Positions 1 through 64,000 of a stretch of 64,000 bases of DNA are shown here, in pieces (positions within the stretch are counted from its first letter, which is position 1; each line of letters starts with the position of its first letter). Both the position numbers and the translations under genes were made by a program. The notes under the pieces are model-generated. The model saw only the letters and a program-made list of their open reading frames with translations. It was not told the origin of the DNA and searched no databases. Source of the DNA: Porpolomopsis calyptriformis. Lineage: Eukaryota > Basidiomycota > Agaricomycetes > Agaricales > Hygrophoraceae. The stretch is from positions 434,001-498,000 of the forward strand of contig OX621167.1 of assembly GCA_951640195.1 (NCBI GenBank), given 5' to 3'.

Positions 1-2015
1 TGGCTGACTAATGCACAGTATTAAGCAGCTACTATGGAGCTGCTGTGCAGCACATCTTCATCAACCAATAGCATTATCACTTCTAATCTAGGAGGATATT
101 AATAGAAAAATTAGATAGGGAAAGATAAGATAAACAAGAATGGAGATAAGGAAAGTGAGTAAGATGACAAAATGAAGTGGCTATAACAGTATCCATCAAT
201 GAACCCATGGATTACAATGGCCCAATGGATAAGCTTGTAGTGTCCATCAATATGCCAAAGCGTGTTGGGTCACTGGACACTATATTGACATTGCTGGATC
301 ACTCCACAATTGCGCAATAATTGTCTGAGTGCATTGACACGCTTCAAGGACAACTTGACTTGCCTATACTAGACCTATAGACCCAGTGATCTTAGAAATC
401 CAATGAGATAGCGCAAGCTAGAGTCTGGCTTCTTCTTTATAAAGTCTCACACAAGTATGTCAAGGTCACCATTTGAAATTGTTGAATGCTTTCATGATAT
501 ATGGTTTTTCTTCATAAAGTTCCATAATGTATTGTGATGGATGCCCAATATGCTTGCTAATTCAGTGGATGCCAGATTTCAGTATGGGGCAGAAGCCTCT
601 TGAAGAAAGGGAAGATTGATGACTTTCCTTGATTATCCTGGGTTTCTAGAGTATTCAAGTGATACTAGTGTTGCTGTAATGATATCTTTCTCCTCTCTGA
701 ATTGTGAGCTTTGAGAGACTGCTGATAGTTGATTTAAACTGACCTCATCCAGGATGACAGATACAATTTTCACATCTTATTAACTACTTCTCCCAACAGC
801 ATCGCTGCATTGTGTAGCCAGGCATCAGGAAATGAAAAAGGCTCACTAGGGTGAGCTTCCAGAGCCATAGGGATCTTGATCATATCAGACAAGATGAGGT
901 TGATATAATATGACAGTTGAAGTGGATCTGGATCTTTGAGTTCAATAATTTATCAAGTATGGCCATAGGCATCACAGATAATTGCATGAGCACTTGTGAC
1001 ATCAGTGGGCCATGAGTCCTGACTGAAAGGAAGGTCAGGAAACTTAGTTGGTAATGGTACCACCATTTACAAGTGATTGGAAGGGTGTTTCATCACACTG
1101 ACAAATATATTATATTATTCAACCACACATGTCAGATTCTATCTGTCCTACTCTCTCCACCCCTCTTCCACACCCTATATATTGGTTTGAGGATGGGAAT
1201 ACCTTTCTTCAGGTGAGCTTGACAATACAATACTTGCGCCGTCTACTTCTGATGTTTGTTATAGATAGAGAATTCCTTATACAGACTCTATTGCGGTGTT
1301 TTGATCACCTCATCTGGTCTCTTCAAAGACATGTTTTCCCTCCCAGCTGAAAGCAATCCTGAGGGTCTGAGCATGGAAAGGCCTATTGTCATTGAGCAAG
1401 TACCAGTACAAATATTTGACATGTTACTTCTTGCATCAGGATATAGCGGGTAAGATATGGCATTGAAACTTTGAGGCTTGCTGATAAAAATCATTATATT
1501 AGTCAACAACAGCTGAACTATCTGAAAGAAGATCTCATTGTGCTACTCCGCCTTAGTGTCATGTATCAGTCGCAGGTTGGCGCTGAGTGGGTCAAACATC
1601 AAATCCTTCATCAGTTATAGGATTGGCACCCCACAGAGCTTCTTAGCTTGGGGTTAGAATTTGGTGATTGGGACTTCTTTGAACTTGGATTCCAACTCTT
1701 GGTAGATATGCTTATGAAGGACCTACGCATCACCCAGCTTAGCAATCTCAACACTACTGTTCTACTAGCTAGCCTCAAGGTTCAAGAGGCTATCCAAGTT
1801 TACTGCCATATTGTTGCTGCCGAACCACCTCCTGTGTCGGAGCATGGCCTTGACTGCCTCAATCCCTCTGCATGTGCTACTGACTAGCATGCCATGTGGT
1901 GGAATGGGATGGCAAGGTATCTACTGGATGGATAATGCCTACTGGACTAGGAAGATGCCTTTTGGATGTTTGAATGTATAGATTTTGGTGATATGCATCT
2001 GGAGTGCACTAAGAA
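1..2015. other. Degenerate DNA left of element 1, no gene recognised
   Basis: No open frame longer than about 80 codons on either strand and no recognisable domain. Base composition and short broken frames look like old transposon relics. The last five bases before the LTR (GATGC) are the target-site copy of element 1. Confidence 0.6.
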
Positions 2016-2020
2016 GATGC

Positions 2021-2389
2021 TGTCACGGACACTTTTTTCTTTTTCCTTTTAGTCATACTTGATTAGTCTCCATTCCGTTTATCCTTCCGCTTTACCGTTT
2101 TATATATAGAGACTGATCACATGTACCTTCCTTCCGACTCTTCATGAGTCACATTCCGTTTCCGTTATTCTTTTTGTGACTCTTCACTAGTCACATTCCG
2201 GATTCCGCTTTGTAATCGTACATACGACTAACTCATGGCGACTCAGGTAGTTAGTATATAAAGCCTGACCTTTAGTCAGTAGGTTAAGTTCGATTCCTAG
2301 TTAGCTCCCCCACTCTTTAGTCGAATTCCATTTCCCCATCAGCCCCTCCAACGCGAGAAGTAAAACCCTTCGACTACCGAATCATAACA
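2021..2389 (+). repeat. 5' LTR of element 1
   Basis: Direct repeat of 8325..8693, same length, 10 transitions apart. It carries the TATA box and the first bases of the predicted transcript. It keeps CpG where the 3' LTR has TpG or CpA at most differing sites, so this copy looks closer to the ancestral sequence. Confidence 0.95.
2255..2262 (+). promoter_or_regulatory. LTR TATA box of element 1
   Basis: TATATAAA lies 31 bp before the self-primer segment at 2286, the normal TATA-to-start distance. This predicts that transcripts begin at or next to AAGTTCGATTC. Confidence 0.75.
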
Positions 2390-2390
2390 A

Positions 2391-2401
2391 GAATCGAACT
2401 T
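2391..2401 (+). other. Self-primer binding site of element 1
   Basis: GAATCGAACTT, one base after the 5' LTR, is the exact reverse complement of AAGTTCGATTC at 2286-2296, the predicted 5' end of the RNA. An 11-nt match between transcript start and primer site is the arrangement known from Tf1, where the RNA folds back and primes its own reverse transcription. No tRNA 3' end need be invoked. Confidence 0.8.
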
Positions 2402-2564
2402 CCTTCTTGCGCACCAAACCACTTCCACTCTGGATCCTGCCGAAGACTTAACAAGGTCAATCTTCTCATCTGCAGATTCAGATACTCCCTTTCAACCCAT
2501 AGTATTCCAAACTCCCGCACAATCCATCATCCCCCTTTCCCCCTCATCATCATCACTAACATCA

Positions 2565-3983
2565 ATGTCTCAACAAGAGTATGAAGCCGATCAAAGCGTT
2601 CCCGCACCCGGACCCAGCAACATCCCCCCCACCATCCGAGAAGAAGAAGAAGATGTCGTCCCATTTAATATGGAACAAGAGCTCAGAGACCTAAGAGCAC
2701 AAATCGACCAGTTCCGTGGTTGGTATTACAATGAAGTCGACGTCAATGACGAACTCCGAAAGGAATTAAAAACTCTCAAAGAAAGTCGACGAGAAGAATC
2801 TGAACCAGCCACCCCTCCCCCACGACGACGATCTGTACTTCGGGGACCTGGACTTTCCCCCTCGAACCCTTTCGTTTATCCTGCAAGAAGAACCCAATCC
2901 GTCCAACCTCCATCCCAACCAACCTTTCCCACTCAACTACCCACCCAGACGACTGCTCCCCCCACACTTCCAGCCCCTACCAAAATCAAAATCGCCGATC
3001 CAACTGAATACGATGGAACTTCAGAGAAGCTTGAAGACTTTATTCATCAATGTCGACTCAATTTTGTGGTCAAGGACTACAACGACAAACAGAAAATCAT
3101 CTACATGCTCTCTTATCTCGGTGACGGCAATCCAAGGGCTTGGGGACGACTGTTCACAGAAGGGGTTGATAGAACAAGGAATTTCATGTGGGACTATGCA
3201 ACGTTTTTGGACAATTTTAGGGAAGCTTTTGGAAGGATTAACCCAGCAGCGAAGGCACGGATCGAGCTAGAAAAAGTGAAGATGACAGGAACGATAGAAG
3301 ACTACAACCTTCGGTTCATGCAGCATGCAGCGAGAACTGAGTATAACGAGACCACTCTACTTCGGTTTTACAAAGCTGGACTCCCCCAGCTGATCCGAAC
3401 GCGGATTTACTCGATGGATAATATGCCGTCGACCTTGCTGGACTGGACGATGAAAGCGGCCCAGTTTGAAGAACAGTACCAGGAGCAACGAGCCAAACAA
3501 GCATTGTGGTCAAGTCGAGATCAAAAAGGAAAGAAGTCTGAAGCCAAATCGAATCCCCGAGGAAACCCTTCCCGCTCCACCACCACCACTTCATCCCCGA
3601 TCAAACAAGAATCGAGAGAAGCCTCTCTCAAGACAGTGAAATGAGACAACTCCTCCATCACTTGCTACAACTGTGGCAAAAAGGGACACTATGCCAATGA
3701 ATGTCGAAGCCCACGCGCTGAAGACGTTCCGGCATGTCAAGAAACCTCAACTTCTACTCGAGGAAAAGGAGGAAATCGCGGTCGAGGCAAAGGACGAAAT
3801 GTCCGAACGATCAATCGGGTTGATACAGAAGAATCGGAAGCGCAGATAGAGGAAGCACCAGAGGATGATGAAAAAGAGAAAAGGACGGCTAAGGACGACT
3901 TGAAGGATATGGGAATCGCGAATTGGGACAAGGAGAGACGGGCTGCGCTAGCTCGAGCGTTAAAAGAGCAAAAGGATTTTTAG
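2565..3983 (+). pseudogene. gag: gag of element 1, interrupted by one TGA
   Basis: Gag-like frame beginning at ATG, with an acidic Pro-rich N-terminus, a retrotransposon capsid-type region (around residues 140-290) and a basic linker. The frame is stopped by TGA at 3642-3644. Directly after it, in the same frame, comes the zinc knuckle CYNCGKKGHYANEC (C-X2-C-X4-H-X4-C), then a Gly/Arg stretch and an acidic tail. The natural gag stop is the TAG at 3981-3983, inside the frameshift signal. The premature TGA is most simply a former CGA arginine codon. A capsid lacking the knuckle would be the only product of this copy. Confidence 0.85.
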
Positions 3984-4017
3984 TCCGGCCAAGTGCTAAA
4001 AGCCCGAGCACTTTGGC
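3974..4017 (+). promoter_or_regulatory. -1 ribosomal frameshift signal, gag/pol of element 1
   Basis: Slippery heptamer GGATTTT (3974-3980) is followed at once by the gag stop TAG. Seven bases later a stem forms between 3988-3997 and 4007-4017 (ten pairs, one bulged T, nine-base loop). Pol continues in the -1 frame. GGAUUUU is a heptamer used by some plant RNA viruses for -1 shifting. The element 2 equivalent has the same layout. Confidence 0.7.
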
Positions 4018-7000
4018 TGTGTCCCATGTATGTGTACTACCATCTATGAAAGGTTTTCGTTTTCTTGGCACACTTGAACAGGGCAAAGGCGCTCTCGAAT
4101 TCTACCTTTGGATCACGAGTGCTGACAATCTTCGACGAGTGGCTATCATAGCACTCATTGACTCTGGCACCTCAGGGAATTTCATTGACGAAGCATTCAT
4201 TCGTCAAATGGAGATATCGACCTATCCATTGGATGAGGTTGTACCAGTATGAAACGCTGATGGTTCCGAGAACTGAGGAGGTCCCATCACGCACGACACA
4301 GACCTGTTTATTGAGGCACCAGATCTATCTTTTCGAGAACGAATCCGGTTGGAGGTCACCAACTTAGGAAGAAAGCAACAGGTCATCCTCGGCTTCCCAT
4401 GGCTCTTGCAACACAACCCCACCATCAATTGGACAAAAGGCACCTTAACCTTTGCGTCTGGTGACACGCTGTTCAGTAGTATGCAAGTCGGAGTGTTGCC
4501 CCCACAGGAAGAACTCTACATTTTTGATTCGAGTCTGAAACATGACTCCTTTATCCGTTTGGTCGGAGTTGACCACTCCCAACCAGTTTCCATCGAGGAG
4601 GACATCAAATCCTTTATTCCCAGTTGTTATCACAATTTCTGGCGTGTTTTCCATACCGCAGAATTCGACAAACTTCCTCCTCGACGTCCCTTTGATCATG
4701 CGATTAACCTCTACCCGAACACCAAATTTCAAGTCGGAAAACTCTATCCCCTTTCCCCCTATGAACAGGAGGAACCTAATAAGTTTATTGACGAAAATCT
4801 CAGAACAGGTTGGATACATCCATCGAAATCCCCACAAGCTGCTCCTTTCTTCTTTGCGAAAAAGGCTGAAGAGATCAATGCCAAAGGTCTCAGTGCTGGT
4901 CTACGTCCCATCCAGGACTATCACTATATCAACTCAAAAACCATTCCTGATCGTTATCCCCTTCCCCTTCTATCGGAAATTCTCCAAGTGCCGAAGCTTG
5001 CTACTGCTTCACTCTTTACTGTTATCGATATTCGATGGGGATTTAACAACATACGACTCAAGGAAGGTGACGAGTGGAAAGCGGCTTTCATCACCAATCG
5101 AGGACTCTTTGAACCGACCGTTATGTTCTTTGGACTACGGAACTCCCCAGCATCTTTTCAACGAATGATAGACGTTCTCTTTAAACCTGTTCTGGACTCT
5201 GGCTGTGTTCACATCTATATTGATGACATTCTTATCATGGGCGACACCCCTGAAGAAATCCGCCACTGGACTGACGAAACCCTTAAACTCATAGAGAAGA
5301 ATCAACTATCCGCCAAACCCGTCAAATGCCAAATGGAGAAGACCTCTGTTACATACCTTGGTACAATCATCAGTAAAGGTCAACTCGCTATCAATCCGAA
5401 AAAGGTAGACGCCATCATCAATTGGCCGACACCCCAAAAACTGCGAGACCTCCAATCCTTCCTTGGCACCACTAACTTCTGGCGTCGTTATATCAAAAGT
5501 TTCTCCTCAGTCGTTCGTCCCCTCTGTGGCCTTTTGCGGAAAGACCAACCTTGGGATTGGTCTCCTTTGTGTCAAAAAGCCTTTGAACAACTCAAACATC
5601 TCGTCACTACAGCCCCTGTCCTTCTCACCCCTCGACCAGACCTTCCTTACCTCTTAGAGACCGATGCCTCTGATTTCGGTATTGGCGCGGTCTTATCTCA
5701 AAAACACGACAATGGTTGGCACCCTGTTGGCTTTTTCTCGAAATCCTTGCTCCCTGCCAAATACAACTATCCTACCCATGATCTGGAGATGCTTGCAATC
5801 GTCACTTCCCTCAAGTATTGGCGCTATCTTTTAGAAGGCGCAAGGGATACTGTATTGATAAAAACAGACAATTTAGCGCTCAAGTACTTCATGCAGAACA
5901 GATCCCTCTCCAGACGACAAGCACGTTGGATGGAATTCTTAGGCAGATTCGACTTCAAGATCGAGTATTCCCCTGGAGTCAAAAACAAAGCCGATGGACT
6001 CTCCCGCCGACCCGACCACCGTCGTACAGAAAAAGAAGAATTAGAAGGCCAAGCCCTCCTCCCCCCCGAATGTTTCATCAATGCTATCATTTCCATGTCC
6101 GAACCTTCTTTCATGTCAAGACTTCGCTTCTCCGACTTCAACGAAATCCCAGAGGACATTCGCATCAAATTATCTGATCCCTCTTCCAGCTACTCCTTCA
6201 CTGACGGAATTGTGAGAGATGCAGGAAATCGTATTGTCGTGCCAGCAGATGTATCGCTACGCACAGAGATAATTCGATTGACCCACTCCCTACCCCATGG
6301 AGGCCATCCCGGAATCGAGAAGACACGTGAGCTTGTGTTGCGGAACTACACCTGGAGTAGTGCTGCCCCTGACATCCGTGTATTTGTATCATCCTGTCCG
6401 ACCTGCCAACAAGTCAAGCTCTATCCTTCGAAGCCTGCAGGTCTCCTGGAACCTATTCCCCCTTCGTCTCGACCTTGGGAAGAAATCACCGCCGATCTAA
6501 TCGTGGAACTCCCCCAATCATCTGGTTACGATGCTGTCTTAGTTGTTGTCGATCGCTTTACCAAACGCACTCACTTCATCCTGATGACATTGAATATTTC
6601 TGCAGAAGGAATTGCAAAACTCTTCAGGGACAATGTATGGAAACACCATGGCTGGCCAAAGAAGATCATAACCGATCGAGGGACTCAGTTCGCTTCCAAA
6701 TTCGCGAAAGCTCTCAACACTCATTTGGGAATCATCTCCGGTCTATCCACCACTTATCATCCCCAAACTGATGGTCAAACGGAACGCACCAATCAAGAAC
6801 TTGAACAATACCTTCGTTTATATACAAACTTTATGCAAGACGATTGGTCCAACTGGCTATCCCCAGCTGAATTCGCGTATAATAACCGACAGCACTCCTC
6901 GACGAAACACACTCCCTTTTACCTTGATACTGGCCAACATCCCTTCGTCCCATCCATTCTCGCGACCCCCACTTCCAACCCCGCAGCAGATGCCTTTCAC

Positions 7001-7543
7001 GATCATCTCACAGAAGCCCATGAAGAAGCCACAAAAGCTCTAGAAACAGCGGCCAAAACCATGAAACACTTTGCAGATCGTAAACGGAAAGATATTCAAC
7101 TCCAAATAGGTCAATTTGTTTATCTTGATACCCGTAACTTAAAAACAGGTCGTCCAACCCTCAAACTTGATGTCCGACACACTGGACCATTCAAAGTTCT
7201 AGAAAGAATCGGAAAAGTCTCTTATCGCCTGGCCCTCCCCTTATCATGGAAAATACACGACGTCTTTCACGTTTCACTCCTGAGACCCGCTAATATTAAC
7301 TCCGATCTCCACCCAGAGGAAGTAGACGATAATCTCCGCCCACCTCTGGATGTCATTCAAGAGAAAGAAGAATATGAGGTCGAACAAATTCTCCAACATC
7401 ACAGGTCCACCCGACGTCGTACGTATTTAGTCAAATGGGTCGGCTATCCCATTGAAGAAGCAACTTGGGAGCCGAAGAAGAACCTCCTCCATGCGAAAGA
7501 ACGAATTCTAGAATACGAACAGTCAATTCAAATGGTGACCTAA
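3980..7543 (+). pseudogene. pol: pol of element 1 (PR-RT-RH-IN-chromodomain), two TGA stops
   Basis: Pol frame entered by a -1 shift from gag. Domains in order: aspartic protease (DSGTSGNFID, near 4160), reverse transcriptase (FTVIDIRWGFNN and YIDDI), RNase H (LETDASDFGIGAVLS), integrase zinc region with CPTCQQ, DDE core (TADLIVELP, ITDRGTQFAS, QTDGQTERTNQELE), GPF module and a C-terminal chromodomain (YLVKWVGYPIEEATWEP). TGA at 4250-4252 and 4274-4276 break the protease; element 2 has Arg at both places, so both were probably CGA. From 4349 the frame is open for 1064 codons, with catalytic residues of RT and integrase present. Confidence 0.93.
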
Positions 7544-7665
7544 TCATTCTTTCACAGTATCAACTCCCCTCATTTGTGTTTTCACCTTTATCACCTTTTC
7601 CAAACTCCGACTCATCCTTATAATCTCTTTCGTCTCCATCTTCCACTCTTAAAATCGACATCGCT

Positions 7666-8244
7666 ATGCCCGCAGAACGCTCACACCAAACTGCTCGCAA
7701 ATCTACTGGTGGTCGTCCACCCCGCACTCCTCGTATGTCCACCGGAGGACAACCCCCTCATTGCGCTCTCCCTCCGCTCGCTTCCACCTCCTCCACCTAT
7801 GGTGAAGCTGAGCTCGCCGGACAACTCTGGCAACATAATCGACGCGCACGCAATCGGGACCTCCCCATATGGCCAGAGGAAATCATCGCTCCACCCATCC
7901 CACCCAAGCAAATCATCGAGTCGTTACAGAAGGATGTCGAATACTACAAAAACGAAATCGCGAGACTAAATGAAGAATTGTATAATCAAGGAATGAGCTT
8001 GGATGGAAAGAGAAGAGCGAGTGAGTATTGGCGAGAACAGGCCAAACACTGGGAGGCGAAATACGAGGAAGTCACAAAGGTACTTCCCCATCTTGATTCC
8101 CCGGCTCCCCCTGTTTTCCCAGGTCCACTCGTCATTCCCCCCGGTTCGTCGTCGAACCCCATCACCATCCCCGATGACGACGATACTTCCCCGGCCAACA
8201 TTATTTCCTTGTCAGCCGCCGTCTCCGACAAGGACTTAACCTAG
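7666..8244 (+). CDS. Third ORF of element 1, coiled-coil protein after pol
   Basis: Open frame of 192 codons starting MPA, lying between the pol stop and the 3' LTR, on the pol strand. The N-terminus is basic and Pro/Ser/Thr-rich. The middle (about residues 85-135) is charged and predicted helical, with a heptad-like run around EYWREQAKHWEAKYEEV. The C-terminus has a Pro-rich linker, then an acidic patch IPDDDD. No signal peptide or membrane segment is visible, so an envelope protein is unlikely. Element 2 has a counterpart in the same place with the same start (MPA), a Tyr-Trp in the helix and an acidic tail. Function unknown. It is the only reading frame of this copy without a premature stop. 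Confidence 0.6.
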   Translation: MPAERSHQTARKSTGGRPPRTPRMSTGGQPPHCALPPLASTSSTYGEAELAGQLWQHNRRARNRDLPIWPEEIIAPPIPPKQIIESLQKDVEYYKNEIARLNEELYNQGMSLDGKRRASEYWREQAKHWEAKYEEVTKVLPHLDSPAPPVFPGPLVIPPGSSSNPITIPDDDDTSPANIISLSAAVSDKDLT

Positions 8245-8324
8245 TCCTTCCCCTCCTCCACACCCGTCAACACTCTCGAAGCTGCCTCGAATTTCGGGAC
8301 GAAATTCCTTTTAGTGTGGGTGTA

Positions 8325-8693
8325 TGTCATGGACACTTTTTTCTTTTTCCTTTTAGTTATACTTGATTAGTCTCCATTCCATTTATCCTTCCGCTTTACC
8401 GTTTTATATATAGAGACTGATCACATGTACCTTCCTTCCGACTCTTCACAAGTCACATTCCATTTCCGTTATTCTTTTTGTGACTCTTCACTAGTCACAT
8501 TCTGGATTCCGCTTTGTAATCGTACATACGACTGACTCATGGCGACTCAGGTAGTTAGTATATAAAGCCTGACCTTTAGTCAGTAGGTTAAGTTCGATTC
8601 CTAGTTAGCTCCCCCACTCTTTAGTCGAATTCCATTTCCCCATCAGCCCCTCCAACACGAGAAGTAAAACCCTTCGACTACCAAATCATAACA
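8325..8693 (+). repeat. 3' LTR of element 1
   Basis: Second copy of the LTR, followed by target copy GATGC. Preceded by the palindrome AATTTCGGGACGAAATT, a sequence type common just before the polypurine tract of chromoviruses, and by GTGTGGGTGTA at the junction. Confidence 0.95.
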
Positions 8694-8698
8694 GATGC

Positions 8699-9928
8699 TT
8701 ACAATGGTGAAGGGTGGCAACAGGATGATTATGCCAGCATTCCTTCTTGTCAAAACTGTCAGTGAGCAGCTTGTTCATACTTTGTTGCCTAGTCATCCTT
8801 CACTTTCTGTATAAACTCTCTTCGAATCGTTATTAATTCTTATTGCTCTCGATGGATGAATGTGTTAGGACTGAGGTTCCAAGGGGGTTCTCTGGGCCTA
8901 GCACGACACAATATAGAGCTGACAAGTGTTCCAAAGTGACTGTTGGATTCAGGACAGAACCACAGTATGTAGATGAGTAAGTCAAAACTAGGGAGTCTAC
9001 TATGAAAAAGCATATCTTTATATATGAGGCAATAAAAGGGAAATCTATGAAGGACTATAGGGGAAGAGTGTTTGAAGGTTATAGGGACCTGATATATAAG
9101 GGATAATAGTCCATAATATAGTCTTTAAAGGGGGTTTAATAAGAGTACAGAATGAAGTGAAATGAAAGGGTGAAAGGGACTGTTATAGATGATCCGAGTG
9201 GCACAGTGGCTCAGAGTGCATGAAACGAGTGTGCTCATTTGGCGCAGCTTTCAAGGAGTCCAGTGAACCAAGTTTGGAGTGAATCCAATCACTGGTTCTT
9301 GAGTTACAGTCTTTTAGTAATTTTGGCATGAATGCTATAAAAGGTGCGCAAAATGAGTATGCTCATTTGGCGCAAGGTGTCACAATGTCACCTAAGAGTG
9401 CGCAAAATGAGTGTACTCATTTGGCACAGATATTTCTGACAGAATAACAATAGAGATGTGTAAATATTACTGGTCAATGTAACATATATTACTAGCCTAA
9501 GCTTAGCGTGAGTACCTTGAAGGGTAGTTCAACAATCTGTTATGAAGACTGGGGGTGCAGACAATTAACAAGACTGAGCTGATTTGAATGATAGACAGTG
9601 TACATACCAGAGAACTAGATGGAGAGTGGACTCCTTCTGAATGTTATAGTTGGACAATGTTCGGCCATCCTCCAGTTTCTTTCCCATGAAAATGAGGTAT
9701 TGTTGATCAGGTGGGATGCTAGGATGAAGTTAGAATGAGTATTGTGATAATGAAGGAGTTGTACAAGTACCTTTCCTTGTCTGAATATTTGTTTTAATAT
9801 TATCGATGGTGTTGGAGGACTCTACTTCAAGGGTGATGGTCTTCCCAGCAAGGGCATTGTCAAAAACCTGCATCTTGAGGGATGGTGAGTAAAGATGGAT
9901 AAGCAATGATATTACTTACTGTCAGTAA
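8699..9928. other. Degenerate DNA between the two retroelements
   Basis: No long frame and no recognisable domain. Holds three copies of a 30-bp palindrome (separate entry). Its end GCCCT (9929-9933) is the target-site copy of element 2. Confidence 0.6.
9217..9428. repeat. Three dispersed copies of a 30-bp near-palindrome
   Basis: Copies at 9217-9246, 9345-9374 and 9399-9428, each close to TGCGCAAAATGAGT followed by its inverse ACTCATTTGGCGCA. Each can fold into a hairpin with arms of about 13 bp. Copies 2 and 3 are the best preserved. Confidence 0.7.
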
Positions 9929-9933
9929 GCCCT

Positions 9934-10335
9934 TGTCACGGACGTAAATTTTTCACTTCCTCTCTATGTTAGTGATTACTACTTAGTCAGACAGGTCTTA
10001 TCTCTGCTTGGGATTCCCCAGGGATTCCCCACAATTCCGTATCTTTTCATATATCCGAGATAGGACATATTTCATTTCCGACAATCATGTTTCATCTCTT
10101 CACATGCTCCGAGTTCCTTTATCATGCTTATCTTTACTCGTCGCATGTATTCCTCGTGTTTACACTGACTCATCCGCAGTAGCGTAGTCAGTATATAAAC
10201 TCCTAGTTAGTCGTACTCAGACTTTAAGTCTGATTCCTCATTAGCAACCCAATAACTAGGACTTGAGACATTATCATCGTCTTGGGACAGAGCTCTCCGA
10301 AGTAAAACCATCTCATCGACAACCAGTTTATAACA
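9934..10335 (+). repeat. 5' LTR of element 2
   Basis: Direct repeat of 16375..16765. It contains GGGATTCCCCA twice in tandem where the 3' LTR has it once, which accounts for the whole 11-bp length difference. Confidence 0.95.
10192..10199 (+). promoter_or_regulatory. LTR TATA box of element 2
   Basis: TATATAAA, 34 bp before the self-primer segment at 10226. Same relation as in element 1. Confidence 0.75.
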
Positions 10336-10336
10336 A

Positions 10337-10347
10337 GAATCAGACTT
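10337..10347 (+). other. Self-primer binding site of element 2
   Basis: GAATCAGACTT, one base after the 5' LTR, is the exact reverse complement of AAGTCTGATTC at 10226-10236. Compared with element 1, both arms changed together and pairing is kept, which is covariation evidence for the self-priming fold. Confidence 0.8.
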
Positions 10348-10698
10348 CCTTCTTGCTCTCTCCCCCCTACTTGATCCACCTTCGCTTCAACACTGGACGA
10401 CGACAACGAGGACCTTTACGATCCCTCTGAGCAGAACAATCCTCTTTCACAGTCACTCTACTCACAAACTCGAATCTTCCCAGATCCAAACGAGGAAGCT
10501 AGTCAAGCTTCTCCTTTGCCAAATATCACACAAGCTCTAGGAAGAACTCGAAGCGAAACAACTCGCTTACTCGCCGCCGCCCAGTCACAACGTCCCATCA
10601 CTCCCCCTACTGTTAGATATCAACCCTTCCTGTTCCAACAACCGACTCGACCTTCTTCACCTCTAACGACACCTTCACCATCACCATCACCAGATCCA

Positions 10699-11898
10699 AT
10701 GGGTTCCCGCGCTAACCCCCCTGTTCCCAATCTCAATGAAATCCTCGCAGTTATGAACGACTTGCGGAGGGAAATGGCCAACCTTCAGGCCTCGAATGTG
10801 AACCAAGCAGCAGAGATTCAAGATCTCCATCAACAACTTGCTGCCCAAGCTCAAGTTCAGCCCCCACCGGGACCTCAACCTCAACCTCCTGCCACTCCCA
10901 CCATCGAGATAAAGATGGCGAAACCAGACGAGTTCACTGGTCGACAACAAGATGTCGACAAATTTATTAACAGCTGCGAATTGTATTTCATGGGGAAGCC
11001 ATACCGCGATGAACACAAGATCCCCTTTGCCCTTTCCTTCATGAAGGGCATGATGGCTCAAACTTGGTCTGAGAAAGAGACTAACGACATGAGGACTGTC
11101 AACTGGACCGGCCTGACAGCTACCTGGGCCGCCTTCGTAACTCGATTCCGATCAACGTTTGAAGGAATCGACAGACAGTCCCGCGCTCGTAACGACATCA
11201 AGAATCTCCGTCAAGGAAAAAAGAAGATAGAAGACTACAACCTGGGCTTCGGCGCTTTACAGGTCGATACCGGTTTCAACGACGCCGCCCTCATTGATCT
11301 CTACCAAGCTGGACTCGACTCCGAGTTCATTGAATACGTTTACCGACTCCCCGCCGTCCCTGCCACACTTCAAGAGTGGAAGGACGCCACGACACGTTAC
11401 CAACATCAGAAAGATATTCTCGCTTCACAGAAACAATCCTCCACATCCCAACCCCAATACTCTAACCCCTTTCCTGCACGAGGATCGTATGTGGCTGCAA
11501 CGATGACCTGCCAAACGACAGCAGCCCCCACCATCAAAAGAGAGGAACCTTCCTCTTCTGCCCGTACGATCCCATATGGGAATTGCTACTCCTGCGGCCA
11601 ACCTGGCCACTTCACGAACGCCTGCCCAAACCGTGTCGCCAGTGATGCGAAGAATTTACCTGATACCTCTTCCTCAAGGCGAGGAGGATACTTTCGAGGT
11701 AGAGGAGGTTACAGAGGATGAGGACGAGGCAGAGACATACGTGTCGTTGCCACTGAGCCCCACGTGGAGAATGTCAGCTTGCCCGCTACATTGGCAATGA
11801 GCGAAACTCCGTCGGACATGGCGAAATCTGGTATATGCAATTGGTCGGATGATCGGAAGAAGAGGTTGGCAGTGGACTTGAAGGCCCAGGGTTTTTGA
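10699..11898 (+). pseudogene. gag: gag of element 2, interrupted by one TGA
   Basis: Gag frame. The first in-frame ATG is used as start; the frame is open upstream to 10375 without an ATG, so the true start is uncertain. It holds a coiled-coil N-terminus, a capsid-type region and zinc knuckle CYSCGQPGHFTNAC. TGA at 11719-11721 interrupts an Arg/Gly box and is probably a former CGA. The frame then continues to the natural TGA at 11896-11898. The last residues (KAQGF) match the gag end of element 1 (KEQKDF), which supports reading through the premature stop. Confidence 0.85.
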
Positions 11899-11931
11899 AA
11901 GGTTCGGACGATACGCTCAACGTTACGAACC
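11889..11931 (+). promoter_or_regulatory. -1 ribosomal frameshift signal, gag/pol of element 2
   Basis: Slippery heptamer GGGTTTT (11889-11895) directly followed by gag stop TGA. Five bases on, GGTTCG (11901-11906) can pair with CGAACC (11926-11931). Pol lies in the -1 frame. GGGUUUU is a known viral -1 heptamer. The sequence differs from element 1 but the design is the same. Confidence 0.7.
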
Positions 11932-14900
11932 ATACGACTCGATGTACCATTACTCCATGCAATTTATTTCGAACTCTCGGTACTATCGAAAAGGGCGATT
12001 CAGGACTTACGATGGACGTTTGGATCAAGGCTTCAGACAGTGGTCGACGTGTCCCCGCCACGTGTCTTATTGATAGCGGAGCTTCTGGGAACTTTATGGA
12101 CAAGAATTTTGCAACTCGTCACAAATTTACTCTTCAGGATTTGGAAACCCCAATCCCCGTACGGAATGCCGATGGGTCAGAGAACCGAGGAGGCCCGATC
12201 GTTTTTGACACAGATGTCTGGATAGAAGCTCCAGGTGGACACACTGAAAGGATCCGTTTGGAAGTGACCGACCTCGGATCCAAGTTTGATATTATCCTCG
12301 GCTACCCATGGCTCAGAGCTCAAAACCCTAGTATCGATTGGGAGAGTTCAACACTGGCTCTCGGAGGCAAAGAGATTTCCCGTCGGTATTGTAGCAGCGA
12401 AGCAGAGCCCTCTGTGGTAGAATCGGTCTCGCTGGCGATAACGAATGTTTCAAAATCGGACGAGTCTTGAGCCAGCACAGTGGAGGAAGATATGCGAAAG
12501 TTTGTACCGGAGGTCTATTGGAAAGACTATGCTAGTGTCTTTGCCAAGGAGTCCTTCGATTGCCTTCCACCTCATTCTGAATTTGATCACGTCATTGATC
12601 TCAAAGATAGCTTCGTACCTCAGAATGACAAGACTTATCCGATGTCCCCTCGAGAGATAGACTTCCTAGAGAAGTTTTTGGAAGAAAACGTAGCCACTGG
12701 ACGAATATTCAAAGGTACCTCACCTCAAGCCGCTCCCTTCTTCCTGAGCAAGAAAGCTGAAGAAATCAACGCGAAAGGACAAGACGCTGGATATAGACCA
12801 ATTGAAGACTACCGTTACCTGAATCACTTCACCGTTCCTGACCAATATCCTCTACCACTTCTCCATCAAATTGTTCAGCAACCCAAATTACGATCCGCTG
12901 TGCTATTCACAGTTGTGGATATCCGATGGGGATTTAACAATATTCGAATCAAAGAAGGTGACGAATGGAAAGCCGCTTTCAATACAGTCAAGGGACTCTA
13001 TGTTCCAAGAGTGATGTTCTTTGGTCTACGGAACTCTCCAGCTACGTTCCAACAGATGATCGATACGCGATTTGCTGAAGTGTTGAAATCAGGTTGTGTT
13101 TTCATCTATATCGATGATGTTCTCATCTGCGGAGATGATCTAGAAGAATTGCGTTACTGGACGTTCAAAACCCTTGACATCATAAAGAGGAACAAACTCT
13201 CCTGTAAACCTGTCAAGTGCCAATTCGAGAAAGAAGAGGTGATCTATCTGGGGATGACCTTAACGAAAGGTCACATCGGAACCAATCCCAAGAAAGTCAA
13301 AGCCATAGCCAAGTGGCCCATACCTCGAACCATTAAACAACTCCAATCCTTTCTCGGAAGCGCGAATTTCTGGAGAAAATATATCAAGGACTTCTCAAAG
13401 ATCGCCCAACCACTCAACCAATTACTCCGCAAAGATACTATATGGGAATGGACCTCCAAACGACAACATGCCTTTGATCAGTTGAAACACTCCCTCACAA
13501 ATGCCCCTGTCCTCGAAGTACCGGATCAAGACCTGCCATACTGCCTGGAGACTGACGCCTCTGGTTTTGCCTTAGGAGGAATACTGTCTCAACTGCACGA
13601 AAATGAATGGAAACCCATAGGCTTTCACTCAAGATCTTTAACCCCTGCTGAAAAGAAATATCCAACTCACAACGCTGAGCTTCTAGCGATAATAGACTGT
13701 CTTAAAGCATGGCGACATCTTTTGGAAGGTTCACGACACGACCTTCTGATTCATACCGACAGCCTCGCCCTCAAGTATTTCAGTACTGCTTGCGTATTAT
13801 TTGGACGACGTGCTCATTGGTCAGAAATCTTGTCAAGATACGAGTACAAAATTGAATACGTCCCAGGGAGAAAGAACAAGGCTGATGGGTTATCCAGGCG
13901 CCCGGATTATTTCGATGAGGGTAAAGACGAGGTGGAAGATGAGGTTTTAATCACAGATGAACATTGGATCAATTCGATCGTCAAACTTTCAGAACTGGAC
14001 TTTTTCGCAAGATTACGCTTCAAACTACCAATACCGAACAAGATCTCACAAGAAATCGAGGATGCCTCACTGTTTTGGGACCAAGCTGATGGGTTGGTTC
14101 GCAATGTTGAAGGTCGAATTGTGGTGCCGGAGGAAGTATCTTTGCGCACAGACATAATACGACTGTCCCACGCCTACCCCCACACTGGACACCCTGGCAT
14201 TGAGAAGATGAAGGAGTTAGTACTCCGAAACTTTGTTTGGGATGGCGTCTCTCAAGACGTTATCAACTACGTACGGTCCTGCCCTGCTTGCCAACAGAAC
14301 AAGAATTATCCTTCAAAGCCGACAGGACTCCTACAACCTATACCCCCCGCTACCGAACCATGGACTGAGATAACCATCGATCTCATTGTTCAACTACCTG
14401 ACTCGCTTGGATATGACGCCGTGATGGTAGTCGTCGATCGTTTCACAAAACGAGCCCACTTTATTCCGACAACTTCCAATCTCTCATCAGAAGGCGCTGC
14501 CCGACTTTTCCGTGATCACATCTGGAAACATCATGGATGGCCAAAGAAGATCATTTCCGACCGTGGAGTTCAGTTCGCATCAAAATTCACTGAAGCCCTC
14601 AATAAACTCCTAGGAACCATTTCTGGACTGTCTACTGCTTATCATCCCGAGACCGATGGTCAGACCGAACAAACGAATCAAGAACTCGAAGTCTACCTAT
14701 GGTTCTATACCAATTTCATGCAAGACGACTGGTCCGAATGGCTGGCTTCTGCCGAATTCGCTTACAATAATCGACAACACTCCTCCACATCACAATCACC
14801 CTTCTATTTGGAATATGGCCGTCACCCTCATTTGCCGATCACAATCGAATCCCCGAGTAATGTCCCCGCAGCAAACACCTTTCACGAACGTCTCACGCGT

Positions 14901-15431
14901 GCTCAGAAGAGTGCTGGCGAATCACTATTACACGCTGCAGAATCAATGAAGAAATATGCCGATCGAAAACGGAAACTCTCTCCCTCCTTCAAAGTCGGAG
15001 ATTTGGTTTGGTTAGATACCAAGAACATCAAGACGACTCGACCTGCCAAGAAACTAGATAACCAAAGAACTAGACCATTCAAGATCCTGAAACAAGTATC
15101 GGATCTTGCGTATCTTATCGATATCCCCAGAACTTGGAAACTCCACCCAGTTTTTCACGTATCACTCCTGAGACCAAATGTCGAAGATAAGTCACTCCAC
15201 CCTGATATTACTGATACATCTCGACCTCCACCAGATCTGATCGAGAATGAAGAAGAATACGAAGTTGAATCTATTCTTCAACACTCCGGAGCTCAACGTC
15301 GACGAAAGTATTTGGTCAAATGGAAAGGTTATCCGATCGAAGAAGCTACTTGGGAAGAACAATCGAACGTCTTACGACACGCCAAGGAAATTGTGAAGAC
15401 TTACGAAGACTCAATTCAAACGGCGACTTGA
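11895..15431 (+). pseudogene. pol: pol of element 2 (PR-RT-RH-IN-chromodomain), one TGA stop
   Basis: Pol frame entered by -1 shift. Protease motif DSGASGNFMD, then TGA at 12468-12470 in the linker before RT. The same frame continues without a break to 15431 and encodes RT (FTVVDIRWGFNN, YIDDV), RNase H (LETDASGFALGGILS), integrase zinc region (CPACQQ), DDE core (TIDLIVQLP, ISDRGVQFAS, ETDGQTEQTNQELE), GPF-like module and chromodomain (YLVKWKGYPIEEATWEE). All visible catalytic residues are kept. One nonsense change separates this pol from an open frame. Confidence 0.93.
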
Positions 15432-15602
15432 TTCGTTTGTCATCATTCCAGCTGTCCATTTTTGAACTCTATTTTTAGGTCGAGTTGGCGTTTATAAAAA
15501 CTCAGAATCGTTGATATGATTCCATCCAGTCATTCCCCACTTTCGACGAACTTGCCCAATACTGTTATTCCCAGCACCAACACTGTTGAATCATCGTTCA
15601 TA

Positions 15603-16340
15603 ATGCCCGCCACTCGATCTCCCTCTCCCCAAGTCGCCATCCGACGTGCTGGACGAATTCCCTCATCCGCCATCGTCCGTTCCCCTACCCCCGGTCCCTC
15701 CACCTCTTCCTCCTCCACTTGACAACTACGCCGACAAGCTCGCGCATGCGCAGAAGATTTCTTCAAGGAGTACCCTACGCAGACCCCTCCTCCCGAAGAT
15801 CCCGCCGTCACCATTTCGCATCTCACAGTTCACAGCAATAGCGTTAGCAACTGGAACCGAGAACTTCGACAAGAGCGCGAGGTCTTGAAAGCTGAGCTCA
15901 AAGCGTTGGAGAGGAGCGCCCTGTATTGGAAGAACCGCTGGGACGAAAGTGAGCTCAAAGTTTGGGAGCTCCAACGACAGAAGAAGCGAACATGGGTCGA
16001 TTGCTACGACGTCACCACCCGCGCCATCATCGTCAAGCTCGTAGAGGAGAGTCGTCGAGCTGAATGACTTTCTCGAGAAGATTTTCTTCAAGCCCAACAA
16101 GATCTCGCGACGACGGAAACCATAATCAACTACGGTACGTCAGTCGAGTACCCCATCAACCTCGACTTGGAATACCCGGACGACGACGATGTCAAGACAG
16201 TCCGAGCCCCTTCCCCCATCGAAGCGGCTTCGGAAGCTATCCCCATCGCTTCCCTCTCAGTGGTCATCAAGGCCCCCACTGGTGAGGAAATCCAGACTCA
16301 GGCCTCAGAGGACGAAACGACCGACACCGCCCAAGTTTGA
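15603..16340 (+). pseudogene. Third ORF of element 2, two TGA stops
   Basis: Counterpart of the third ORF of element 1. Frame of 246 codons starting MPA (an upstream in-frame ATG lies at 15516). TGA occurs at 15720-15722 and 16065-16067; otherwise it is open to TGA at 16338-16340. N-terminus Ser/Pro-rich; middle highly charged and helical (around ALYWKNRWDESELKVWELQ); C-terminus acidic with YPDDDD. No membrane segment. Similar position, length, coiled coil and acidic tail in two diverged elements argue for a real gene. Confidence 0.6.
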
Positions 16341-16374
16341 AATTTGGGTTGAATTTCCTGAAAAACGAGGTGTA

Positions 16375-16765
16375 TGTCACGGATGTAAATTTTTCACTTC
16401 CTCTCTATGTTAGTCATTACTGCTTAGTCAGACAGGTCTTATCTCTGCTTGGGATTCCCCACAATTCCGTATCTTTTCATATATCCGAGATAGGACATAT
16501 TTCATTTCCGACAATCATGTTTCATCTCTTCACATGCTCTGAGTTCCTTTATCATGCTTATCTTTACTCGTCGCATGTATTCCTCGTGTTTACACTGACT
16601 CATCCGCAGTAGCGTAGTCAGTATATAAACTCCTAGTTAGTCATACTCAGACTTTAAGTCTGATTCCTCATTAGCAACCCAATAACTAGGACTTGAGACA
16701 TTATCATCGTCTTGGGACAGAGCTCTCCGAAGTAAAACCATCTCATCGACAACCAGTTTATAACA
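16375..16765 (+). repeat. 3' LTR of element 2
   Basis: Second LTR copy, followed by GCCCT. The purine-rich GAAAAACGAGG four bases before it is the likely polypurine tract. Confidence 0.95.
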
Positions 16766-16770
16766 GCCCT

Positions 16771-17952
16771 GGCCATAAACTCAGCTGAAGTTGCCAGATA
16801 AAGGACCCCAGATAGAGTGGGGGTTGGTTTCATAACAATGTTGTCACAGAGTATGGTAATTATACAGTGATATGGGTGGGAATAGCTCGTGCGGGATGAA
16901 AAACCACTTTGCATGAGAAGAAAAATGGTAAATTGTGTGGGAATAATATTTGTGCAGATGTTGCTCCATATTCTCAATCTACATTCTCAACAATGTGGGT
17001 GTCTTTTTCATTACCATGCCAGATGGCACTCACCAGAAAGGTGCGGGAGAGTGCCGAGGGCACAGGAGATTGCCTTTTTTGGTAATTTTAGATATAACTT
17101 TAGTCCCTCATAGTGAGTTTACACATATCAACACATCCTGTCATTATCTATCCTTCTTTCGACATTGCCCCTCCATCTAAAAGAAACATGAAGAACATGA
17201 AGACCCCAAGGAATTCACCGCTAACTTTCTTTGCAATTTGATCCAGACAACACAGCTGGTGAAAATGTTTGCAAATTCATCTTGGATATGGCGCCGAATG
17301 AGTGTCTCACACTTCAAGATCTCAAAGCCCATTGACTGAAAAGCTTCTGGGCATTGGCTAGCACCGAATGGGTTGCACTTGCATTTGACCTGGATCCCTC
17401 CATCGACAATTTTGGTTCAGTGTGATTGTTCCTCTAGGGAGGACGCCATTTGGAAGCAAGGTAAAAAATAGGTATTGAAGTATAAGTTCAACGGCCCATG
17501 ACTGAGGCAATTCAAGTGTGTCACATTTAGCCAAGATGGGCTCCTTTGATGGAGGAGCCAATTACAAGGGAGATCGAAAATGTGGTTCGCGGCAGGTGCA
17601 ACCAAGCTCCAATGGAAAACATAGAGAGTACGGAATAGAACAGAGACACATAGTGTCTTCAGTCGAAGGTGATAATGTTGAGGTCAGAAGTAAACAAGTA
17701 TGGAAGGCGTGAGTGATCAGCCAGCTCACTCTGACATTCGGCAGGGCGGCAACAGACCTATAGCAACCCATTCTTCACTTGGCTTCCAACTCAAATGGAA
17801 TCTGGATTCACTTCTGAGACAACTATCGCAGATCTATTTTGAAGGAGCCAGGAACAAGGTTTGATTGGGGTGTTGCCAGTTGCATTAGCACAATTTCTCG
17901 TAGGGCATCATAGTGGCGCACTTCAGAGAGTCGTTACATTAGAGTGATCATG
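16771..17952. other. Degenerate DNA between element 2 and the MITE-like element
   Basis: Short frames only, no domain recognised; probably decayed repeat sequence. Confidence 0.55.
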
Positions 17953-17956
17953 TAAT

Positions 17957-18628
17957 CACTGCAGGAAGTAAAATCAATAATAAGTAGTGATTTTATCACT
18001 GTTCTATTGAAAAGCAGTGACAAAGTCACTGTATCCAGCACTCACGAGTTTTCAGTGACCCACTTCTTTTTAGTGACTTGGGTAATTTATCACTGGAAAG
18101 AATTGATATCTTACTGGTCACTTAAATTCAGTGACAAGATTTAAGCATCACCTTTATTCATTGATAAATTCACTGAATTTTATTAAGTGATGTGAATGCA
18201 TAATTTTTACTGTGAGATGCAGCCAAAAACTAGTTTGCGAAAAAAATTTCATCAAGTCCGAATCAATACTCCTCATGTGGCTACTAAGATAATTTACTAT
18301 ATTGGTCTCGTGGTGCAGTGGTAAAAGTACCATAGTAGACTTCGGGCTCCTCATGAGGTCGAGGGTTCGACTCACGGGAGTAACCATATCCTTAACTAAT
18401 AACTCAAGTGGTTACAGTTGTTTTTTTTCTTTCTCGAGCATTTATTCTTATCACTGAAAAGTAGTGAGTTGCTCACTGCTTTTCAGACAGCAAAACGAGA
18501 CATTCAGTGATTTTTTATCACTACTTTTCAATCACTTTTTCTAGTGATTTCAATTAAAAGTAGTTAGTCGGCTGAATACTTTTCAGTGAATTTTTCATTT
18601 CATTTCAGTTATTCTACTTCCCACAGTG
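17957..18628. repeat. MITE-like non-autonomous element, 672 bp
   Basis: Ends in CACTG...CAGTG with imperfect terminal inverted repeats of about 22 bp (shared core GGAAGTA), flanked by TAAT on both sides (17953-17956 and 18629-18632). The interior is AT-rich and full of AGTGA/TCACT motifs in both orientations, some forming hairpins, like subterminal transposase sites. No transposase frame. A tRNA-like sequence sits inside. The superfamily is not clear from the ends. The element lies 8 bp beyond the SLD3-like stop codon. Confidence 0.55.
18304..18386 (+). other. tRNA-like sequence inside the MITE-like element
   Basis: Contains an A-box-like TGGTGCAGTGGTA and a B-box-like GGTTCGACTCA, and ends ACCA. 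Acceptor and D stems can form only with mismatches and no proper anticodon stem forms, so this is a tRNA relic or SINE-type promoter, not a working tRNA. Confidence 0.5.
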
Positions 18629-18636
18629 TAATGCCA

Positions 18637-20248
18637 TCATCTACGACGCTTCTTAACTGGTGTAGTTGAGGCACCATTCTCGAGGTTCTGATCCACATTG
18701 TAGCCAGCATCTGCACCTCTAAGACGCGACCCATAACTCGCTCGTAGCTTTGTTTTGTTTTTGACCGGTGTGTCCGCCACAAGAGTCACACCGAGGTATG
18801 GATTATTTCCTGTCTGCGATGACCCGCCCTTCCGTTGCGGGGCAATCGCCTTACCCGTATCGTCGTCGTCCATCTTTCCTCTTCTTTCCTTTTTCCCCCG
18901 CTCTTTACGCTTATCCTTGAAGACTCGGGACATGCTGATTTCACGGTTTAGGATTCTCTTCATTCCGGCAACGCTCCCAGTTCCAGCACGTCGCGCACGA
19001 TCGTCTGCATCCTGGGCGAGTGTGAGTGAGAGAGATCGTGAACGGGAACGCATTGGATCGTAGCGACTGCGAGAAATGGATGTGGAGGAGAGGGCGGGAG
19101 ATGTGTATCGGCTGTGTGGAATTGATAGTGTGGAGGAGGAGCCCGCACGATTTTTCTCTGGGCGATGTGGTTGCTGATCATCTGTGTCGAACAAGGGAGA
19201 GGGAGAGCGAGACGAGGCAAGAGAGGAGTTTTCAGAGAAGGACGAATGTCGGAATATTTTGGAACGTAGGAGGTTGCAGAGCTCAGGCAGTTTAGACTTG
19301 AACCTGGGTAGATTATTTGATCATAATGCATAGAATGTCAATATGAGCAACATACTGCGGCTCGACAAGGTCTTGGCAGAAGATTTGCATCCAGTCGCGT
19401 TCGTTATCGATGGTGGCTTTACCCCTGTCTAGCTGCTCCTCAAGTCCGAGAACAAGCTGCCACATTGACAACTTATCCATGAATGACTCTAGACGATCTC
19501 TGATCGAAGGAGGTGCCGCCCTTTTCGCGTGTTTTTTTCGCTTTCTTGGAGATGACATCGGGGTATGGCCCTTTTCAGGTGTCGGTGGAGGGCCAGGCAA
19601 TGACAACACGAGAAAGTGAAGTAAGATCTGAATTTGTACCCTTCCGCGTCAAATAAGTCACCAAGCCGACGAAAGGGAGAGTATAAATGCAAGACTCACT
19701 CGCGTCTCTCCAACCTATCAAGCCACTGCACTCGCCATTTCTCATTTTCCCAAGGCATCGCACCGTCGCTGTCATTCGCCTCGCCCGATCCCGTCCCTTC
19801 ATAACTCAAGGCGAACCACATCACTGTCTCCTCGATTTCTCCCGCGCCGCCACCGTCGAGGAGAATTTGCGGGAGCTCGACATGGTACTTGTTTGCAGAG
19901 GCGCGAGTAGTGAGCAAGAGGGGGTCTAAAAGCGCGTGGAGTGGATGGGGCGTGGAATGTTGAGAGGTGGACGCGAGGTTGACGCGGAGGAGAGAGGGTA
20001 CAAGTAAGTTTAGGGGCATGACTGACTGGTAGAAACGAATGATGGAGGGCCAACGATGGATCAGAAGGAGTGTCTCGCACCTGTGGTAGCCAAAGAAACT
20101 GCAGGTAGGATCGAACGACGAACTGTTCAGGGGATTCGTTTGCGACATCGGGGAAAGGATAGTCGCGACAGATGGATTTCTCTTGAGTAGCTGTCCATTT
20201 TAAACGGGGTTCCGAGCGGAGGGTGTATGGGAGAGTCGCGACGGGCAT
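18637..20248 (-). CDS. SLD3: SLD3-like DNA replication initiation regulator
   Basis: Four exons (20248-20081, 20025-19700, 19640-19356, 19303-18637), 481 residues, introns 52-59 nt. Family knowledge: Sld3/Treslin carries Cdc45 to the MCM helicase and, after CDK phosphorylation, binds Dpb11. Visible support: the helix EREVQIQILLHFL-type segment following WLDRLERR, the Pro/Thr-rich PPPTPEK stretch after it, and the region QFKSKLPELCNLLRSKIF near the C-terminus, both typical of fungal Sld3 domains. Several SP/TP sites and a very basic C-terminus (TPVKKRRR) fit a nuclear CDK target. The 3' UTR must run into the MITE-like element. The family call is from remembered motifs; no search was run. Confidence 0.75.
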
Positions 20249-20312
20249 GAAGGTTGAGAGAGAGTGTGTGTGGTTAGGATGATAATGGTTGTGAGTGACG
20301 TGATCAAAGGTC

Positions 20313-20412
20313 GGCCTGATGGTCTAGTAGTATGATACACGCTTCGGGTGTTCCCGACTTCTTTGGAAGTCTAAAATGTGTGTGGTCCCGGGTTCAATTC
20401 CCGGTCAGGCCC
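20313..20412 (+). tRNA. tRNA-Pro(CGG) with a 28-nt intron
   Basis: Acceptor stem GGCCTGA/TCAGGCC is perfect; T arm CCGGG-TTCAATT-CCCGG is perfect; anticodon loop TTCGGGT gives CGG (20345-20347). After removing 20349-20376 the anticodon stem CACGC/GTGTG closes with one G-U pair. The intron sits in the usual place one base after the anticodon. Confidence 0.95.
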
Positions 20413-20417
20413 TTTTT
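20413..20417 (+). terminator. Pol III terminator of tRNA-Pro
   Basis: TTTTT directly after the tRNA discriminator base. Confidence 0.8.
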
Positions 20418-20601
20418 ATCCTGAATTAAAGTAACCGTCGGCGTCTACCAAGACTTTGTAGCGAAATGCAACGACTTTGAGCGATCCTCACATTCTCCTC
20501 ATGTCATCACACGTGGTTTGTAACGCGGAACACTGAAGGCAATTCACGACGTTTCAGACATCACTCGAGTTAATCGACTACGTCTTGCACTTGATTCCAA
20601 C

Positions 20602-21771
20602 ATGATCTCTGAAAACTACAGGACACGGCGTGAACATTTTGCCGTTCATTTCGACTCTCTGAACTACGCCTCCAGTCTCACCCTTCATGGCGGTGGCGAC
20701 AGCGCCAGTGGAGTCAACGACAATCCCGTGGCTAACGCTGCTGATTGTCCGAGCGAAGTCAGCGAGAGCTCATGGGTCCATCTCTCTGGTCAAAGTTCTC
20801 AAAGGCCCCCTCCACCGGCGCCTATTCCGATTCCTTCCCCAGCGATAAACGCACGAGGTTTGGCGGATCAAGTTCCGGATTCAACCCTCTTACCAGAGGC
20901 CATCCTGAACGCACCAGACGGAGATTTAGAATCGGGTGTGAGTGCAGAGGAAGGAAGGCGCCAGGAAAGACGGAGAAGTCTCGTCGACGGTTTCATCAGC
21001 GGTTTGAAGAAGCTACCAAAGGCTGTGATGAAAACCTATTACAGCACAGAACGGAAAACGGAACGTGGCACTGTGCCAGTGATAGGTGCCGTGACTGCGA
21101 AGCCACCCGCCGCTCTTTCGCCCATTGCAGATTCAGGATTGTATAGCGCCGAGCCAACACCTTTGACGCCCAACGGCGCCCCTACTGGTCCATCAAGACC
21201 TCCTTACCCTCCTTCCAACGGAGAGGCAATAGCGCCTCACCACGTCCTTTTAACACCTCCCGGTGTGAACAGTCCCGTTCTCGTCGAACCAAGACCCTCC
21301 TCAGACTATGCAAAGATGGAGTCCCCGGTGGCAGCACCCGAGCCATCCCTCGGTCATTACATTTCCCGCGTCCACCAATTCCTCAAGGACGTGAACGACC
21401 TCCCGTGGGTATCCCCTCGCACCACCGTTGACTACATCCCCGGCCAATCCAGTCGCAGTCGCAGTCGCAGCCAACGCACCCAAGTGCCCGGTCGTCCTAG
21501 CACCACTCTCTCATGGTACGCACCTCCTCTCCATCAGTCCCTCGACCTGTTATCGAGCGGACCGAGCGCGATGGCGCGATTACCCGACTCTAGCGTGACG
21601 TTAGCATACCAGCCTCCTGATCTCGTCTCCCCTGTGGTGGAAAGAATCTCGGGATCTCAGGTCGGGAAACAGGCGCACTCACGTTCGCTCACGACCTATG
21701 GCGGCCCGCGACTCTCAGGTAATCAGTACCCTTATCCTATTCCGCGCCCGCCTCCTGCTCGAACGTCATGA
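20602..21771 (+). CDS. Unknown Pro/Ser-rich protein, 389 residues
   Basis: Single open frame from ATG with no intron needed. No catalytic domain recognised. Mostly disordered Pro/Ser/Gly-rich sequence with one compact basic segment near residues 125-150 (RRRSLVDGFISGLKKLPKAV), which could be an amphipathic helix, and a second structured-looking piece near 245-275 (HYISRVHQFLKDVNDLPWV). It contains many SP motifs and an RSRSRS run. No signal peptide. Composition and this helix resemble uncharacterised agaricomycete proteins, but that is impression, not evidence. Transcribed away from the tRNA, 190 bp downstream of it. Confidence 0.7.
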   Translation: MISENYRTRREHFAVHFDSLNYASSLTLHGGGDSASGVNDNPVANAADCPSEVSESSWVHLSGQSSQRPPPPAPIPIPSPAINARGLADQVPDSTLLPEAILNAPDGDLESGVSAEEGRRQERRRSLVDGFISGLKKLPKAVMKTYYSTERKTERGTVPVIGAVTAKPPAALSPIADSGLYSAEPTPLTPNGAPTGPSRPPYPPSNGEAIAPHHVLLTPPGVNSPVLVEPRPSSDYAKMESPVAAPEPSLGHYISRVHQFLKDVNDLPWVSPRTTVDYIPGQSSRSRSRSQRTQVPGRPSTTLSWYAPPLHQSLDLLSSGPSAMARLPDSSVTLAYQPPDLVSPVVERISGSQVGKQAHSRSLTTYGGPRLSGNQYPYPIPRPPPARTS

Positions 21772-22970
21772 CTTCCCGCTCGGTCGGCACGAGGAGTAGA
21801 TTTCAGGCGGGAAAGCCAAAAAAACAAAGAGACGGGAAGGGCATGTTTAAATGTGAACACTCTGATTTGTATTACTTCTGTACATATTTTGAAGGTATTC
21901 ATCCTCTAATTTGCTAATGTATGGCCACGGACTAGTGTCATTTCGTGTTTTGAATTAATTTTTACGGATGGGTGACGAGGGCCTGCAGGATGTGTTCGTT
22001 ATTCGGCTTGGCAGGTTCACCGTTTACACGCCAAGTGCGCCTCTCGACAACCTGCCTCATGCACCTTCACTTCCGTTCATGACCCCAATGTCCGTTTTTT
22101 TTGTTTTTGTTTTTTTTCACAGCAAGCCCTCCACAAATACAGGTATGCCACGTACGATAGAATGACAAAGAAAGCTGTACCTTATTGTTCCCTGTCTTGA
22201 GTTCTTATTCTTTAATTGTTATAGATATTCCGATCCAGTCTACCTTCAATGTCAATCAACGAACGCGGTTGCTGATAGGATGATGTGAGCTCGGATTCGG
22301 CGGGGGGAAGTAACTTTGAATGATCGATCGGAAGGGTTGTGCTCAGCTTGGTCCCTGCCCTGGAGATAGTTCGAGAGAATGCACTGCCATGGATATAATC
22401 TCCATGAACTATTCTCAGTCTGCGATGACCCGGCCATCCACACATGATGCTAATACGGCGAGTCTGCGTATCAAAGAGGATACGATTCATTTAGCCCCTG
22501 TTCAGGCGATCTTATTGACGGTTGTTGTCCAAAAGCGTCAGTGATCAGACATGTGATTCTGTTAGAGCAACGTAAGGTGGAACACCTCGGGTGATCTAGG
22601 GCAGGGAAGGGGACCTAGATGGTGTTCAAACGTATTCAAAAGTTTATGCCTGAGCGCAAGTTTCGGGCATCAGGATCGTAACGGATGATGGCGGATCCGT
22701 TTTTGGACATTGACGTTTAGGCGTTCAGGGGCTAATTATTGAGAGCCGGGTAGTTTTGTGAATATGATCGAGATGATATTGTATATGTGTATACATCTAA
22801 GCACTGGAGTTGTAAAACGGAATGGGGCGGGAAACTTATTGAGCGCGATGCGTCCGATTGAAGAAGAAAAAAGAAGAGAGAGACATTAGACTCGGTCGCT
22901 TGGTACCGACTCTGACCACCCACATGAAACCCAAGAGAAAGAGAAAGAGGGAAAAATAAATCTGTTTAAC
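21772..22970. other. Intergenic, 3' ends of two convergent genes
   Basis: Short frames only. Lies between the stop codons of the Pro/Ser-rich gene and the C2H2 gene, so it should hold both 3' UTRs. Nothing else recognised. Confidence 0.5.
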
Positions 22971-24142
22971 CTACGAGCCCTTATGCACTCGTGTATGCTG
23001 CGCGAGGTTGTCACTTCTGCTGAACGCCTTGCCACATCCTGGGTGTGGACAAATATGTGCTGTTCAAGGTCGATCAATAACGGCGGGGTGAGGAGAAAAG
23101 AATAGAAAAAAAACGGACGTTTCTCATACGTGTGTATACTTCTCACGTGTCTCTTCAAGTGTTCACCGCGGATAAAACACTTGCCACAGCCCGGCACGCG
23201 GCATGTATATCCGCGCGAGCGGATGCTACCCGCTACTCTGTTATTGTGGCTGTTGTTTGACTGACGCGAGTTCGATCCCGAGGCCGAGGTCGGTGTGTCT
23301 GGTGGATGGAGGGTGAAACCGTCGGCGGTGTCGGTTGGGATGGCCGAGGGGACTTTTCGGCCACGGCTCTTCTTGGTCAGGTTGGGGACTGGGATGGGAG
23401 GAGGTAGCGGGGTGTTTGGGTTGCGTGGTGTGCGTTTTTTGCTGCTTGCGGTGGTGGTGGTGGTTGCGGTGGCCGAGCGTGGGGAGGAGGATCGAGAGGG
23501 AGATGGCGGGGCGGAAGGAGAGTAATCTGAGAATGATGCGGGATCGGTCATGTCTGTGTCTGTGTCTTTGTCGGATTCGATAGGGTTGTCAGCTGGGAGC
23601 TTGGAAGTCGTTGGCTTCGAACGGGGGCGGATCCGTCTGGTGTGGGAAGTAAGAGCCCTCGAAGGTCTTCGCTTCCTGAGGCTGGAGCGTACGACCGGAT
23701 TTCGTGAACGCGTGGAGGGGGCTGACAGATGAGACTTTCGATTTCGCGGCGAGCGTGGGGCCGGAGGGTCGGGTGGGTGGGTGGGAGCGGAGAGGTCAGA
23801 AGGATGGACATACGTCTGTGGCTCTAGTGGAGCGAGATCTGAGTGGTGCTCGTATTCCGGAGAGGAATACGGAGGGTGGTGGTCCGTCTGGGGGTAGAGG
23901 AGGGGGGGGATATCATCGGGGGTATGCCAGGGGATGGGGGGTAGGTGGGAAGCAGGAGGGATGGAGGACAGGGTTGGGGGCAGCAGATCTGACCAGGAAT
24001 ACTTTTGGTAGACATCATCGAGGGGAGACGGCGCGGGGTTGTGGTGTAAAGGATCTGGAAGAGGAGAAGAATTGTGGGGATCGTTCGGCCATAGAAAATG
24101 GGAAATATCAGAGTGCTCAGAAAGTAGCGAACGGTCGTCCAT
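22971..24142 (-). CDS. C2H2 zinc-finger transcription factor (two C-terminal fingers)
   Basis: Two exons (24142-23119, 23059-22971), 370 residues. The long N-terminus is Pro/Ser/His-rich and disordered, with basic stretches (RSSLRKRRPSR, SKKRTPR). The C-terminus carries two tandem fingers: CRVPGCGKCFIRGEHLKRH...H and CPHPGCGKAFSRSDNLAQH...H. The 59-nt intron cuts exactly the linker, and splicing restores HTYEKPHIC, a canonical TGEKP-type linker; reading through the intron destroys finger 2. Paired fingers ending near the C-terminus with SRSDNLAQH are of the Msn2/4-like stress-factor type; specific orthology is not claimed. Divergent from OPI1 across about 210 bp. Confidence 0.85.
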
Positions 24143-24253
24143 GGTTAAAAGGTTAGAAAAATTAAAATAATAAAAATTAAAAGATTTATATATAAAAAAA
24201 TAATATATTTTATTTTGGCTGACAATTGAATTTGTGTGTCGCGGTTAATAAAT

Positions 24254-24296
24254 ATCTTATCTAATCTTATCTAATCTTATCTATAAAAATCACGTG
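24254..24296. promoter_or_regulatory. Triple GATA repeat and E-box between C2H2 gene and OPI1
   Basis: ATCTTATCTA three times in tandem (24254-24283); on the other strand each unit is a GATA-factor core AGATAAGAT. Followed by CACGTG (24291-24296), the bHLH E-box. Both lie within 100 bp of the OPI1 start and 115-155 bp from the C2H2 start, so they could serve both genes. Confidence 0.55.
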
Positions 24297-24352
24297 AAAA
24301 ATCATTTTTATTTCCCGATTTTCACGTTCGCTTTTCTTTGTTCCTTTCAACG

Positions 24353-26522
24353 ATGCTCTCCCAAAACACACGCTCAACCTCTCCAGACACTTCCGCACTC
24401 GACCATCATGACGAGAGCGTACGTATCGCAGTCCGCGCTCTCGGTGATATGAGAAATAGCGCTCCCTCATGTCCGTATTCTCTCTCTTCTACCTTCACTC
24501 TCTCTCACTCCACACCCAGCATTTCACACTCCACCAACCCTCTCAACCTCCTCATCATCATCCTCGAATTCTCTCCCCGCTTCCTCAACTTCAGACGATA
24601 TCAACTCTCCAGACTTTGTATACCGCGTCTCCCACCTCCCCATCGTCAACTCCGCCCTCCGAGCGTATTCCCAAGGGAAAGCTAGCTCCAGAGTCGTCAA
24701 GGTACCTCCGCACAATTCCCTTCCCCATAATTTACCCTCATTCTCGCTCAGTACGGTGCAGAAATGATGGAGTCCTCCGTCCGCGCCGTCTCCCGCCCCG
24801 TGATCGATCACCTACCCGTAAACGTAAACCAACTCGACGAATTTGCCTGCAGACAATTGGACCGTTTCGGCCGTTACCACCGCCCTTCAGAGGGCGAACA
24901 TACGCTTGACAGTGACTATTCCGATGATCGCGGACGAGCCCTTGTCGCTCGATCTGCACCAACCACCTCCACTCGGGACCTCTCAATGACCCCAGAAGAA
25001 CCCGATCAAAGGCATAGACCACCAACCTGGCCAGAAGGTTCGTTTCCCCCCGTACTCTCATCCTTTCCACCCGTTCACATCCCGCCAGTCTTCCTCCCTC
25101 CACCACCACTATCGCCATCCGGCTCCCGCACACCCACATTACATCCGCCTGATCAACATGATTCACAGCAAACCGAGCAGCAGGTAGCCCAGCGCAGTCG
25201 ATGGCAAGCAGTCCTCCTCGAAGCGGGTGGACTCAGCGCAGCGCTGAGCGAGGAAAGCATGCGAAGATTAAAATACTGTCTGCAATGGCTCCAGTACGCA
25301 ACAGCGCATATAGATGCTCAGATCCTCATCCTCCGAGACTTCACCGCTACTCTCCAACCGCTTCCCTCTACGCTTCCCCCTTCTTCGCCATCACATCCCA
25401 ACTCCAACTCTCATACCCCAACCCACTCTTCCGCCGAGCCTATCTCCCCAGCCCGTATGCGCACTTTGGCAAACGTGCGCCGCGATGTGGTCAACACTAT
25501 CCGGCAAGCTGTAGATGTCATCAGCAAGTACGCGGGCGGCGCACTCCCTGAACCCGCCAGGGCGAGAGTGAGGGGATTCATCTTGAAATTGCCGCAAAAG
25601 TGGGCTAGCGCTGCCGGTGTTGAGATGCCGTCCGGGGGTGGTACTCCAAGTACGGCGACCGCCGGTGCAAGTGGTGGTGGGAGTGGAGGAAGAGGCGCGA
25701 TGAGAGGCGCGAGATATCAGCATCGGAGGGAGAGGAGTACAGGATTGGATGGCTCTCCTGGATCGTCGAAACCTGTGTCACCCATGTCATCACCGAGGAT
25801 GGCCAGATCGCCTTTAGCTGGTAAATAATAATAAACTCATTCTCATTTTTTTTTTTTTATAACCTCATCTCATGCATTTAGTTCACGCCACACCACCGAC
25901 AGCTGGTGCAGCTATGCAAGCTGCACAACGCGTACTGGCGCTTGCCACCGAGAGCTTGGACATGATGCGGGGCGTTACAGGGGTGGTAAAGGACAGCCTG
26001 GACCGTGCGGATGCCTGGGTTGGAAGGTTGCAAACGGTCGGGCTTGCACAGCGAGGAGAGGGCGAAGCGCAAGATGACTCGGGCCAGCCTGGTAGCAGCA
26101 GTAGCGTCAACGGCGGCAGCGGTGCTGGCGTCTTTCGCGACGAGGGAGGGATTAGCGACGCGAACAGGGGCGAAAGTGGTGATGGACCAGGGCGGGTGCG
26201 GTCTGGAGCCGAGGAGGGTATGACTGAGGATCCATCACTGCAACTTCGGAGCAGAGAGGATACCGGGGAGGGCGAAGATGAAGGTGGCTCGAGATCGTAT
26301 GCGACTTCGTCCACGTTCTCGAGTGTGCCTTCTACGCCTGGACCACCTTCGCCAGGCGTCGGCCCTGTCATGGGCCTTGGAGGGCTTCATCTGGAGAGGG
26401 GGGGAGGTGGGGCACCAGATGAAATGATGGATGTGCAGGGGACGGGCGAGGGTGATGAGAAATTCAAAGATAGAAATGTGGAGATGGAGATGGACGTTGA
26501 TGATGATGACGACGACGCCTAG
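24353..26522 (+). CDS. OPI1: OPI1-like transcriptional repressor of phospholipid genes
   Basis: Four exons (24353-24470, 24520-24701, 24752-25820, 25882-26522), 669 residues. Yeast Opi1 senses phosphatidic acid at the ER and represses inositol/choline-responsive genes by blocking the Ino2-Ino4 bHLH pair. The family core is clear: VRIAVRALGDMRN near residue 25, NQLDEFACRQLDR near 125, and the diagnostic LLEAGGLSAALSEESMRRLK followed by YCLQWLQYATAHID near 250-290. A further conserved helix (AMQAAQRVLALATESLDMMRG) is joined across the last intron. N-terminal and C-terminal parts are Ser/Pro-rich and acidic. The E-box upstream would fit bHLH control of its own promoter. Confidence 0.93.
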
Positions 26523-26875
26523 TTTTTTTTCTATTTATTCTGATTCGTTCTCCTGGATTTCTTTTTTTGTCGACTGACCGAGATGGCACTCATTCAGGTG
26601 TCGTTTACTCATTCGATTGCTTTTTCGCTCGTGCTCATTCCTGCTTTTCATGCCCCCCCCATTACCGATTATTATCCTCCTCAGCTTTTCTTCCTCTACT
26701 TTCGACCGCTGCAGATGATACACCCATTCGATAGGATTCCCGATAGGTCATTTCTTTGTGGTAGTAACCATATCGAAAAGAAAGCAAAAAAATCTTCACT
26801 CAGATTGGTATCCATTGCTCCGATACGCTCCTCTATATACACATACAACTATGATCCACCTTGAAAACTCTATGC

Positions 26876-29800
26876 TCACTCCTCAAACCCACCCACAGAG
26901 CGTAGACCATCCACGACCCGCCTATACTCCTTCAACAGCTCGCCCACCTCCGACACCCTTATGTCTCCCTCCGAACATTCGAGGAACCGCTGATTAGGCG
27001 GTGCTATCCTCACCACAGCAGCGCCAGATGGTGATTGAGGGCGCGACGATCCCGGCGTGTAGTTGTCCACCCGCGTAGATGGTAACGGGGGTAGTGGTAG
27101 GAGTGACGAACGTCGAGATGGCGGGGATCCCTAAGGAAAAAGTAGTGTCAAATAATTCAGAACAGCGGGGGAGGCGACAAGGATTTACCTTGAGAGACGC
27201 AAGATCTTGGTGCTGCTGCTCCCTCGATTGCAATCGCGTCAGCCCCGACATATGCGCCAGACGGTCTGACAAGCTCTTCCGGGTCCCCACTCCCTTCCGT
27301 TCACGCCCCTTCCCATTCAACATATTCTCAAAGCTCCTAATACTCCTCGAATCATGCTCTCCTTCCCCTTCTGCACCACCACCGCCGCCGCCGCTGCCAT
27401 CCTCCTCTCCCTTCTCATTCTCCCCTCCCTCCCCACTCTTCTCAGAAGCCGACTCCTCCCCCTCATCATCGTCACGATACCCACCACTACCACCACCACC
27501 ACCACTCTTAACCGAAGGGGGCCGCGACACATCCAACAGTGGCTGCCCACTCTCCTCCACCAAGCTTTGCGCAGACTTGGCTCTCCCACTCGCCCCAGGC
27601 AACGACGCCGCAATAGACGCCGCAAATGAGAACCCAGTCTCCCGTCCGAGCAGCCCAAATCCAGGCCTCACCCCGCTCCACGTCGCATTTTGCGTACCGC
27701 CCGCCTCCACCGTGGATGTACTCGTCGCCGCCGGAGCAGTCGCGTTGTCCTGACTCCCCGGCAGGAGTAACCGTAATACACCAAACGACGAGCCTACGAC
27801 CCCTGATATGACCTTATTCGCCGAGCCGGCAATAGCGTCTACTTGCTGCTCCACGCGTCCGCGCAAGCTTCCTGGGCCATCTGGTGCTGATGAAGCCGAT
27901 TCAGCAGTGATCGGCGTGCGATTTATCGGAATTGGGGTCAACGTTGCGGCGCTGATGTAATTTAATTCCGTCTGGTTAATCATTAGAAGAATGAAAACAT
28001 GCATACCTGAGGACCTTATTCTCGCTGTCAGCCAAACCGAGCGCGGCTAGATCAACATTCTCTAGAAATTCTGCAACAGCCATTAGATTGATGAGACAAT
28101 AACTTTCCTCTCCCCCGACGGACTGATTCCGGAATCGCTGGGTGTATAGGAGGTGGGAAACCAGATGAGGAGGATTGGCTTTGACAACGGAAAAAATCAG
28201 AAGTGGGAGAAGGATGTCGCCGGATACGGGTGTAGATGTTGTGGGGTGAACAAGCGGAGAGGGAGGCTGCTGGGGTGAGGATGCAGGTCCAGTTGTCGCT
28301 TGGACAAGAGGACTGGATGTAGGATTGTTCACTGTCGTGTCTTCCTCGTCTTCTGGGATGACCAATCCAGGAATGGAATCAAGGGACATTACATCTACCA
28401 ATGAATTTGGCACGTGCACGTCATTAGTTGGACTCAGTTGGAAGAGCAGTGGTGCATTCAGTTCCGGGGATGTGAGCGTCGCGTCCAGCTTATTCTTTTT
28501 TCGATCAAGAACTGCCTTTCCTCCTTCCAATTCTGCCTCCGACTTGAGTCGGATGGGTGGCAATCTGGATAAGCCCTCTGTCGACAGGTGTGTAAAAAAA
28601 AGATGTGATGAGCTAGAGAGGGCCACGCTCACCCACAATGATCTTGTGCGCCTCTACTAGAATCGCGGCCTTGCCCGCCGGGCTTGTAGAGGAGGTGTCT
28701 AACTGTGTCAACTCTTCGAATTTGGTCAGCAGAGGGGGCAAGTGTGGTAAGTGGACACCTACTATCGCCACATGCCTTCACGACCAGGTCCAACTCGGGC
28801 CCCGCATCTCCGACATGGACATCTAAATGCTCCAGCCCAAGATCAAGCATATTAAGAGCCGCAACCCTACTTGACAGCGCCTCATCATGAGAGGCATCAT
28901 CCGATGTAGATTGGAGGTATATTCTACCAGACAGTAAGGAATGAAATTAGCGAAAAAAATCCGGGGGTTATACGTACCTGTCATAGAATAGCGAACACAC
29001 AACGCATTCTACCGTTTCCAATACCTCCCGAATTGTCGACTCGCTCTCTAATTTGTGTTGGACCCACTGCTCTGGATCGCCCTCGGACTGTCCTTTACCA
29101 TCCGGATGACGATTCACAAGGGGAGATCCTTCAAGTCGCAAATCCTGCTCCAACAACTCGTAAAAATCCTGGAAGCGTTCAGAGGCTCCGGCGGGCGTCT
29201 CCTGCAAGTTGTTTGTGACATACAGTGATGCCCCTCCACCAGTTGACGAAGCGGTGGATTTCGGAGCTTTTACTAGCGGGTACATGCCGCGCGTGAAGTC
29301 GTGAACACGGACTATAACCCATGATGGAAGGCCGGACAGTAACTCTTCGATCTCGTTTTTGAGAGCTACGTTTATGGCTTTGCCGACATCTTTTCCTATA
29401 ATACGTCTGTCAATGGTGAAAGCAGAAATGTCGACAACGTTCTCATTGTCGGGCTGGGGTGGCATAGGAGACGCAGAGGGGCCGGTCGGTGGTGTTGATT
29501 TTCCGAAGAGGGAGGTGAATGTGTTTGAGAGACGAGAAGATGAGTGTGTCGTAGATGGACGTGAATTTGGGCGAGGTGGTAGCGGAGGCTTGTTGAGACC
29601 AACAGGACGTGGTGGAAGTGGGAGGGCCGGGACATAGGAAGGGACGGAGAAGGAGGGATATGGTGGTGAAAGAGATGGGGAAATCTCCAGCGGTGGGAGG
29701 GCGGCGAGAGCTGAAGAGCGGGAGAAAGTCCCGAGGATATCCTGGAAGGACTTGGACGCCGGAAATAATGACGATCGGAAGGCGAGCTTGTCACTTGAAA

Positions 29801-30487
29801 GAATCAGCTGTAAAGCGTTGGGGATTAGGGCGTGGAACATACTCTGTCAGAATCCCTCTAAATCCGGATAATGTGACAATTGGTGCGTTGTCCCGTGAGG
29901 AAGCGTCGCATAGTACAACATGATCCTTTACGAATCCGGGCGTAATCTTCTCGTGTCCAGACGATTGTTCTAGAGGCAATAACAAAGATGCCTTGGAGTG
30001 TAATTCATTAGCGCGAAAACGAAAAGATAGCTGAAGAAACGTATACCTTTCCTGTTGTGAGTGAAGCCCAGATCTCGGTCCACTCAATACTATGATCGCT
30101 TTCGTACACGACCTTCTCCAGCATTGCCCACCCTACACTGGTTGTATCTAGACCTACATTCTGCGCCACAGCTTTCAAATTCATCAATTGGAGCTTGGTG
30201 GTGGCTGCTCCATGATGCTGCGGGGAGGAAGCCGGGACTGATGAATCTACGGTCACTGTACCGGTGGTGGACGTTACGGGCGACGCTACGCGGTGTTTCG
30301 GTGTGTAAGGAACATATTTGGGTGCGGTGTGAGAATCTTGAGCGGTAGACACCGAAGATGGTGACGCGGCGGTCGATAGTAGAGGGTGAGCGGAAAGGGT
30401 CTCGAACGAAGCCGTCCGCGACATGTTTGCCCCTTGTGCGCGACCGATGGATGTCGAGGGAAACGGGCTTTCGCGCTTCGCGGTCAT
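26876..30487 (-). CDS. VPS9-domain protein, probable Rab5-type GEF
   Basis: Eight exons (30487-30047, 29991-29843, 29793-28978, 28923-28763, 28713-28633, 28577-28007, 27951-27189, 27130-26876), 1078 residues. VPS9 domains load GTP on Rab5/Vps21 GTPases in endosomal traffic. The domain spans about residues 460-735: start YDRIYLQSTSDDASHDEAL, middle SPAGKAAILVEAHKIIVEGL, then DILLPLLIFSVVKANP and GEESYCLINLMAVAEFLEN, the classic C-terminal VPS9 helices. Upstream is a Ser/Pro-rich N-terminus with PxLPPRP-like proline motifs. The tail holds a low-complexity Gly/Glu stretch and an amphipathic end. The start could also be Met22. Shares a 192-bp divergent promoter with the next gene. Confidence 0.88.
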
Positions 30488-30679
30488 TTGTACTTACAAG
30501 TGGTGAGTAAATGGAGAGTTTATACGGCTTCCTGGTCGATACCAGACCATGAATGGTGTCGGTCAAGGGCTGGCCACGGCCAAATTCAGGAAAAATATGT
30601 GCGAGGCTCGGGTTAGGGTTTATGTAAAGCCCAGGAATTCCCGCCACCGTCGTTTGATTGTGAGTGCACCTTTGAGCAA

Positions 30680-31635
30680 ATGTCCAGACAACCGAATCGT
30701 TTATACGAGGGGCGAAAGGGATTCAACGTGGTGTTGGAGCCTCTGACGGCGAGGGCAAAAGAGATCAATGCGTTGAACAAATACCGCGAAGCGCAGCGTG
30801 TCTTGACGCAGAATGGTTCATATTTCCCAACGTACGCTCCGTTGGGCGTGTCAAAATCCAGCTTATTATTGACATCTGTGCTAGCGTACAACAACTACTT
30901 GAAAAGACCCATGGACAAGATCGGCCCGATGAGTTGCAGGCCTTGAAAGAGCGCATCGATGGTCTTCAAAGACGCCACGATGATGATCTCGAGCGGCTGT
31001 ACCAGTCACAAGCACAAGAGTATCTGCAGGAAGCGACGGATAGGTATAGATCCAAAGACGATACGCAATATCTTGAAAAGGGAGAGAACGATATCGTCTT
31101 GAGGGAGGGTTACGCCAAGCTCGATGTGAGACCAGTTGATTTGACTTTTCGCACAATTTGATCCCTTCCTTTAAAGAGCCTATACAAAGAAACACGTAGG
31201 GCGCACGCGTACGCATCTGAATGGGATGATGCAGTGGACCACCTGCGTGTGAACCACTTCAAACAAATGTTTCCGCTTCAGAGGCGGCGCGCAGAACTGG
31301 AGCATCAAGAGGAGGAAGAGCGCCTGCGACGCGACATGCAGTTCCCTCCCTCTCCATACGACTACCGCATGCTTCGAAACCTCGATGTGCAACTTCGAGT
31401 AGCACAGTTCCTGATGGCAGACAGTGGACGACAAGACCTTATGATGTTCAAGTTCGGATGGACATGGCGAAACGTCCAGCCGCTGAGAGACGCGTATCAG
31501 AAGGATGTGAGTTTTCCTTGCGATCTTGATGCGATGCAGCTCAGACAGGGTTCCCAGCCCAAGTTCAAGGAAGAGGTTCAACAGAGGGTGAAGCAGTCGG
31601 AAGCCAGGGACCCAAGAAAGCGTCCGCTTGCGTAG
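30680..31635 (+). CDS. Unknown small coiled-coil protein
   Basis: Three exons (30680-30831, 30885-31125, 31177-31635), 283 residues. A fourth intron of 42 nt (31507-31548, GTGAGT...CAG) is possible and would keep the frame, giving 269 residues. Starts MSRQPNRLYEGRKGFN. Central part is charged and helical (LKERIDGLQRRHDDDLERLY, then DHLRVNHFKQMFPLQRRRAELEHQEEEERLRRD). No domain recognised, no signal peptide. The even spacing of charged heptads suggests a coiled coil from about 65 to 200. Confidence 0.7.
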
Positions 31636-32142
31636 TGCGGGGGCAAGGTCAATTATGGGTGGTTCGCTACGAAACAAATTCGATAGACGGTTTTAAATGT
31701 ATCATAAAGTTAGGGGCAGTCAATCGGGCAGTAATTATGTCAGCGTCGGGGCGGTGTCCTTGGTCTGTTCACTATCACCCACGTCGCCAAGGATGCAAAA
31801 CCGCACTGGGCTGGCATGGACCGTAATCTAGTCAACGATCACAGTCAATCAGTGAAGGTCCTCCACTAAGCGCCCACCGTTGTCGGAAGCACAGCTTCAA
31901 ATTGTCTACTTATGCGCCTAAAAGACGAAAAAGACAAAAAAAAAAAAATATAATCCCATGCCTATCTCGGGCAATCTCGTACCACTTTCTCTTTGAGCGC
32001 CCGCACAAATCGGCCATGCAACAACCAAGTACAAGGCATCATCCTTCTACTAACAGTCGCCCATTGACCGCATCGGTGGGGGGGTTATGCTTATTACATA
32101 TACTTTTCCGTTCAGAATTTTTTATCATTTTAGCAATCACCC
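31636..32142. other. Intergenic
   Basis: No gene. Contains an A-rich run near 31935-31950 and a C-rich patch; otherwise nothing noted. Confidence 0.5.
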
Positions 32143-32602
32143 ATGGCCGGAGATGTCTCAAACTCGGTCAGAAGCCTATTATTAGCCACGAAAGATTTGC
32201 AGGATGTGCTTCAGCAGTGGAGTGTCGGTCAGGTGTCCGAATCTCAGGTCAGCGATGTCTATGTCCGCATTGGCACGGACTTGAACACGACCATACGTGC
32301 GTTCGCACATCATAACATCGATTTGAGGTGTGTCCCCTCTCTCTCAACACTCTACCGCCACTACCGCGATAACAATCGCATCATGTCGCGGCGTGACTAC
32401 TAGCGAAATCCTCTCCTTTCCGAAAGATCTCCGCACTGTACTCGAACGATGTCTCGGAGAAGAGCCTTCACCAGAGGTTCTGGCAACTTATATGCCAGAG
32501 GTGCGACAAGTTCTGTTCAAGTTGCTTCAGGCCTTGCAGTCGAAACGGCAAGCCTGGAGAGCTGTGAGCACCGGCCAGTATGACAAACCTCCTGATTATT
32601 AG
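32143..32602 (+). CDS. Short protein like the N-terminal domain of Bud6/Aip3
   Basis: Two exons (32143-32327, 32404-32602), 127 residues. The sequence VRSLLLATKDLQDVLQQWS, SQVSDVYVRIGTDLNT and PEVRQVLFKLLQALQSKR follows the pattern of the N-terminal helical domain of fungal Bud6, a formin partner in polarised growth. Family members normally continue for many hundred residues; here a stop follows QYDKPPDY and no later exon could be joined. Either the domain exists as a separate small protein in this lineage or the gene is truncated. Identification rests on remembered family pattern and is tentative. Confidence 0.6.
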
Positions 32603-32804
32603 ACAAATTATGGATTTGGGTTGGGAATCGAGGTCGAGTTCTTTCATTTCTTAGGGTTAAAGTAGTAAAAAATAAACCTTGGGTTCTAATATCTGCTTCG
32701 CTGTTCGTCTGATTCACCTTGACCTTACCTGCCACCCCAACGTCAGTGGATGTGAGTTATTTCTTTACAAAGCTCTCTAAAGAAAACATGAGTTACAAGT
32801 CGCG

Positions 32805-33850
32805 TCAACGCAATGGCGTCTCGTGGTTGTTAGTTGACTCCCGGATTTTGCCTTCCTGAGCGAGATGGACTGGTTGCTGTTCGGGTGTGCCCAAAGCCTG
32901 CTTTAGGGCTGCCGTATTCAAGAGCTTTGCGTATCGCGGCTGGACGAATACCCCGCTGTTAAAATGAAAAGATTCAGGTGTTTTTACTTTCTTTTTTTTG
33001 ATAATCGGACATACGTGGCTTCTACGAGGACGGTTCCGTTCAAATCTTCTATTTGGCCGAAAACAGTAGACCTTCGGCCTTTGGATTCTATGAGGCGGGT
33101 CTTTATCACGACGAACTGAAAAGATGGTTAATTTCGACGAGGAAACGGAAGACGGATAATAATAACGTACCTGATCTGCCCGGGTTGGTGCGCGGAAGTC
33201 GATCGCCAAGTTGGCTGTGACGCCCACTTGTTCCGGTAAATTTTTGATAGCCTAAACATAAGAGATCACGTCCTCCGACACCGCACAGAAGTACTTACGA
33301 TCCGTGCCAACGACTCATCGAGGAGAGTGGCGAGTAAGCCACCATGAACGATCCCGTCATGACCACATAAACCACGGCCGACATGGATAAATACCACAGC
33401 TTCGCTCTCGTCCCTGCGAGCGCGGACAAGCGGTGGCAGCGCAAGTTTCCCTGGGCCGTGCAGGGCGCCCGAGGTTAGATTGTTCACACGGCGATCCTCG
33501 GGTATGTTTTTGTAAGGCCGTGTCTCGTACCACTCTTCCGCATCCTGCTGGGCGCGAAGGGAGGTAAGGAGGGGGAGGGATTGGAGGGCGTGCTCAAGGG
33601 ATGTGATGTAGGCTCGTGAGGCGGGTGATGTCGGGTCTGATGGTGGAGGTGGGGCGGGTCGCGGGAACAGAAGGGATATTTGATCTGGAGGGAATACAGC
33701 GCCGATGGAGTAGGTGGTCAGTGAGAGTGCGGCGGCAAGGGAGAAGGTGGTGAGAAATCTTGGGTTTCGAGTCGAGGGAATGTTGTGGATGGGGCGGAAG
33801 GCCAAGTTGTGAGTACGGGTAAGCAGAATATTAACACGTCTAAAAAACAT
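32805..33850 (-). CDS. Hotdog-fold thioesterase, probably mitochondrial
   Basis: Four exons (33850-33299, 33251-33171, 33115-33015, 32955-32805), 294 residues. The hotdog core HDGIVHGGLLATLLDESLAR (around residues 160-180) is the PaaI/THEM4-like thioesterase signature; later pieces NLAIDFRAPTRADQ and FGQIEDLNGTVLVEATGVFV complete the fold. Expected role: hydrolysis of acyl-CoA. The chosen start (MFFRRVNILLTRTHNLAFRP) gives an Arg-rich, acid-free leader followed by a hydrophobic segment, typical of a mitochondrial import signal. The frame is open 30 codons further up through an Arg-Pro repeat, which is less likely to be translated. Divergent from the peroxiredoxin gene. Confidence 0.85.
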
Positions 33851-33939
33851 CGGTCGTGGTCGTGGTCGTGGTCGTGGTATCGTTTCGAGGGGATGGTATC
33901 GGTGCCGATTGCTGACGTGATTCGACATCGCTTCGTTCA

Positions 33940-34819
33940 ATGACCGGTGCTGGGAATATCAGTAACCCGGAGGGTCCGAGGCGCTCATCGAGAATATCGG
34001 ATCGACCTTCAGAGCACAAATTGGCAAAGACCGGGACGAAAAGGAAAGCAGAGGACGAACCGGCGGCGTCAAGCGGAAAAGGTCGATCTAAGAAGGAATG
34101 TTTGCCTCTCTTGGTATGATACCAAACCTCTGAACCCATCTCGGTATCTCTCCAGGTCAACACGGAAATTGCGGGTGATGATATCCCTCAGTTGGCTAAA
34201 ATCGACATCGGAGACTCGCTCCCTTCTCTTACTTTGAAAAACGAGAAAGAGGAGGATGTGAACGTCGCAACTCTTGCCTCAGAGAGGGGTGTCATCTTGT
34301 TTTTAGTCCCCAAAGCCGATACACGTATGTCCCAAATCAACTACAGACGTTCCTTCTGCTTACTTACCTCCCACAAAGCTGGGTGTACCACCCAAGCATG
34401 TGGTTTTCGAGACATCTACCCTGAATTTACTTCGGTGGATTTCGATGTATACTGTCTTAGTGCCGACACACCCACCAGCCAAGGCAAGTGGCAAACCAAG
34501 GTACGTAGGTTGTCCCTCCACGCCTTACCAAACGCCAATGTCTTTTTACTTGCTGTGTCAAAAGAAAAGTCTCCCATACCCTCTGCTTTCTGACCGAAAG
34601 CGCTTGCTGATCACCGCTCTCGGGGCGGGTGCCAGAGGCAAGACGAAAAGAAGTCACTTCATCTTCGAAAAAGGCGGCAAACTCGTCGACAAGAAAATCC
34701 CCGTCAAACCCGTCGATAGGTCCGTGCCCACCACTTTAACCCTTCCCAATAAAGCTCAACAACTCTCTTCTAGCCCCAAACTAGCGCTCGAATTTGTCCA
34801 AAGCTTGAGTCGGGGTTGA
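33940..34819 (+). CDS. DOT5: Dot5-type nuclear thiol peroxidase (PrxQ/BCP peroxiredoxin)
   Basis: Five exons (33940-34113, 34156-34324, 34379-34500, 34565-34719, 34774-34819), 221 residues. Reduces peroxides using a peroxidatic Cys and thioredoxin. The active site TPGCTTQACGFRD, restored by splicing at intron 2, has the peroxidatic Cys and the resolving Cys in the C-X4-C spacing of PrxQ/BCP enzymes. Upstream are the strand segments SLPSLTLKNE and GVILFLVPKADT; downstream SLPYPLLSDRKR and HFIFEKGGKL. The first 60 residues are basic and disordered with KRKAEDEPAASSGKGRSKK, a likely nuclear signal, as in yeast Dot5. Introns are short, one only 42 nt. Confidence 0.9.
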
Positions 34820-35158
34820 TACGGTCGGTTTCCATCTGTACATATAATCGTCTTTGTGGGAGGCACCGGTAATGTCTAATAATGGAATAAGATATGCGAC
34901 TGCACCGCCTCTTGGAAGGTCCCTCAGCCCATTGAACAACTACGATTCCGACAGGTCAACGTAGCTACCCAACTTCAGCTAACCAAGCACAAAATGCACT
35001 GCTGATGAAGTATTCAGGATGTTTTATGATGTACAGATTCAAAGCACCGGTATGGGTACATAAAATTCACAACGAGGGAAGGAGAAAGGTTTCGACTGAA
35101 CGAATATCCATACATCGTACTTTCGTTAAAGCGACCTTCATGACGAAGAATTCTTGGG
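34820..35158. other. Intergenic between DOT5 and STE3 3' ends
   Basis: Convergent 3' regions, no gene seen. Searched for a short CaaX-ended frame; none found. Confidence 0.5.
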
Positions 35159-36662
35159 TCAGGTCGGAGACAACGAGTTGGGAGCCTGTCGAATGGGAGA
35201 TGTGATGTCGAGCGTAGGCTCGGGCTGTGCAAGAGGGGGTGCCTGAGGGGAGGAGGGATCTGACGGGTTCAGAAAACTGCAGCGGGATGCCGATGATGGA
35301 GAGGAGTCGGGAGGGGAATAGATGGGAAGCTTGTAGTTATCCGAGACTCCGCCGACATCCGTTGTGGTAAGAGAAAGCGACCCGCGATTCGACTCGTTCT
35401 TGCGCATAAAGACAGGCGGACCACCTCTTGAGGTACTCCACGACCCCTTGGCTCTAAATTCAAGGTTGTAGATTAGAAGATGAGATAGGAAAGGAGGAAC
35501 CGTGCCTAGTAGGGATCGTGTAGCCGAGGTATTTGGCAACCTTGAAGAAAGCTAGACGGTAGTGCTTGCGAGACTCGTCGGCAAATCCGAAGAAAGCGAA
35601 GAACACAAAGGCGCAAAGGACAGGACTCCAGCGAGTGGACTCCAGCGGAATGGCCGAAGCAGAAGAAGAATGCCAGAGGAGAGAGGGGACTAGGTGAACA
35701 GCATGGAATCCCCAATGAGTGTTTGCCCAACTGATGTATGGCCGGGCTGAAAGCGTGTTCCGATACAAGAAATACGAAGCCAAAGGAATGGTGAAAATGA
35801 TTTCGATGCCGGCGAGACACATGAGACGGAGGTAGCGATTGGCATTCAAACTGCCGTTATTGGCAGAGAAAAGCTCCTGGACCTGTTTTCGCCTCTTCCA
35901 GAATATGAGAATAGTCAAAGCTGATTGAAGCAGACTTTAATGCACGAGAAAAGATGAAACGAGTTGGTCGACTTACAGCCGTATACGGCAGAAACAAGTC
36001 CAATAGCAATGGGCCAAGCCGAGACGAGCAGAAAAGCGGGCCAAGATAGATATATGGCTGCGAAGCAACCGACATCTTCAAATATATTAAAGCGATGACC
36101 TTGCACGATGTACTCTGCCCAACAAAGGATGGTCAATGATATGCATCCAAAAGGGTAACGAAACTCACCCAAGGCGATTGCGACCAATGGTATTGCTAAT
36201 CCTATCGCCAAGTCGACGCATACAGCGCGACGCGTCTGTCTAACCTATCAATATCAGCCCCAATCAACGCAGGAGAGACGAACCTCTTTTTTCGTGAAGG
36301 TCACCGAGCGGCAGCGAGCGATATAATACAAACGACGGAAGATACAAAGCGATGAGATAGGGATGCCAACATTGGAGCCAATAATGATGCGAGAGGCTTT
36401 TAGTCGTCAGTTTGTTTCAGGCCGTCCAACGAGGACGACAACCGGACTTACAGATATCACACCATATAGGTGCCCAGTTGATCGCGTTTCCGTTCCAGAC
36501 AACGGAGTTGACAAATAAATTGAGGCAGGAAACGCCAGTCCAAGCCATGTAGAGACATGTTCCCGTATTCCATGCCTTCAGATGCCATGGGAAGGGGATA
36601 ACGACGAGAACAAAGCCAAGAAAAGAAAAGATGGAAAAGACGTAGTTTGGATACTCAAACAT
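35159..36662 (-). CDS. STE3: STE3-like pheromone receptor (seven-helix GPCR)
   Basis: Six exons (36662-36452, 36396-36284, 36244-36169, 36114-35977, 35920-35506, 35453-35159), 415 residues. Receptor for lipid-modified mating pheromones, acting through a heterotrimeric G protein. Family hallmarks: start MFEYPNYVFSIFSFLGF, then PFPWHLKAWNTGTCLYMAW, NSVVWNGNAINWAPIWCDI, QGHRFNIFEDVGCFAAIY, LFSANNGSLNANRYLRLMC and FGFADESRKHYRLAF, covering seven hydrophobic helices. The Ser-rich tail SWSTSRGGPPVFMRKNES is typical of agaricomycete receptors and is reached through a GC-AG intron (35454-35505). Without that splice the protein ends about 20 residues after the last helix. Another Met lies 13 codons upstream. 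Intron 2 is very short (39 nt). Divergent from the peptide-gene array. Confidence 0.93.
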
Positions 36663-37105
36663 GGCTAGAGAATCAGAGAGTGGGGATTCTGTGTTGCCCA
36701 AGCACCAAGTGGGCGGTAAACGAGGAGAATCTTTGCGATTCTCATCTTAAGAGCCCCCAAAAGACGACCTTCGACCGTATTGGAGATCCCGCGAGTCGTT
36801 TCAGGAATGGTTAGTTTCTGTCGAATCGTTTGTCACGAAGATGGGAAAGTCGGAACGTACGGCGGGAAGGAGATCTGTCATCAAGCAGAAACGCTTTTCC
36901 ACTGATATAGCTTAGTCATATGCCATGAGATACGGTCGAAGTACCCATATTCGGCAGTTTTCTAACTATTTTAGTAAGTCACGAGGCGAAGATCATGAAC
37001 CTTCGTGAATATATCACAAGTTGGCTGTATGGCGCGCTCTCACGCAACTCTCAAAATAAATCATTTGCTCATGCTCAAAGAAGGACTCTATTCATTTGTG
37101 AAACT

Positions 37106-37113
37106 TATAAAAG
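37106..37113 (+). promoter_or_regulatory. TATA box of peptide gene A
   Basis: TATAAAAG, in the same place relative to the gene as in copy B. Confidence 0.6.
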
Positions 37114-37154
37114 GGGCGGTATGGTACGCCATCTCCCAGGTTCACAATTACCAC

Positions 37155-37371
37155 TACTTCTTCACTCTCGTCCTAGCATGCAGTACACAACTTCCCTCTC
37201 TTTCCTTTGCTCTAGCTAATTCCTTGCTGATCTGTCTAGTGATAGCTTTCGCATCGGCATCTCCAGTTCCCGAAGCAGTTCGTCTCTCCTTTGCTTCCAT
37301 TATTCCTATCTAACGCTTTTGATTCATAGGAGACTCGCGAAGCTGAACCCTGCAGGTATGGCTGCGATTAA
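37155..37371 (+). pseudogene. Peptide gene A (type 1), start codon deleted
   Basis: Nearly the same as copy B, but the stretch with the ATG and next codons is missing: CAATTACCAC runs straight into TACTTCTTCACTCTC. Both introns are still recognisable. The last exon would encode ETREAEPCRYGCD, so the tail differs from copy B while the Cys spacing is kept. Confidence 0.7.
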
Positions 37372-38346
37372 GAAGGCCTAGGTGAACCTGCACCATCTAT
37401 ATACATTCCCGCAGGAAGCTCAATTCGTGACTAGCAATGGCCAGATATAAGCAAAGATATCCGTCTCCGTTTTGTGTATATATTCAGTATGTCTAAGAAA
37501 GATGATTGTCATAAAGTAGACGAGCACAAAATTACCTTGAAACAACGGCAATGTACGAAGAACATGGCACTCTTTTGAGGAAAATACCTAAACGGAGACT
37601 GGAAGCCGTGTCGCACATACCCGAAGAAGTTGATTTGGGATTTGGATACCCGAAGAAGTCTATTTGGATAAGGAGGTTTGTTGGTGGCAGCGGACAACCT
37701 CATGCACCGAGACATACTCCTGACCAACCCTTCGAAGCAAGGTCTAAAGCGCATTTACAGACCTCGTCCCATCCTTTTCCTGGTCGATGTGACCCAATAC
37801 CCTGTATATTTTCATAGATTGTCGCCATGAATACATTGTGTTTAAGGTACTTACCGACAGAAGTTGGCGTTTCAATCATGATGAATAGAACTACAGTACA
37901 AGACACACCATCATGCGCCAGTGGGCTGTGTTGCAATTGAACGTTTTAAAGATGCGGTTACTGATTTAGGGTGTTGTCTCAATTTTTTCTACCTTCCACG
38001 GTATTGCGTTTCATTTGGATTAGGATCTTTTGGTCAAATCGTTTGTTACGAAAATGAACAAGTCTTAACAGGTTCACGGGTACGGATCGAGGACGTCAGC
38101 AAAACATCACCGGCGACTTTGATGGATATTCGGTAGTTTTCTAACTGTTTTAATAAGTACTTCATTATTGATTTCGGTGTGCTAATCGTCGCCATGCATT
38201 ATCACCTCAGTCGAGGGGGCGCAGATCCCAAAATTAACAGGATAAACAAGACTTCGTGAATCTATCACAAGTTGTCTCTTGGGCGCGCTCCCACGCAATA
38301 AATCATTCCCTTATGCTCAAAGAAGGACTCTATTCATTTGCGAACT

Positions 38347-38354
38347 TATAAAAG
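38347..38354 (+). promoter_or_regulatory. TATA box of peptide gene B
   Basis: TATAAAAG, 50 bp before the start codon; strong TATA boxes are not common in the neighbouring host genes. Confidence 0.65.
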
Positions 38355-38396
38355 AGGTGGGATGGTACGCCATCTCCCAGGTTCACAATTACCACA

Positions 38397-38629
38397 ATGC
38401 AGTCCAACATCTTCTTCACTCTCGTCCTAGCATGCAGTACACAACTTCCCTCTCTTTCCTTTGCTCTAGCTAATTCCTTGCTGATCTGTCTAGTGATAGC
38501 TTTCGCATCGGCATCTCCAGTTCCCGAAGAAGTTCGTCCCCTCTCCTTTGCTTCCATTATTTCTGTCTAATGCTTTTTGATTCGTAGGAGGCTCGCGATG
38601 CTGACCCCTGCAGGTATGGCTGCGGTTAA
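38397..38629 (+). CDS. Small secreted peptide precursor B (type 1, pheromone-like)
   Basis: Three exons (38397-38436, 38494-38531, 38588-38629), 39 residues. Introns 57 and 56 nt with TAG acceptors; intron 2 has a CTAAT branch site. The product has a signal peptide (MQSNIFFTLVLAC... ending FASASP), a short acidic spacer, then EEEARDADPCRYGCG. If cut after Arg and trimmed by an X-Ala/X-Pro dipeptidase (DA, DP), the mature peptide is CRYGCG. This is the logic of alpha-factor maturation by Kex2 and Ste13, inferred, not shown. A reading with a further intron from GTATGG to CCCGCAG would change the last residues. Confidence 0.6.
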
Positions 38630-39289
38630 GAAGGCCTAGGTGAACCTGCACCATCTATATACATTCCCGCAGAAAGCTCAATTTGTGACTAGCAACGGCC
38701 AGATATAAGCAAAGATATCCGTCTCACTTGTTCCCCGTTTTGTGTATATATTCAGTATGTCTAAGAAAAGATGATTGTCATAAAGTAGACGAGCGTAACG
38801 CACGAAGAACATGGCACTCTTTTGAGTGGTAAACCGATATCAGCAAGAGGATACCTAAATAGAGACCGGAGTACGTACCCGAAGAAGATCTTGGTGATTA
38901 CTCAACACACCGACCGATGATCTTCTGATTACATCGATTGTTGATCAGAAATCATTTTGTGGGAGCGGTCGATCTCATGCGACGTAGACATCTGACCAGC
39001 CCTTCAGAAGCAAGGCGCGTTTACAGATCACATCCTTTTCCACTTGCTACCTAGTCGATGCGACCAGATACCTTGTATATCTTCAGGCATAGTATGTCGC
39101 CATGAATACATTCTGGTTAAGGTACTTACCGACAGAACTTGGCGTTTCAGTCCTGACGAACAGAACTACAATACAAGATGCACCATCATGCGACGATGGG
39201 CTGTGTTGCGATTGAACGCTATAAATGAAAATGAGCACTTTCATCACTGATCCCAACTATTTGCTTCGTATCCAATCTTTGACTGCATG

Positions 39290-39479
39290 ATGCATTCCAA
39301 CGTAATCGTCGCAATTTGCGGTAGCTCGCGGCAAGTGGATACTATTCTGTTACCCATCACTTGAACTCATCTTCTCTTCGCAGTGTCTCTATCTGCGTCG
39401 GCATCCCCTATCCCTGATTGTCAACCGTGAAGCGATACCTAACGCCGACCCTTTCTGCCGCCCCAGCTGGTGCAACTAA
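39290..39479 (+). pseudogene. Peptide gene C (type 2), frameshifted
   Basis: Close copy of gene D. One extra base in exon 1 and an 8-base deletion in exon 2 put the parts out of frame. The conserved end still reads REAIPNADPFCRPSWCN before TAA. TATAAATG lies at 39220. Confidence 0.7.
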
Positions 39480-40248
39480 GGTATCTCCTACTTTCTCTCC
39501 CAATTCTTTCACATCTCACCCCCGATGTCAGGCTTTTAGCATATTATTTGATTGAAATATATTCAGATTAGTCTGAATAATTTTATATTTGGTTTTCACC
39601 ATCAACGCGGTTGGTGAAGCGCCGACTTCTGTCGGTAAGTACCTTGCTTATGCGATGAAAATATACAAGTAACATGCATTGGTAGCAGTGGGAGGATGAT
39701 ATGTGGAAACGCGTTTTAGGGTGTTGCTGAAAGATCTCAACTCTTGCTAAAAAAAAAACCACAAGGAAACACCTTCCACGGTATTGCCAGTTCATTTGGA
39801 TTAGGGATGTCTAGTTTCGGTCGAATCGTTTCGTCGAATCGTTTGTCACGAAAATGAACAAGTCTGAACGGGTCCATGGTACAGATCGAGGACGGCTTAT
39901 CATCGGCGACTTCGATGGATATAACTTAGTCATTTGCCATGATACACGGCCAAGGGTGACTATACCCCCCCTATTCGGTAGTTTTCTAACTAATTTCAGG
40001 TGGACCGAACTGATAAAAAGTCGGTATTGATTTCAGTGAATGATAACCTCCGCGCGAAGGATCTCAAAATCAACGGGATAAAACAACGCCCATGTGAATA
40101 TAGATCACAAGTCGTCTGTCTCTTGCGCGAGCGCGCTCCCACTCGATTCCCCAAAATAAATCGTTGGCTTATCCTCAAATGAGGGGGCGGTATGGGGTCC
40201 ATCGATTTCCCCACTCCGCACCTCAGTTCATTAAGCAAGGTGCTTGCC

Positions 40249-40302
40249 GAAGGAGTCGGTGCTTCAGTCATGATCCATCATGAAGGAAGCACCGACTCCT
40301 TC
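40249..40302. repeat. Perfect 17-bp inverted repeat in the promoter of peptide gene D
   Basis: GAAGGAGTCGGTGCTTC (40249-40265) and its exact reverse complement (40286-40302) with a 20-base loop. Copies Q1 and Q2 lack the second arm. Confidence 0.8.
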
Positions 40303-40361
40303 ATCAACAGAACTACAAGACGCACCATTTTTTCACAATGGGCTGTGTTGCAGTTGAACGC

Positions 40362-40369
40362 TATATAAA
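40362..40369 (+). promoter_or_regulatory. TATA box of peptide gene D
   Basis: TATATAAA, 93 bp before the start codon. Confidence 0.65.
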
Positions 40370-40454
40370 GGTGCGGTGAACATGAACACTTTCTTCAAAT
40401 CCCTCAATTCTCCCAACTATTTGCTTGCTTTCGTATCCAATCTTTGACTGCACT

Positions 40455-40653
40455 ATGCATTCCAACATACTCGTCGCAATTGCAGTAGCTTGCAGCACGT
40501 CGACATTATTCCGTTACCCCATCACTTGAACTAACTTTCTCCTCGACAGTGTCTCTATTTGCTTCGGCATCTCCTATCCCTGACAATAATCTTGTCAACC
40601 GTGAAGCCATACCCGACGCTGACCCTTACTGCCACCCTGGCATGTGTAGCTAG
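40455..40653 (+). CDS. Small secreted peptide precursor D (type 2, pheromone-like)
   Basis: Two exons (40455-40494, 40550-40653), 47 residues. Exon 1 has the same length as in copy B (40 nt) and the same phase; the intron would be GC-AG (donor GCACGT) with acceptor CGACAG. If that donor is not used the gene is broken. The product has a signal peptide (MHSNILVAIAVAC... ending FASASP), spacer, then REAIPDADPYCHPGMCS. After the Arg come four dipeptides, EA-IP-DA-DP, each an X-Ala or X-Pro substrate; removal would leave YCHPGMCS. Cys-X4-Cys with PG recalls ascomycete alpha-pheromones. Function is inferred only. Confidence 0.55.
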
Positions 40654-41010
40654 GGTATGTCCTACTTTCTCTCCCAATTCTTTACACACATCTCATCACC
40701 TATATGCCAGTTATCACCACTTTTCGTCCATACTATTGCCAGTTTTGCGTCTCTTTGAATGTCATGCGTGGTTTTGTACTTATATTTACCCCCCTTCGAC
40801 ACTCTTCCCACGCAACGTATTTATTTTCGGTAGTCTGAATATTTTATATTTATTTTCACCATCAATGCGGTTGGAGATTGTTTGTTAAGAGTGAAGCGCC
40901 CGGTTCCGTCGGCAGGTAATGCGTATTGACTAGGTAGCAGTGGACATGGATAGGATGAGATGTAGAAACGCGATTTAGGGTGTTGCAGAAGGATCTCCAT
41001 GGGTCCCTGA

Positions 41011-41495
41011 AACGGCGAATGCAACAAACTGAAGGGGACCTCAAAGTTTCTCAGATAAACGTGTGATGGTGAACCGTCTCGTCGCCATGTCCAAGTGTGT
41101 GAATAATCCAGGTTGAAAACAAAACCACATTACAGAACGGTTTACATAGAATAGTGGGCGGTACTAAGCCCGTGGATAAGAAAAAAAATGGCCAAGTCCT
41201 CTTGCGAATCGATCCTCCGATCCCGAATGACGCCCACTCAACATCGTTGGTGTGGTATCTGAACGCCAAAGTAGAATAGATAGAAAAATGAAAGGGGGGG
41301 GGGGGGGGGAAGTGGGGGATGATATATATAAGTGTTGAAGCAGTCCAAATTAGAAGAACTAAAATAACGTACGATGTTTAGAGAACGCGCGAGTAGATTG
41401 AAAAAAGAACGGGAAACGTAAAGAAACAGGACTCAACGCCGAATGGTAGGGGAAAACGTGTTCCGATCACAAAGAAAACAAAAGGCGGAAATTGA
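41011..41495. other. Intergenic, contains a 16-G run
   Basis: No gene. A run of 16 G lies at 41294-41309, which may be a sequencing weak point or a G-quadruplex former. 3' UTR of the iron regulator is expected here. Confidence 0.5.
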
Positions 41496-44025
41496 TCACT
41501 CGCGAGTGGGCGATTCGACGGTTGGCCATAGATTTTCCCTGCTCCGCTCTCTCTCCAGGCGTATAGGGACCGCACCCGTACTCGGAGCGCCGGGCGTGGG
41601 TGACCCTCGAGTTTCTTGTTGCCCTCCGCCTCTCATTTCATCTATCCCCTTTTTTACACCCAGCATCAGCCGATCCGTCTTCTCGAGCATCTCCTGCCAT
41701 TTCTTTCGCTGCTCATGCAGCTCGGCATAATGCCGCTCGAGCTCACTCACAGTCGGTACTCCACTCAACGACACCGCCCCTATGTCACTCCCAGGAGGGG
41801 GCGATGGCGCGTGCATGGCCGAGATCGCGGTTGGCGGGTAATATGGATGCGGCAGTGGCAACAGGAATGCCGGATTTCCTCCTATTCCAACGGGATTCAG
41901 CGGAGAATGTGTCCTGCTTGGTGCAGAAGAACCAGAGCGCATATAGCTCGAAGGCGTCCCAGCGAAGCTGTATCCTCCATATCCTCTTCCACCCACAACG
42001 ACAGTACCGCTAGCTCCTTCCCCTCCGCTAAGAGCGGCATTTAAAGGTGGCAAATCAAATCCGCCGTGCGGATGTGGCGAGTGGAATCCACGCTGGGGAT
42101 GTGTATGGGGAAGGTATCTTCCATCCAGTCCCGCCATATCTCCCCGAGGTACCGACTGCGCACGTTGATGGTGATCATGGCTGGGGGATGGTGCTGAGGA
42201 CGACCCAGTATGCCCAGTGTCTGTCAAAAGCATATTTCTTCCAGAGCGCGAATCGCCGATGGGGTCCCCCCAGGATCCATTGGGATCTCTGGATCTCTTT
42301 TGCAGCATCCTCCCCGACTTGTCCCCATTGTCCATATCGTCGTCAATACCAGTATCCTCATCGTCCTTCCGCGATCCGGCTTTGCCTTTTTCAGTCTTCA
42401 TCCTCCTCATCCTTTTTTTCTTAGGCTGTTCAGCATCCCCCTCACTCTCATCTCCTGCCTGGACACCCCCATTTCCGACCCCAAGTCTTGCGACGGTAAC
42501 AAGCGTCTCTGCAGCAGCCTGGTCGGACATTCTTCCCGAGCCACTCGCAGTCCCTGCAGCAGCTGGAACTCTTTTTCTTCGTTTTATCACAGTCTTTTTC
42601 ATGGAGTTGGGTCGGTGGGTACCATGTAACTTGAAATAGAGTCCTGTGTATAGGATAAGGATGATAGCCACAGTCAGTGAATCATGCGCAAAACGTCCAA
42701 AGTGGTACGATAAGGCCGTGAGATAAAATGGCGAACGGAACGTATAGCGGGCCATTTACAATTCCGAGCATGGCACGTGGCTTCCGCGATGCAAAGATAA
42801 GATCAAGAGAAGGGAGACACGCACCACAAGCATTGCATATATTATTACCGACGTCGTCCCTTCTCCAAAGAGGGGTCGTGCTCGTCCCACAGTTCGCACA
42901 ACTCAGAGCGCCTACAACCCCTCGGGGTTTCTGTTTTCCCAATCCTCCAGAGGCTTCAGGGCTCCCACCGTCGCCGCTTGGTGGATCGGGGGCTGGGGTT
43001 CCTGGTGAGTTAAGGACGGCCTGAGCTAGTGTGGAACTTGAATTAAGGTTCGCGTTTGGATCTTGCGGTGTGGGTAAGGTATCGGTTTCCATCATGAGCC
43101 GGGCGGAGACCGCTAGAACATTGTTATAAGTTGGACAACCTGCGCATGTTGACGAGCCACCTGTGCCGTCACAATGTCCGTCACCAGGACAGGTCCCTGC
43201 TCCGGGGTTCACAGATGGTGCGTCATGTTCCCCTATGGGCTGCTTGACGTCGGATGCAGATGGTGAAATTTGTCGTGGATGCTGTTGCGGCGACGTTGGC
43301 GCCGCGAGGGTAGGTTTCGATGGGGCGGGAGAGTTGGACATTTGGGTAGTAGTGTTCGGATTGCTGTTACCGTTCAAATGAGGTGGAATTGTGGGGGGGG
43401 ATGTTGCAGTAAGGGAGGACGGACGGGCGATACGCCTGGATTTGAGATAAAGACCTACGTGGGGAGGGAAAGTGGCAGGAAGCATGCAATTAGCATCAGT
43501 ATCCTGGTCGATCAACACTATCTAATGATATCTTTGAGCCAGAGTGTAAGCCATGCTGGTGCAGCGACAAAGTCGTGCATAATGTGCATGACCGGTGCTA
43601 GCAAGACAGCGATGTGATATAATGTGATCCATAAAGATCCCGCCCCACCCATGAACACGTGTATGACAAAGACGATCTGGATATGAAAATGAGCTTACCG
43701 CATGCGTTGCATACAGAATTTCCGTCGGCGTCTCTGCGCCATAGAGGGCTATCAACTGTGCCGCAATTTGCACACGACAATCGTGAAAGATGGGCGCCAT
43801 TTGATGCAGAGTTAGATTGGTCCGCGGGGGGACGGTCTTTTGGCGAGTGCAATGACTCGGATGCGGTGAATTCGTCGTGTAAGGCTTGCACGCTGTCAGA
43901 GTGCGGAATTGACGTCGAATGGTCGTGATCGTTGTGAGCTGTTGCGGTGGGGCTTAGATGTTGGATCCTGGATAAGGACGGTAAGGTGAGTTACGAGATG
44001 GCGGATCCAACATGATAAGTGACAT
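41496..44025 (-). CDS. Two-finger GATA repressor of iron uptake (Urbs1/SreA/Fep1 type)
   Basis: Four exons (44025-43995, 43938-43699, 43454-42825, 42643-41496), 682 residues. Family members repress siderophore synthesis and iron uptake when iron is sufficient. Finger 1 is [18 protein letters not shown]...[19 protein letters not shown]; finger 2 is [18 protein letters not shown]...[16 protein letters not shown], both C-X2-C-X17-C-X2-C. Between them (about residues 179-199) is the cysteine motif CPGDGHC...CAGC, the iron-sensing signature of this family. A basic nuclear signal ([10 protein letters not shown]) follows finger 2, and a C-terminal coiled coil ([18 protein letters not shown]) may bind a Tup1-type corepressor. 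The first exon was chosen by splice phase and is less certain. GATA motifs lie upstream near 44.2 kb. Confidence 0.9.
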
Positions 44026-44708
44026 TTTTTTAGGCCCTCTCGCTTTGCTAACGTGCACACTTCCTATTGTATCACAGCTTAGGGTGGGTTAGGACGGACG
44101 GCGAAGAGAAAAGGGAGAGATGGCTTACGATGATAAGAACTGAGAGAAAAGCAAGAGGTGGATAGTGTCTGGACGCGGGTAGACAGGAGAGGGAAAAGGC
44201 CAAGAAGATAAAGATAACGAAACCGTCCAGCGAATGAACTATCTTTTTTCCCACACAGCAGATAAACGGCATCTCGGCCAAATAAAGGTTGCAGTGTAGA
44301 ATCATGTTTCATGCTCGTATCGAACAACAGTACAGCTATCAACCAACAGTCGTGTATGTAGGGCCAACAACCAACGGTCAACATACTAACATCGTTTCAG
44401 CCCAGATCACACATCATAACAAGACCTGGCCCATCCATCTACCAGGTAGCCATGCTCGGGTTTGGTCCATCAAGTTTGCACGCACTGCGTTTGCAGATAC
44501 TGAAAGTGTCTATGGGGAGGGCGGTGACTTTCCTTCCCGCCACTTGAATTCAGGTACGCATAGCATTATACGATCTAATATTTCAAAGCAGAGAACAACC
44601 CGAGAAATGAAATGTTACATAGACAATTATTTAACGTCACTGGAAACACCTAGGCCAGACCATCAGCGATTTATCCTCTATGAAGATGTCAATCACTACA
44701 CCTTGCGT
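44026..44708. other. Upstream region of the iron regulator
   Basis: No gene. AGATAAAGATAAC at 44206-44218 holds two GATA cores, possible autoregulatory sites. Confidence 0.45.
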
Positions 44709-45661
44709 TCACCCAGACCGCAGAATGCGAATAACAAGAATCAGGTATACAACCCCGATCGCATATACAACTGTCACCGCGACACTCGGGATATATTCCA
44801 TGGCAAATCGTGTAGTGCCATCGCCTGTCTCTAAAAAGGAGGGAGAAACAACCGCTTCTCTGTTCATATGCCAGAGGATAAGGAGCAGAACTGACGTGGA
44901 ACAGGTTGCTGCCCTACACCAATGAAACGAGATTTACAACCTGGTTCAAGTTGTCTCCAGGCGACTCACCACCCAGTCCATATCGCTGGCAGAGCCAGGA
45001 GAACCCATACGTTCCACAACAGGCACCTGTCCGACTCTGAGTTATTCAACCTCTGGAGAACGCGAAGCACTCGTAAGTCTTCACATTCACCGCTGTCAAA
45101 CGATCGCTCACGGCGGTCCACATGCTTGTTCTTGTTACATTTTCTACGCTCTCTCCCACATTCCAATCTTCCTCAGATTCGGGAGATGATGTCCTCAGCG
45201 CCGAAAAATGGATAATCAAAATATAACTGTATAAAAGGCCGATGGAGGCGAAGGCCATTCCCAAGAACGCCGCGGTACGTATGAGAACATCTGTCATTAT
45301 GTTCGACAGCTGAAAAATTCCAAAGAGACTCCTGCGTTGGGAGCCCGTGAGGCAGAAGGTAACTCGGAGAATATATGCCCACGCACGATAGTATAAAACC
45401 AGACGCGACCCGCAGCGTTTTCCACTCCACAAGAAGGGAAGTCAACGTATTTTGGAATGAACGATCACCAGATGATGGGTTGAAATGGGTGGCGTAAATT
45501 CGAGGAAGGTGACAGAGGGGGACCTGGAGGACGGCGCCGTAAAGAGTGGAGGCGAGTAACAGAACCTCGGAAGGACGAGGGACATCAATACGGCGGATTC
45601 TTTCTATGACTGGAGCAATGATTCTTTGATAAGAGCGGGTGAAGATGGAAAGAATTGGCAT
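44709..45661 (-). CDS. Basidiomycete multi-pass membrane protein, function unknown
   Basis: Four exons (45661-45383, 45309-45112, 45034-44970, 44913-44709), 248 residues. N-terminus IRRIDVPRPSEVLLLASTLYG, then hydrophobic helices at about 35-60, 80-95, 105-130 (TAAFLGMAFASIGLLYSYIL), 165-180 (WNVWVLLALPAIW) and near the C-terminus (SVAVTVVYAIGVVYLILVIR). It resembles a membrane-protein family I know only as uncharacterised in mushrooms. Introns 1 and 3 have good signals; the acceptor of intron 2 is uncertain, because keeping the frame needs a GAG acceptor. The ends of the gene are otherwise consistent. Confidence 0.7.
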
Positions 45662-46485
45662 TGGTTGTATCTGTGTGTGCAACGATTTGCACTACCATGT
45701 AGTTATCGTAGTCTCCACCTACGGTTTAAATGCTCTAGGGGAATTGCCGTTGCCCCAAGGGTCCAATTGTCCGAAGGCGCTGCAGCCGAGTGAATTTATT
45801 TATTTGGGTGGATAGCTTAATATCTTCGGGTTCCCGACTTAAGCGGTGGCCCGGCAGGTAAGGTTTTAGAGCCGACCAGCCTCGCTCCCCATATGAGCTA
45901 GTTTCAGTTGGGTTACCCCACAGGACGGATCAAGTTGGGCCCTTCCGTGACTTGATCGACTCAGTACCGTTACCTTTAACTCATCCTTAACGAGAAGTCC
46001 AAACGCACCAGAAAAAATTAGTTTCGCCGTTTACACGCTTCACTGATTTTTTTTACCCCAGATCCCATAGGGGTAGCAGAAGGTCTGGTGTTTACTGCCC
46101 AGATATGAATTTGGAAGGAGGAAATCTTCGCAGATATTTTTGCGCGTTGCGAAGCCCGACAAGTGATAATGTTCGTTTAGGCCCCGTGGTTCAATTAAGC
46201 CGAGTTTTTCGGGGACCACATACGTAAGGACACAGCGGAGGGATGCGCTGATGGATGCCAGTTTGTATGGGCCACTGCTGCGCATTACCAGCCTGAGGGA
46301 GGGAGTGTTGTAATTCTATCAAATGTGGCGATAGCCGGTGAATGTTGATCATCAATTATGGCTCTCCGAATCCGGTCTCATACGGCAGTGAGTGATGCAG
46401 TGCAGAAATGATGGGGCAATTACGACATGGTGATATTGGAGGCATGGTACATGCGTTAACATGGAAAGCAACCAAAGGAGACAGG
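45662..46485. other. Intergenic, structured, no gene assigned
   Basis: Contains inverted repeat GATCAAGT/ACTTGATC (45928-45935, 45950-45957) in a GC-rich stretch and an isolated 81-codon minus frame (46040-46285). Neither could be tied to a known RNA or protein. Confidence 0.4.
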
Positions 46486-47207
46486 TCATGCTTCAGTAGT
46501 CTTCTTGGCCTTCTTAGTAGCCACCGTATCCTCTCTGCAAAGTGGTTGGTACATTTCATAGAGCATCACAACCGCTGATTACGCACCTGAACCCATTCTT
46601 GAACCGCCTCGATACATGCTTCAGGTACCGCATCCTGCCTGTCCCAGTCGTCTTTCGGCGTTTCGCCTTTTGTCCCCACTCATACGATCGCAGTTTCGCC
46701 GCCGGGTATCCGCATTGGGCGCATTCTATCACGGAGAGAGAGAGAGCAGAACGAATGAGGAAAGGGATCAGCGGCGAGTGGGGTTGTACACACTTTTGTG
46801 TTGTCTGTGGAAAGCGCGGTTTCCACAACGGCGGCAAAGCGTATGGGACTTTGTATGTCGCTTACTGTGTTGTCACGAACGTCTGTCAGAGCATGCATGC
46901 GGGCACAAGAAAAAGCCAACGCACCCAAAGGACGAGGTACCTTTGGAGGTGGTACAAAGTCGAAAGCAGTCAGTACACCTGGCCCATTAAACGGTTCGTT
47001 TAACCAGTCAAACACGAACCTTTCGTCTGCGAGCGAACAAAAGGTGATATAGGTCAGTTACAGCTCACGAGCAAGGGCGGTATCTGGGAGTAACATTCGC
47101 CATCCATCGCCTGAAACCGAACCGAATTGTCCAATCCAACAACATATAGATACACCCTGCTTGCGCAACCCCTCCGTTACCAGCCTGAAGCGAAAACGAC
47201 TCACCAT
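46486..47207 (-). CDS. RPL37: 60S ribosomal protein eL37
   Basis: Six exons (47207-47205, 47026-47020, 46940-46925, 46864-46794, 46725-46587, 46534-46486), 94 residues. The start [19 protein letters not shown] is built from exons of 3, 7 and 16 nt plus the fourth exon. Zinc ribbon CRRC...CAQC is complete, followed by [20 protein letters not shown] and [20 protein letters not shown], which match eL37 along its whole length. Each intron has GT-AG ends. The ATG is followed at once by GTGAGT. Nearly invariant protein sequence makes the micro-exon model convincing. Confidence 0.92.
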
Positions 47208-47358
47208 CTTATCGTCTTGTTGATTTTATCACACTCGTTCACTGTTCTTGAGAACTTGGGCACGTGGCGAGTCCGAGGAAGGTAATTTCCGCTTATGTCA
47301 AGTGTGGTCACAGCTCACAAAACATGTATTATCAACAAAACTACAATACTAGCCGGGA

Positions 47359-48759
47359 TCAGAGCTTGTTGATGGCGGCAGCAGAAAGAGTCTGGCCAGA
47401 TGCCTTCGCACGTTTGCGAATCATCTGACTAGACTTATTGCCACGGATTCCTCCACCCCACTGACGTCGTTGCTCCTCATACTTATCGGAGCTACATAGC
47501 ACACGCATCAGTATTCTACCCACTACATGCACACGAAAGGCGATACTCACAAATTCGCCTTGGCAGCACTGACTAACGTCGCCAGTTCCCTCTGGTCCTC
47601 GCTCTTGACGTCTTGCATCGTGAGGACGGCAGCGGTCTTCTTGTGCACGACAGCACCCAGTCTCGCCTTGCCCTTTACGATAACATAAGGAACGCCCATC
47701 TTGCGGCATAGGGCGGGAAGGAAGACGACGAGCTCGATCGGATCGACGTCGTGGGCGATGATGACGAGTGAGGCTTTCTTGGCTTCGATCAAGGCAATGC
47801 AATGGTTCAGACCGTATTTGACAAAAAGAGGCTTTTTGGAATCCTGCAATGTCCAATGAGGTTAACTTGGCGAGGGAAGAGGGATGAGTGATAGATTACC
47901 TTGGCATCCTTCTCCTTCTCTTCCGCAGCAGCTTTGGCGGCGGCCTCGAGACGGGCCTTCTTTTCCTGCTTTGTCTCCGGTCGGTATCTATCCGGAAATC
48001 GGGTTTGTCTACTTGGATGATCTAAGAAAGAGCCGAGACGCACTTGTTCATGAGCTTGAAGAGCTGGGTGGCAGTGTTCTTGTCCAATGTGTGAGAAAAT
48101 TGGGCGATGGCAGGAGGGACCTTGAGACGCTGGTTAAGGATGATTTTCTGGCGTTGTAGGCGGATGTATTCCGGCCATTTGACGAAACGGGTAAGATCGG
48201 TCTTCGGACGTATATCCTGGCCTACCGGCGAGTCACGTCGTTGTATTGAGCATCACCGAACAGAGGAAAGTGATGAAGAGGGATTACACACCGATACCAA
48301 AGTTCTTGGGAGTCGATTCAAATAACGGGTTCTTCTTGGTTTTGGGGGCCTTGCTCACTCCATGGGGAGCGGGTGCAGGCTTTTTACCTGTCCCTGGTTT
48401 GCTGGCCTTGGGCTGGTCATTGAGACGGGGAAAAAACAGTTGATCAGCAAGGAGCACTGGGGCCACAAAGCTGTCATTGCTTTCCCTCGGAGCTCTAGCG
48501 CCGGCAAAAAAAATAATTTTTTTTGCGAGCCCAGCTTAGGCAACATCTTCGCCACCAACGAGTGACTTGTTGGCGCAAGATGGCTCAGCCAGACGAAGAA
48601 CGTTGCTGATAGCCTGTGGATTATGTTAGTTGTGTGGTAACGTCATCTGCAATGGAGAGTTACCATCCATCTGCTCAACTAGCCAGTTTCGAAGATGTAT
48701 GCCATTTCCAGAGCTCCAAGGGTACACAGCAACACAGCAGACACTGAGTAGCTCACCAT
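47359..48759 (-). CDS. RPL8: 60S ribosomal protein eL8
   Basis: Six exons (48759-48757, 48412-48292, 48221-48044, 47987-47900, 47843-47551, 47491-47359), 271 residues. L7Ae-type RNA-binding domain around residues 120-215 ([39 protein letters not shown]). N-terminus [18 protein letters not shown] and C-terminus [18 protein letters not shown] are those of fungal eL8 (yeast Rpl8). The first coding exon is the ATG alone, followed by GTGAGC and a 344-nt intron; this exon is chosen because the next exon begins right after the Met and eL8 proteins start MPK. Other introns are 56-70 nt. Confidence 0.92.
48544..48581. other. Hairpin inside the first intron of RPL8
   Basis: CATCTT-GCC-CAAC pairs with GTTG-GGC-AAGATG around a nine-base loop (13 pairs, small bulges). 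Could be one half of an intronic H/ACA snoRNA; boxes were not identified. Confidence 0.35.
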
Positions 48760-49010
48760 TATGGTCGTCGATGGTGTCGATGATGATGGTCGGTTGTTAT
48801 CTTTGGCGATGACTGGCTTTGATTCAGGCTCCGACCTGCCCCTGCAGAGATGTTGGGCTATCGCCTGCGATGAGATGAAAGTGACTCCTTACACCCAACA
48901 CACTCCCTCAGAAATTCGTGTTTTCTCCTGAATTTATCTGCCAATCCGGCCTGAGCGTCAACTGAGCGCAGCAGTACTAATTGAGTTAGGGTTCCTCTTG
49001 ATCATCAACC

Positions 49011-51219
49011 ATGCCCTCTTCAAAGTACATCTCGCTCGCCTCTTCTCGCTTATCTTCGTTGAAGGACTACGTCTCTCAACACCGCGACGACTTGGGGGGT
49101 GGATCTCCCTCTCAGAATTTGAAACAATGGGCCGGGCAGAAGATAAGGAGGAGTGGAGGGAATACCCAACTCCTTTCGGGAAATGAAGAGATATCCTTGT
49201 TTCCAGGGTGGGCGGTAAGACGATACGATGCCACTACGGCCGAAAAACATAAAGGTATGCTTGTCCATCAACATTGTTCATGCTGAATGAATAGGGTGAA
49301 AATGTTTAGATCCCCGAGCCTATACGGTAGACGTCTTTGTATCTGGATATGCCACCTCCCGCCGCTCACCCGAACTAGCTACTCGTTCTCAACGAGCCTT
49401 TCTTCGGATTGCAAAAAGTATGCATTCTGATTTTTTTGTAATGCATCAGGTACTCAAGCAAATATCCAGCTTTCGCCTCCCTTCCAAAGCTTCCCTCGGA
49501 GCAAGAATCTCCCTCTTCGATTCCATTGACCACGTCCACCGAGAACCTCCTCGCATCCGTCACCCTTCCTCCTCGACCAACCGAAATCTCCGAAGATTAC
49601 GACGTCCAAGTTCTTGAACAGCACTTTCTTAATCTGAACACTGAGGATTTAGATGCACCCGAGTCGCCCACCGCTTCTATCCATTCCAACTCAAGTGCTC
49701 ACACCACGCCCGCCATTCCCTCGTCATCCACCGGACACTCTCTTTCCGCCGAAATTCGCAAGCTACATGCCAATCTCGAAATGCGGATCCAACCCTTCTG
49801 GTCCACGGCTCTCACATCTCGCACCGTGCGGATTCACATCCTCGCCCCGTCTCCTAGCAAAGAAGGGCCAGAAGACCAAGAACATCCACCTTTGGCCTCT
49901 GCAGACGTGCAGACGGACGCGAATGGGTTCTTCTCGAATACTTTCACGGTGCTCTGGGAACACCTCTGTAGCCACCCTGGAACTACGCATCTCGCCGCCG
50001 GAGATGCATGCGTCGAGCACGATATCTTTATTGTGGCGGAGATGCTTCCTCCCCTTCCTCCTCTCTCTCCGCCATCCGCCTTGTCAAGGTCTCTGCATCC
50101 CAATGCTACGCTTAATGCTTCACCTACTACTACGTCTACACTTTCCATCCCTCTCACGCACTCACCTCTGCGCGTCATTTCCGATATCGATGATACCGTC
50201 AAACTCTCCAATATAGTGAGTGGCGCCAGAGCAGTGTTCAAGAACGTCTTCGTAAAAGAATTACACGAGACCACGATTCCCGGTATGGGCGAATGGTATA
50301 GTAGCATGTGGCGACGCGGGGTCAGGTTTCATTATGTGGTAGGTCTCTTTTGACACCGTAAATTACAAGGTATTCAAGCTAATAATTTTCCCAGTCGAAT
50401 GGACCATTTGAGTTGTTGCCCGTCGTGAGCGAATTTCTGCAAGTTTCCCAGTTGCCTTCAGGTACTCGTTCTCTCTCTCTCTTCGTTTGTCTCTCGCTGA
50501 CATGTCATCAACTAGGTTCCATCAGATTAAAATCGTATGCCGGTCGCTCCCTCTTCAACGGCCTCCTTTCGGCACCCGCGACAAGGAAACGGGCCGGCGT
50601 TTTCGACATCCTCAGGTCCTTCCCTTCCTCACAGTTCATCCTCGTCGGCGACACCGGCGAACAAGACCTCGAACTCTACGCCTCCCTCGCCTCCGAGCAA
50701 CCGGCCCAGATCGTCGCCGTGTTCGTCAGAGACGTCAATTCGGTTGGGATAATGAAAGCCGTCGACGGCGTGCAAGTTCTTGCGGGGATGATCAATAGCA
50801 TCGATGATCCCACAGGTGCGCGAGTTTTGACGGACCCGGAGTTGGCAGCGTGGATTGGGAGTTCGTCTGCTGTTATTCCCGGTGGGAATCTCGTGTCCGA
50901 GCCAGACACGTATTCCACTACTTCTATCGCCACCACCAACTCCTCCTCCTCCTCCTCCACTACCACCACCACTACCACATCCTCATCCCTCTATACCCCC
51001 CCTCTCAAATCCACCACGTCGTCGTCGTCGTCAAAGTTGTCCCGCACCGGGGGTCGACCATCTTTGTCGCCGTCTGAGCCGGAGAAGAAGCGGCAGGAAT
51101 TGCAGACGCGGGTTTGGAAAGCGCGGATGCAGATCCCGGCACACATACCACTTAGAATCTTTAGGCGGCCGGAAGAATGCGTTGAAGCTCATGAAATCTT
51201 GGAGAAATTGAATGCTTAG
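49011..51219 (+). CDS. APP1: APP1-type phosphatidate phosphatase
   Basis: Five exons (49011-49254, 49310-49417, 49470-50338, 50395-50461, 50516-51219), 663 residues. App1 is a Mg-dependent phosphatidate phosphatase of cortical actin patches. The catalytic HAD motif DIDDT lies in VISDIDDTVKLSNI (about residue 355), followed by the conserved IPGMGEWYSSMWRRGVRFHYV, SNGPFELLPVVSEFL, SYAGRSLFNGLL and GDTGEQDLELYASLA. An N-terminal domain (FPGWAVRRYDATT, DPRAYTVDVFVSGYA) precedes it. The C-terminus is Ser/Thr homopolymer-rich then basic. Divergent from RPL8, convergent with the RTC4 gene. Confidence 0.9.
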
Positions 51220-51390
51220 GAAAATGTTATCTACGAGTCCTCTATCGTGTTATGAGGTTCTTGCTCTATGTACACACTGGTGTTATCTACGTACTATTCA
51301 CATCGCTCCTCATCGTGTCAGCGTAATCTTCGGACCTGATTATCGTCCGATTATAAGAATTTATGGGTGATAATTATGGGGTATTGCTTC

Positions 51391-54373
51391 CTACAAAGAC
51401 CTTGGGTCGTCGGAAGAATCGTCCAAGAGCCACTCGGAGCCTCGCATGAGAGACGACGAGGCAGATGAACGATCCTCATCAGACGTAGCAACCTCGGTCA
51501 TTGAACGCGTCCAACGATCACCCTTCGTGTCTCGTTGACCACTCGCACTACCATATCCGACAATAAAAAATAAAAAAACAAATATTTTCAAACAATAAAA
51601 AAAAAGCTTTCTTTGACATGCCACATCACTTACCAGGTTGTCTTTCGCGATTTCTCTCTTGCCAACATCAACGGCCGACAATTTTTCCTCTGGGCGATCG
51701 ACACGTCTGACCTTTCGTTCATGTTGGCCCGAGAGTCAGTAGCGGGATAACGAGTGGGTCGCGGAGTCAAGTCTGGATCCATCCGACCAAGAGAACTCTC
51801 AACAATCTCCACCTCCTCTTCTTCCTCGTTCTCATCCTCCGGTTTCGTTTTCTTCGGCTTCCCCCCCCGCTTTCGTGTAATCCTGCGAATGCACACATAC
51901 GCTAAATTATTGACGGGTTGGGTCGGAGTCTGATCTACTGACCCGCCAGCGCCGATCACCCTAGACTGCGTCTTTGTAACCCTTCGAGGCCTCTCATTGT
52001 CGGAGGCATCCGAACCCTGACCACTCTCGATCGATAACACAGATCCAGCTACCGACTGTGGCCGTTTCAGCGCCGGGCGGAAGAAAGAGAGACCACCCTG
52101 CTCATCATCGAGCTCGGTCATAGGCCCAACATCCCTATTATCAAGCAATCGCTTTGATTTTGCGTGAGTTGCTTCTGAGGTATGATCGGCCTTCTTTGGG
52201 AGAACCGGCTTGGGCTGCGGTCTTTGTGTGGATTTCGGCCATCTTCCTTCACAGGCATCTGAAATGTCGGATTCTTCTTGCATGAGCTGCCAATCGCCGG
52301 AGGCCTTCTCCTTCTCCTTCCCCTTCCGTTTCCCGTCCTTAGTCTTCCGAGCCGTTCTCCCCCTTTTCTCAGCCTCACCTTGGGTGGAAGGCTCGCCTCT
52401 CCTCTCCTCTGCCTCCAGCTCTTGCCTCCTCTTCATCGCTCTCTCCATAACAATCATATCCGCCGCCCCCATTTCCTCACCGTCCCCACCCGCGTTACCC
52501 CACTCGCCACTGTCTTCGGGAAACATAGCAACCCCATAGTTCGCGCTCTCTCGAAGAATCTTGACAGCTTCCGCCACTCCCCGATCGCCCACCAATTTCC
52601 TATCTTCCATGATGAGCCGCACGCCTACTTCGGGAACGAGAATGCGTTGTATGAATTGGCCAGGGGTTAGCGGTGCAATAATATTAGTGTCAAATTCGGT
52701 GGGAGGAAAGAGACTGTAAAGTGTTTGATGGATGATCACAGACCCCAACTCCCCGTAGCTGTGTACGGGCATTAGCCAAGGCACATTAAGACGACCCATT
52801 GGGGTGGATGAGAAATAGACAACGATAAGCCACGTACTATCCAGGCTGTGTCTTCTCAAAACTCGCAAACTGCCCCTGCACCCCGGCAACAATCCTGGAG
52901 CCACTCTTCTCGACCTCCTTGATTGTTTCCCGCCAAAAAACAGATTTGGCCCTTGGCCCTTGGCTCCTGCGGCCGTTCACCGCAGAACTGAAACCACTCT
53001 GATCATTAATCAACGCCTGTAATGGATGCTTCATCCTCTCTACTCTTCCCCTCAGCTGGCCCCACTCGATACTTTTGGGCCAGTCCCTCCTCTCGGCCTC
53101 AGGTAATATCTCATTCTCGAACCTATGCCGCTGACACACAGCGATGAACACCTGCAAGGGTGCGCGGCGACCAAGGGAATTGGCGGGTCGAGGGTCGGGG
53201 TAAGAAGACTTGTGCGCGCGGGAGAGGAGAGCGGTGAGAGTTGAGGTTGGTGAGGACGGGAGCTGTGCGTCGCAGTAAGGGCAAAGTGTCCGTGGGTCGG
53301 CTTGCGGGGAGATCATGGCTATGATATGTTGTCAGAGAATGGAAATAAACGTAGGAGATTGTGGGGGGGACACATACAAGAATCCTCGTCATCATCGTAT
53401 TCATCTTCTTCCGGATTCCACTGTACACTGTGGAGTAACATTTAGCAAAAAAAGAAAAAAGAAGGAAAAAAAAAAAAAAAAAAAAGCGTACGGGCATTGC
53501 ACTGTAGTCGGAGAAAACGAGATGGGCCTCATCATCTGGCTACTCAATGGGAACATCGCCAACTTTCGTGAAGCATTTTTCTTCGAGCCGGATTTTGACG
53601 GGCCAGGGGCTAGAGAGATTGATGGCGAACGCGATGTTGTACGAGTAGTTTCCAGCATCTCCTTGCTCATCGGGAATGGTCTGAGTCCACCACGGGTTCT
53701 GATTTCATCGTCAGGTTGTAACATGAGTTCATCTGCATCCTCGTCCTTCCCCGGATCCGATCGGTCGTCGCACGAGTCTGAATGATGTCCTATTGGAGGA
53801 GAAGATAGGGGGTGTGCGTGCGGGCAATCGTCAGGGCGGGTCTCTAATATTTTGTGCGGATCATATTCAGTATCACGAAGACTGATGCAGGAAAAAAAGA
53901 TGAACAGAAGAGAGAAACTGACTTGGCTTCGGCTTCGGCTTCGGCTTCCTTACTTCGCGAACAGAGCACGGCGAGGAGGTTTCGGAGCGGACATCGTAAT
54001 CTCGGTTTTTTGGACAATCCATCGGGAACCTCTTGGGTTGTCTGACTTTGATTGGCCTGGAAGGCTTTTTTTCCTGCCGAGGGAGGATATTGTCCAACGC
54101 AGCCACCACGCCCTTTTTCTTGCGAGGCGTCTTCGAGACCGCGCTACGGCCTTGAGACGGCCCAGATGCGAGCGAGTCCAATTCGTCATCACTCTCCCTC
54201 GCGGGTTTGGTCAGTTTATATATTCTCTTGGCCGTGGCTGGTTTCTGTTTTCTCCAATTGGTGGCGCCGAAATCTTGGAATGTATTTCCTGTTGGAGGTG
54301 CGGCCATCCGAAAGTGGGGATCTGTGGATAATGTCGAGCCAGAGCTGGCGAGCGTGTTCTCGATGTCTTCCAT
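51391..54373 (-). CDS. RTC4-domain protein
   Basis: Six exons (54373-53923, 53789-53492, 53427-53378, 53318-52838, 52758-51634, 51547-51391), 853 residues. The RTC4-like domain spans about residues 272-490: CPYCDAQLPSSP, then FIAVCQRHRFE, GSRIVAGVQGQFASFEKTQPG joined by splicing to YYGELGSVIIHQTLY, and TPGQFIQRILVPEVGVRLIMED. Yeast Rtc4 is linked to telomere capping; biochemical function unknown. The N-terminus is basic with Lys/Pro repeats (KPKPKPK); the C-terminal half is charged and disordered with several nuclear-type basic runs and acidic stretches. Intron 2 holds a run of about 20 A/T bases. Start Met54373 is the first in frame. Confidence 0.85.
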
Positions 54374-56144
54374 CTCTCATTCAGTCACATGATCGTGTCT
54401 AGGCATCAGTCGTGATGATAAACCCAAATAGAGTAGTTGGTCCGTGCGCTGAATTCGAACGTATAAAGGGAGTACAGATGGAAATGATATTCTTCATACT
54501 TACCTTGATGGCACAGGCCCCTTCAAGAACCTGGGTTTGTGGGCTGCGGGGACTCTCCATAGCACGGCGACCCTGTCCATACAGAGGGTCACTGTGGTTT
54601 GTATGGGCTTAGGCTCATGCACCGTCTTAATATTTTCCTGTCCTGCTTTGGCCACTCTGGCTGGGCAGGCTACTTTTTTTTAATGTCGCATCGCTGTTCT
54701 AACCCTAACCCTAAAATATATTTATTGTGAGGACGTTGATAAATTGTTGTGAGGACGTTGATAAACATGTGTACAGGGATGATCCAATTGCTGTACACAG
54801 CGTTAGGCAGGACTTAGCCAAGCGGTTGTTACATTCACTTTGGGGATGGCATTGTCGATTATGCAATGTCTTGCCATTTAGCCATAGCATTCTTAAAACT
54901 GTGTGGAGACACTAGCGCCAACTTAGGGATTTATACTGAAGTGGGGTGACACCCAACTTTGTCTTGGGTCCTGTCAATATCCCCGTGTCGAGGAAGGTCC
55001 TATGCCACCCGGTCCCATATCTCCAGTTCTAGCTGTCGACGTTGGGATGTACCGCCCCTCTTCGATTATATGTATGGCGTTGCTCAGCGCAGGGGTAAAG
55101 GGGAAGATATCACTATTGGAATATTTTGATTGCATTCCAAAATATTCCATCCTCGACGATTCTAGCAACGAATCTGATGATCCTCGTGATGGAGACCATG
55201 GACGGCAGAGGGTGATCTCACAGGTCAAAGTATCAGATGTGGCAATGGATGTTCCTCGGGGGGACTTCCCCTGAAACAGTGGCTGCAGAAAGGCGAGTTG
55301 TATGCATGCGAGGCTAGCCAAGACAAAAATTAAATTTTCTGGTCTTTCGATACCGTGCTGTACCCACCCGTGGCAGGGTGTGTTAAACTGGCTAGTAAAA
55401 CTGTTCTTGGCTTGTTGAAATTCGGCGGCGGCAATGAGGATGTATAGAGAACCGCTTCGATTCGTCTCCCAGAAAACCAGCCATCATTACCACCAAGAGT
55501 CGAATTACCACCCCGCGGTGCATCGACCCAATATATTATCGGCCAAAAGCATACAAGTAAAGCTCTGCCCAAGCCATGTCCAAGAGTACCGATTAATCGA
55601 ATATAAAATTTTCCTTTTGACGAAACGAAAAAATGAGTCCTTCGCTTTAAGCAGAAGTCAGTTGGACGTACAAGAAAAATAAGTTTTTAAAAAAAACTCA
55701 CCGTGCAGCCCATTCGGAGATGGAGATCAGGGCTAAAGAAGGTGGGAGCAAGAGGTGGGAGGGGAGAGGTGGGGTAGGGTGGGGGGGATCACCCATAATT
55801 CACACGGCACGCCATTTGCATCGAAAAGATGCAAGCGGATTTTATGCCTTTTCACGCGCGTGGAACTCGGGCGCCTTTGGGATCCAATAATACCTAAAAC
55901 TTCAAAAAAAAAAAAAGTCGTTATTCGCTACTCACGCCGCTAGATCAGCTCCCACGGCTGCAGAAGAGAGAAGGGGAAAAAAAAAACAATTGTGGAGGGG
56001 GGGGGGGAGAGAGAAAAGTCCATTTGGGAAGTCGAAATTAAAAAAAAAGGTGCATGTGGCACATAATAAGCTTACCAGACAGAACAAAAAAGCCGAGGCA
56101 AAAAAAACAGCGAGAGGATTAGTTCCAATAACCCTCCAGGCAAC
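54374..56144. other. Gene-poor stretch with telomere-like and direct repeats
   Basis: Only short frames (longest 115 codons, minus, 54974-55321, no family recognised). Holds CTAACCCTAACCCTAA (54699-54714) and a tandem pair of an 18-bp unit TGTGAGGACGTTGATAAA (near 54727 and 54746). Many A and G runs toward 56 kb. Confidence 0.5.
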
Positions 56145-57556
56145 TCAATCCCGTCCTTCCCCCCCATCGCTACGTCGATCGACTGGCGAACTGTAGGAGT
56201 CTGCATCCTCACTGCCGCCCTCACCACTGGAAGCAAGTCCAGATTCGTCCCCGCCGAGACCTTGTGGCCCGGAAGTACCCTGGCCATTCACCTTTCCGAA
56301 TGGACGTCCACCTTCTCGAACTCTTTTTTTGATCTGAAAAAGACAATAAAAAAAAAAAAGGACGAGTGAATCATGTGACTCTGAAGCCCCCACTCTGAAA
56401 GCTAAAACGTAATCAACCCACACCTACCAGTTTGGCGTAGACAAGTCCACAAGCGTTGCAGAGCGTTCGGGGGCCTAGGGTTGTACAATGTAGCTTTGTT
56501 TCCGGTTGAATAGTAGTTGAGAAAGTCTCACCCATTGGACCACGACGCCATTCGGGTGTCGATGTCGCATTACAACCGAGGCAGGTCTGCCCTTCCTGAA
56601 CAGGAGCTTCGTCGATCTTCTGAACGGTAGCAGAACAGATAAGTTAATTTGACAACAGGTTCGACGGGGGGGGGAAAAGAGTAAGAGAGCGTACCTGTCG
56701 TTTGGCAGGGCTTCCGCCATCGCCTTCCTTATCACCATCTATATCCGAATCAAGTGGGGGCCGTATATCGGGTGAGCCCGTCTGGAATAAACTGGCAGAT
56801 TCCAACATTTGAGCACCAAAGCTGGCGGACTGCAACATTCGCTCGACGGTCTCTGAGGGCGAAGGCCGACCGGTGGTGGATAATGCGTCATCTGAGAAAG
56901 CATCGCTTGAATCGATAATAAGGCGATAAGAATCGAGTAACTGAGGGTGGTGGTGGTGGTGGTCGAGGGCGGTCAGTTTACCTAATTGGAACGAGAACGG
57001 AGAGAAGGAAGGAAGTATGTACCTTGACAAAATCGAGTCCCGGGAGAGTAACCAGGGTGCCCGCCGTCGTTGGCGGTGTTTCCTTTTCTCGTCTTCTCTT
57101 CGGCTGAGCGACCGGCAGGGTGGGTGCAGAGGTCGTGATCGGCGGTCGTTCGGTTGGACGGCGAGGATCCGGGTTAGGGGCGGGCTGAGAGGAGCCGTAG
57201 GGCCTTTGTTCGACGGAGGTGGTGGGCACCGCCTCGGGTCGTCCCGGGCCCGAGTTGAAAGGAACGTCTGGGAGGGAAGCAGGAGGAGGGAACGGTTGAC
57301 TGTAGCTTGCCCAGGCGTCACTCGTCCATTGCGGAGGAGACTGCTGGCTGATTCCATAGGGAGGAGAAGTGTAGGTGGACTGGTAGGGAGGCTGGGACGG
57401 GGTTGATGTGAACTGAGAGTGTGGGTGTGGTGAATGTGGTTGTGACGAGCTCGAACGAATGGAGCGCAACGGTATCTGAGTGGACTCATAAGGCGCATGA
57501 GGATAAGGAGCATAATCGTACGAAGTATTCATCGCTTGAGTCGGATGATGGTACAT
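56145..57556 (-). CDS. Single-finger GATA transcription factor
   Basis: Five exons (57556-57023, 56940-56695, 56619-56532, 56474-56428, 56333-56145), 367 residues. N-terminal half is Pro/Ser/Tyr-rich. A helical region LLDSYRLIIDSSDAFSDD is joined across intron 1. The finger [26 protein letters not shown] has C-X2-C-X18-C-X2-C spacing (the type also seen in white-collar proteins) and continues GLVYAKLIKKRVRE. It is assembled from three exons, with intron 3 inside the finger at GPM-G. No PAS domain is visible, so it is not a complete WC-2. The tail is Gly/Ser/Glu-rich. Target genes unknown. Confidence 0.88.
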
Positions 57557-57691
57557 TGTTTTTTTTTTTTTCGAGAGTGGAATATCCTAGTGTGAGGTAC
57601 GACTTTACCATAATAGACATAAATTTCAGTCCGATAATCAAAGTCGTCTATCTCAAGTACGAACGCATACAAGAATCATATATCAAAATCA

Positions 57692-59477
57692 TCATCCAAA
57701 TCCACCTTTCTCCCCGCTTTTACTCATGTTCACTTCCCCTTTCCATTTCGTCTGTTTCGTCGTCAACCCTCCGCTATCGCCCACCGAAGATTCAAATCCA
57801 GCATCTTCTTCCTCCTCTTCGTCTTTCGCGTTACCTTTATCAGCCACCTTGGCAGTGCTGTTCCCCGTAGCCGCCGCCGCCGCACGCTCCCTGGCCCTCC
57901 GCCTGCGACGAAGTATTTTCTTTCGCATCCGCACCGCCCGTCGATACTCCGCGTCCCCACCATAGAACAGTTCGTATTCACAAAACGCGCAGATCCATTC
58001 GTCCACCGGATTGGTAACTTGAGGCAACGGCGTAGCATATGCCTTCTTCCACCGACGAGGTGCGATCTCCGCCGAGAGAAACCGAAGAGGAAGCGCTCCA
58101 AGCCCGTTCTGCGAATGATGGTTCGCCTGTCCCACCCCGGCCTGCGTTGAATGAGGAAGCCGTGAGGGCACATAGTTCTTCAGATGGTGTGGGTTCGACG
58201 CATTCGCCAGCGCAGATCGTTTTTTCTTCTTCCCACGAGGCTTCCCCCCGAACAAAGATTGGTCCAAACCTTCGGTCGACTCTTCCCCCGGTGGTCCGCG
58301 AGCTCGAGGTGGAGCAGTTCGCTTGGCGCGGGTACCCTTCGCCGGCAGAGCCGCCATCATTTTGCTGGCAGCAGCCAGTTTAGCAGCCTTCGTCGCCTGC
58401 CGTGCCAGCTCTGCCTCGAACCGACTCCGCAGCAACGCAACCTCCTCCTTCGTCGCAACAAGGCGGTCCGAAGCTGACACGTTTTTTTTTTTTTTTTTGT
58501 TTATTTGTTTTATCAGGTTCGGCCGTCAGTAGGGGAAAGAGATAGGACTCACTCGCGCTGGGGAAAGAAAATGTGAATTCGCACTGTGGGAAGGGCGCAG
58601 CATCCGGGTGACGGGGGAGGGCCGTCTTGCGAGCATGTCGCATCTCACGGGCACGGCGCGGCCCTTGTCGTCGCGACAGACGCACCTTGGGAGCTTTCGG
58701 ATTCTTGGGATCCTGGAGGCCGGCTGCAACGAGCGGAAAGTTTCCTGAAAGTGCCTGGTCGAGCGCAAGCGTATCTCCATGAGACAGTGCGCCTAGTACC
58801 GCCGCCAACTGTCGTTTCCGATTCTTTAGCATCTCCTTGTGTTGTAATCCAGCCAGTGTAGTTGGTGTGATCTTCCCTTTCCGCTGCCCGAGGCCAACGG
58901 CTGATGACATGAGCTCGGCCAGCTCACTATCGTCCGATCGTCCCGTTGGGATCCCCCTTTCAGCCGGCTCATCCTCGCCACCCGATTGACCCGAGCCGGG
59001 ATCGTGGCTACGAGGGGAGGTTGATGCATTCGCTGGTACCTTTCTCTTCTTGGTGTTGCCGGGATGCTGCAGGTGATCAATGTAATCCCCGTCCCCAAAC
59101 CCGTCTTCCCTCAACCCTCGGCCGTCCGCAGCGCCAAACAAACCAAAGTCAATAGCAGATGTGGAACGGTTGTCGGGCTCGTCTCTGAACAGATCCTGTA
59201 CATCACCTAGCATAGGCATGTAGTACGATTGAAGAGCCATTTGTGCGGAAAGCGAGTCGACGTGGGCAAGCAGCTCTTCTGCTGTAGCATCCGCGCCGGG
59301 GACGACGCCCATGCTCATGGCCAGCCCAAAGCCGAGATCGAGGTTGGTGTTGGTGTGGTTCACATCGTTGGTAGGGGTCGTGCGTCGGCGTTTGGGCAAC
59401 GGCTTTACACTTCTAAGCGCTGGGAATTCCGGGACATCGAAGATGGGTGATGAGCCACGATACATGGATTTGGTCAC
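57692..59477 (-). CDS. Unknown nuclear-type protein, 568 residues
   Basis: Two exons (59477-58553, 58473-57692); the intron contains a long T/A run. No domain recognised. Near residues 300-350 is a compact motif PQCEFTFSFPSAS followed, after the splice, by a long basic helix (VATKEEVALLRSRFEAELAR). Near the C-terminus a cysteine pair WICAFCEYELFYGG is followed by a strongly basic helix (RMRKKILRRRRRARERA). This could be a DNA- or RNA-binding regulator, but that is only composition. Several KRR/KKR runs suggest nuclear location. An upstream exon cannot be excluded. Confidence 0.7.
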
Positions 59478-60603
59478 TCAGTGGCTCGATTTCGCTGGAT
59501 CCTAACGAGTGAACAAAAGGAGAGAGAAAGGGATGGGGTGTTGTAGTACCTTTGATGACGTGTACTTTGTTGCTGTGCGAGATTGCGGTGATTTGGGTCG
59601 ATTTTCTTGATTTCCTTTCGTTGTGGTTCGTGCCAAGTTCTATGGAGCTCTCTCTAGGTCACGGTGGTTTCGCACATCCAAGCCACTTGTGGCCAAAGCT
59701 GGACCACAGCCTTCTCGCCCCATTCCTCTGGCTCGCTCATATCCATTGGCTATGTAATGAACGGAACGTCTACCAAATCTTACGCCACCAACCGTCTTGG
59801 TCGAAATCTAACTTTTCCTCAGGATGAGCTTGACGACCGATGCCGTCACTCCTTGCCAATGCAGTTATAACTGTGCACTTCTGGAGACCCTTCCCCCATC
59901 AAAGCCTTCACCAATCAGTTCAGGTACAATATATCCGTCGTCGATGGTAGTCAGCCAAGTAAGTGCATCAGGGGCCACTCAACATGTCTGACTGACGGAA
60001 GAAGCAGATCCCTTACTTCAGAGTATCCCACCAGTATAGACCATTCTCTCAAGGTCCTTTAAAACGAAGTGAGCAACCGATACGGATCAATGTCATTTGA
60101 CGATCAACATATCTAGTATATGAGTTCATAACCCCCAGCGTGTACTCGGAAATAACACAAACAGTAACTGCGCTGCCTTTGCTCCAGTCCAACATCGGTT
60201 GACCGAGATCCATCCGGCAGGTGCGACGGGTTTAATTACTATTGTATTGACAGCTTAGAGCATCAATCCAGTAGAAGCACCCTCATGAAGAGCGGAGGTT
60301 GTCTATCGTTGGAAATTAGTGCTCCCAACCAATAATTGAAATGTCAGATAGCTCTGATACCGGGTTGGCCAAATATTGGTTTACTGTAAAGGGCTAACCA
60401 AGCTGGTGTTCACATTGGCTCCCGCCAGCGATCCATATACTGCATGCACCGTACACACCGCCTTCCTGTTTTCCGTGGTCACTAGTATTCAGTTTAGCTT
60501 GCCAACACTCACACCAAACCCGCTCCACAACTCATGTAACAGAGTTAACAGACTGGTACAAATACACAACCGAAAGCAAGAACCCAAATACCATAATCAC
60601 CAG
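59478..60603. other. Intergenic
   Basis: Between the unknown protein's start and the SPT20 3' end. Short frames only; nothing recognised. Confidence 0.5.
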
Positions 60604-63548
60604 CTATCGGCCTTGCATCCCACCTTGCGGAACATTACCCTTCCCAGCCATCTGTTGCGCGTGCTGCTGTTGCTGGTGGTGGTGCTGAGCGCCCGGTGTC
60701 ATCCCAGTCACGGTAACTCCCTGTCCATTACCCCCCATCCCCATCCCCCCAACGCCAACCCCACCACTTCCCATCCCCCTCCCAACACCCACGGGCCCGG
60801 CCGCCCACGTATACCCATGCGTATGGCCGTGTCCGTGTCCATGCCCATGAGGATGCCCGTGCCCATGCGGCGCCCCTGCCAACCTCCCAGCCGTAACCGC
60901 GGCCTGCATCCCATAATTCATTCCCGTCCCCACGCCCATACCCACACCCATATTCATATTCACCCCCATCCCCATCTGCGAATACGGGAACATGTTGTGG
61001 TACTGCGCCGCGATCATGTTCATCTGGGCATGCGCATCTTGATGACCACTCGATCCCGCCGGTCCACTCATGGGTTGAGTCCCCATCCCCGTCACCGCCA
61101 ACACAGCAGCAGCCGCAGCCGTACTCGACTGCGGCAAACCGTTCGGAGCCACCGTCTGCCCAAAATGTAATGGTATCGAGGGCGGCATGGAAGACGGCAT
61201 CGGCGACCCACTCGCCTGCAACAGCGCATGCAGATGAGCTGAATTATACGGCTGCTGCTGCTGCTGTTGAGGCTGTGGCTGAGGTTGCTGCTGGTGCAGC
61301 CCACCACCATGCACGGCGACGTATTGCCCCGGCGCATGCGTCAACATCGGCTGTTGGCTCGCCACCATCGCGCTCTGAGAAGGAGGGCGCTGAAGTGGTA
61401 TAGGCGAGTGCGACGGCCGGCCTCGGTTCCCCGCCAACGGGCTACCTCGCGGTTGCTGCATCTGAAGTTGCAGGGGCGTGCTACCTCGCGGAATTATTGG
61501 GCTTCGTGAGATAGGTCGACCCTGCTGAGGAGTTGGCGGTCCACCATTGCCACCGGGATGCACTTGAATAGGAGTCATCCGATGGTGCTGTAGGTGTTGC
61601 TGAAGCTGGTGGAGATACGCCGTGGAGTTGGAAGGACCAACAGCCTGCGTCGGTGCAGTGGGCAGGGGTGTCTTGGGCTTCTGCGGGCCTGGTTGACCAG
61701 CGTTAGGTGCACCCTTAAGCTGCCCGTTTCTCATACCTTGAGGGAGAAACTGAACCGGAGGGAAAGGGTTAATGGACCCTAGCTGCTGAGGATGTTGGAC
61801 ATGTTGCAGGTGCGGTTGTGGCTGCGCCTGAAACTGTGGCGGGTGTTGAGGGAGGTGGGTGTAATGATGCTGCTGCGCTGGGGAGGCGACTCGCTTCGCA
61901 GAGTCTGCTGCAGCTTGAACACTGGCATAAACTTGAGGCTGCAAAGGTGACTGCGAAACGGCAGGCGGGGTGGAGTGGGATATGGGGTAGGACTGGAAGT
62001 GGTATGGGTTGTTTGGTGGTTGGTGGGGCTGAGGCTGACGTTGCCTCGATTGTGGTCGGGGTTGGGGTTGCGCTTGTTGGTTGGAGGGCGTCGGTGTCGA
62101 ATTTCCACGGTCGGATACTGCGTACGGCGAGTGCGACGGGTCAGATTTCTTCTTTTGTTTGGATTTCTTTTTCGTCGGATCGTCAGCCGTAGCAGATGGG
62201 CCGTGGGTGATATTGGAGACGGGTGAATGGTTTGAGGGGGATGGCTGTGTAGCAGACACAAGCAATGGTTGGGGTTTCGGGTGAGCTTGCGGCTGCTGGT
62301 GGAGTTGTGAGTGTGATTTAGATGGCGGGTGGGATGGGGACTGTGGGGGCTGTGAGTGCGATTGAGGTGGCGGCGGATGGGGTTGTGAATGGGATTGATT
62401 TTGCGGGTGAGATTGAGGCGGCGGGTGTGATTGGGGTTGAGGGTGCGGTTGCGGGAGAGGCTGGGGGTGTGATTGGGGAAGAGGCTGAGGATGTGATTGA
62501 GGGTGGGAAGGCGCGTGCGATTGCGGTTGTGGATTGGGTTGCGGATGGGGTTGGGGTTGAGATTGAGGTGGCAGGGGCGGTTGTTGCTGCTGCTGTGGCA
62601 TCTGGGGCGGATGCGCTCCCACTTCTGGTGCGCGGGGAGAATGTTTATCTCGTAAACCCTTTGTCTTGGCGAGAGTATCTAATATCCGATAACTAGAGAA
62701 AAATTGATGAGTGATCTTGGACAAAGGAAAAGCGAGAAAGGCGTACCCGGGAGCGCCTGACCTATTTGGCCGAGGACTCATGAATTGGGCGATTTTGAGA
62801 CGACGGGCTTTATCGGCTTCGTCATCTTCTGGGTCGATCGCGACTGCTTTTCGTTTCAGGGAATTGGGGACAGTGGGCGTGGAGACCCTTAAGACGTGAT
62901 TGGCGATACGAGTGAGGTGGGGATCGGGATCGAGGCATAGTGGGGGTGCGGTGGCAAGCTGTGTGTTGTGGCATTTGAGAATGGAATGGTGAGAAGAGAG
63001 AAAAGAACGAACGAGTAGACGGGCCTCTATCTCTAGTGCTTCGCGGTCTGTCCATTTGTCGCCGTGTTTTTGATTTAGCAGGCAGATGTCGGCCCAGAGT
63101 GTTTCAGCGTTGGGACGGAGGACGACGCGGGTACGTTCGGGTCGTTCTGGTGTTGGTTCTTTCCTCCGTTGAGGGCGATAGTCCAGTAATTCCACGATCA
63201 TACAACCTGAGCATGAGTCAGTCTGTGGTTTTGAGAAAGGAGCAGAGAGTGACTGACCCTCGTAGAAGGGCACTCTGGCAGCGTCAAATAGTTCTAAAAA
63301 ATCAACTGGTATCCGATGGGCGCGAATGTCATCAAGAAGAGACTGTTGGGCCAATGTTCAGAAAAAAAGGTCTCGAGACCGAAAAGGTGAGAGATGAAGC
63401 TGACCGCGACTTGGTTGTTGTACAGGAATTTTGAGCCATTATTGAGAGTCCAATATTCTGGGTGAAGATGGATGGTGAACGAGGGGGGGAGGGTGTCTGT
63501 CTTGTCGAGCAATTCTTCGACCGAGCGCGTTAGATTGTAACCTGCCAT
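60604..63548 (-). CDS. SPT20: SPT20-like SAGA complex subunit
   Basis: Five exons (63548-63405, 63342-63258, 63206-63013, 62958-62747, 62692-60604), 907 residues. Spt20 holds the SAGA histone acetyltransferase complex together. The N-terminal Spt20 domain is clear: SLLDDIRAHRIPVDFLELFD, VPFYEG joined to GCMIVELLDYRPQRR, RTRVVLRPNAETLWADICLL, ATAPPLCLDPDPHLTRIANH and a short ILDTLAK segment. The rest (about residues 225-907) is extreme low complexity: HPQP repeats near 62.3-62.6 kb and Gln, His/Gly and Met/Gly repeats toward the end, as in many SAGA and Mediator subunits. Start ATG gives MAGYNLTRSVEELL. Confidence 0.9.
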
Positions 63549-64000
63549 TGAGGTGATTATGTAATTTGTCAGAGCTTGATGAACGCTGAACTGACTCAGG
63601 TAAGGAGAATGGACGGGCAATTGAACGTTGGCCGGGGCTGATATATATGGCTGTCATCATAGCTCATTCCATTCCTTCGCGATCGCAATCCTCAAGTGCG
63701 ACATCTCGCGTTGTCAAATCTTATATCGCAGACACCAAAAGGCTCGCAACATAGGAGCCTGTTCTTCGCAGGGCAATCACAAGAAAATGATGTGATTAGA
63801 GACTTGAAGCTGTTGTGTAGAGATCAGCTGGTGAGAAAAACAGCTCGTCGACCATCCCAAGTTGTTTTCATTTTTCAGCTCAGGCTGTAGCCCATGATGC
63901 GTTTCGAGCCCTGGTCAATCTCTCGGACTCGGCGTTGGTAGTGGGAGCTCTGTCGGAGTGCTCTTTCCTGAAGTTTATCGTATCGTATATTATTGTGAGT
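63549..64000. other. Upstream region of SPT20, window end
   Basis: No complete gene. Short frames only; a neighbouring gene may begin beyond the window. Confidence 0.45.

Follow-up and report, generated by a model that had tools for sequence, protein, structure and literature searches.

A small gene group beside a STE3 receptor

Does an agaricomycete STE3 receptor have alpha-factor-like peptide genes for neighbours, and what might such peptides be doing there? The question arises from the window (the whole stretch of 64,000 nucleotides of Porpolomopsis calyptriformis DNA analysed here), where four homologous units on the plus strand (37.1-40.65 kb) are found divergently upstream of, and directly adjacent to, a STE3 gene on the minus strand. 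Each of them ends in an Arg, a run of X-Ala/X-Pro dipeptides and a two-Cys tail. Judging from the sequence, we consider that they are probably tandem members of one family of tiny genes for secreted peptides, of which two seem to work and two are decaying; their products would act as extracellular signals (probability roughly 0.55). The features are:

35159-36662, minus strand: STE3 receptor gene, 416 aa, intact, six exons (36662-36452, 36396-36284, 36244-36169, 36114-35977, 35920-35501, 35451-35159); PF02076 match, spliced model open to the stop
37001-39225, no strand: duplicated unit with copies 1 and 2 (37001-37950 vs 38252-39225, 78% identical overall)
37106-37371, plus strand: copy 1, decayed; TATA box at 37106, start-codon segment missing
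37330-37371, plus strand: copy 1 terminal exon, encoding ETR-EAEP-CRYGCD and stop
38347-38354, plus strand: copy 2 TATA box, 50 nt before the copy 2 ATG
38397-38629, plus strand: copy 2, intact, 39 aa; exons 38397-38436, 38494-38531, 38588-38629
39159-40703, no strand: duplicated unit with copies 3 and 4 (39159-39526 vs 40306-40703, 77% identical)
39220-39479, plus strand: copy 3, decayed; TATA-like sequence at 39220, ATG at 39290, frame lost before the tail
40362-40369, plus strand: copy 4 TATA box, 93 nt before the copy 4 ATG
40455-40653, plus strand: copy 4, 47 aa; exons 40455-40494, 40550-40653; intact if the GC-AG intron 40495-40549 is spliced

The four tails read exactly as in the initial annotation, and its description of two copies as broken was also right (copies 1 and 3). 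Beyond copy 1, they are EAR-DADP-CRYGCG in copy 2, NR-EAIPNADP-FCRPSWCN in copy 3 and LVNR-EAIPDADP-YCHPGMCS in copy 4, all running into a stop codon (REAEPCRYGCD at 37336, RDADPCRYGCG at 38594, REAIPNADPFCRPSWCN at 39426 and REAIPDADPYCHPGMCS at 40600), with the spacers EA-EP, DA-DP, EA-IP-NA-DP and EA-IP-DA-DP and a single core per precursor, never repeated. The predicted spliced models of two copies, MQSNIFFTLVLACMIAFASASPVPEEEARDADPCRYGCG and MHSNILVAIAVACMSLFASASPIPDNNLVNREAIPDADPYCHPGMCS, run uninterrupted from ATG to stop. Copies 2 and 4 begin with a hydrophobic leader (best 9-residue hydropathy 3.0 and 3.2, with a cut-off of 2.2) whose end was placed by eye at ASA/SP. Retention of the 57-nt intron 1 of copy 2 would keep the frame and give 58 aa with the same tail. 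From STE3 to 41442 there is no ATG-started ORF longer than 94 aa, and no RNA family reached its gathering threshold between 34.0 and 44.5 kb.

Duplication, decay and coding constraint

The gene bodies of copies 1 and 2 are 88-100% identical in 60-column windows. We have rejected this similarity as evidence of selection because the introns are as conserved as the exons, which is explained by recent duplication or gene conversion. DNA searches of the 33.5-Mb genome found no additional copy, and the family is present only beside one of the two canonical-type STE3 genes (see below).

The frames could also be the leftovers of relic or never-functional duplicates from which no peptide is made, a reading that we find doubtful. 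Two of the four copies are dead, and the splice donors of copies 2 and 4 are unusual (a weak GTACAC and a GC, respectively). Taken alone, the tail pattern is about as frequent as chance predicts: it has 6 matches (4 of them these copies) in 288 kb, made up of the window and 25 STE3-flank stretches, and 20 triplet shuffles gave 4.65 on average. Homologues, which the initial annotation had expected of real genes, did not appear either; no candidate was found among 5.8 billion proteins, in a search that needs three shared 5-residue words and in a class of small spliced genes that are seldom predicted. Against this reading stand the two complete leader-bearing frames, the first exon of 40 nt in both subfamilies and the TATA boxes, located 50-93 nt 5' of the ATG in copies 2-4 and at the matching place in copy 1 (the region has four more TATA matches that do not precede a copy). 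Among the 26 rows of a small-gene scan that allowed splicing and covered 240 kb, only copies 2 and 4 had two Cys after the dipeptides; the row for copy 2 is another splice form, and the leader of the adopted model was checked separately.

The amino-acid changes between the subfamilies are also fewer than neutral. Between copies 2 and 4 there are 17 amino-acid changes, against an expectation of about 24 (P 0.0005-0.002, protein-guided alignment); a gapless alignment of the first 25 codons gave P 0.02-0.03, and the exon-2 part P 0.006. The tails of copies 3 and 4 have 13 substitutions and keep the whole motif, as happened in 0.3-0.5% of neutral simulation trials, but by amino-acid counts they show no significant constraint (P 0.22; 0.16 for the spacer part and 0.71 for the core). 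For the changes between copies 1 and 2, the motif was kept in 22-28% of neutral trials. On codon constraint, to which the initial annotation had pointed as a mark of genuine genes, the evidence is moderate: it is significant in favour of keeping the protein for copies 2 vs 4, and the amino-acid counts of the copy 3/4 tails fall short of significance.

Predicted processing and known peptide systems

The leader would take the precursor into the secretory pathway, where a Kex2-like or other monobasic-cleaving protease may cut after the single Arg and a Ste13-like dipeptidyl aminopeptidase would remove the X-Ala/X-Pro pairs. This would release the short peptides CRYGCG and YCHPGMCS, each presumably closed by one disulphide, as putative extracellular signals, and the adjacent STE3 would be, as a guess, their first candidate receptor. 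The genome has a Kex2-type P-domain protein, with a hydrophobic stretch and an acidic tail (contig C7), and a DPPIV-type (Ste13-type) peptidase (contig C5). The alpha-factor-type route proposed in the initial annotation is supported by the precursor architecture and by the presence of genes of both enzyme types; in place of a dibasic KR, RR or KK site, all four copies have a single R. The single Arg, previously listed as a weak point, appears less serious, as mushroom precursors expressed in Pichia are reported to give products apparently cut after a single Arg (PMC9769878).

Ascomycete alpha-pheromone precursors share the leader, the basic cut site, the XA/XP dipeptides and the short two-Cys core (some filamentous species have cores with two Cys). 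Their cores are usually repeated, with reported numbers from one to 16 (PMC6339444); the genes described here differ in having one core per precursor, a single Arg, no match to the Pfam alpha-factor model (up to E 10 with HMMER filters on; Pfam gave nothing meaningful for these peptides) and no STE2 match in the genome. YCHPGMCS shares 6 of 8 residues, in a gapped alignment, with the core RFCHLPGQGCSK quoted for Xylona heveae (PMC6339444), a score that random cores with the same Cys reach in 0.015% of trials, although it is the top result among 8 comparisons, of which the remaining 7 gave P of about 0.05-0.63.

The initial annotation suggested that the system may be undescribed. The processing route is not, because alpha-type basidiomycete precursors with a STE13 signature were reported in 2019 (PMC6339444) and processed peptides from comparable mushroom precursors were detected in Pleurotus in 2022 (PMC9769878), where such precursors are called unexpected and their role is asked about. 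These KEX2-processed repeat proteins (KEPs) follow the same processing logic in the same phylum. They have repeated cores between Kex2 sites, unlike the single core found here, so that a repeat search would miss our peptides. The STE13-type basidiomycete cores quoted in these two papers end in W, and the portions consulted mention no link to STE3; searches of an open-licence library, preprints excluded, showed no STE3-linked alpha-type precursor in a basidiomycete. What is new is the presence of single-core, two-Cys precursors directly beside a canonical-type STE3.

Among the KEP-derived peptides that have been characterised, virulence factors, surface fibrils and modulators of mutualism are reported (PMC9769878). 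Our peptides might likewise be small secreted Cys peptides that serve some other role, in defence, at the surface or in interactions with other organisms, and their adjacency to STE3 a coincidence. The core of the copy 3/4 tails changes as freely as neutral and only one of the two canonical-type STE3s has such neighbours, which gives this reading a real, if minor, chance. However, an XA/XP spacer with a very short core is a better fit to signalling peptides than to known antimicrobial proteins, and the position beside a canonical-type receptor also argues for signalling. The window has 65 stop-to-stop frames of at least 150 codons; among the 20 of them that were scanned with Pfam, none was a UstY-type tailoring gene of the kind that goes with dikaritin-type RiPPs.

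The receptor and its possible ligands

The STE3 neighbour named in the initial annotation is real, intact and adjacent. Its first 332 aa are 66% identical to P0001 (JGI 'pheromone a factor receptor'), and identities to the JGI receptors P0001-P0004, from sister lineages, range over 58-67%. Of the 25 genomic STE3 loci, this one and only one other cluster with pheromone receptors of agaricomycetes, in a tree without printed branch support whose 21 references were all drawn from a search with this STE3. By its sequence it classes as a canonical-type, non-diverged agaricomycete pheromone receptor; the second is on contig C3.

Small genes beside a STE3 receptor are also what basidiomycete CaaX lipopeptide pheromones look like, and on location alone the cluster could be taken for misread genes of this kind. 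The sequence contradicts this, and we give it practically no chance. In each of the four tails a Cys is the penultimate residue, not the fourth from the end (a Cys-X end, no CaaX box), there is a hydrophobic secretory leader, and the Pfam pheromone model PF08015 had no match at the cluster; its only two matches, both weak (16.6 and 13.4 bits, cut-off 22), are on contig C13 and, when read, are CaaX precursors. Three CaaX pheromone-like precursors are located on this contig, unlinked to any detected STE3. With three CaaX precursors present in the genome, the peptides are not simply replacing the lipid pheromone.

A more specific proposal would be that the adjacent STE3 has these unlipidated peptides as its cognate ligands. 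In this lineage the receptor would then have come to use an alpha-factor-like disulphide peptide, either in place of its former ligand or alongside it. The position of the cluster, next to and divergent from a receptor of the canonical type, of which there are only two, points in this direction. No CaaX gene in the fetched flanks of the 25 STE3 loci was convincing when judged by eye, and STE2 (PF02116), for which a search had been suggested, had no match in the genome; this falls short of proof of absence, as control genomes gave no match either, although the same method gave 87 STE3 matches. Basidiomycete P/R loci are described as typically placing receptor and ligand next to each other (PMC6730849, PMC8161036). 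Several points weigh against the proposal, and we regard it as unlikely. The three CaaX precursors could serve this STE3 without linkage, and for the C3 receptor no similar neighbouring peptide gene was found. STE3 is the classical receptor for lipidated peptides, and it would be surprising for a mating ligand to be encoded beside the receptor that it activates, since this would lead to self-stimulation. None of the other STE3s had a convincing similar precursor (regex and spliced small-gene scans of 25 flank stretches, with 24 of 26 spliced-scan rows and 2 of 6 tail-pattern matches dropped by eye).

The family does provide a concrete candidate ligand-receptor pair, with alpha-type genes beside one specific canonical-type STE3. 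Were a canonical-type agaricomycete STE3 to have, at the same locus, an alpha-factor-like peptide partner that is closed by a disulphide and not lipidated, which we consider improbable, the rule that basidiomycete STE3 answers only CaaX lipopeptides would be broken, and the split by which ascomycetes have both pheromone chemistries and basidiomycetes lipid only would fall. Some basidiomycete STE3-like receptors are reported to be orphans (PMC8161036). Among them, the brl receptors of Schizophyllum are likewise STE3s not flanked by CaaX pheromone genes, and small secreted proteins have been suggested as their possible auto-inhibitors (PMC8161036); unlike them, the receptor described here has a concrete small secreted-peptide family as its direct neighbour.

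The location at or near a mating locus, also proposed earlier, is unproven, and the match to a mating-type homeodomain falls on contig C2. The Ustilago-type pheromone response element (ACAAAGGGA), allowing one mismatch, occurs 15 times in the window against 18.2 expected, and none of these matches lies in the interval from the STE3 start to 41442. Near the two canonical-type STE3s, a pair of Cys-aliphatic-aliphatic ends (window 44082, plus strand; L013 7624, minus strand) was discarded because neither is preceded by a Met at a distance of 25-110 codons. A Lys/Glu-rich frame of 51 aa that ends in GDCALM (L023:2805, minus strand), some 4.6 kb away from the STE3 at 1060-1061 kb on C10, was set aside by eye as not pheromone-like.

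Structure of the putative peptide gene family

The window (C5:434001-498000 in a searched genome of 33.5 Mb and 17 contigs) contains four small units on the plus strand, divergent from a STE3 receptor gene. Judged from relatives of its proteins, the genome is that of an agaricomycete.

Features of the STE3 receptor and peptide gene units
36662-35159, minus strand: STE3, intact, six exons, 416 aa
Copy 1, plus strand: tail EA-EP-CRYGCD
Copy 2, plus strand: tail DA-DP-CRYGCG
Copy 3, plus strand: tail EA-IP-NA-DP-FCRPSWCN
Copy 4, plus strand: tail EA-IP-DA-DP-YCHPGMCS

As the initial annotation had proposed, the units adjoin STE3, and in all four an Arg is followed only by X-Ala/X-Pro dipeptides and a short two-Cys tail. 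The dipeptides number two or four, the tail has 6-8 residues, and its second Cys is always the penultimate residue. Its statement that two copies are broken also proved correct: copy 1 is missing the start-codon segment and copy 3 has lost its frame. Copies 2 and 4 are complete small genes (39 and 47 codons, respectively) with hydrophobic leaders, and a TATA box lies upstream of each of the four copies. From STE3 to 41442, no open reading frame beginning with ATG exceeds 94 aa. We take all four copies as one family, since the proteins of the intact pair have 22 invariant alignment columns in common and both of these genes have a first exon of 40 nt. Two tandem duplications are apparent, copies 1/2 and copies 3/4.

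Chance and selection

The tail motif alone was not above chance (6 matches in 288 kb vs. 4.65 per shuffle). A scan of 240 kb for spliced small genes with a leader, a basic residue and dipeptides gave 26 candidates, three of them with two Cys within the last 22 residues; two of these were copies 2 and 4. The third (L013:4489-4663, on a stretch fetched from contig C3) was discarded, its Cys preceding the cut site.

Copies 2 and 4 differ by 41 substitutions over 39 aligned codons, with 17 amino-acid changes vs. ~24 expected (P 0.0005-0.002), in an alignment somewhat favourable to protein conservation because it was protein-guided. The gap-free alignment of the first 25 codons still gave P 0.02-0.03. 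NG86 estimates for copies 2 and 4 were dN 0.32 and dS 1.50. The 13 tail substitutions between copies 3 and 4 leave the motif whole, from the Arg through the four dipeptides and the Cys pair to the stop, an outcome reached in 0.3-0.5% of neutral simulation trials. By plain amino-acid counts this tail showed no significance, either as a whole (P 0.22) or in its spacer part (0.16) and core (0.71); the other reading frames gave P 0.92 and 0.54. The differences between copies 1 and 2 were uninformative on selection.

The neighbouring receptor and mating-type genes

A whole-genome search for STE3 gave 87 exon-level matches; in the window and the fetched stretches these make up at least 25 loci, some of them fragments. 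Their proteins, roughly joined from exons, were placed in a FastTree tree with 21 references (midpoint rooting, branch support values not printed). Only the window STE3 and one gene of contig C3 (2453.7-2455.3 kb) grouped with agaricomycete pheromone receptors; the other 23 formed a diverged set. All 21 references had been drawn from the matches to the window STE3, so that the tree covers relatives of that receptor in other species but not those of the 23. BLASTP identity of the window receptor was 49-54% with the four JGI sister proteins of the tree set and at most 27% with any of the 23 diverged loci over matches longer than 150 residues. Judging from the tree grouping and these identities, the peptide genes adjoin one of two canonical-type receptors, not one among many alike.

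The second canonical-type gene (L013:8082-9313; C3:2454-2455 kb) has ~68% DNA identity to the window gene, and its fetched flanks yielded no convincing gene for a CaaX precursor or for an alpha-type peptide. The strongly diverged STE3-like loci (at least 23, within L014-L037) are mostly clustered on C13 (1205-1322 kb), others being on C3, C6, C10 and C12. Several may be fragments, and no convincing CaaX neighbours were found.

In agaricomycetes, linkage of CaaX genes to receptor genes is the usual arrangement. Here, three glycine-rich pheromone-like precursors (MDSFFT...GYC[I/V]IA) were located on C13 at 640, 649 and 672 kb, more than 500 kb from the nearest STE3 detected there.

CaaX precursors, named from start, size, CaaX end and resemblance to each other
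C13:640077-640193 (L046)
C13:649573-649689 (L044)
C13:672502-672618 (L045)

The Pfam pheromone model matched two of the three, both below the cut-off. Inspection by eye of the flanks of the 25 STE3 loci in the fetched stretches gave no convincing CaaX gene; a short frame ending in CALM, ~4.6 kb from the STE3 on C10, was set aside as probably not pheromone-like. The match to the mating-type homeodomain model (PF12737) fell on C2; PF05920 matched there too and once on C10, with none on C5. The STE2 search suggested by the initial annotation gave no match in this genome; control genomes were likewise without a match, so that the abundance of STE3 recovered by the same method is the informative control.

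Proposed processing and relation to known systems

Contig C7 encodes a Kex2-type protein that has a P domain, a hydrophobic stretch and an acidic tail, and C5 encodes a DPPIV-type dipeptidyl peptidase. What is observed for the peptide genes is their sequence, the open frames and the presence of these enzyme genes, from which we infer splicing, processing and function. Most likely, the leader would direct the precursor into secretion, Kex2 or another monobasic-cleaving protease would cut after the single Arg, a Ste13-type enzyme would trim the X-Ala/X-Pro dipeptides, the two Cys would close as a disulphide and a short peptide would be released as an extracellular signal. Such a route is plausible in mushrooms, since one study describes peptides from STE13-type precursors detected in Pleurotus, and Coprinopsis precursors whose products in Pichia were apparently cut after a single Arg (PMC9769878). 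The study calls alpha-type precursors in basidiomycetes unexpected and raises the question of what they do; its main text nowhere uses the word "receptor".

The initial interpretation is partly sustained: the precursor layout and the Kex2- and Ste13-type genes agree with an alpha-factor-like route, but that route is not new to basidiomycetes, where precursors with STE13 signatures were already on record. PMC6339444 reports clear STE13 signatures in repeat proteins that Kex2 processes in basidiomycetes; Trichosporon oleaginosus, for one, has an alpha-like peptide with two Cys. The authors speculate on cognate GPCRs; as described there, the pipeline would pass over single-core precursors like copies 1-4 because it sought repeats. 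We file the family as a variant of the alpha-pheromone precursors and not as a member, because it resembles them in its way of working (processing inferred) but has neither a dibasic site nor repeats, and neither homology to them nor an accompanying STE2 was detected. No basidiomycete alpha-type precursor linked to STE3 was found in the portions of the published literature searched. The bolder reading, in which an alpha-like peptide without a lipid is the partner of a basidiomycete STE3, we consider rather unlikely.

Other features of the window

Among the frames scanned, the nearest Pfam-recognised gene past the peptide cluster is a GATA zinc-finger ORF (42685-43521, minus strand). Two Ty3/gypsy-type retroelements lie at 2021-8693 and 9934-16765 (gag and pol frames at 2388-7540 and 10375-15428), bounded by direct-repeat pairs 97.3% and 96.0% identical, respectively, and have relatives in the fetched stretches L034 and L035. 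An Opi1 match is located at 24731-25825, and APP1-type phosphatase, RTC4 and Spt20 matches elsewhere in the window.
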